Below, piece after piece: positions 1 to 28,549 of a stretch of DNA of 28,549 nt. The first letter of the stretch is position 1; each line of letters starts with the position of its first letter. The DNA is from a virus: positions 1 through 28,549 of IMG/VR virus record IMGVR_UViG_3300033273_000680, one strand, 5' to 3'. Position numbers and translations under genes: made by a program. The notes below the pieces were generated by a model. It searched no databases. It was not told where the DNA came from and was given only the letters and a program-made list of their open reading frames with translations.

Positions 1-174
1 ACAGAGATGCCTGTTACATGTTTCTCATCTAATCTGTTCAAAGAAATCTTGAATGCAAATAAAGATGCTGAGACTGGTAAGTTGGAAGTATCTGCAGCAG
101 GATTGGCCAGAGTAACCTTTAGTTCTAAGACATATTCGGCAACATATTATCTTGTACAACTTCAAGCTAGCTAA
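1..174 (+). CDS. C-terminal end of a protein, probably DNA polymerase sliding clamp (gp45-like), partial
   Basis: The frame is open from the window edge to TAA at 172-174 (57 codons), so only the C-terminus is seen. The visible part has the layout of a clamp C-terminal subdomain: a helix (SSNLFKEILNA), a strand (KLEVS), then GLARVTF and a final strand (TYYLVQL). Sliding clamps (DnaN, PCNA, gp45) end with the same helix, strand, ligand-like loop and last strand. The clamp-loader genes just downstream fit, because T4-like phages cluster genes 44, 62 and 45. Two bases separate its stop from the dUTPase ATG (TAATAATG), so they are likely co-translated. The identity is inferred from this short shape and context; an unrelated phage protein is possible. 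The true start lies outside the window. Confidence 0.5.
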   Translation, partial: TEMPVTCFSSNLFKEILNANKDAETGKLEVSAAGLARVTFSSKTYSATYYLVQLQAS

Positions 175-176
175 TA

Positions 177-614
177 ATGAAAGTGCGATTCAAAAAGTTA
201 TCGCCTAAGGCAGTTACTCCTAGTTATGCAACACCGGGCGATGCGGGTATGGATGTTACGGCAATCGGCCATCGAATCGATGCTAAACATAACTTCATCG
301 AATATCATACAGGGTTAGCCCTAGAGATTCCAGAAGGTTATGTAGGATTGCTATTTCCTAGATCATCGGTATCTAAGATGGATGTATCATTAGCAAACTG
401 TGTAGGAGTAGTAGATTCGGGATATAGAGGTGAGATAACGTTCCGCTATAAGTTTGCAAAGGATAGTTTCTTTGCAGGAGTGAAGCGTTACAATGACGGT
501 GATAGAATTGGACAATTGGTAATTATTCCTTATCCTTCTATTGAATTAGAAGAAGCTGACGAATTGAATGAAACGATTCGGGGTGAAGGTGGATATGGAT
601 CAACTGGTAGTTAA
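177..614 (+). CDS. dut: dUTP diphosphatase (dUTPase)
   Basis: It hydrolyses dUTP to dUMP and pyrophosphate, keeping uracil out of phage DNA and feeding dTMP synthesis; the enzyme is a cytosolic homotrimer. All five trimeric dUTPase motifs are visible in order: PGDAGMDV (20-27), PRSSVS (61-66), GVVDSGYRGEI (77-87, with uracil-stacking Tyr83), GDRIGQLVI (108-116) and the C-terminal RGEGGYGSTG (135-144) that closes over the active site. The length of 145 aa is normal for the family. The ATG follows the upstream stop by two bases. The gene sits beside clamp and clamp-loader genes, as expected in a replication and nucleotide-metabolism block. Nothing is truncated or missing. Confidence 0.96.
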   Translation: MKVRFKKLSPKAVTPSYATPGDAGMDVTAIGHRIDAKHNFIEYHTGLALEIPEGYVGLLFPRSSVSKMDVSLANCVGVVDSGYRGEITFRYKFAKDSFFAGVKRYNDGDRIGQLVIIPYPSIELEEADELNETIRGEGGYGSTGS

Positions 615-625
615 TATGTTTGGAT

Positions 626-649
626 AAAGTTCCGTCCAAAGTTTCGTCC
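626..649 (+). repeat. 12-bp tandem direct repeat upstream of the GIY-YIG gene
   Basis: Two back-to-back 12-mers, AAAGTTCCGTCC (626-637) and AAAGTTTCGTCC (638-649), differ at one base. They lie between the dUTPase stop and the AT-rich promoter-like motif at 654-662. The placement suggests an operator or protein-binding site, possibly for the endonuclease encoded next door, but the function is inferred. Confidence 0.5.
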
Positions 650-653
650 TAAT

Positions 654-662
654 ATATTTATA
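654..662 (+). promoter_or_regulatory. ATATTTATA promoter-like motif upstream of the GIY-YIG gene
   Basis: ATATTTATA lies 13 bases before the ATG at 676, with a good ribosome binding site (AAGGAG, 666-671) between. The same 9-mer recurs before several other + strand genes in this window. Its core TATTTATA is the reverse complement of the T4 late promoter TATAAATA. A promoter role is inferred from position and recurrence. Confidence 0.4.
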
Positions 663-675
663 ATAAAGGAGTGAA

Positions 676-1308
676 ATGATCATATATTGTGCTCGTAATA
701 TTCATAATAATAAAATGTATATAGGTAAAACTACTAAAGAATTGGAAGTTAGAAAAAGGGGTCATTATGAATCTGCTGCATGCGGATCGGAAACTTATTT
801 TCATAGGGCGTTGCGTCGCGACGAATTCGAGTGGACTATATTAGAACATGTTAAAGATGATATTAATGATCGTGAACAATTCTGGATTGAGAAATTAGAT
901 ACATTTAATACTGGGTATAACATGACCACTGGCGGTGACGGCGGCTTGACGTATAAAAAGGGTGACGAACTATATAATCGTATAAAGCATAAGTTAGGCC
1001 ACCCGGGGGGGTTGAACCCAGGATCTAATCCAGATATACATGCTCGAGCTACGCAGACATATATAGATAAAGCTAAGAAAAGTGAGTATCATGCAACTGG
1101 GAAAGACCATGGCAATTATAAAGGAAAGTTTAAAGAAAAGCATTCGAATTATAAAGGACGTGGGACAAGTGCTACAGCCCGGGCCGTTCGTATCAATAAC
1201 GTTGAATATGTATCATGCGCTGCTGCAGCACGTGCTTTAGACGTTTGTGCCGAAACTGTAAGTAATAGATGTCGTAAAGATAATTACGTCGGATGGGAAT
1301 TTGTTTAA
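676..1308 (+). CDS. GIY-YIG homing-type endonuclease
   Basis: A probable free-standing homing endonuclease that cuts DNA and copies itself into related genomes. The N-terminal GIY-YIG nuclease domain (1-90) shows IYCA (3-6), MYIGKT (14-19), the Arg/His pair R26 and H30 (LEVRKRGH), E67 in REQFWIEKL, and the family-typical GYNMTTGGDGG. The rest looks like DNA-binding modules: repeated N-Y-K-G elements (about 146-162, NUMOD3-like) and a C-terminal helix-turn-helix-like segment (about 171-210, VEYVSCAAAARALDV...). It interrupts the dUTPase and clamp-loader genes and has its own ribosome site and promoter-like motif, as intercistronic homing genes often do. A run of seven G at 1005-1011 lies in frame. 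The target site is not identifiable here. Confidence 0.9.
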   Translation: MIIYCARNIHNNKMYIGKTTKELEVRKRGHYESAACGSETYFHRALRRDEFEWTILEHVKDDINDREQFWIEKLDTFNTGYNMTTGGDGGLTYKKGDELYNRIKHKLGHPGGLNPGSNPDIHARATQTYIDKAKKSEYHATGKDHGNYKGKFKEKHSNYKGRGTSATARAVRINNVEYVSCAAAARALDVCAETVSNRCRKDNYVGWEFV

Positions 1309-1334
1309 TTAAAGAAAAGTTATTATATTAAAGC

Positions 1335-2264
1335 ATGTTTGGAAATGAAAAGCACACCCTATGGACGGAACTCTTCCGTCCTGATACATTGGATGGATAT
1401 GTCGGTAATGAGCATATTATCGAAAAGGTTAAGTTGTATATCGAGTCTGGTGACGTGCCGCATTTATTGTTCTATGGCCAAGCTGGTACTGGTAAGACTA
1501 CATTAGCAAAGATTATTGCAAACAATGTAGATGCAGATGTTATGTACATTAATGCATCCGACGAAAACAATGTAGATACAGTACGTAGTAAGATTAAGAA
1601 CTATGCTAGTACAGTAGGATTTAAGCGTTGGAAGATTGTAATTCTTGATGAGGCAGATTATATGACGCCTAATGGCCAAGCAGCGTTACGTAATCTAATG
1701 GAGACGTTTAGTAAGACAACTAGATTCATTCTTACATGTAACTACGTAGAGAAGATCATCGATCCTATTCAAAGCCGTTGCCAGACCTTTGGTATTACGC
1801 CTCCTAACAAGACGGAGGTAGCAAAGCGTATTGTTTCTATCCTCAAAGAGTTGAATGTTGAATTTGATAAAGAAGATCTTGTAGCTATCGTTAATGCCGG
1901 CTATCCGGATGTAAGACGTGTTCTAAACTCATGTCAGCGCCAGGTAGTAGATGGTAAGCTGCAAGTAGATGCAACGAGTATCATTCAAGCAAATTATATG
2001 ACCAAGGTATTGGATATCCTTAGTAGTGACGTATCTAAGAAAGATGCATTCAAGTCTATTAGACAAACGATTGCAGATAGCAAGGTAAAGGATTTCACTG
2101 CATTGTACAAGTTTCTTTTCGATGAGATCGATAATTATGCTAAAGGGCATATTGCAAGTGTTATTCTAATTTTGGCAGAACAGCAGTATCAAGACGCATT
2201 TGCAGTTGATAAAGAGTTACATGTGATGGCTACTATGGTAAAAATTCTAAATGAGATCAAGTAA
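1335..2264 (+). CDS. Clamp loader large subunit, AAA+ ATPase (gp44-like)
   Basis: The ATPase subunit of the T4-type clamp loader, which opens the sliding clamp and loads it at primer-template junctions. Visible AAA+ signatures are Walker A GQAGTGKTT (48-56), Walker B IVILDEAD (101-108), a sensor-1 strand RFILTCNY (130-137), the SRC arginine-finger motif (147-149) and sensor 2 in VRRVLN. The 309 aa length is close to T4 gp44 (319 aa), and a C-terminal oligomerisation domain follows. Its stop overlaps the next ATG by one base (TAATG), coupling it to the zinc-ribbon gene and then gp62. The ribosome site before the ATG is weak. No ATPase residue appears lost. Confidence 0.95.
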   Translation: MFGNEKHTLWTELFRPDTLDGYVGNEHIIEKVKLYIESGDVPHLLFYGQAGTGKTTLAKIIANNVDADVMYINASDENNVDTVRSKIKNYASTVGFKRWKIVILDEADYMTPNGQAALRNLMETFSKTTRFILTCNYVEKIIDPIQSRCQTFGITPPNKTEVAKRIVSILKELNVEFDKEDLVAIVNAGYPDVRRVLNSCQRQVVDGKLQVDATSIIQANYMTKVLDILSSDVSKKDAFKSIRQTIADSKVKDFTALYKFLFDEIDNYAKGHIASVILILAEQQYQDAFAVDKELHVMATMVKILNEIK

Positions 2265-2506
2265 TGAGTAAAGTATTAGGAATGGATGGGCAGCAGCCTC
2301 CACCGCAGGCGAATATTAATATTCGACCGGAGGATTTGAAGAATATTGTATGTGAGAATTGCGGAGGAAGATTCTTTAGAGAGGTGCAATCATTTAAACG
2401 CATTTCGGCATTGATTTCGCCTACCGGTAAAGAACAGATTATGCCAGTACCGACGTTCCGTTGTGACGATTGCGGTCATATTAACGAGGAGTTTATGCCT
2501 AAGTAA
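2264..2506 (+). CDS. Small zinc-ribbon protein of the clamp-loader operon
   Basis: An 80-residue protein with two CxxC knuckles, CENC (30-33) and CDDC (67-70), that should bind one zinc ion. The N-terminus is proline/glutamine rich and probably disordered; a loop and strands lie between the knuckles. It overlaps gp44 and gp62 by one base on each side, so all three are probably made together. Location suggests an accessory role in the replisome or in nucleic-acid binding, but the sequence shows no enzyme motif and no function is known to me. Confidence 0.8.
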   Translation: MSKVLGMDGQQPPPQANINIRPEDLKNIVCENCGGRFFREVQSFKRISALISPTGKEQIMPVPTFRCDDCGHINEEFMPK

Positions 2507-2946
2507 TGAAAAAGGCTAAAACAATATTCGATCATATCGCTGGCATTACGTATAAGAAAGTAGATTGGGATGAGCTAACCGAGGCTGATCAAAAATCATT
2601 CTCACCATATCTAATTAATCGTTGGCTTTCAATGAACTATGAACTTATCGAGTATGTAGATATGTTCCAGCGTTATACAGTCGGTCCGTTGAGTACTAAG
2701 AACGTATATCAATTATATCACGGACTGTTACCAGAACGCAAGTTCTTTTCAAAATATATCAAAGGCAAGAAGGCTGATAAGTACAACAAGGATTTGATTG
2801 CTAAAGTAGCAGAACATTTTCAAGTATCTAAATCAGAGTCAGAGGAGTATGTTGCTATTCTTATTGATCAGCATGAAGATGAACTTCGTGATATGTTACG
2901 TAAGTACGGCAAGACAGATAAGGAGATCAATCAATGGCTAAAGTAA
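2506..2946 (+). CDS. Clamp loader small subunit (gp62-like)
   Basis: The non-ATPase partner of gp44 that completes the 4:1 T4-type loader. Recognition rests on the fold-typical start (IFDHIAGITYKK, then ADQKSFSPYLINRWLSM at about 28-44) and the helical KFFSKYIKGKK segment, which I associate with gp62 of T4-like marine phages, plus its place after gp44. At 146 aa it is shorter than T4 gp62 (187 aa), in line with my recollection of compact marine versions. It starts at the TAATG junction with the zinc-ribbon gene and overlaps the next gene by 13 bases. There is no Walker motif, as expected. Confidence 0.8.
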   Translation: MKKAKTIFDHIAGITYKKVDWDELTEADQKSFSPYLINRWLSMNYELIEYVDMFQRYTVGPLSTKNVYQLYHGLLPERKFFSKYIKGKKADKYNKDLIAKVAEHFQVSKSESEEYVAILIDQHEDELRDMLRKYGKTDKEINQWLK

Positions 2947-3191
2947 TTCGCGAAGGCAAGACCAAAGTAGAATTCAAAGAACATGTGAATCATCCAGATC
3001 ATTATGGCGGCGATCAAGTGTATGAAGCTATTAAAGTTATCGAAGCCTGGGAGTTAGATTTTTGTTTAGGCAATGTAGTTAAATACGTATCTAGGGCAGG
3101 CAAAAAGGATCCGACTAAAGAGCTAGAAGATCTGGAAAAGGCAAAGTGGTATCTCCAACGTCGTATAGATCAATTAAGTAGTAAAGACTAA
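2934..3191 (+). CDS. DUF3310 (SaV-like) protein
   Basis: This 85-residue protein carries the DUF3310 signature: NHPDHYGG (19-26), a YEAIKVIEAW helix, LGNVVKYVSRAGKKD, and ELEDLEKAKWYLQRRI at the end. The family is common in phages, and a related domain occurs in T7 gp1.7, reported as a nucleotide kinase. Whether this stand-alone version has such activity cannot be told from sequence. The start overlaps gp62 by 13 bases, and no better start is visible. Its stop is followed directly by an ATATTTATA motif, so it probably closes the first transcription unit. Confidence 0.85.
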   Translation: MAKVIREGKTKVEFKEHVNHPDHYGGDQVYEAIKVIEAWELDFCLGNVVKYVSRAGKKDPTKELEDLEKAKWYLQRRIDQLSSKD

Positions 3192-3199
3192 TATTTATA
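3191..3199 (+). promoter_or_regulatory. ATATTTATA promoter-like motif
   Basis: This is a copy of the recurring 9-mer, directly after the DUF3310 stop and 19 bases before the ATG at 3219. A ribosome site (TTAGGAT) lies between. The promoter role is inferred. Confidence 0.4.
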
Positions 3200-3218
3200 A
3201 AAAACATTAGGATCTACT

Positions 3219-4115
3219 ATGGCAGAGAAGAAAGAGACAATTAATAAGCTCGGAAAAGACCTTGACAAGATAATCAAGGACATGAAAAAGGCTAGTGAGG
3301 ATTATGCAAAGGCCGACGGAGAAAAGCGTCCGGAGTTATTAATTAAACTCAAAGATCTTACGCGTGAAAAGGCTGCCGCTAAAGACAAATTAGCACATGC
3401 AATTGCAGATGCTGAGAAAGATCCGATGTTGAATATCTCCGAAGGCATGCCTAAGTTGGCTAGTCTCATACCAATCATCGAATCTGCAGAGGACGCCGAT
3501 GCGGATATTGAAAAGGCATTGAAGGCCGGCTTAAATGACTTCAAAGCAGCTTTTAATTCATTAGAGGATGAAGCTAAAGAAGATGTAGCTCAGGTCGATG
3601 AAAGTGTAATTGAAGAAAATTTGCGCGAAAAAAAAGGCGAGCTAAATGAAGCAGTTGGCCCGCTTTTTATTATTAGCATAATAGCCGCGGCGCCAAAGGC
3701 ATTGGAAATTATTGCTAAAGCAATGGGTAAGCTCATCAAAGTATTCAAAACAAAAGTAAAAGGCCAAGAGGATGCCGACGATCCAGCATTTATTAAAGGC
3801 GTACTTGATTTTGCACATAAATGGCATAAAGGTTACGTAAAAATGATCAAATGGATGCTTTGGGCAACTGGAATACTTGCTAAGGCTAAACTAAAAAAAG
3901 ATGATCCGGGAGCCCAAAAGGCTGCAGAAGTAATTTATTATGTAATCGTATTTGGACTAATGATGGCGTCCGGAGCCGCAGCAGTTGGAGCAGCTGCAAA
4001 AGGACATGCCTCCATGGCAGCCGGCGAAGGTGCATTAGCAGCAATTAAGTCAGCCGAAGTGATTGAATTTTTGGGAGCACTGGGCATTAGTGGCGTATCT
4101 AAAGGCTCTGTATAA
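3219..4115 (+). CDS. Helical, membrane-prone protein with a possible prohead-protease site
   Basis: No known enzyme family is recognised. Residues 1-65 are rich in Lys, Glu and Ala and look coiled-coil. Residues 66-140 are acidic and Ala-rich. A junction at 140-145 (GELNEA) fits the T4 gp21 cleavage rule [LI]-x-E before a small residue. Directly after it come hydrophobic segments, VGPLFIISIIAAA (146-158) and VIYYVIVFGLMMASGAAAVGA (238-258). A charged N-terminal half followed by a hydrophobic C-terminal half suggests a packaged or injected virion protein that is processed during head maturation. This is inference. It stands alone with its own promoter-like motif and is followed by a palindromic gap. 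Confidence 0.7.
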   Translation: MAEKKETINKLGKDLDKIIKDMKKASEDYAKADGEKRPELLIKLKDLTREKAAAKDKLAHAIADAEKDPMLNISEGMPKLASLIPIIESAEDADADIEKALKAGLNDFKAAFNSLEDEAKEDVAQVDESVIEENLREKKGELNEAVGPLFIISIIAAAPKALEIIAKAMGKLIKVFKTKVKGQEDADDPAFIKGVLDFAHKWHKGYVKMIKWMLWATGILAKAKLKKDDPGAQKAAEVIYYVIVFGLMMASGAAAVGAAAKGHASMAAGEGALAAIKSAEVIEFLGALGISGVSKGSV

Positions 4116-4121
4116 AAGTAC

Positions 4122-4135
4122 AACAAAGCTTTGTT
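4122..4135. other. 14-bp perfect palindrome in the 4116-4165 gap
   Basis: AACAAAGCTTTGTT is a perfect inverted repeat between two genes, followed by TCTTT. As RNA it would give only a five-pair AT stem, so it is a poor terminator; a binding site for a dimeric protein is possible. It contains AAGCTT and could be chance. Confidence 0.25.
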
Positions 4136-4154
4136 TCTTTAAATGTATGTACAT

Positions 4155-4163
4155 ATATTTAGT
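4155..4163 (+). promoter_or_regulatory. Variant ATATTTAGT promoter-like motif before the nuclease gene
   Basis: This variant of the recurring ATATTTATA element ends only two bases before the ATG at 4166. If it acts as a -10 element, the transcript would start inside or at the start codon, which makes it the weakest site of the series. Confidence 0.2.
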
Positions 4164-4165
4164 AT

Positions 4166-5101
4166 ATGCATAATTTAATTAAGTTCAATCAGAGAGAACG
4201 TCTTCCTGGCGAACGTAAGATTTCATATTCACAGTTTTCAATGTATTCGAAATGTCCGAAGCAATGGGAATTGGCATATGTGAAAGGTTTACGTACTTTC
4301 AGTCAAAGTATTCATACATTGTTTGGTACTGCATTTCATGAAACATTGCAGACCTATCTCACCGTAATGTATGAAGAGTCTGCTAAGAAAGCAGATGAAT
4401 TGGATTTGCCGAAGATGTTGAAAGATCATATGGCTCGTCTATATAAAGAAGCAGTTGAGGAGATGGGCGACCATTTCTCTAACAAATTTGAGTTGGGTGA
4501 GTTCTATGAGGACGGTCTTGCAATTCTAGATTACATCAAAAAGAATCGTGCCAAGTATTTCTCAGCGAGACATGAAGAGTTGGTAGGCATTGAGGTTCCT
4601 ATCTATCATGAGGCTGACGATGATAACAAGAACGTTATGATGTTAGGCTTCCTTGATGTTGTTATTCGAGATAAGCGTACGGATAAGATCAAGATTATTG
4701 ATATCAAGACTAGTACAATGGGATGGAATAAGTATCAGAAAGCTGATAAACTCAAAGCGTCCCAATTGGTTTTGTATAAGGAGTACTTTGCGCAACAGTA
4801 TGGTTTTGATGTGGAGAAGATTGATATCCTGTACTTTATTGTTAAGCGTAAGTTGGTAGAAGGAGCAATGTTTCCTCAGAAGCGTATTCAAGAGTTTATT
4901 CCAGCCTCCGGCAAGCCTACCCGTAACAAACTTAAGCGTTCATTGAATGAATGGATTGCTACTAGTTTCGATAAGGACGGCAATTATAATACAGCAAGGC
5001 CGTATCTGGCGGTAGCAGGTAAGAACAAGAAGAACTGTAAGTACTGCGAATTTGCGGAAAACGATGAGTTGTGTCCATTTGCAAAGAGGATTAGAGAATG
5101 A
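4166..5101 (+). CDS. Cas4/RecB-like PD-(D/E)XK nuclease with an iron-sulfur cluster
   Basis: A probable DNA exonuclease of the PDDEXK_1 type (Cas4, AddB and RecB-C relatives), likely acting in recombination or end processing. The active-site pattern is clear: H58 in FGTAFHET, D164 in GFLDVVI, D179 and K181 in IIDIKTS, and QLVLYKEYF as motif QxxxY. Four cysteines fit a [4Fe-4S] cluster: C30 in SKCPKQW, then C291, C294 and C303 (CxxC-x8-C) at the C-terminus, the usual Cas4/AddB arrangement. The 311 aa length has room for only the nuclease domain; there is no helicase. It overlaps the SLOG gene by ATGA. Chromosomal Cas4 is adjacent to cas1/cas2; none is seen here. Confidence 0.9.
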   Translation: MHNLIKFNQRERLPGERKISYSQFSMYSKCPKQWELAYVKGLRTFSQSIHTLFGTAFHETLQTYLTVMYEESAKKADELDLPKMLKDHMARLYKEAVEEMGDHFSNKFELGEFYEDGLAILDYIKKNRAKYFSARHEELVGIEVPIYHEADDDNKNVMMLGFLDVVIRDKRTDKIKIIDIKTSTMGWNKYQKADKLKASQLVLYKEYFAQQYGFDVEKIDILYFIVKRKLVEGAMFPQKRIQEFIPASGKPTRNKLKRSLNEWIATSFDKDGNYNTARPYLAVAGKNKKNCKYCEFAENDELCPFAKRIRE

Positions 5102-5499
5102 AGGTGGCAATGATCGGTAGCCGTCGTTATGAAAACAAGCGTAAGATCAAAGAAACCTTAACTAATCTCAGACGACGGTTTGGTGACGAACTAATTATTA
5201 TTTCGGGAGGAGCGCGCGATGGCGCTGATAAGTATGCACGTAAATATTCAATTGAGTTTGGAATTACATATAAAGAATTCAATCCAGCACATACACCTAA
5301 GAACTTGTATAGTGCAATGACTGAATCATACTATGGCAAACCTTATCATGCTTCTCAGTTCCATCATCGTAATTATCTTATTGCACAAGACTGCGATGTT
5401 ATGATGGCATTCATACCATATGAAGATAGATCTCCCGGATCGGAAAGTGCAATAAAAGCAGCAAAAAGATTGGGTAAAAAGGTTATCATAATTACCTAA
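5098..5499 (+). CDS. SLOG-superfamily DUF2493/YspA-like protein
   Basis: A Rossmann-like nucleotide-binding protein of 133 aa. Visible elements are MIGSRRY (5-11), IIISGGARDGADKYA (34-48), RNYLIAQDCDVMMAF (91-105), and SPGSESAIKAAKRLGKKVIII (about 112-132). The glycine-rich GGARDGAD loop is the DUF2493/SLOG ligand site. SLOG proteins are thought to sense or process nucleotides or nucleic-acid-derived ligands; the substrate here is unknown. It is translationally coupled (ATGA) to the Cas4-like nuclease, which suggests linked function or simply gene packing. It ends the first block; 45 bases follow before the glycan operon. Confidence 0.85.
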   Translation: MKVAMIGSRRYENKRKIKETLTNLRRRFGDELIIISGGARDGADKYARKYSIEFGITYKEFNPAHTPKNLYSAMTESYYGKPYHASQFHHRNYLIAQDCDVMMAFIPYEDRSPGSESAIKAAKRLGKKVIIIT

Positions 5500-5502
5500 A
5501 GC

Positions 5503-5511
5503 ATATTTATA
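5503..5511 (+). promoter_or_regulatory. ATATTTATA promoter-like motif at the head of the glycan operon
   Basis: This copy of the recurring motif lies 33 bases before the first glycosyltransferase ATG, with a strong ribosome site (AAGGAG, 5533-5538) in between. No other such motif was noticed in the gaps between here and 19448, so this may drive the whole island. The promoter role is inferred. Confidence 0.45.
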
Positions 5512-5544
5512 ATAAATTAAAAGAACGGTTACAAGGAGCATTTA

Positions 5545-6999
5545 ATGCAAGAAATAAAGTTACCTAAGCTTAGGAAAGTAGATCCTAACAAGCCAAAAAA
5601 GAAGAAGATCTTATTATTATCAGATGACCTGCGTATGCATTCTGGCATTGCAACTATGTCGCGCGAGTTTGTAATGGGTACTTGTGCACATTATGACTGG
5701 GTTCAAGTTGGAGCAGCAGTAAAACACCCCGAAGAAGGTAAGGTATTTGATATTTCTGAGGCAGTATCAAAAGAAACGGGCGTATCAGATGCCAACGTAA
5801 AGATTTATGCTACATCTGGGTATGGCAATCAACGTGTACTTAAGGAAGTATTGGCAATAGAAAAGCCTGATGCAATTCTACATTTTACTGACCCTAGATT
5901 TTGGGGATGGTTATATCAGATGGAACACGAACTCCGTCAAACATATCCATTGATGTACTATAACATTTGGGATGACTTGCCATATCCGCATTGGAATGAG
6001 CCATTTTATGAATCATGTGATTTGATCATGAATATTTCACGTCAGACACAGAATATCGTAAAGAATGTACTTCAGAAGTTTCCAAAGCCAGATTGGGCAG
6101 TTCAATGGGTTCCTCATGGTATAAACGAAAACAAATTTTTTCCAATTGAAGAGGGACATGAGCAATATGATGAGTTCATAAAGTTTCGTGATGATTTCAA
6201 AAAAGAACATAATGCAGAGTTTATCGTATTCTGGAACAATAGGAATATAAGACGTAAGCAGCCTGGAGATTTGATTCTCGCATTTAGCGAATTTTGTAAA
6301 CGACTCTCTCCAGAACAAGCTAAAAAATGTGCGTTGTTTATGCATACGCAAGTTGTAGATTCTAACGGCACTGATTTATTAGCTGTTAAGAGAGCAGTTG
6401 CACCAGATTGTAATATTATCTTTAGTACAAATGCAATTGATCCGAAGATTATGAATTTCTATTATAATATGTCAGATGTCACTGCTAATATTGCATCTAA
6501 TGAAGGATTTGGGTTGTCTCATGCCGAGTCATTGATGTCAGGCACACCGATCATTAATAATGTTACTGGTGGATTGCAAGATGGCTGTAGATTTGAAGAT
6601 GAAGATGGTGTTTGGATAGAGTTTACGACAGAATTTCCTTCTAATCATAATGCTGATTATAAAAAGCATGCGGAATGGGCTAAACCTGTGTTTCCGAGTA
6701 ATAGATCATTACAAGGATCGCCCCAAACGCCGTACATCTTTGATGACCGAGTCGATTATAAAGATGTTGCAGATGCAATTGAATATTGGTATGAACTTAC
6801 GCCGAAGGAACGTAAGGAAATGGGCGAGGCGGGTAGAAATTGGGTTACGGGTAATGAATCTAATTTTTCATCGCGGCGTATGTCTGAAAGATTTATCGAA
6901 TGTATCGATACGTGTTTCGAAAAATGGGAACCACGTAAAAAGTTCTCATTATTTACAGTCGAACAACCTAAGAAGTTAGAAAAGGTCGGAGTATTATGA
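5545..6999 (+). CDS. GT-B glycosyltransferase, GT4-like, with an N-terminal KLPK motif
   Basis: A probable retaining glycosyltransferase that moves sugar from a nucleotide donor. The N-terminal Rossmann half starts at KKKILLLSDDLRMHSGIA, and the C-terminal donor half holds E320 and E328 in EGFGLSHAE (the EX7E motif) followed by SLMSGTPII. The length of 484 aa is somewhat long for GT4. Unusual ends: residues 5-13 read KLPKLRKVD and the last residues end PKKLEKVGVL, resembling peptides at the C-terminus of the next gene. It is the first gene of the island, has a strong AAGGAG site and overlaps the next gene by ATGA. The acceptor is unknown; no signal peptide or membrane segment is seen. Confidence 0.88.
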   Translation: MQEIKLPKLRKVDPNKPKKKKILLLSDDLRMHSGIATMSREFVMGTCAHYDWVQVGAAVKHPEEGKVFDISEAVSKETGVSDANVKIYATSGYGNQRVLKEVLAIEKPDAILHFTDPRFWGWLYQMEHELRQTYPLMYYNIWDDLPYPHWNEPFYESCDLIMNISRQTQNIVKNVLQKFPKPDWAVQWVPHGINENKFFPIEEGHEQYDEFIKFRDDFKKEHNAEFIVFWNNRNIRRKQPGDLILAFSEFCKRLSPEQAKKCALFMHTQVVDSNGTDLLAVKRAVAPDCNIIFSTNAIDPKIMNFYYNMSDVTANIASNEGFGLSHAESLMSGTPIINNVTGGLQDGCRFEDEDGVWIEFTTEFPSNHNADYKKHAEWAKPVFPSNRSLQGSPQTPYIFDDRVDYKDVADAIEYWYELTPKERKEMGEAGRNWVTGNESNFSSRRMSERFIECIDTCFEKWEPRKKFSLFTVEQPKKLEKVGVL

Positions 7000-8324
7000 A
7001 GCCATTTATAGTATTACAAGGTCCGGTAGCCACTAGATCTGGTTACGGTAATCATACAAGAGATTTAGCACTTAGCTTAATTAAATCGAACAAGTATGAT
7101 CTTAAGATAATTTCATTGCCATGGGGCAATACCCCGATGAATGCATTAGAACATGATAATGAAGATCACCAATTAATTGATAAACATATTGCTCGAGCCA
7201 ATATTACCACAAAACCAGATGTGTTCATTCAAGTATCAGTTGCAAATGAGTTTCAGCCATTAGGTAAATATAATATTGGAATCACCGCCGGCGTAGAAAC
7301 CGATACCGTCCCTTACGAGTTCTTGCAGGGCGCTAATAGAATGGATTTATTGTTGGTTACATCTGAATTTACCAAAGAAGGATTTGTTAAATCCGTATAT
7401 GATCAGATCGATGATAAGACTAAGCAGAAGACGGGCGAGCTTAAATTAGAAAAGCCGGTTGAAGTATTATTTGAAGGTGCTGATCTAGATATATACAAAA
7501 AAATTAAATCAACCGAGCTCGATACAGATCTAGTAGACGAATTGTCTAGCATTGATACCGAATTTAATTTCTTATTTGTAGGACATTGGCTCAAAGGCGA
7601 TTTTGGACAAGATCGTAAGGATGTAGGTATGATGATTAAAACGTTCTGTGAAGCGTTTAAGAACAAGAGTTCGAAAAATAAACCTGGATTGATTCTTAAG
7701 ACGAGCCATGCGACATTTAGTATCATGGATAGAGAAGAGACGATGAATAAAATTCAGCAGATTACATCCGTGTATGGCTCCAAAGCTCCTAAAATTTATT
7801 TACTGCACGGAGATTTATCTGATGAACAAATGAATTCATTGTATAATCATCCTAAGGTAAAGGCAATGATATCATTTACTAAAGGCGAAGGATTCGGACG
7901 TCCATTGTTAGAATTTACATTGTCCGAGAAACCAGTAATAGCTAGTCAATGCTCTGGTCAGCAAGATTTTCTAAAGCATGCACATCCGTTAGTCGGCGAT
8001 CAGACCGAGATTCATAAAAGTGCTACCGATAAGTTTTTAGTGCAAGGATCTAAGTGGTTTACTGTCAACTACGGATATGCCGCTGGCGTCCTACGAGATT
8101 GCGTGGATAACTATAAGAACTATCTCAAAGCAGCTAAGCGTCAAGCATATCATAGCAAGGCGAATTTCAGTTTCGAAGCAATGTCTGACAAATTTATAAC
8201 TTATATTGATAGTGCACTCGAATCAGTGCCTAAGCAAGTAAAACTCAATCTGCCGAAACTTAATAAAGTATCGGATACACCTTCGAAGATTAAATTACCA
8301 AAAATTGAAAAGGTAGATGCATGA
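6996..8324 (+). CDS. GT-B glycosyltransferase, GT4-like, with C-terminal LPK repeats
   Basis: A second GT-B enzyme. The N-terminal half opens with FIVLQGPVATRSGYGNHTRDL, where the glycine-rich loop binds the acceptor side. The donor half has E298 and E306 in EGFGRPLLE (EX7E), followed by EKPVIASQCSG. After the catalytic fold, residues about 413-442 form a tail holding two copies of a short motif, LPKLNKVSD (419-427) and KLPKIEKVDA (433-442). A matching copy is at the N-terminus of the preceding enzyme, so the pair may share a docking partner. It overlaps that gene by ATGA. The sugar and acceptor are not predictable. Confidence 0.86.
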   Translation: MKPFIVLQGPVATRSGYGNHTRDLALSLIKSNKYDLKIISLPWGNTPMNALEHDNEDHQLIDKHIARANITTKPDVFIQVSVANEFQPLGKYNIGITAGVETDTVPYEFLQGANRMDLLLVTSEFTKEGFVKSVYDQIDDKTKQKTGELKLEKPVEVLFEGADLDIYKKIKSTELDTDLVDELSSIDTEFNFLFVGHWLKGDFGQDRKDVGMMIKTFCEAFKNKSSKNKPGLILKTSHATFSIMDREETMNKIQQITSVYGSKAPKIYLLHGDLSDEQMNSLYNHPKVKAMISFTKGEGFGRPLLEFTLSEKPVIASQCSGQQDFLKHAHPLVGDQTEIHKSATDKFLVQGSKWFTVNYGYAAGVLRDCVDNYKNYLKAAKRQAYHSKANFSFEAMSDKFITYIDSALESVPKQVKLNLPKLNKVSDTPSKIKLPKIEKVDA

Positions 8325-8356
8325 TTGCAAAGTCTAGTTACTATAAAAATATCTGA
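8321..8356 (+). CDS. Possible 11-codon mini-ORF at the end of the second glycosyltransferase
   Basis: An ATG overlapping the GT stop (ATGA) opens an 11-residue frame (MIAKSSYYKNI) that ends three bases before the next gene's ATG at 8360. Most island genes are joined by this same ATGA coupling, so the ORF could relay ribosomes to 8360 or be the stub of a deleted gene. It may not be made at all. Confidence 0.25.
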   Translation: MIAKSSYYKNI

Positions 8357-8359
8357 GAA

Positions 8360-8863
8360 ATGAATAATATAACTGAACAAGAAGAACTCAAGGCTGACTA
8401 CGATGCTTATTCGCCGGTTACTAATAACTTCTGTGTGTTAGCAGAGGCAGATGAAACAACTGGTATTACGTCTTACATGTGTATGGAGTCGGGATATAGT
8501 ACTACGGATAAATTAAAGATTGGATCGCTAGAAGTCGAGAGATATGAGGAAACGATGACAGAATTAATGAGAGATGCTCGTATTGAAGATGAAGAATCTG
8601 GATTAGTATGGCATCCATCATTTTTACAGTTTCCGTTTGGCATTTTATATATATCCGGTACGGGCGCACATGATATGCATTGGGAAGTCGCTGAAGTGGT
8701 TGATGTTGAAGAACATGAAAAGACTAGCTATCCTATACCTGGACAAGAGGGCCAATACTTTACGTCTAAACTAGATGTAGACAATGCTAAGGTATTTGAT
8801 AAGTTGGACTTTGAAAATGCATTAGATGCATTATATTCAATAGTACAAGGTGTTATGTCATGA
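8360..8863 (+). CDS. Conserved-type phage protein of unknown function inside the glycan island
   Basis: Not recognised. The 167-residue protein is acidic with no signal peptide or membrane segment. The middle (about 74-120) is rich in aromatics (VWHPSFLQFPFGILYISG, then MHWEVAEVV) and looks like a compact beta domain; the ends are helical (KLDFENALDALYSIVQG). No glycosyltransferase DxD or EX7E and no nucleotide-binding loop is visible, so it may be structural or regulatory. It overlaps the next GT gene by ATGA, which places it in the same operon. TGAGAA before the ATG is a weak ribosome site. Confidence 0.75.
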   Translation: MNNITEQEELKADYDAYSPVTNNFCVLAEADETTGITSYMCMESGYSTTDKLKIGSLEVERYEETMTELMRDARIEDEESGLVWHPSFLQFPFGILYISGTGAHDMHWEVAEVVDVEEHEKTSYPIPGQEGQYFTSKLDVDNAKVFDKLDFENALDALYSIVQGVMS

Positions 8864-9477
8864 AGATAAGTTATGCTATACCAGTATGTAACGAATGGAT
8901 GCAACTTGAATATCTTTTAACTTATCTGTCCAAGCATAAACGTGAACAAGATGAGATTATAGTCCAATGTGATAAAGGAAACACTACACCTAGTGTATAT
9001 CAAGTGTTGGAAGAACATAAGGATAAAATTCAAGTAATTGAATTTCCTTTAAACAAAGACTTTGCATCGTTCAAGAATAATTTAAAAGACCATTGTTCCG
9101 GAGATTATATCTTTCAAATCGATGCCGACGAATATCCAGATGAGTATCTTATGGATACGATTGAATGGTTGATTACAAATAATCCCGGTGTTGATATTTT
9201 CTGGGTACCGCGTATCAATACTGTACAAGGATTGACACAAGAGCATATTGATAAATGGAAATGGCGAGTCGATCCTGACGGGAAAATTAACTTTCCAGAC
9301 TATCAATGTCGTATTTTAAAGAATGTCAAACGCATAAAATGGAAAAACAAAGTACATGAGGTATTAACCGGATATAAGACAGAATCACAGATACCGGCTA
9401 ATAAAGAATTTTGTATACATCATCCTAAGACAATTAAGCGTCAGGAAGAACAAAATGCATTTTATGATACGATATGA
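8860..9477 (+). CDS. GT2-family glycosyltransferase
   Basis: An inverting GT-A glycosyltransferase. The N-terminus ISYAIPVCNEWMQLEYLL is the typical GT2 opening, and the metal-binding DxD is DAD (88-90) in FQIDADEYP. The second half has W161 and KVHE (164-167), found in compact GT2 enzymes resembling the SunS or TPR-linked type. The 205 aa length is short for GT2 but contains the whole catalytic core. It starts in the ATGA overlap with the unknown 8360 gene and overlaps the next gene the same way. The acceptor is unknown. Confidence 0.88.
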   Translation: MKISYAIPVCNEWMQLEYLLTYLSKHKREQDEIIVQCDKGNTTPSVYQVLEEHKDKIQVIEFPLNKDFASFKNNLKDHCSGDYIFQIDADEYPDEYLMDTIEWLITNNPGVDIFWVPRINTVQGLTQEHIDKWKWRVDPDGKINFPDYQCRILKNVKRIKWKNKVHEVLTGYKTESQIPANKEFCIHHPKTIKRQEEQNAFYDTI

Positions 9478-10490
9478 TTAAGATCAAATTAACAAATTGG
9501 AACAAGGGTCGTAATAATCATACATTTAGACCATTTCTAATGTATGCGGAGCATTTTCAGCAAATCGGTGTTCAGTTCGTAGAAGATGGTAGTTATGATT
9601 ATGAATTTATTGGCATGTCCGATTTTCTAGATAAATCCATTCCATTGCAAGATAGTATTAACATGGGCATCGATGCCTTATCAAAAAAGACGGGCGATTA
9701 TTTTTTATTCGACGGATCCGATTCGACGTCGCTTATGGCAGCATATGAAGTGTTCAAAGAATCTAATGCACAGTACTTGTTTAAGACTGCAAAAACGACT
9801 CGTGAACAATATAATAAGTCATCTGCCTTTAATAAATGGTTCTTCGGATCAGGTAGTGATTTAGATTTAGCATATGACATACCACAAGATGTATACGATC
9901 GTATTAAGCTAACAGGGTGGAACTTTGGTTATTATAATCCAGACTATACAAAGTTTGACGTCGCATTTAACGATCGTACGATAGACGTATGTGCTATATA
10001 TCAAGGATTTCACAAAGAAAATAGCGATCATGGTGTACGTAATGATTTAATGTATACAAAACATCGTACCGGCGCATGGAATGTTTTAGAATCGTCGACA
10101 GGCATTTCATATGAAAAGGACCGTCGCCCCTTCCCGGAATTTGCAGATATACTGCGTCGTAGTAAATGTACATTGTCCCCGTTCGGAATGGGCGAGCCGT
10201 GCTTTAGAGATTTTGAGATTATTCAATTTGGCAGTGTTATGATAAAGCCTGATATGAGTAACGTCATTACACATCCAAATATATACAAGCCGTATGAGAC
10301 ATACATTCCATGTGAATTAGATTGGTCAGACTTAATCGAAAAAATTGAATGGGTTAAAGATAATCCAGCTAAGTGTGCTGAAATAGTAGAAAATGCTAGA
10401 CAAACAGTACAAAAAGCATATAGTATTGAAAATTTGTTATTATATTGGTATGAAATGATACAGACATTCAAGGGAGCAACTGTTGAGTAA
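9474..10490 (+). CDS. Exostosin-like/GT-B glycosyltransferase (putative)
   Basis: Probably a glycosyltransferase. The C-terminal donor-binding half shows L234-S235-P236 in LSPFGMGEPCFRDFEIIQFG, then SVMIKPDM. This matches the exostosin/GT1-type SPxGxGxxxxRxxExIxxG pattern that holds the nucleotide sugar. The N-terminal half (1-150) is divergent and gives no motif. At 338 aa it is within GT-B range. It overlaps upstream by ATGA and downstream by 8 bases with a gene starting at TTG. The family assignment rests mainly on the C-terminal block. Confidence 0.7.
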   Translation: MIKIKLTNWNKGRNNHTFRPFLMYAEHFQQIGVQFVEDGSYDYEFIGMSDFLDKSIPLQDSINMGIDALSKKTGDYFLFDGSDSTSLMAAYEVFKESNAQYLFKTAKTTREQYNKSSAFNKWFFGSGSDLDLAYDIPQDVYDRIKLTGWNFGYYNPDYTKFDVAFNDRTIDVCAIYQGFHKENSDHGVRNDLMYTKHRTGAWNVLESSTGISYEKDRRPFPEFADILRRSKCTLSPFGMGEPCFRDFEIIQFGSVMIKPDMSNVITHPNIYKPYETYIPCELDWSDLIEKIEWVKDNPAKCAEIVENARQTVQKAYSIENLLLYWYEMIQTFKGATVE

Positions 10491-11229
10491 ATATTTGATA
10501 TATACATTAGCTGTTAATTCGGAAAATCGAAATGTCGATGATAACGGCATATTTAACATTACTAAACAAAGTTGGCAACATTATTGTGACCGCCATGACA
10601 TAGATTTTCATGTTATTGATACGCCGCCATTGAATGTAGGTACGCCGCATTGGTTTAGATATTTCATTTTTGATGAGAAGCCTGGATATGACAAGTATCT
10701 GTATATCGACTCAGATGTAATGGTACATTGGGATGCTCCGAACATATTTGAAATATATCCTGACGATAAATTACATGTAGTGCGAGATAATTCTGGCTTA
10801 GGATGGATTTGGGAAGGCATACATCTTTATCAGCAACTGTTCGAAGGCGTTTCATTAGACTGGGAGCGTTATTTCAATTCAGGTGTTATGATGTTTTCGC
10901 AGAAGCAACGATCGTTAATCGACGGCTTCAAAGAGTTCTACAAAGAAAATGCCGAGACAATAACAGACTTTCAAAAGCAAGTACGTAAAGGCTTTGATCA
11001 GACGCCATTCAATTATTTTAATGCGTATAATGAGACTGATATCGTATTTATGTCAGAAAAATTCAATTTAACGCATTTAATGCGTAAAGAGATATTACAT
11101 GCCGACTATTTTGTAAATATGGCATGGTTTTGGCATTTCAACGGATTGCCGCGCGAACATCAGCAACAATTTATACAGCAGTTATGGACTAAGATAAAAA
11201 CTAATTATAGTATACAGGGAGCTAAATGA
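10483..11229 (+). CDS. GT8-like glycosyltransferase with a TTG start
   Basis: A probable retaining GT-A enzyme of the GT8 type (glycogenin/LgtC relatives). The manganese-binding DxD is DSD (76-78) in KYLYIDSDVMVHWD. RYFNSGVMMFS is the conserved GT8 middle motif, and the C-terminal WHFNGLP resembles the GT8 HFxGxxKPW box. The 248 aa length is usual. The start is TTG at 10483: it has an AGGGAG site (10470-10475) eight bases upstream, overlaps the previous stop by 8 bases, and gives the expected short N-terminus before LIYTLAV. No ATG near the beginning would keep that first strand. Confidence 0.8.
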   Translation: MSKYLIYTLAVNSENRNVDDNGIFNITKQSWQHYCDRHDIDFHVIDTPPLNVGTPHWFRYFIFDEKPGYDKYLYIDSDVMVHWDAPNIFEIYPDDKLHVVRDNSGLGWIWEGIHLYQQLFEGVSLDWERYFNSGVMMFSQKQRSLIDGFKEFYKENAETITDFQKQVRKGFDQTPFNYFNAYNETDIVFMSEKFNLTHLMRKEILHADYFVNMAWFWHFNGLPREHQQQFIQQLWTKIKTNYSIQGAK

Positions 11230-11915
11230 AAATATTATTCGTGATACCTACGCTATTTAATGATCCGAATATAGTAAAAGAATGTGTTGATAGTATTAAC
11301 AGTTCATTGCCAGATTCGAATGATCATACAATAACAGTTGTATGTAATACTGCAAATGATGAATTCGAAAAATGGACGCCGCCAGCGAATGTGATTAAAG
11401 AATGTAGTAATGTGAAATATAACATTTCGCGCGCGATCAATGTCGGCATCTCAAAGCGTACTACAGAAGAATACATTTGTTATGTCGACCATGGTACTAG
11501 ATTCCAAGAAGGATGGTTAGCCCCGATTCTAAAATTATATCAACAGCATGACAATATAGGCGTCATTGGCAATCGGAAACATAGTACATTTCGATACTAT
11601 CACAATCGATTATCTGAGAATGCCTGGGATGTTTTATGGACTGATGGCATCATGTTTATGACATATGATACATTTAAGTTGGTCGGAGAATTTGATGAAT
11701 CATACTTTGCCGATTGTGAGACTCAAGATTTTTGCTATAAATTAATTGAACATCATAATCGTATGAATATTGCAATTGATAGTGAGTATTTGTCACATGC
11801 ATATAGTCCCAATTCAAATACCGATCGTAGGGAATTATTTAACGTACAAGAGTCGTCGAGAAAATTGTTCATGTCACGTTGGGACGAATGGAGAAGAAAT
11901 AGGTATAACCAATGA
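11226..11915 (+). CDS. GT2-like glycosyltransferase with an atypical DxD
   Basis: A GT-A protein starting MKILFVIPTLFNDPNIV and continuing with ISRAINVGISKRTTEEYICYVDHGTRF. The DxD position reads DHG (88-90), so the second acidic residue is missing. Later elements fit GT2: GEFDESYFADCETQDFCYKL, with the E-x-x-D catalytic-base pattern. The 229 aa length fits a compact GT2. The missing acid could mean another metal ligand or lost activity. The ATGA overlaps on both sides make it part of the island's translational chain. Confidence 0.8.
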   Translation: MKILFVIPTLFNDPNIVKECVDSINSSLPDSNDHTITVVCNTANDEFEKWTPPANVIKECSNVKYNISRAINVGISKRTTEEYICYVDHGTRFQEGWLAPILKLYQQHDNIGVIGNRKHSTFRYYHNRLSENAWDVLWTDGIMFMTYDTFKLVGEFDESYFADCETQDFCYKLIEHHNRMNIAIDSEYLSHAYSPNSNTDRRELFNVQESSRKLFMSRWDEWRRNRYNQ

Positions 11916-12916
11916 GTAAGACAGTATTAATTACAGGCGTTGCTGGCTTACTTGGATCTAGACTAGCAGATTGGATAATCGAAAATCACCCCGATGTTAA
12001 AGTAGTAGGCATCGATGATTTAAGTGGTGGTTATAGAGAAAACATTAACCCTAAGGTTGAATTTTGGAAATGGAACTTAGTCGACCACCATCTTAATAGT
12101 CTTTTTGAAACACATAAATTTGATTATGTATTTCATTTTGCTGCTTATGCTGCCGAAGGGCTATCTCCGTTTATAAGGGCATATAACTATGATAATAATC
12201 TAAAATCGACGGCTCGTATAGTAAATGAGTGTATTAAACATGATGTTAAAAGACTAGTATTTACTTCTACATTAGCAGTTTATGGCCATGGTGATGGAGG
12301 AGTATTTGATGAATCACAAACACCTAAACCTATAGATCCGTATGGCGTTGCTAAATATGCATGTGAAATGGATATTCAAATTGCGGGTGAGCAGCATGGA
12401 CTAGATTGGTGCATTATTAGACCACATAACGTATATGGAATTAAGCAAAATATATGGGACAAGTATAGAAACGTATTAGGCATATGGATGTATCAACATT
12501 TAAATGGTCAGCCCATGACCATCTTCGGAGATGGGGAGCAGACTCGAGCATTTAGTTTTATTGATGATAGTCTAGAACCATTATGGAATGCCGCTATCCG
12601 TCCGGAGGCTAGTAAAGAGATTATTAACTTAGGTGGTATTGAAGAGATATCAATTAAGGATGCGGCTAATGTAGTACGTGAAGTAATAGGCGCCGGCGAA
12701 ATAGTATACTTAGAACCTAGACATGAGGTAAAGCATTCGATTCCTACTTATCAAAAGTCAATTGATATTTTAGGATTTGAATATAAGACTAAGATGAAAG
12801 AAGGCTTAGAACAGATGTGGAACTGGGCAAAAGAACAGCCCATGAAAGAACGATTTGTATGGCCTAAATATGAATTAGATAAAGGTATCTATAATTTCTG
12901 GAAGAATAAGTCATGA
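11912..12916 (+). CDS. NAD(P)-dependent epimerase/dehydratase, extended SDR family
   Basis: A nucleotide-sugar modifying enzyme of the GalE/UXS/RmlB group. The Rossmann loop is GVAGLLG (9-15), D37 in IDDLSGG suggests NAD preference, and the FTSTLAVYG strand carries the catalytic Ser/Thr. The YxxxK pair is Y144 and K148 in DPYGVAKYACEM, followed by IIRPHNVYG. At 334 aa it is full length. With the UDP-glucose dehydrogenase in the same operon, plausible products are UDP-galacturonate, UDP-xylose or UDP-galactose; the sequence does not decide. It overlaps both neighbours by ATGA. Confidence 0.93.
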   Translation: MSKTVLITGVAGLLGSRLADWIIENHPDVKVVGIDDLSGGYRENINPKVEFWKWNLVDHHLNSLFETHKFDYVFHFAAYAAEGLSPFIRAYNYDNNLKSTARIVNECIKHDVKRLVFTSTLAVYGHGDGGVFDESQTPKPIDPYGVAKYACEMDIQIAGEQHGLDWCIIRPHNVYGIKQNIWDKYRNVLGIWMYQHLNGQPMTIFGDGEQTRAFSFIDDSLEPLWNAAIRPEASKEIINLGGIEEISIKDAANVVREVIGAGEIVYLEPRHEVKHSIPTYQKSIDILGFEYKTKMKEGLEQMWNWAKEQPMKERFVWPKYELDKGIYNFWKNKS

Positions 12917-13578
12917 AACCTGCATTTGTAGTAACTGTACATCAGAGTGAACAGTATAGGCCGGATGGTCATAATTATTTAGATCGTTATCTTAAGACAT
13001 TAGATGAGATGATGGTAATCGACTATGATGTTTTCATTATGGAAAATGCATCAGAACGAAAGTATAATGCGCCATCTAAATATCATTATCACTATTTTCC
13101 TGATCAATTAGGCGGTATGACCCGTGCATGGAATATGGGCGTCAAGTTAGCTATTGAGAATGGTAATGATTTCATATGTGTGACTAATGAAGATATCTTC
13201 TTCAATTCTACCATCAATAAAATGTTCGAGACAGCGATATCAATTGATGATAGAGATAATATTATATATGGTCCGGTATGTGATAACCCAACGACATTTC
13301 CGCATCAAATATCATCAAAGCCGACCGATCAGATAAAGGATATAACTGGCACTGCACATGGCATCCATGGATGGTTTACGGGATTTACGGACAAATATTA
13401 TCACAAGTATAATGTAGATGGAAATATATTTGAGCCCGAAAAGTTATGGCGCGGACAAGAAAAATTTCAATATCGTGATTGGAAACGTGGCGCTCGTAGT
13501 TATGTCATCGGTGCATGTTTAGTTCATCATGACCATACCGGAAGTTGGAAAAAGACTAGTCAGGATATACCGCAATGA
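12913..13578 (+). CDS. GT2-like glycosyltransferase
   Basis: A probable GT-A glycosyltransferase. It shows MKPAFVVTVHQ as first strand, then FPDQLGGMTRAWNMGVKLA (62-80), the helix that usually precedes the donor site. NED (92-94) in FICVTNEDIFFN stands where DxD is expected. The second half contains HGWFTGFTDKYY and FQYRDWKRGARSYVIGACLVH. At 221 aa it is compact. The first acidic position of DxD is Asn here, so donor binding may differ. Family membership is clear from the layout; the sugar is unknown. Both ends are ATGA overlaps. Confidence 0.75.
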   Translation: MKPAFVVTVHQSEQYRPDGHNYLDRYLKTLDEMMVIDYDVFIMENASERKYNAPSKYHYHYFPDQLGGMTRAWNMGVKLAIENGNDFICVTNEDIFFNSTINKMFETAISIDDRDNIIYGPVCDNPTTFPHQISSKPTDQIKDITGTAHGIHGWFTGFTDKYYHKYNVDGNIFEPEKLWRGQEKFQYRDWKRGARSYVIGACLVHHDHTGSWKKTSQDIPQ

Positions 13579-14489
13579 TTAAAATTTTAGCAATTACTCC
13601 CGACGGAAAGACGGATGCATTAGCAACGGGCATCATCGAAGGGTTAGTTCAATGCAATGATGTTGAATTGTTTTGTACAAATAAAGGCAATTCAGCAGTG
13701 AACATAGTATCAGCAGAACGGGCGCGCGAATTATCGACAATTGTAGATTACGTGTTTGTTATACATGGTAAACGTCCGGGCGATTACTCATTATTAAATG
13801 ACATAGATTGGGAGAAGGTCGTAGTAATAGATGGATCAGAATGGTCTTTCAATTACTTGCCTATAAACAACTTAGGCTCAATTGAAAAGTTAGTCAATGA
13901 GGAGTGGGCTAAGAAAGCTAAATACTATTTCAAACGAGAGTGCTATCCGCAACATTGTGCAATGGGTATACGACCATTACAGTTTACAGCATTAGATTCA
14001 GATTTCGGCGGTCATGATGAAGAAAAAACTATCGATGTATTATGTGCTTTCCCGCGCGCCGATCATCATTGGCCTGATCATAATGCAATGAGCTATAGAC
14101 GAATGGCTATTAATGCATGTAAAGAATTGCAAGATGAAGGTTATAAGATTGTTGTAGGAACTGTGACGGATTATCTACGAAATGTTAATCGGTCATGGAT
14201 AACTATCGATGCTTACGGCGGAGGCGAATTCAATCGACGTACTAAACAAATTATAGCAAATAAATCTGCATTGTTAGCAAAAAAATATCAAATTCAGTTA
14301 CATGATTTGATTGAAGATGAACATTATTATGCGTGGGATTCTACTGACGAACTTAAGAACAAAATAAGACAGTTGTTAGCTAATAAATCGCAGTTGCAAG
14401 ATTTGATCGATCATTCGTATGATCATATATGCAACAAACATACTAGTGTAGCAACTGCTCAATATATACTTAATGAGATACAACAATGA
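13575..14489 (+). CDS. Putative GT-B glycosyltransferase, CgeB-like
   Basis: A 304-residue protein with a GT-B layout. The N-terminal Rossmann half begins MIKILAITPDGKTDALATGI. The linker KYYFKRECYPQHCAMGIRPL is the 'forced to surface' pattern seen in CgeB-type transferases. The C-terminal half includes NRRTKQIIANKSALLAKKY and DSTDELKNKIRQLLANKSQL, the usual end of such enzymes. There is no clear EX7E glutamate pair. The last residues ILNEIQQ include an L-N-E, but in a setting that does not look like a leader. Overlaps upstream and downstream are ATGA. Confidence 0.6.
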   Translation: MIKILAITPDGKTDALATGIIEGLVQCNDVELFCTNKGNSAVNIVSAERARELSTIVDYVFVIHGKRPGDYSLLNDIDWEKVVVIDGSEWSFNYLPINNLGSIEKLVNEEWAKKAKYYFKRECYPQHCAMGIRPLQFTALDSDFGGHDEEKTIDVLCAFPRADHHWPDHNAMSYRRMAINACKELQDEGYKIVVGTVTDYLRNVNRSWITIDAYGGGEFNRRTKQIIANKSALLAKKYQIQLHDLIEDEHYYAWDSTDELKNKIRQLLANKSQLQDLIDHSYDHICNKHTSVATAQYILNEIQQ

Positions 14490-15088
14490 ATTCATTATTA
14501 GATCATCCTAGAATTAATGACTTGTCATTTACGGACAAAAAATTATGGCATAGTTACTTGCCAGTATATGATAAATATTTAACGCCACATCGTAACGAGA
14601 CTTTTAATATTCTGGAGATCGGCGTCAGCTGTGGAGGGTCATCGACTCTCTGGCACGATTTTTGCGAAAATATACACATACATGCAATCGATGTATTGCC
14701 AGAACCCATACTAGTACGAGATAAAGAACGTATAACATATTATCAGCGAGAAGGCACTACTACCTCCGGAGGCGGATATGATTTAGATGTCATCGACGAT
14801 TTTATTGATCGCGGCATAAAGTTTAAATTCCTTTTCGAGGATGGACCGCATAGTTTAGAGACTATGATATTTGTAGCTCAACATTATCACAGAGTATTAG
14901 AAGAAGATGGGACTATCTTTATCGAGGATATCAAAAATCTTGACTGGGTGAAAGAAATACAAAATGCATTGCCTGAGAATATGATATCGAAAGTTTACGA
15001 CTTACGTGAAGAAAAGGGACGATTTGATGACATTGTCATGGCAATTAAGTTTAAAGGACAATCATTTATAGAGGACGGAGATGCCTAA
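14486..15088 (+). CDS. Class I SAM-dependent methyltransferase 1 of the glycan island
   Basis: A probable methyl donor enzyme for sugars of the island. The SAM loop is NILEIGVSCGGSS (41-53), the acidic ribose ligand is D69 in HIHAIDV, and FLFEDGPHSLETM and GTIFIEDI follow as later strands. The pattern recalls cephalosporin-hydroxylase/MTase_24-like small enzymes. The 200 aa length is sufficient for a bare methyltransferase fold. An ATGA overlap joins it to the CgeB-like gene, and an 8-base overlap joins it to a second methyltransferase. The substrate is inferred from location only; a protein or small molecule is possible. Confidence 0.78.
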   Translation: MNSLLDHPRINDLSFTDKKLWHSYLPVYDKYLTPHRNETFNILEIGVSCGGSSTLWHDFCENIHIHAIDVLPEPILVRDKERITYYQREGTTTSGGGYDLDVIDDFIDRGIKFKFLFEDGPHSLETMIFVAQHYHRVLEEDGTIFIEDIKNLDWVKEIQNALPENMISKVYDLREEKGRFDDIVMAIKFKGQSFIEDGDA

Positions 15089-15632
15089 TTTTTTTAAGAT
15101 GCGTGATAAGAAGCATGCATGTGACGGCTTAAAAGATATGATTAATCATACTAATTTAGCGAATGCGAGTATGATTGAAATAGGATGTTATATGGGCGAT
15201 AGTACTAAAATATTCGCCGATTCGGGTAGATTTACGAAAATTTATGCAGTAGATCCATGGGTAGCTGGATATGATGACCGAGACGCAGCATCTAGATCTG
15301 ATTTCAAATATGTAGAAACTGCATTTGATCAATTCGCTGATGAATATGATATAGTAGAAAAAATAAAAATGACATCGAATGATGCTTTGAGTAAATTTGA
15401 TAATCATTCTGTGGACTTAGTTTACATCGATGGCGACCATCGCGCGGAAGCAGTTAAGAATGATATTAGAAACTATCGCGATATTATACGCCCGGGCGGA
15501 TATCTTGCTGGTCATGATTGGACAAATGCTAAAGTCGGTCCCGCAAAGGAGATCCGTGAAGCCATTTTAGAAATAATGGAACGTCATCCTGATCAGACAT
15601 TTTCAGATTGTAGTTGGATTTATAAATTATGA
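15081..15632 (+). CDS. Class I SAM-dependent methyltransferase 2 (MTase_24 type)
   Basis: It has the MTase_24 pattern: MIEIGCYMGDSTKIF (31-45) as SAM loop, D58 in IYAVDPW, and VDLVYIDGDHRAEAVKNDI with GGYLAGHDW near the end. The 183 aa length is typical. It directly follows methyltransferase 1 with an 8-base overlap but is only distantly similar, so they are not a recent duplication. Two different methyltransferases in a sugar island suggest methylation at two positions or on two sugars; this is inference. The downstream overlap is ATGA. Confidence 0.85.
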   Translation: MPNFFKMRDKKHACDGLKDMINHTNLANASMIEIGCYMGDSTKIFADSGRFTKIYAVDPWVAGYDDRDAASRSDFKYVETAFDQFADEYDIVEKIKMTSNDALSKFDNHSVDLVYIDGDHRAEAVKNDIRNYRDIIRPGGYLAGHDWTNAKVGPAKEIREAILEIMERHPDQTFSDCSWIYKL

Positions 15633-16582
15633 AACATACTAAATTTGCTATAGGATGTTTAGTTCAGTGGTACGAATGTGATATCATCGAACGATACGTC
15701 GATTCATTGACAGATGCTATAGATCAATATCAGGGTGAGGTCACAGTTGATTTTTTAGTATGTGCTAATCAAGATCTAGAGAAATGTATCGATCATAGAC
15801 AATTTGCTAAATGTCAGATAAAAATCAAAAGCATTTTATCCGATAATCGATTTACAGTTACATTTACGGATCAATTAATTACAATTGCAGATTATCGTCG
15901 TACATTTAACGAAAAATATTGTGATAGTGCAGATGTCCTAGTATGGGGTGAGAGCGATGCTATCTTGCCCAAACAAATGTTTACTATATTAAACAACTTA
16001 CACCATGTATCGGTACAGAATAACAATATGAAGTATTTAGCTACGTTCGGTACATGTAAGATGTGGGATGATACTTGGAAGTCATTAGAACATCCTAAGT
16101 TTACAGACAAAAAACATTCTGATAATAGAGAAGATTGGTGGTCTGTTAATTATACAATGACGAAGGATGAGATGAATGATATTAACGACGAGACAACGGA
16201 ACTAGATGTAAATGTTTTGCCTAATCATAAATTTAACGGATGTGGATTGGTAATTGCATCGGAAGTTATACGTTCTGGAGTTAATATACCTAAATCCATT
16301 TTCTTTGTTCATGAGGATACTGCATTTATGCATATGACAAATAAAGTATTAGGCAATATACCCCAGTATGTTATTAGAAATATATTGTTAGTACATAACA
16401 GAAAATGTATGCAAAAACGAAAGTACATTAAAGATGAATCGGGTGATAGCATCGGACAGTTACGTAGTTCAAATGATTGGTATAAAGTAGCAAATCAAAT
16501 GTGTCAACAGAATTATCTTAACCTATTCAATCCTTCGTATAAATCAAAATCATGGAAAGACGTATGGCAACACCTCGCATAA
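15629..16582 (+). CDS. Probable GT-A glycosyltransferase, divergent
   Basis: A 317-residue protein, not confidently placed. It opens with KFAIGCLVQWYECDIIERYV and has VLVWGESDAILPKQMF (104-119), where ESD sits at the GT-A DxD position. FNGCGLVIASEVIRSG and FFVHEDTAFMHM resemble the late GT2 segment with the acid base. The C-terminal 60 residues are basic and unlike known GT2 tails. No signal peptide or membrane segment is seen. Its place between methyltransferase 2 and two GT2 genes supports a role in the same pathway. It may be an inactive or novel GT-A type. Confidence 0.55.
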   Translation: MKHTKFAIGCLVQWYECDIIERYVDSLTDAIDQYQGEVTVDFLVCANQDLEKCIDHRQFAKCQIKIKSILSDNRFTVTFTDQLITIADYRRTFNEKYCDSADVLVWGESDAILPKQMFTILNNLHHVSVQNNNMKYLATFGTCKMWDDTWKSLEHPKFTDKKHSDNREDWWSVNYTMTKDEMNDINDETTELDVNVLPNHKFNGCGLVIASEVIRSGVNIPKSIFFVHEDTAFMHMTNKVLGNIPQYVIRNILLVHNRKCMQKRKYIKDESGDSIGQLRSSNDWYKVANQMCQQNYLNLFNPSYKSKSWKDVWQHLA

Positions 16583-17481
16583 CAACTTGTATCTCTTCGA
16601 ATAACAATTTAGAATATCTCAAGTTAGCAGTACGATCTGTACGAGAAAATGCATTTTACAAAGACATGCCTATTATTGTCTATGCAGAAAATTGTACAGA
16701 TGGCACTAATGAATGGCTAGCTAACAATGATTATGATATTGAATATTATATCGAATCTAATGATGAAGAGAAAGGAATTGGCGGCGGAATGGATTTCTGC
16801 GTAAATAAAGCTAAGACAGAATTTGTTAACATCATCCATTCAGATATGTGTATCGCGCCAAATCAAGACTTAGAACTACTTAAGTTATATGATGACCTAG
16901 ATCCTAATGAAAAACTTATTGCATCATCATTTCGAATTCAACCAAAGATATTTCCTAACGACCCCGAATATCGACCCGGCACGGTATTTGTACCCATAAC
17001 AGAGTTTGGAGCATATCATCATGATTTCGACTCGGAATATTTCAATAAATGGTCTTTGGAATTTTGTAAAGAAAATGATATATTAGTTAGGAAAGCCGGC
17101 GGTGCAGGATTCTTCTGTAGAAAAGCAGATTATGAATGGATTGGCGGTAATGATCCTAGATTTGCCCCAGCCTCATGGGAAGATATGGATTTATTTATAC
17201 GGATGCAATTAGAAGGATATACATTTAAGATGACTAGTAAATCAGTAGTATGGCATTTCTCTGCGCGAGGTAGTCATTTTAGGGATGAAGCTAAAGATAA
17301 TTTTAAAAGCAAGTCCCAGCGACAACAAACAGCTGAACAAGTAAATGCTCAGAAGTTTTATGATAAATGGGGAACATTACCGCAACATGATTCGGAAACA
17401 TTTGTAATGCCAATCCATGGAACAAACGTACAAACAAGATTAGGAAGTTATGAAGATAAGTTTAATACAGCCCTCTCGTAA
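16564..17481 (+). CDS. GT2-family glycosyltransferase, first of a tandem pair
   Basis: A GT-A enzyme opening MATPRITTCISSNNNLEYL; the HSD at 92-94 in FVNIIHSDMCIAPNQD holds the metal position. NDPRFAPASWEDMDLFIRMQ contains the catalytic acid of the family, and VVWHFSARGSHFRDEA follows. I chose ATG 16564 because GGAAAG lies just upstream; ATG 16552 in frame would add four residues. It overlaps the divergent GT upstream by 19 bases and the next GT by 32. It is clearly paralogous to the next gene along the donor-binding half. The acceptor is unknown. Confidence 0.85.
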   Translation: MATPRITTCISSNNNLEYLKLAVRSVRENAFYKDMPIIVYAENCTDGTNEWLANNDYDIEYYIESNDEEKGIGGGMDFCVNKAKTEFVNIIHSDMCIAPNQDLELLKLYDDLDPNEKLIASSFRIQPKIFPNDPEYRPGTVFVPITEFGAYHHDFDSEYFNKWSLEFCKENDILVRKAGGAGFFCRKADYEWIGGNDPRFAPASWEDMDLFIRMQLEGYTFKMTSKSVVWHFSARGSHFRDEAKDNFKSKSQRQQTAEQVNAQKFYDKWGTLPQHDSETFVMPIHGTNVQTRLGSYEDKFNTALS

Positions 17482-18628
17482 TAATTTAAAATATCTCAAA
17501 TGGTCATATGATTCAATACGTAAGAATCAAGGCAATCATGTAGTAGAGATTTGTGTAGCAGATGATGATAGTAGTGACGGTACATGGGATTGGTGCCAAG
17601 AGCGAATGTCCGAAGATGAACATTTTAAAGCCATTCGTAATGAAACGGGAAAAAGATTAGGACACACGATATTATATGATCGATTGGTTAATGAGGTTGC
17701 TACTCATGAGATTTGTATGATATATCATGCAGATATGTATCTATGTCCCGGGGCATTAGATTCAATTGAAGAGCATTTAGATGATAAAACTATCATATCA
17801 TTAACTAGAATCGAACCTCCATTGCACCCAGATGGCCCAGAAAAAGTGCTGAAGGATTTTGGAGTCGAGCCGGAAGAATTTAATGAAGAAGAACTTTTAA
17901 AGTTTATAATGGAACCTAAATGGTCATGTGGTCAAACTACAGAAGGCATTTTTGCCCCATGGGCATTTTGGAAAAAAGACTTTCAGGAGATAGGGGGCCA
18001 TGATCCATTATATGCTCCGCAATCAAAAGAAGATAGCGATATCTTTAACAGATTTCAACTTAATGATATTGTATTTAAGCAGACATGGGATGGGTATGTG
18101 TATCATATGACATGTAGAGGTAGTAGACGTAATACTGTTGATAAGGCGAAGAATATATACGAAGATAGTCCAGAGTGGTTAGCTCAGAACATGAGATCGA
18201 CTAGGAACTTTATACGTAAGTGGGGTCATTTCGTTAAACATGATAAGTACATGAAGCCTATCATTCCGCATAAGTATCGTACATTATTTAGAGTAGATAA
18301 CTGTACTAATGAATTATTACATGCATTAGAACCGTGGTGTGATATGATTGCAGTGGATATGAACTTCTCTGAATACATTAATGCGGAACAGATCAATACA
18401 GTCTATGACCTGTCAAAACGAGTTACGGTACATAATTTTCCAAATACTAAGGGCGGCGTCGAAGTATTGATTAATGGGCGTAAATTTGATCAACAAGATT
18501 TTCAAATAATACAACAGTTATCTGAAATATTAGCTGATAGCGGAGAAATAGGTCAATTCGCTATTGGTAATTTATCTATAATCGTGCATGATTTGCACAC
18601 ATATGAAAAGGAATTGATCCATGTATAA
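17450..18628 (+). CDS. GT2-family glycosyltransferase with a C-terminal extension
   Basis: A GT2 catalytic domain covers about 1-265: ISLIQPSRNNLKYLKWSYDSI, CVADDDSSDGTWDW (35-48), HAD (93-95), HDPLYAPQSKEDSDIF and VYHMTCRGSRRNT. The same boxes, in the same order, occur in the upstream gene, so the two arose by duplication. Residues about 275-392 form an extra domain (LFRVDNCTNELLHAL, YDLSKRVTVHNFPNTKGG, FQIIQQLSEIL) not present in the upstream copy and not recognised. The ATG lies 32 bases inside the upstream gene with an AGGAAG site before it. It overlaps the dehydrogenase gene by 8 bases. Confidence 0.85.
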   Translation: MKISLIQPSRNNLKYLKWSYDSIRKNQGNHVVEICVADDDSSDGTWDWCQERMSEDEHFKAIRNETGKRLGHTILYDRLVNEVATHEICMIYHADMYLCPGALDSIEEHLDDKTIISLTRIEPPLHPDGPEKVLKDFGVEPEEFNEEELLKFIMEPKWSCGQTTEGIFAPWAFWKKDFQEIGGHDPLYAPQSKEDSDIFNRFQLNDIVFKQTWDGYVYHMTCRGSRRNTVDKAKNIYEDSPEWLAQNMRSTRNFIRKWGHFVKHDKYMKPIIPHKYRTLFRVDNCTNELLHALEPWCDMIAVDMNFSEYINAEQINTVYDLSKRVTVHNFPNTKGGVEVLINGRKFDQQDFQIIQQLSEILADSGEIGQFAIGNLSIIVHDLHTYEKELIHV

Positions 18629-19448
18629 AATTGGAATCATAGGACAAGGCTTCGTTGGCAACGCAGTATATCAAAAGTTCAAGCAATACTACGATATAAA
18701 GACATATGATTTAGATTCATCTAAATGTAATGCATCTGAAGAAGAAGTGTTGTCGCAACAAATTGTTTTTGTCTGCCTTCCGACGCCGATGAATATGTCC
18801 GACGGTAGTTGCAATACAGAACTAGTAGAATCTGTAATCGAAAAATGTGCATCTTCAGGCCATGTGCAAATTGCAGTAATCAAATCTACAATTCCGCCTG
18901 GCACGACTGAACGTATTAATGCCAAGTATAAAGATATGACAATTGTATTCAATCCTGAGTTTTTAACTGAGGCAAATGCTGTCAATGACTATGAAAATCA
19001 GACTAGAATAATTTTAGGCGGCGATCGTAAAGGTACGACACCTCTTAAGCCTATTTTTGCAAAAGTCTTTCCAAAGGCTAAGATTATTAAAACTCATTCT
19101 ACATACGCCGAAATGGTTAAGTATGTAACTAATAGTTTTTTAGCTGCAAAGGTATCATTTGCAAATGAAATGTATACTATATGCAAAGCTATTGGCGCCG
19201 ATTATGATAAGGTTATTGAATATGCTACGTTAGATGATAGATTAGGATATTCTCATTGGGCAGTACCGGGTCCCGACGGCGATTTTGGGTATGGCGGTCA
19301 TTGCTTTCCTAAAGATGTAAAAGCGCTAATATCAGTAGCGACGGATAACGAAGTAGATACTACGATATTATCAGCGACAGATTCTAAAAACAATCTAGTA
19401 CGTAAAAATCGTGATTGGGAATCTATGGAAGGACGTGCAGTAGTCTAA
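18621..19448 (+). CDS. Short UDP-glucose 6-dehydrogenase (nucleotide-sugar dehydrogenase)
   Basis: It would oxidise UDP-glucose to UDP-glucuronate with two NAD+. The Rossmann loop is GQGFVG (8-13). CLPTPMN, IKSTIPPGTTE, NPEFLTEANAVNDYENQTRI, KYVTNSFLAAKVSFANE and the thiol box GYGGHCFPKD with catalytic C228 are all present; the usual Ser before Cys is His. At 275 aa it stops about 100 residues before the usual end, so the C-terminal UDP-binding domain found in 390-450 aa enzymes is missing. The frame ends cleanly in TAA, and the next gene starts 12 bases later, so this is a natural short form or a partner protein supplies the domain. It is the last gene of the island. Confidence 0.85.
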   Translation: MYKIGIIGQGFVGNAVYQKFKQYYDIKTYDLDSSKCNASEEEVLSQQIVFVCLPTPMNMSDGSCNTELVESVIEKCASSGHVQIAVIKSTIPPGTTERINAKYKDMTIVFNPEFLTEANAVNDYENQTRIILGGDRKGTTPLKPIFAKVFPKAKIIKTHSTYAEMVKYVTNSFLAAKVSFANEMYTICKAIGADYDKVIEYATLDDRLGYSHWAVPGPDGDFGYGGHCFPKDVKALISVATDNEVDTTILSATDSKNNLVRKNRDWESMEGRAVV

Positions 19449-19456
19449 TATTTATA
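19448..19456 (+). promoter_or_regulatory. ATATTTATA promoter-like motif after the glycan operon
   Basis: The motif overlaps the dehydrogenase stop and ends four bases before the next ATG. If it is a -10 element, the mRNA would be leaderless for that gene, or the site serves the gene at 19705 instead. Confidence 0.3.
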
Positions 19457-19460
19457 CAAA

Positions 19461-19712
19461 ATGCGTTACTATATAATGTATCCGGAATCATCGCAGGATG
19501 ATCTGATAAGAGAAGATCATCAGTTAGGTGAAGATAATGGTTTTGGAGTCTTTTGGGCATCGAAAGGGTTTAGTATACTCGAGAAGGCCGTTAACGAAGG
19601 ACATGATATCTTAAATCATATTTCTATATACAATGATCAGGGAAAGTCTATAACAGTCGAATCATTCCTTGATAACATAGCCAAATTAAAAGTTAGGATC
19701 AATAATGGGTAA
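19461..19712 (+). CDS. Small acidic protein of unknown function
   Basis: The gene encodes 83 residues, not recognised. The N-terminal half (YYIMYPESSQDDLIREDHQLG) is acidic; an aromatic GFGVFWASKGFSILEKAV segment and a helix (VESFLDNIAKLKVRI) follow. No signal peptide or metal site is seen. It has no clear ribosome site, since the preceding stop and the ATATTTATA motif lie immediately before the ATG. It overlaps the next gene by 8 bases. Confidence 0.65.
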   Translation: MRYYIMYPESSQDDLIREDHQLGEDNGFGVFWASKGFSILEKAVNEGHDILNHISIYNDQGKSITVESFLDNIAKLKVRINNG

Positions 19713-19842
19713 GTACTCAAACTTTGATGAATTCGATCGCGCCGGTAAACAGAAGTTCAAAAAACGCCGGCGGATGGAAGAGGATGATGAATTTAGTCCT
19801 AAGAAGCGTAAGCCAAAGTTCAACAGAACCAAGCGTCATTAA
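19705..19842 (+). CDS. Small, strongly basic protein
   Basis: A 45-residue frame starting 8 bases inside the preceding gene. The middle and end are full of Lys and Arg (KFKKRRRMEE, then KKRKPKFNRTKRH), flanked by a short acidic patch. That composition suggests binding to DNA or RNA and little fixed structure. It is supported by its overlap with the upstream gene and by the promoter-like motif five bases after its stop. The function is unknown. Confidence 0.6.
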   Translation: MGKYSNFDEFDRAGKQKFKKRRRMEEDDEFSPKKRKPKFNRTKRH

Positions 19843-19846
19843 TTAG

Positions 19847-19855
19847 ATATTTATT
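19847..19855 (+). promoter_or_regulatory. Variant ATATTTATT promoter-like motif
   Basis: One base off the recurring motif and 16 bases before the ATG at 19872, with a CGGAGA ribosome site between. The promoter role is inferred. Confidence 0.35.
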
Positions 19856-19871
19856 TTAAACGGAGAATGTC

Positions 19872-20486
19872 ATGCCTAAAGTATGTCCGACCAGAGAACA
19901 AGTAGAAGCTACCATCAAAGCCAAAGGTTATAAATGGTTTGAAAATGGCGACTATAATCTCAATATTGTAGGTGTTCGTAATAGTGATACACTTAATGAA
20001 GTAACTAACAAGTTCGATGATTGTATGACACTATCATACAAAGTAGATGGCGAATGGCAATACCATTGCTTCGATTGCACAACTGATCCAGGTAAACATT
20101 GGGTTGAAAATATTTTGAAAGAATCCGGTGTTGCTATCTTAAAGCCTAATCAGTATAGAGGATCACATAAGATCGGATTGCATCAAGGTAAGTATGAGGC
20201 ACTTCGTCAACAAAAGCCAGTACAAGTATATAGAGATAATAACTTGGATAACTGTTATGATCTGATTGAAGAGAATATTGAACAAGGTATTTTCGGAATC
20301 AATATTCATAGGGCGACTAAGTATGAAGGACGTAAATCTACTCAGATAGATAAGTGGTCAGCCGGCTGCCAGGTTATTGCCGCAAATGATGATTTCAAAT
20401 TGTTTATGGAAATTTGTAACAAGGCAAAGGATCATTGGGGCAATTCATTTACTTATACGCTAATCGAATCAGACGACATAGTATAA
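19872..20486 (+). CDS. L,D-transpeptidase-like (YkuD-type motif) or cell-wall-related protein
   Basis: A 204-residue protein with two parts. The first (1-70) has IVGVRNSDTLNEVTNKFDD and WQYHCFDCTTDPG. The second contains GINIHRAT (142-149, H146) and KWSAGCQVIA (161-170, with S163 and C166), which match the H...SxGC arrangement of YkuD transpeptidases or the related DUF5675-like fold. A cysteine enzyme that joins or cuts peptidoglycan is a fair guess, but the trailing Arg of the YkuD motif is absent (QV instead of IR). There is no signal peptide, so any wall action would need a lysis hole or virion delivery. It has a CGGAGA ribosome site. Confidence 0.5.
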   Translation: MPKVCPTREQVEATIKAKGYKWFENGDYNLNIVGVRNSDTLNEVTNKFDDCMTLSYKVDGEWQYHCFDCTTDPGKHWVENILKESGVAILKPNQYRGSHKIGLHQGKYEALRQQKPVQVYRDNNLDNCYDLIEENIEQGIFGINIHRATKYEGRKSTQIDKWSAGCQVIAANDDFKLFMEICNKAKDHWGNSFTYTLIESDDIV

Positions 20487-20496
20487 AAAAAGCTCC

Positions 20497-20524
20497 ATGA
20501 TCATTTGTTTTATTGAATGATTAT
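20497..20524 (+). terminator. Possible hairpin/terminator after the transpeptidase-like gene
   Basis: Arms 20497-20505 and 20516-20524 form a nine-pair stem (one G-U) with a ten-base loop, followed by TCTTATCTTT. The stem is AT-rich and the T-tract imperfect, so termination may be weak. It argues against using a TTG at 20513, which sits in the loop, as a start for the next gene. Confidence 0.35.
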
Positions 20525-20542
20525 TCTTATCTTTACTATGTA

Positions 20543-20839
20543 ATGATTGAGTTCCGTTCAAATAACCTAGAAGACCTGGAGATGGAATGTCTCCAGAACG
20601 CTCATAAGATTGCAAAATATCTTGTTGAGACTGTATGCGATGCATTAGATAACAACGTTGACCGAGTACCCTTTGGTACATTTGCAACCAGCGATGGCGA
20701 CGACGTTGTTCTAAATATCGAAGAGTCGACCTTCCTGCGTACGTTGGAAGCTAATATCGAACGTGTAGAAGAGGCAGAGGAGTATGAGTTATGTGCTCGT
20801 GCTGCCCAATGGATTGAAACTTTAAAAACCAATCAATAA
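20543..20839 (+). CDS. Small acidic protein with a helical C-terminus
   Basis: The 98-residue form (MIEFRSNNLEDLEMECLQNA...) starts at ATG 20543; a TTG at 20513 would add ten residues but lies in a hairpin loop. No ribosome site is strong for either. The protein is acidic and mostly helical; its end, EEAEEYELCARAAQWIETL, resembles the UVR-type helical hairpin (ExYExCxxLxxxIxxL). A similar end is found in the gene at 25695. It overlaps the hydrolase gene by one base (TAATG). The function is unknown. Confidence 0.65.
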   Translation: MIEFRSNNLEDLEMECLQNAHKIAKYLVETVCDALDNNVDRVPFGTFATSDGDDVVLNIEESTFLRTLEANIERVEEAEEYELCARAAQWIETLKTNQ

Positions 20840-21381
20840 TGCGTATTTTGTTTTTGCATGGCCTGGAGAGTAAGGTAGGCTGTGAAAAGGTACAATGGCT
20901 GCAAGACCAAGGCCATGTTGTATTGAACCCTGCAATGAAGTATCACGATGATGATTGTTTTGAAATGACACTTCGTCTAGCAGAAATGTTTAAGCCTGAA
21001 GTTATTGTAGGATCTAGTATGGGCGGATATTTTGCTTGGCAGATGGGTAAGTTGATGTCCGTTCCCGTTTGTTTGTTGAACCCGGCATTGTTTCAAAAGT
21101 CAATGTATCCTAATATTCCTTATGAGTACGCTGAAAAGATTACGGATATTGCGAATAAGGTCGGAGGCAGTAAGGTGTTTATGATGTTAGGATATAATGA
21201 TGATGTCTGTGATGCACATGAGACGTTTCAGAAGATGTTTCAAGTTGATCCATACGATTACAATCCTAATAATGTTTATTGGCACGGCCGCGGCCACCGT
21301 ACTCCAGTAGATGTTTTTGCCCGATGGTTCGGCCGGATTGAAGAAGGCGTGATTGCTAATCAAAAATTGGAGATGGCATGA
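20839..21381 (+). CDS. YqiA/UPF0227-like alpha/beta hydrolase
   Basis: A 180-residue serine hydrolase. ILFLHGLESKVG (3-14) is the oxyanion side, the nucleophile elbow is GSSMGG (58-63) with S60, D121/D122 in GYNDDVCD is the likely acid, and H153 in GRGHRTPVDVF completes the triad. The order and size fit YqiA-type esterases, which cleave simple esters. A phage role could be removing acyl groups from surface sugars or the cell envelope; that is a guess. It is coupled to the genes on both sides (TAATG before, ATGA after). Confidence 0.85.
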   Translation: MRILFLHGLESKVGCEKVQWLQDQGHVVLNPAMKYHDDDCFEMTLRLAEMFKPEVIVGSSMGGYFAWQMGKLMSVPVCLLNPALFQKSMYPNIPYEYAEKITDIANKVGGSKVFMMLGYNDDVCDAHETFQKMFQVDPYDYNPNNVYWHGRGHRTPVDVFARWFGRIEEGVIANQKLEMA

Positions 21382-21722
21382 GAGATTTGATTTACGGTAT
21401 GTTGCTATTTTTAGCAGGACAGACGTTGATATGGTTTCAGACTAATCTTCAATTTATTAATACATGGGCAAAGGAAAATACATTAGCGATGGCTAGTATT
21501 TTTAGTATTCCTATTTCATATATGTTTATCAGAGCAACTGCATTTGTAGTAGAGCATTTTGACGGACTACTCTGGCCCGGACGATTGATTGGCTTCTCAA
21601 TGGGAATGGTTAGTTTTGCCCTTTTATCCTACGTCTTTATGGGCGAAGGCATTACCGCAAAGACAGGTGTTAGTCTAGTACTAGCCTTAACACTTGTATG
21701 TGTTCAAGTCTTTTGGAAGTAA
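21378..21722 (+). CDS. Small integral membrane protein, four predicted helices
   Basis: A 114-residue protein that is mostly hydrophobic. Likely membrane helices are LIYGMLLFLAGQTLIWF (4-20), TLAMASIFSIPISYMFIRA (35-53), IGFSMGMVSFALLSYVFM (71-88) and SLVLALTLVCVQVFW (99-113). The short size and lack of charge recall phage holins or inner-membrane accessory proteins, but no holin signature such as a charged tail is seen. It is ATGA-coupled to the hydrolase gene. The function is unknown. Confidence 0.75.
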   Translation: MRDLIYGMLLFLAGQTLIWFQTNLQFINTWAKENTLAMASIFSIPISYMFIRATAFVVEHFDGLLWPGRLIGFSMGMVSFALLSYVFMGEGITAKTGVSLVLALTLVCVQVFWK

Positions 21723-21731
21723 TCCGTTTGT

Positions 21732-21740
21732 ATATTTATA
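21732..21740 (+). promoter_or_regulatory. ATATTTATA promoter-like motif
   Basis: This copy of the recurring motif lies 24 bases before the ATG at 21765, with a GGAGATG ribosome site (21753-21759) between. Confidence 0.4.
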
Positions 21741-21764
21741 AGAAATGAAAATGGAGATGTTGCA

Positions 21765-22598
21765 ATGTTAAAAATGCGACCATTACTTAATGAGGATGCA
21801 GAAGCTGATAAGTTAGATCCAGCTCGGTTTCCTAAAAAATTATCACAAGTAGATCTGAAACAAGCTAAGAAGTTTATCGGCGGAGGAGATAAAGACGGCG
21901 AAGTACCTGATGACCAAATTAAAGTAAAAGCCGTCACATATCCAGCAGTTAAGCTTAAGCCTTCTCAGTCTAGCATGAACATTGAAAAGGCACTAGCCTT
22001 TGCGATACACATGATGTCTAAAACACCCCCATTCACAGATGGGCCAGGAGGCGATTTGGAAGCGTTTATTTCTAATGATTTGCATATCATGGATGGCCAC
22101 CATCGATGGGTCGCATCGGCAATGGTCGATCCTAAATCTAAGATTGGCGGATTTGCAGTTAACTTCCCTGGATCGGAATTGATTGCTGTACTAAATGCAT
22201 TGACTGCAGGACAGTTTGGCATAACAACGGGCAAGCCAGCGTCGGGTGGATTTGATCAATTTAAAGAGGGGCCAATTCGTGCTCAATTAGACAAATTTTT
22301 AGCATCAGGAGTATGGGATCTGAAGCCAGAACAAGTTCAATCAGCGATAGAAGGATTTACTGGGCTTACTGGTGATGCGGCAAAGGAGGCAGCAATTAAG
22401 AAATTTGTCAAAAATCTAAGCGTTCTTAGTTTTGAACTTCCGCCAGAAGCTCCGGCTCGTCCGGACATGCCTGTTATTGACAAAAAGAATGTAACAAAAG
22501 CAGTCAATGCACTGACGAAAGGTAAGATTGATGTTAATCCTCCATATGCAAATGAATCGCTCAAAGAACATTTCCAAAAAATAGCACGGATTAAATAA
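21765..22598 (+). CDS. ParB/Srx-like protein with a possible leader peptide
   Basis: A 277-residue protein. NDLHIMDGHHRWVASAM (about 104-120, with D110-G111-H112-H113-R114) is the ParB/sulfiredoxin-type motif that binds nucleotide triphosphate or phosphorylated groups. The upstream stretch LKPSQSSMNIEKALAF resembles the usual preceding helix. The C-terminal 140 residues are helical and end in LKEHFQKIARIK. The N-terminal MLKMRPLLNEDAEAD has L-N-E at 8-10, where T4 prohead protease would cut in other proteins. A nuclease, CTPase or kinase-like role is open. It has a good ribosome site and overlaps the next gene by one base. Confidence 0.65.
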   Translation: MLKMRPLLNEDAEADKLDPARFPKKLSQVDLKQAKKFIGGGDKDGEVPDDQIKVKAVTYPAVKLKPSQSSMNIEKALAFAIHMMSKTPPFTDGPGGDLEAFISNDLHIMDGHHRWVASAMVDPKSKIGGFAVNFPGSELIAVLNALTAGQFGITTGKPASGGFDQFKEGPIRAQLDKFLASGVWDLKPEQVQSAIEGFTGLTGDAAKEAAIKKFVKNLSVLSFELPPEAPARPDMPVIDKKNVTKAVNALTKGKIDVNPPYANESLKEHFQKIARIK

Positions 22599-23380
22599 TG
22601 GCAGACAAAGTAGAATATTTTGATAATGTTACAATCGGTCAGTTTGTATTAACCGGCGTTCCTACCAAAGTGTATGTAGGAGGTAGATTTTTAACAATTA
22701 CCGATCCAGATGATATCGAAGATACTAGATTCGGATATGGCATGGACGAGAACGGCGAGATGCATACGTTTGATTATAGACTTGTGCAGCAATTATTGGT
22801 CGGTGGCGAGACTGTAACATTGGATACATTTAATACAGCATCGAAAGAGGAAGAAGGTGAGGGGTCTGAGAAAGATAAAAAAGAAGATGACGAGGAAGCC
22901 GGCGATGATAAGGAAGGAGGAGATGATAAGAAAGAGGATGAAGAAGGCAGCGGTAATCCATTTGAATCGATTCAATTAACTAAGTTAGCTTCTTTCATTG
23001 TCGAGGCCACGAAGGATGAGGTAGATGCTGAGATCGAAGGCGCTGAAGCATCTATAGATGCAGCAAAAGCAAAGACAAAAGCAGCACAGGCTGCAGAGAA
23101 AGAGACTATCAAAAAGGCAAAAGAAAAGATAAAGGCGGCAAAGGCTCAACCTATTGATGAAGACCACGGCGGATATACATATGGGTTAGGAGATGTCGTA
23201 CGTAATAAAAACAAGAACTGCCGCCATTATGGATCTGTAGGTATTATAGTAGGTATATCAGACTTAATAGATGACTTAGGTCAAGTAGCTACATATAAAG
23301 TAATGAACAACGGTCCTACTTATAAGCAAGGCGATGTCCTTTCAAAGACATTAGATCAATTGGAACAATACAATGGCTGA
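22598..23380 (+). CDS. Multi-part protein: acidic stretch, coiled coil and C-terminal SH3-like region
   Basis: Unrecognised as a whole; 260 residues. An N-terminal domain (1-75) with VTIGQFVLTGVPTKVYVGG looks like beta structure. Residues 83-117 are almost only Glu, Asp, Lys and Gly and should be disordered. KLASFIVEATKDEV (129-142) has an I-V-E followed by Ala, like T4 prohead-protease sites. Residues 145-184 are an Ala/Lys/Glu coiled coil. The C-terminal part (195-260, LGDVVRNKNKNC, GSVGIIVGI) resembles a small SH3-type barrel. It may be a packaged head protein. It overlaps the next gene by 8 bases. Confidence 0.65.
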   Translation: MADKVEYFDNVTIGQFVLTGVPTKVYVGGRFLTITDPDDIEDTRFGYGMDENGEMHTFDYRLVQQLLVGGETVTLDTFNTASKEEEGEGSEKDKKEDDEEAGDDKEGGDDKKEDEEGSGNPFESIQLTKLASFIVEATKDEVDAEIEGAEASIDAAKAKTKAAQAAEKETIKKAKEKIKAAKAQPIDEDHGGYTYGLGDVVRNKNKNCRHYGSVGIIVGISDLIDDLGQVATYKVMNNGPTYKQGDVLSKTLDQLEQYNG

Positions 23381-23771
23381 GTTTAACATACATGATTGGC
23401 AAGGCAAGATGCGCCGTCAAATGAATGAAGTATCATACAAAGACCATAGAGGTGATACATTTTCTATCAAGGCAATTAGCTTTACATACATAGAGCAAGG
23501 CGGACTTTTCTATGGAGCATATCTGTATGATGTACCTAAGACGGCAAATGTAGGACATAGAGCTAAGTTAGGATATAAAAGCGCAGCTGCATTATTAAAG
23601 AGAATGGGTATCCAAGGCAAGTTGCCTGGCTTCTATGAGCAGTGGGCAGAGGATGGTAGGTATGATCGGTCCGGAGCAGCAAAAGCGGGTTTTGTCGCCC
23701 CGGGCATTATACAACAATTGGAAGATAAAGGTATCGTCGTTGATGTTAACGACTTGATGGACGTTTCATAA
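23373..23771 (+). CDS. Small protein with an N-terminal W-x11-NE leader-like segment
   Basis: A 132-residue protein with unknown function. It begins MAEFNIHDWQGKMRRQMNE, where M-N-E (17-19) may be a leader cleavage point like those in neighbouring genes. The body has YGAYLYDVPKTANVGHRAKLGY (about 48-69), then a helix LLKRMGIQGKLPGFYEQW and a C-terminal strand-rich part. No catalytic motif is visible. It overlaps upstream by 8 bases and downstream by one (TAATG), so it is translated with its neighbours, which also carry L-x-E-type ends. Confidence 0.65.
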   Translation: MAEFNIHDWQGKMRRQMNEVSYKDHRGDTFSIKAISFTYIEQGGLFYGAYLYDVPKTANVGHRAKLGYKSAAALLKRMGIQGKLPGFYEQWAEDGRYDRSGAAKAGFVAPGIIQQLEDKGIVVDVNDLMDVS

Positions 23772-24388
23772 TGAAGTTGACTCAAATCTTAAATGAGATA
23801 GGTGAGGCTAGTTCTAAGCCATTTAAATGGAGGAGAGGATCTAGTTTATCTCCAAAGGATATGGTTGAGTTACCTGTCAAACCGGACAAAGAGACATACT
23901 ACGACTACTTTTATACCTTCGATGCAAATGGCATCCCGTATAGAATACAATTCAATGGTAGGGTCGAACGAAAACTAACGTTAGAATTGCCTGGCATGAA
24001 GCCATTAACGGATAGAGACAAGTACGAAGTTCGATTGAACGTAGACTTCAATACAGAATCTGGATATGATACTAAAACAACGCCTGATACAAACAAAGGT
24101 GATCAGTTTCGTGTATTAGCTACGGTAGTAGATACTATAGTAGACTTTGTTAAGGACTTTAATAAAGATGGGCCATCCGGTATAGTAGTTGATGAGTTCT
24201 ATATAGCTCCTAAGGCAGATGATGAGGATGTTAGTAAGATGGATTCCAGAAGAGCTAGATTCTATCAAGCATACATCAAAAGACAACTAAACAAAATAAA
24301 CATGTACGGAATTAGATATAGGGCTAGAACTAAATCATACAAAGGTTCCGAATACATTCAATTAGATACATCAACACCGGTCAATTGA
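23771..24388 (+). CDS. Protein with a probable capsid-targeting N-terminus
   Basis: A 205-residue protein, otherwise unknown. The first residues MKLTQILNEIGEAS resemble the T4 capsid-targeting peptide MKTYQEFIAEA of internal proteins: a basic helix, then L-N-E, the prohead-protease recognition rule (hydrophobic-x-Glu). Cleavage after E9 (before Ile) is not the preferred small residue, so GEAS just after may also matter. The body is a mixed alpha/beta domain (YDYFYTFDANGIPYRIQF at 36-53; VVDTIVDFVKDF; RFYQAYIKRQLNKI). It is coupled to 23373 by TAATG. Confidence 0.6.
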   Translation: MKLTQILNEIGEASSKPFKWRRGSSLSPKDMVELPVKPDKETYYDYFYTFDANGIPYRIQFNGRVERKLTLELPGMKPLTDRDKYEVRLNVDFNTESGYDTKTTPDTNKGDQFRVLATVVDTIVDFVKDFNKDGPSGIVVDEFYIAPKADDEDVSKMDSRRARFYQAYIKRQLNKINMYGIRYRARTKSYKGSEYIQLDTSTPVN

Positions 24389-24398
24389 TTCCGGTTGA

Positions 24399-24407
24399 AT
24401 ATTTATA
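24399..24407 (+). promoter_or_regulatory. ATATTTATA promoter-like motif
   Basis: The recurring motif, 15 bases before the ATG at 24423. A hairpin-like pair (CCGG at 24377-24380 and 24391-24394) lies just before it and spans the stop of the previous gene; it may help end upstream transcription. Confidence 0.4.
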
Positions 24408-24422
24408 TAAAAGGTTAATAAA

Positions 24423-24761
24423 ATGACTGAACAAAAAAGAAGAGGCAGAAAACCAGCTGCTAAAAAGGTTGTAAAGAAGGTCTTAGATAAGACTCAAATC
24501 GACGAACAGATCGTCGCAAAGGTTGACGAGTTGAAAGCTCAGTTAGAAGCTAAACTCGATAAATTAGAAGATAAGGTAGATGACATCCCTAATGATGTTA
24601 TGTACTGGATTAAAAGACTTTGGGGACACTTGTTGCTGATTCCATTTACTTGGTATGCAGTACAAGATAACTTCCTCCTTGCTTGGCCATCGATTGTAGC
24701 ATGGGTAGCATGGAAGGAGTGGCGCCTCGAGAAGAAGCGTCTTCGTAAGTTAGGAAAATAA
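24423..24761 (+). CDS. Basic N-terminus, coiled coil and membrane segment protein
   Basis: 112 residues in three parts. Residues 5-19 (KRRGRKPAAKKVVKK) are AT-hook or histone-H1-like and likely bind DNA. Residues 24-55 form a heptad-like coiled coil (VDELKAQLEAKLDKLEDKV). Residues 66-97 (LWGHLLLIPFTWYAV, LLAWPSIVAWVAW) are one long or two short membrane helices, with a basic end (EKKRLRKLGK). A DNA-to-membrane tether is possible, though a small virion or head protein is equally open. It has its own promoter-like motif and starts before the two basic genes at 24763 and 25116. Confidence 0.65.
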   Translation: MTEQKRRGRKPAAKKVVKKVLDKTQIDEQIVAKVDELKAQLEAKLDKLEDKVDDIPNDVMYWIKRLWGHLLLIPFTWYAVQDNFLLAWPSIVAWVAWKEWRLEKKRLRKLGK

Positions 24762-24762
24762 T

Positions 24763-25119
24763 ATGGCACGTGTAGTTTACCAAAACAAACAACTAGGACT
24801 TGAAATAGTCGAATCGGACAAACCGATGCCTGTGCAGGAAGCTGAATACCAAGGCCGTAAGGTTAAATTGGGAAAAGTATCTAGAGGCGGAAAGAAGAAG
24901 TTTCAAGTTTATGTTAGAGATCCTAAGACTAAAAATGTAAAGAAGATCTCATTTGGTGATTCTACAGGTTTAAGTATTAAGACTAAAGATCCAAAGAGAC
25001 GTAAATCATTTAAGGCTAGACACAATTGCGATAATCCGGGTCCTAGAACAAAAGCTAGATACTGGTCTTGCAGAATGTGGGCTGGTCCTAACTCAGTAAA
25101 GAACATGCTTAAAAAATGA
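24763..25119 (+). CDS. Conserved-type basic protein ending in RARHNCDNPGP/YWSCRMW
   Basis: A 118-residue protein of a type I associate with T4-like marine phages, where AEYQGRKVKLGKVSRGG, KFQVYVRDPKTKNVKKISFGD and a C-terminal KDPKRRKSFKARHNCDNPGP block are conserved. Cysteines in HNCDNP and WSCRMW suggest a metal or disulfide site. No catalytic motif is known to me. The charge is strongly positive, so nucleic-acid or capsid contacts are likely. It begins one base after the 24423 stop and overlaps the next gene by 4 bases (ATGA). The family's function is not known to me. Confidence 0.75.
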   Translation: MARVVYQNKQLGLEIVESDKPMPVQEAEYQGRKVKLGKVSRGGKKKFQVYVRDPKTKNVKKISFGDSTGLSIKTKDPKRRKSFKARHNCDNPGPRTKARYWSCRMWAGPNSVKNMLKK

Positions 25120-25691
25120 ACCAAGATAAGGACATAGAAGAAGGCACTCGTTGTTGGAAAGGCTACGAGAAGAAAGGTATGAAAACTATGTTCGGTAAGC
25201 GTGTCCCCAACTGCGTTAAAAAAGAGAATGCAGAGATTGATGAGGATCTTAGAAAATGGGTGAAGCAACGTTGGGTGGACATTTCCAGAAAAAAGAAAGG
25301 AGGTGGTCACCCAGCTTGCGGCGCTTCGGCAGGTAAAAAATCTAGAAAGGGAGGTAAGCGCGCTTATCCAAAGTGCGTTCCTGCATCTAAAGCTTCTAGA
25401 ATGTCCAAAAAGGACAAGGAATCTGCAGTAAGACGTAAAAGATCTGTCTATAAAGGAAAGGCTAAGGGCGGCAAGCCGCCTAAGAAGGCCAAGAATGTAA
25501 AGACAGAAGAAATGAAGATGAAGTTAATTGCTAGACTAGAGCAAATTAACGAAAAGGCTAAACGTGATAAGTGCTACTATAAAGTAAAGGCGCGTTACGA
25601 CGTATGGCCATCGGCCTATGGTTCATTAGCACTTTCGAAATGTAGAAAGGTAGGTGCTAAGAATTGGGGCAACAAAAGTAAAAAGAAATAA
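25116..25691 (+). CDS. Modular Cys/Lys-rich protein (DUF5872-like central module)
   Basis: 191 residues in three cysteine modules: C13 to C33 (CWKGYEKKGMKTMFGKRVPNC spread over this span), a DUF5872-like middle of about 45-107 with WVDISRKKKGGG, PACG and YPKCVP, and a C-terminal module of 153-184 (KARYDVWPSAYGSLALSKC). Lys is abundant throughout. The modules occur singly or together in viral and some cellular proteins, but no function is established to my knowledge. L-E-Q-I-N-E at 141-146 offers a protease-like I-N-E site before the last module. It is coupled by ATGA to the basic gene upstream. Confidence 0.75.
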   Translation: MNQDKDIEEGTRCWKGYEKKGMKTMFGKRVPNCVKKENAEIDEDLRKWVKQRWVDISRKKKGGGHPACGASAGKKSRKGGKRAYPKCVPASKASRMSKKDKESAVRRKRSVYKGKAKGGKPPKKAKNVKTEEMKMKLIARLEQINEKAKRDKCYYKVKARYDVWPSAYGSLALSKCRKVGAKNWGNKSKKK

Positions 25692-25694
25692 GTT

Positions 25695-25910
25695 ATGTCT
25701 GAAAACTATCTTGAACTAGCAGTCGAAGAAGTATACATGATACTTAATACAGGAAGAACGCCATGGCCCAAGTCTATGCGCGATCCTCATGATAAGATCA
25801 AGTTCTTGGATAGTCTAATCAAACATTTTGAAACAACTGAAGACTATGAGAAATGTAGTTACCTAACGGGAATGAAAAATGAACTGGAAAATCACATCCA
25901 GGCCGATTGA
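25695..25910 (+). CDS. Small helical protein, UVR-hairpin-like end
   Basis: 71 residues, unrecognised. The first half holds LELAVEEVYMILNTGRTPWPKSM; the second (about 45-68, HFETTEDYEKCSYLTGMKNEL) has the E-x-Y-E-x-C-x-x-L spacing of UVR-type helical hairpins, also seen at the end of the 20543 product. It starts three bases after the preceding stop and overlaps the next gene by 32 bases. No enzyme motif is seen. Confidence 0.65.
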   Translation: MSENYLELAVEEVYMILNTGRTPWPKSMRDPHDKIKFLDSLIKHFETTEDYEKCSYLTGMKNELENHIQAD

Positions 25911-26088
25911 TGTTTATGAACTAAGTGATCGCGATCAGCCTACCAAGTATATCGTCTATGTATTAGATGAAACTAGAAGACCGATTGCGGCAGAAGAGGC
26001 ATATGGAATTGCAGATAGAACATCAGTTGTAAAACAGTTCATTGCACGTTACGGGCAACACATTGTTAACATAGAACATGAGAGTTAA
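25879..26088 (+). CDS. Small protein of unknown function
   Basis: 69 residues, not recognised. The segment IDVYELSDRDQPTKYIVYVLD is beta-rich and PIAAEEAYGIADRTSVVKQFIARYG is helical, suggesting a small alpha/beta fold. It shares 32 bases with the preceding gene in another frame. The ATG at 25879 follows GGGAATGAAAA, a moderate ribosome site. The function is unknown. Confidence 0.55.
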   Translation: MNWKITSRPIDVYELSDRDQPTKYIVYVLDETRRPIAAEEAYGIADRTSVVKQFIARYGQHIVNIEHES

Positions 26089-26089
26089 T

Positions 26090-26155
26090 ATGTGGGTTAC
26101 AAATTGTACATATGATGTCGACATCGAATACATCTACACGAAAAAGACGTCGTAA
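26090..26155 (+). CDS. Possible 21-codon ORF overlapping the ClpS-like gene
   Basis: ATG at 26090 opens a 21-residue frame (MWVTNCTYDVDIEYIYTKKTS) ending in TAA at 26153-26155, so it overlaps the start of the ClpS-like gene by 44 bases. It begins right after the 26088 stop. It may be a leader that sets translation of the downstream gene, or nothing; the overlap is its only support. Confidence 0.25.
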   Translation: MWVTNCTYDVDIEYIYTKKTS

Positions 26156-26387
26156 GAAATATCTTTATCTTATGAATGATAACGTTAACTCATTCGATAC
26201 AGTTCGAGTGGCATTAACAAGTCTCATTCCTGGAATGAATGATATAAAAGCAACGTCGATAGCTACCATAGTGCATAATAATAGTCAGTGTAATATCTAT
26301 CAAGGATTTGCACCCGAGATATATGTACTAGCAGCACAATTGAGAAAGCAAGGACTACGTATACAAATTCATAACAAAAGACTTTGA
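26112..26387 (+). CDS. ClpS-like N-degron adaptor
   Basis: 91 residues with a basic N-terminal tail (1-16) and then a ClpS-type domain. N22-D23 in YLYLMNDNVNSFDTV matches the ND(D)xxT/SP/F start of the N-degron pocket, V54-H55 in IATIVHNNS matches the VHxxG pocket histidine, and IYQGFAPEI and the final LRKQGLRIQIH match the C-terminal strand. ClpS delivers proteins with Leu, Phe, Tyr or Trp at the N-terminus to ClpAP. The third pocket acid is Asn24 and the G after VH is absent, so recognition may be altered. A phage could use it to redirect or inhibit host ClpAP. The assignment is from pattern, not from a database match. Confidence 0.7.
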   Translation: MMSTSNTSTRKRRRKKYLYLMNDNVNSFDTVRVALTSLIPGMNDIKATSIATIVHNNSQCNIYQGFAPEIYVLAAQLRKQGLRIQIHNKRL

Positions 26388-26417
26388 AAGTATAACAAGA
26401 TTACTTATTTTAATGTT

Positions 26418-26885
26418 ATGATAAAAAATGTTCTGACAATCGCATTTATATCAGTAGCAGCTCCAATTGCTACTACGTATACTACGTATGTACCATTACC
26501 TGTTCGACCCATTCAACCTATAAAGGCAGAACCGATTCAACAAGATCCATTGATCAATGCATTAATTATGGTTGAAAGTTTTGGCAATGATAGTGCATAT
26601 AATGCAATGGAAGATGCAGTGGGATGTTTACAGATACGTCCTATTATGGTAAGAGAGGTTAATCGTATTTTGCGTAAGCAGGACGACCCGCGCCGATTTA
26701 AAATGAAGGACCGTTGGGATAGAGACAAATCTCTAGAGATGTTTGATATTTGGCAAACATTCCATCATTCCAATAGTAATCACGAAAAGATTGCTCGTAA
26801 TTGGAACGGCGGACCTAAAGGTTGGAAAAAAGAATCGACCGCATATTATTGGGAAAAGGTGCAAAAACATTTGGAAGTTAACTAA
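26418..26885 (+). CDS. Exported lysozyme-like/transglycosylase-type protein
   Basis: 155 residues. Residues 1-20 (MIKNVLTIAFISVAAPIA) are a signal peptide or N-terminal anchor. E53 in IMVESFGNDSAYNA is the catalytic-acid position of lysozyme-superfamily transglycosylases, with AVGCLQIRPI (67-76) as the following G-LQI strand. IARNWNGGPKGWKKES and YYWEKVQKHL near the end also match. It would cut the glycan strands of peptidoglycan for lysis or entry. It stands alone, with a short gap on each side. No terminator or clear ribosome site is seen. Confidence 0.75.
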   Translation: MIKNVLTIAFISVAAPIATTYTTYVPLPVRPIQPIKAEPIQQDPLINALIMVESFGNDSAYNAMEDAVGCLQIRPIMVREVNRILRKQDDPRRFKMKDRWDRDKSLEMFDIWQTFHHSNSNHEKIARNWNGGPKGWKKESTAYYWEKVQKHLEVN

Positions 26886-26905
26886 GAAGTTAATATATTG
26901 AGAGT

Positions 26906-27256
26906 ATGGTTACAACAAACGTTATAGTTAAATTAGCAGTAGATGGTCTTCATAGTTGGCCAGATGCTAAGAAGGTCTTTCCGGAGGTAGGATTCCTTTC
27001 GGATGTACATCGTCATATGTTTCATTTCAAAGCTAAGAAGCGAGTGAATCATGATGATCGAGATGTAGAGTTTATTATGTTCAAAAGAGATATTGAAGAA
27101 TACTTGCATGATCGGTATTGGAAGCAAGAATATCGTAGTCACTTCTTTGGATCCAAGTCCTGTGAGATGTTGGCTAAAGAGATCCTTGAATACTTTGATT
27201 GCGAGTATGTATCAGTATTTGAAGACGACGAAAACGGAGCAGAGTGTTATGTCTGA
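26906..27256 (+). CDS. QueD/PTPS-like T-fold protein lacking the catalytic cysteine
   Basis: 116 residues that follow the 6-carboxy-tetrahydropterin synthase (QueD) layout. H16 (LHSWPD), H35 and H37 (HRHMF) are likely zinc ligands. VEFIMFKRDIEEYL is the middle helix and SCEMLAKEILEYF (85-97) the late one, and YVSVFEDDENGAE carries the usual Glu. QueD has Cys four residues before the HxH pair; here that place is L31, and no nearby Cys replaces it. So it probably does not do the standard reaction, or it binds a pterin/purine for another use. Queuosine/7-deazaguanine pathways are known in phages, but no other pathway gene is seen in this window. Confidence 0.6.
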   Translation: MVTTNVIVKLAVDGLHSWPDAKKVFPEVGFLSDVHRHMFHFKAKKRVNHDDRDVEFIMFKRDIEEYLHDRYWKQEYRSHFFGSKSCEMLAKEILEYFDCEYVSVFEDDENGAECYV

Positions 27257-27389
27257 ATTGATTAAAGAATGGTATGAATTGCTAGATGCAAATCACGTTA
27301 AGGTAGAGCCGAAAGCATTTACATTGCTTCAGATGGTTATGGAAAACTACGATATTACAAAGAAGGCTGTAGAAGAGGATGCCGTTTAA
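27249..27389 (+). CDS. Small helical protein of unknown function
   Basis: 46 residues (MSELIKEWYELLDANHVKV..., then FTLLQMVMENYDITKKAVEED), all helical. It starts 8 bases inside the upstream T-fold gene and ends 11 bases inside the next, so its expression is linked to both. It is longer than expected for chance given the shared ends, but the function is unknown. Confidence 0.55.
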   Translation: MSELIKEWYELLDANHVKVEPKAFTLLQMVMENYDITKKAVEEDAV

Positions 27390-27906
27390 ACCAGGAGAAG
27401 GCCGACCGGCTATGAATATCTCCGAATCGGAGATCCGTTATGCAATGGAGAATACTAAGTCCTGCGCACAAGCGGCACGATTCCTTAAGATATCATATGA
27501 GGCATTTCGTAAGTATGCCAAGATGTATACGGACTCCGAATCTGGTAAAACATTATTTGAACTTCATAAGAATCCACATGGCAAAGGTGTACCCAGAGTC
27601 CCAAAGAACCCAACAAAGACTCAGGCTAAACTAGAAAACATTTTTGCCGGCAAACATCCTAACTATAACAAACATCGATTGAAAGATAGATTGTTACGGT
27701 CTGGAGAATTTGAAGAATGCTGCTCATCATGCGGATTCAATGAACGACGTGTAAGTGATTATACAGTGCCTTTGTTATTAGATTGGATCGATGGCGATAC
27801 TACTAATCATGCCAAAGAGAATCTAAGGTTCCTATGTTTGAATTGCTATTATCTACAGGTAGGCAATCCATTGGGCGGGCGTATGCGTAATAGTTATGGA
27901 CCGTAA
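27379..27906 (+). CDS. HTH plus degenerate HNH-like zinc protein
   Basis: 175 residues. N-terminal helices (16-50: SEIRYAMENTKSCAQAARFL, then YEAFRKYAKMY) look like an HTH DNA-binding unit. Residues 113-157 hold four cysteines in two knuckles (C115/C118 and C153/C156) around PLLLDWIDGDTTNHAKENLRFL, the layout of HNH domains. The first HNH histidine reads Asp135, so cleavage activity is doubtful; a DNA-binding regulator is equally likely. Homologous conserved proteins occur, to my recollection, in T4-like marine phages. It precedes the sigma70-type promoter. Confidence 0.7.
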   Translation: MPFKPGEGRPAMNISESEIRYAMENTKSCAQAARFLKISYEAFRKYAKMYTDSESGKTLFELHKNPHGKGVPRVPKNPTKTQAKLENIFAGKHPNYNKHRLKDRLLRSGEFEECCSSCGFNERRVSDYTVPLLLDWIDGDTTNHAKENLRFLCLNCYYLQVGNPLGGRMRNSYGP

Positions 27907-27934
27907 AAAAGTTTGAAAAAAGTTGGCAAAAGGC

Positions 27935-27964
27935 TTGACCGTTAATTGATATCTACCTTATATT
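27935..27964 (+). promoter_or_regulatory. Sigma70-type promoter upstream of 27991
   Basis: TTGACC (27935-27940) as -35 and TATATT (27959-27964) as -10 are separated by 18 bases, and transcription would start about 27970, before the ATG at 27991. The preceding tract (27905-27933) is A-rich, like an UP element. It differs from the ATATTTATA sites and suggests early expression by unmodified host RNA polymerase of the downstream small genes and perhaps the tRNA. Confidence 0.75.
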
Positions 27965-27990
27965 TAAGAGTAAGTTAAAAGATAAGATAG

Positions 27991-28197
27991 ATGAGTAATT
28001 TTGATATCAAGGCGCATGTGCAATCAATGGCCCCCGAGGCTCAAGACATGTTGCTCAAGGCAGCAGTCAGAGATCACCAGATGAGCATTTTGATTGATTT
28101 GATGGGCATTATCGGAGAGCAGAGAGATCCTAGGTCAGTTGCCGATAAGGTGTCCAATTGGATGAAAGAAGTAGCTGAAGAAGATTCGAATAAATAA
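27991..28197 (+). CDS. Small phage protein behind the sigma70-type promoter
   Basis: 68 residues (MSNFDIKAHVQSMAPEAQDML..., ending KVSNWMKEVAEEDSNK), helical and slightly acidic, with no recognised family. It is the first gene after the promoter at 27935, so it is probably made early in infection. Such small early phage proteins often bind host factors; this is inference only. The ribosome site is weak (GATAAGATAG). Confidence 0.65.
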   Translation: MSNFDIKAHVQSMAPEAQDMLLKAAVRDHQMSILIDLMGIIGEQRDPRSVADKVSNWMKEVAEEDSNK

Positions 28198-28202
28198 TAG
28201 AT

Positions 28203-28403
28203 ATGGTTAGTCAAGAAGTATATTGCGTGTTCGCACCATCCAAAGGCGATCATACCCTTTGCAAAGGTGAATTGTTGGGTATCTACGGCAGTCGTAAGAG
28301 TGCTAAGGAAGCAACGAAAGGTTATGTGAAGTTCTTCAAGGAATGTGGTCGAGATGTTAAGACAAGTCATTTCAAGATCAAGAGTAGATTGATGTTTGAT
28401 TAA
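28203..28403 (+). CDS. Small phage protein of unknown function
   Basis: 66 residues. The first strand YCVFAPSKGDHTLCKGELLGIYG and the later helix SAKEATKGYVKFF look like a compact alpha/beta domain. It has two Cys but no metal motif. It follows the previous gene after five bases and lies in the same early unit. Its stop is six bases before the tRNA-like sequence. The function is unknown. Confidence 0.6.
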   Translation: MVSQEVYCVFAPSKGDHTLCKGELLGIYGSRKSAKEATKGYVKFFKECGRDVKTSHFKIKSRLMFD

Positions 28404-28409
28404 ATGAAT

Positions 28410-28494
28410 GCCTGGGTGGTGGAATTGGTAGACACGTCAGACTTAAAATCTGATTCTTTTTTAAAGAGTATTGGTTCAAATCCGATAATGAGTA
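28410..28494 (+). tRNA. tRNA-Leu(TAA)-like sequence with a non-pairing acceptor stem
   Basis: The D arm (GTGG, AATTGGTAGA, CAC), the anticodon arm TCAGA-CTTAAAA-TCTGA with anticodon TAA, a long class II variable arm (six pairs, TTCTTT with AAAGAG) and a five-pair T arm (ATTGG-TTCAAAT-CCGAT) are all present at leucine-tRNA spacing. The 5' acceptor GCCTGGG would face AATGAGT (28487-28493) and gives only one Watson-Crick pair plus three wobbles. So the 3' end is either decayed, or displaced by an insertion whose far side is outside the window. The total of 85 bases is normal. Confidence 0.6.
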
Positions 28495-28549
28495 TATTAA
28501 GTAATACTTTGTATTATTATTGTTGAAATTATGTGGTATTTATTATATG

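Follow-up and report, generated by a model that had tools for sequence, protein, structure and literature searches.

A ClpS protein with a polybasic N-terminal tail in a T4-like phage lineage and its possible action on the host Clp protease

The stretch of DNA analysed here, the window, is identical with IMG/VR record IMGVR_UViG_3300033273_000680, a virus fragment of 28,549 bases. A gene on its plus strand (positions 26112-26387, ATG to TGA) encodes a protein of 91 amino acid residues, P0001, which is a real ClpS as judged by its sequence and predicted fold. We propose, with a probability of roughly 40%, that P0001 acts on the ClpC(A)-ClpP protease of the host and biases it away from the delivery of host N-degron substrates.

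Identification of the gene

The translation of the gene is MMSTSNTSTRKRRRKKYLYLMNDNVNSFDTVRVALTSLIPGMNDIKATSIATIVHNNSQCNIYQGFAPEIYVLAAQLRKQGLRIQIHNKRL. It matches the Pfam family PF02617 (ClpS) with E=2.8e-6 and 27.5 bits, exceeding the gathering score of 23, and the profile search suggested as a check when the gene was first noticed is thus settled in favor of ClpS. The order of motifs noticed at that time (ND...S-F, VH and a C-terminal strand) is present in the protein, beginning with ND...NSF. The NCBIfam equivalog models for ClpS give E-values down to 8e-9, the best score being 35.3 bits against a cut-off of 117. A copy of P0001 with 95% identity is carried by a viral contig of 54.9 kb, and the two genes differ by about 19 synonymous and 8 non-synonymous changes. 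The resulting dN/dS of 0.09 indicates purifying selection, as expected for a selected protein.

As the sole query, P0001 retrieved one viral twin and one weak match in a jumbo phage, and a search of phages at the DNA level gave no match. The relatives described below were gathered with alignments, with the downstream neighbor as an unbiased anchor, and with family alignments.

Predicted structure

The AlphaFold2 model of P0001, computed with 39 family sequences, has a pLDDT of 83 and a pTM of 0.68, and shows the topology strand-helix-helix-strand-helix-strand. In a Foldseek comparison with the PDB the matches ranked 1 to 38 are all ClpS structures, including the Plasmodium protein 4o2x. The best of them is Arabidopsis ClpS1 (PDB code 7d34, E=1.2e-6), on which the model superposes to 0.7 Å over 73 columns; the rmsd to E. 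coli ClpS is about 1 Å. The viral models most similar to that of P0001 are annotated phage ClpS proteins. The first bL12 structure appears at rank 39 (E=0.019), and no bL12 model of Pfam was matched by P0001 or by members of its family. The sequence-only reading of this open reading frame as ClpS-like is borne out by Pfam, the AlphaFold model and Foldseek together.

Family, sister branch and cellular controls

Twelve sequences including P0001 form one clade with support 95/84, in trees built on 93 alignment columns from metagenomic contigs. Since they form a single clade, counts taken inside it, here and below, are not independent and Fisher values overstate the case. All twelve match Pfam ClpS at E<=0.01, and none has the canonical triad N34/D36/H66 (E. 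coli numbering). Four of them have Asp, Asn, Asn or Glu in the position of H66, which requires four changes on a poorly resolved tree. The member with Glu (L171) is still recognized as ClpS by Pfam with 30.9 bits and is modelled as ClpS with a pLDDT of 87.

A sister branch occurs in T4-like phages. It comprises 19 sequences sorted by length, 17 of which fall in one clade. These proteins are short (73-83 residues), with tails of 0-7 residues, and mostly start straight on the first strand with MKLFILNDD; no further in-frame ATG was found upstream. The triad is found in 13 of the 19 and H66 in all. By these residues the pocket of this branch is canonical or nearly so; a tail is almost absent.

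The first cellular ClpS set was fetched with a motif including N34, D36 and F40, and conservation of these positions within it arises by construction. A motif-free control was assembled from the 30 best-scoring and 20 low-scoring PF02617 matches in 99 genomes around a Pedobacter. Here 34 of 50 sequences have the triad, most departures from it being D36 to Glu, and 48 have H66. The notion that cells always keep N/D/H was rejected on this count, and phages are not alone in varying at N34 and D36. Compared with this control, what stands out on the phage side is that H66 has been lost and that Asn frequently replaces D36.

Substrate pocket

By alignment with E. coli ClpS, residues N22-D23-N24 (26175-26183, plus strand, like the other parts of P0001, its neighboring genes, the tRNA and the reading frames given below) correspond to N34-D35-D36, and H55 (26274-26276), lost in four relatives, corresponds to H66. 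Phe28 (26193-26195) takes the place of the gatekeeper M40; Phe is usual here in related ClpS, partly by construction in the cellular set because this residue sat inside the search pattern. The β2-α3 segment GFAPEIYVLAAQLRKQGL (26304-26357) is a conserved motif of the P0001 phage family, as seen in the alignment and its column entropies.

In Caulobacter ClpS the α-amino group is contacted by N47, D49 and H79, equivalent to E. coli N34, D36 and H66 (PMC12493166). The corresponding pocket of P0001 reads N-N-H (N22, N24 and H55), with D36 replaced by Asn24, while N22, D23, H55 and the hydrophobic pocket are kept. Arabidopsis ClpS1, which binds N-degrons (PMC7966870), shares the NDN sequence with P0001. 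Because it has the same N-N-H state and binds, P0001 may by analogy still bind N-degrons, and the argument that loss of the pocket acid precludes binding was rejected.

Two peculiarities of the pocket had been noted from the sequence. The replacement of the acid by Asn24 is real; alone, it gives no argument for a retuned specificity, since Arabidopsis ClpS1 is also NDN. The glycine of the VHxxG motif (G69 of E. coli) is indeed replaced by Ser58 (26283-26285), a change private to P0001 and its 95% twin, and ten of the twelve family members keep the glycine.

The columns of E79 and K84, charges that contact ClpA in E. coli, are occupied by F and Y in the P0001 family, in a gappy part of the alignment where the contact helix is placed with uncertainty and E82 was left uncounted. 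The ClpA-contact face varies in cellular ClpS too.

N-terminal tail

The tail of P0001, residues 1-16 (MMSTSNTSTRKRRRKK, 26112-26159), occupies the position of the 25-residue extension of E. coli ClpS. Residues 1-9 are disordered, with a model pLDDT below 50, and a polybasic stretch, R10-K16 (26139-26159), directly precedes strand β1. The tail contains seven consecutive Lys/Arg residues and no proline; the disordered extension with a proline-rich junction taken to mark a delivering ClpS was not found in P0001. The ATG of the gene is the first ATG, GTG or TTG after the upstream in-frame stop, which rules out a longer tail from any of these start codons. At least five Lys/Arg within the nine residues before the core are found in nine of the twelve family members and in none of 127 cellular ClpS; none of the 19 sister-branch proteins and two of 24 other phage ClpS reach this count. 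The short basic tail remarked on in the sequence-only reading is thus confirmed, and it is conserved in relatives.

In E. coli delivery depends on entry of the ClpS extension into the channel of ClpA, most of the sequence of the extension can be replaced without loss of delivery, and ClpS inhibits the degradation of ssrA-type substrates (PMC9663308). Given this tolerance to replacement, the 16-residue basic tail could, by analogy, be a working handle.

Gene neighborhood and other features of the window

The clpS gene is the third in a conserved run. Gene 1 (25695-25910, 71 residues) has a C-terminal EDYEKC/EEYEKCA motif and is syntenic in 18 other loci. Gene 2 (25879-26088, 69 residues) overlaps it by 32 bases and belongs to no known family, and no known relative of it was found. 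Most members of the two branches have both of them ahead of clpS in this order, and the genes often overlap. Gene 1 is UVR-like by eye only; the Pfam UVR model matches 1 of 19 members (E=0.011), and this identity was left as a lead. The resemblance deserves attention, as ClpF, a chloroplast partner of ClpS1, is a UVR protein (PMC7966870). Profile searches of the PDB with the two small genes found nothing. In some tail-less loci (for example L037, 7995-7998) the ATG of clpS shares bases with the stop codon of the small gene before it, which suggests coupled translation.

Downstream of clpS lies a gene similar to SLT-type transglycosylases (26418-26885; Pfam SLT E=0.0023, below the cut-off). It stands between clpS and the next gene in the window and in most relatives, and is missing from the 95% twin (L001/L012; L001 5276-5306). 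The next gene (26906-27256) belongs to phrog_17812, to which no function is assigned; at least 566 viral loci carry a member of this family, and some of these members, on reading, adjoin apparent queuosine, folE and nucleotide genes.

Synonymous distances between the window and L012 are about 0.1 at 27379-27906 and 23771-24388, against 0.3-0.55 in clpS and its neighbors; this contrast reflects mosaic exchange between the two phages. Elsewhere in the window, a long run of glycosyltransferase-, epimerase-, dehydrogenase- and methyltransferase-like reading frames (about 5545-19448, translations read by eye) looks like a phage glycan island. A GIY-YIG homing-endonuclease-like frame (676-1308), also recognized by eye, lies between a dUTPase-like frame and the clamp loader. 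Rfam places a tRNA at 28410-28494 (35.8 bits), which was missed by ARAGORN; the reading frame 28404-28526 at this site is probably spurious.

Phage lineage and host

A T4-type gp23 is present on contigs of both branches. The two gp23 sequences compared are 55-60% identical to those of Flavobacterium phage immuto and Microcystis phage Mel-JY01, and 37-38% identical to that of Rhodothermus phage RM378; ClpS is absent from all three cultured relatives. The contig of one locus, L084 (CALBOT010000027.1), is binned in an archaeal Nitrosopelagicus genome, yet has the gene order of the window phage, and is probably a mis-binned phage.

The cellular ClpS sequences closest to P0001 are from Bacteroidota (30-39% identity in the best matches). 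Together with the Flavobacterium phages among the nearest isolated relatives, this makes a Bacteroidota host likely. Mel-JY01 is recorded from a cyanobacterium. A cyanobacterial origin of the gene, considered for its IPGM stretch and NDN sequence, was set aside in view of the Bacteroidota matches, in a scan whose pattern is blind to cyanobacterial motifs and hence an unfair test.

In eight Bacteroidota genomes no ClpA was found above the cut-off; weaker matches only were seen and taken for ClpB/ClpC. The partner of P0001 would therefore be of ClpC type, and ClpAP, the partner named in the sequence-only reading, is probably wrong, in view also of the Flavobacterium-phage relatives. The sampled Bacteroidota have their own ClpS in 97 of 99 genomes.

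Proposed mechanism and alternatives

We infer from the family and the fold that the ClpS core of P0001 docks onto the N-domain of the unfoldase of the host (a ClpC-type one in the case of a Bacteroidota host) and competes there with the host ClpS. It would then fail to deliver host N-degron substrates as the host ClpS does, because a short polybasic tail replaces the extension and the α-amino pocket of the family drifts. P0001 would fill the adaptor site and might also sit in the pore with its basic tail, so that N-degron turnover is disfavored. The tail-less sister branch might arrive at the same outcome through the converse loss, having a pocket without a handle for the unfoldase to pull, while the P0001 branch appears to have a handle and a drifting pocket. 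This contrast, taken with the extension required in E. coli, leads us to favor interference over faithful delivery. Among retuning, delivering and blocking, the three actions considered earlier, we lean towards blocking or reprogramming. Against blocking, the N-N-H pocket is the state of an N-degron-binding ClpS1; against docking, the E79/K84 charges are absent from the family, in an uncertain alignment. More tentatively, the lineage might be one of pseudo-N-recognins, in which the fold is kept, canonical N-degron reading has been lost repeatedly, and a polybasic tail or the lack of any tail jams or reprograms ClpCP, with two small partners co-encoded.

A faithful or retuned adaptor, binding N-terminal hydrophobic residues and handing ClpCP a changed selection of host or phage proteins, is somewhat less probable. 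N22, D23 and H55 are kept under purifying selection, NDN is natural in the N-degron-binding protein of closest solved structure, a Phe gatekeeper is normal among related cellular ClpS, and delivery has been proposed for the ClpS of jumbo phages (Iyer et al. 2021, PMC7824862). However, H66 has been lost four times among family members with the same place in the gene order, none of which has the canonical triad, and the charge of the tail is unlike that of all 127 cellular ClpS compared. This charge is the most distinctive feature common to the family, and the three-gene run with its overlapping genes is kept across two branches; both would suit an adaptor for new cargo, in which the core docks on the unfoldase and the tail, possibly aided by the two small proteins, captures a target that is acidic or bound to nucleic acid. 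No cargo is known and the small proteins match no family convincingly, and we consider this unlikely.

Use of the ClpS/bL12-like fold outside the Clp system, for example on the ribosome, where the basic tail would bind RNA, seems less probable again. The C-terminal domain of bL12 comes second to ClpS among the folds matched (E about 0.02), and the basic tail, the eroding pocket and the missing ClpA-contact charges would agree with such a role, but ClpS comes first by orders of magnitude in sequence and fold, and a Pfam match to bL12 is lacking. A captured host ClpS that drifts without a current role would explain the varying pocket and the absence of ClpS from Mel-JY01, immuto and RM378; the dN/dS of 0.09, and a position and gene run that two diverged branches have both retained, make it very improbable.

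Interference with the host protease remains our preferred reading. The P0001 family and its sister branch form a natural series, a normal pocket with almost no tail against a basic tail with a drifting pocket. This series separates docking, substrate binding and delivery, and can show whether phages use or disable the host Clp system.

Comparison with known systems

Phage ClpS is a known kind of protein, already described in jumbo phages with a proposed delivery to host ClpAP (PMC7824862). In the searchable literature no paper was found that tests any phage ClpS or treats the P0001 family, and nothing on point about phage Clp adaptors or anti-adaptors beyond that survey. The jumbo-phage proteins (PA5oct, Atu_ph07, GAP32 and Vibrio 2.275.O) share with P0001 a phage-encoded ClpS fold, but are only 8-16% identical to it, some are longer, and no polybasic tail of the P0001 type was seen in their alignment. 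Their gene neighbors also differ, clpS in jumbo phages (L004, L005, L006, L007, L009 and L010) adjoining genes for IF-3, S21 or a small heat-shock protein. The H66 column holds Glu in Atu_ph07, Asp in Vibrio 2.275.O and Lys in GAP32, so the pocket His has been lost in other phages too; His is kept in PA5oct, Phosso and Kaldavass.

The chloroplast ClpS1 of Arabidopsis thaliana (PDB code 7d34) resembles P0001 as its best structural match and in the NDN and IPGM stretches, and it works with a ClpC. The two differ in the gatekeeper, Arg in ClpS1 (PMC7966870) and Phe28 in P0001. Their sequence identity is 27%, and ClpS1 keeps the glycine. To our knowledge, no polybasic tail is described for it.

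Cellular ClpS of Bacteroidota has in common with P0001 the NSF motif and the C-terminal half GL...I, but its tail is about 20 residues long and mildly acidic. E. coli ClpS, the N-recognin of ClpAP, shares the fold, and its N34, D35 and H66 positions are kept in P0001. The differences are D36 to Asn, M40 to Phe and G69 to Ser, the absence of a Pro-Pro junction, the loss of E79/K84 and the replacement of the 25-residue extension. What looks new here is the lineage, a clade of T4-like phages with a ClpS that bears a polybasic tail.
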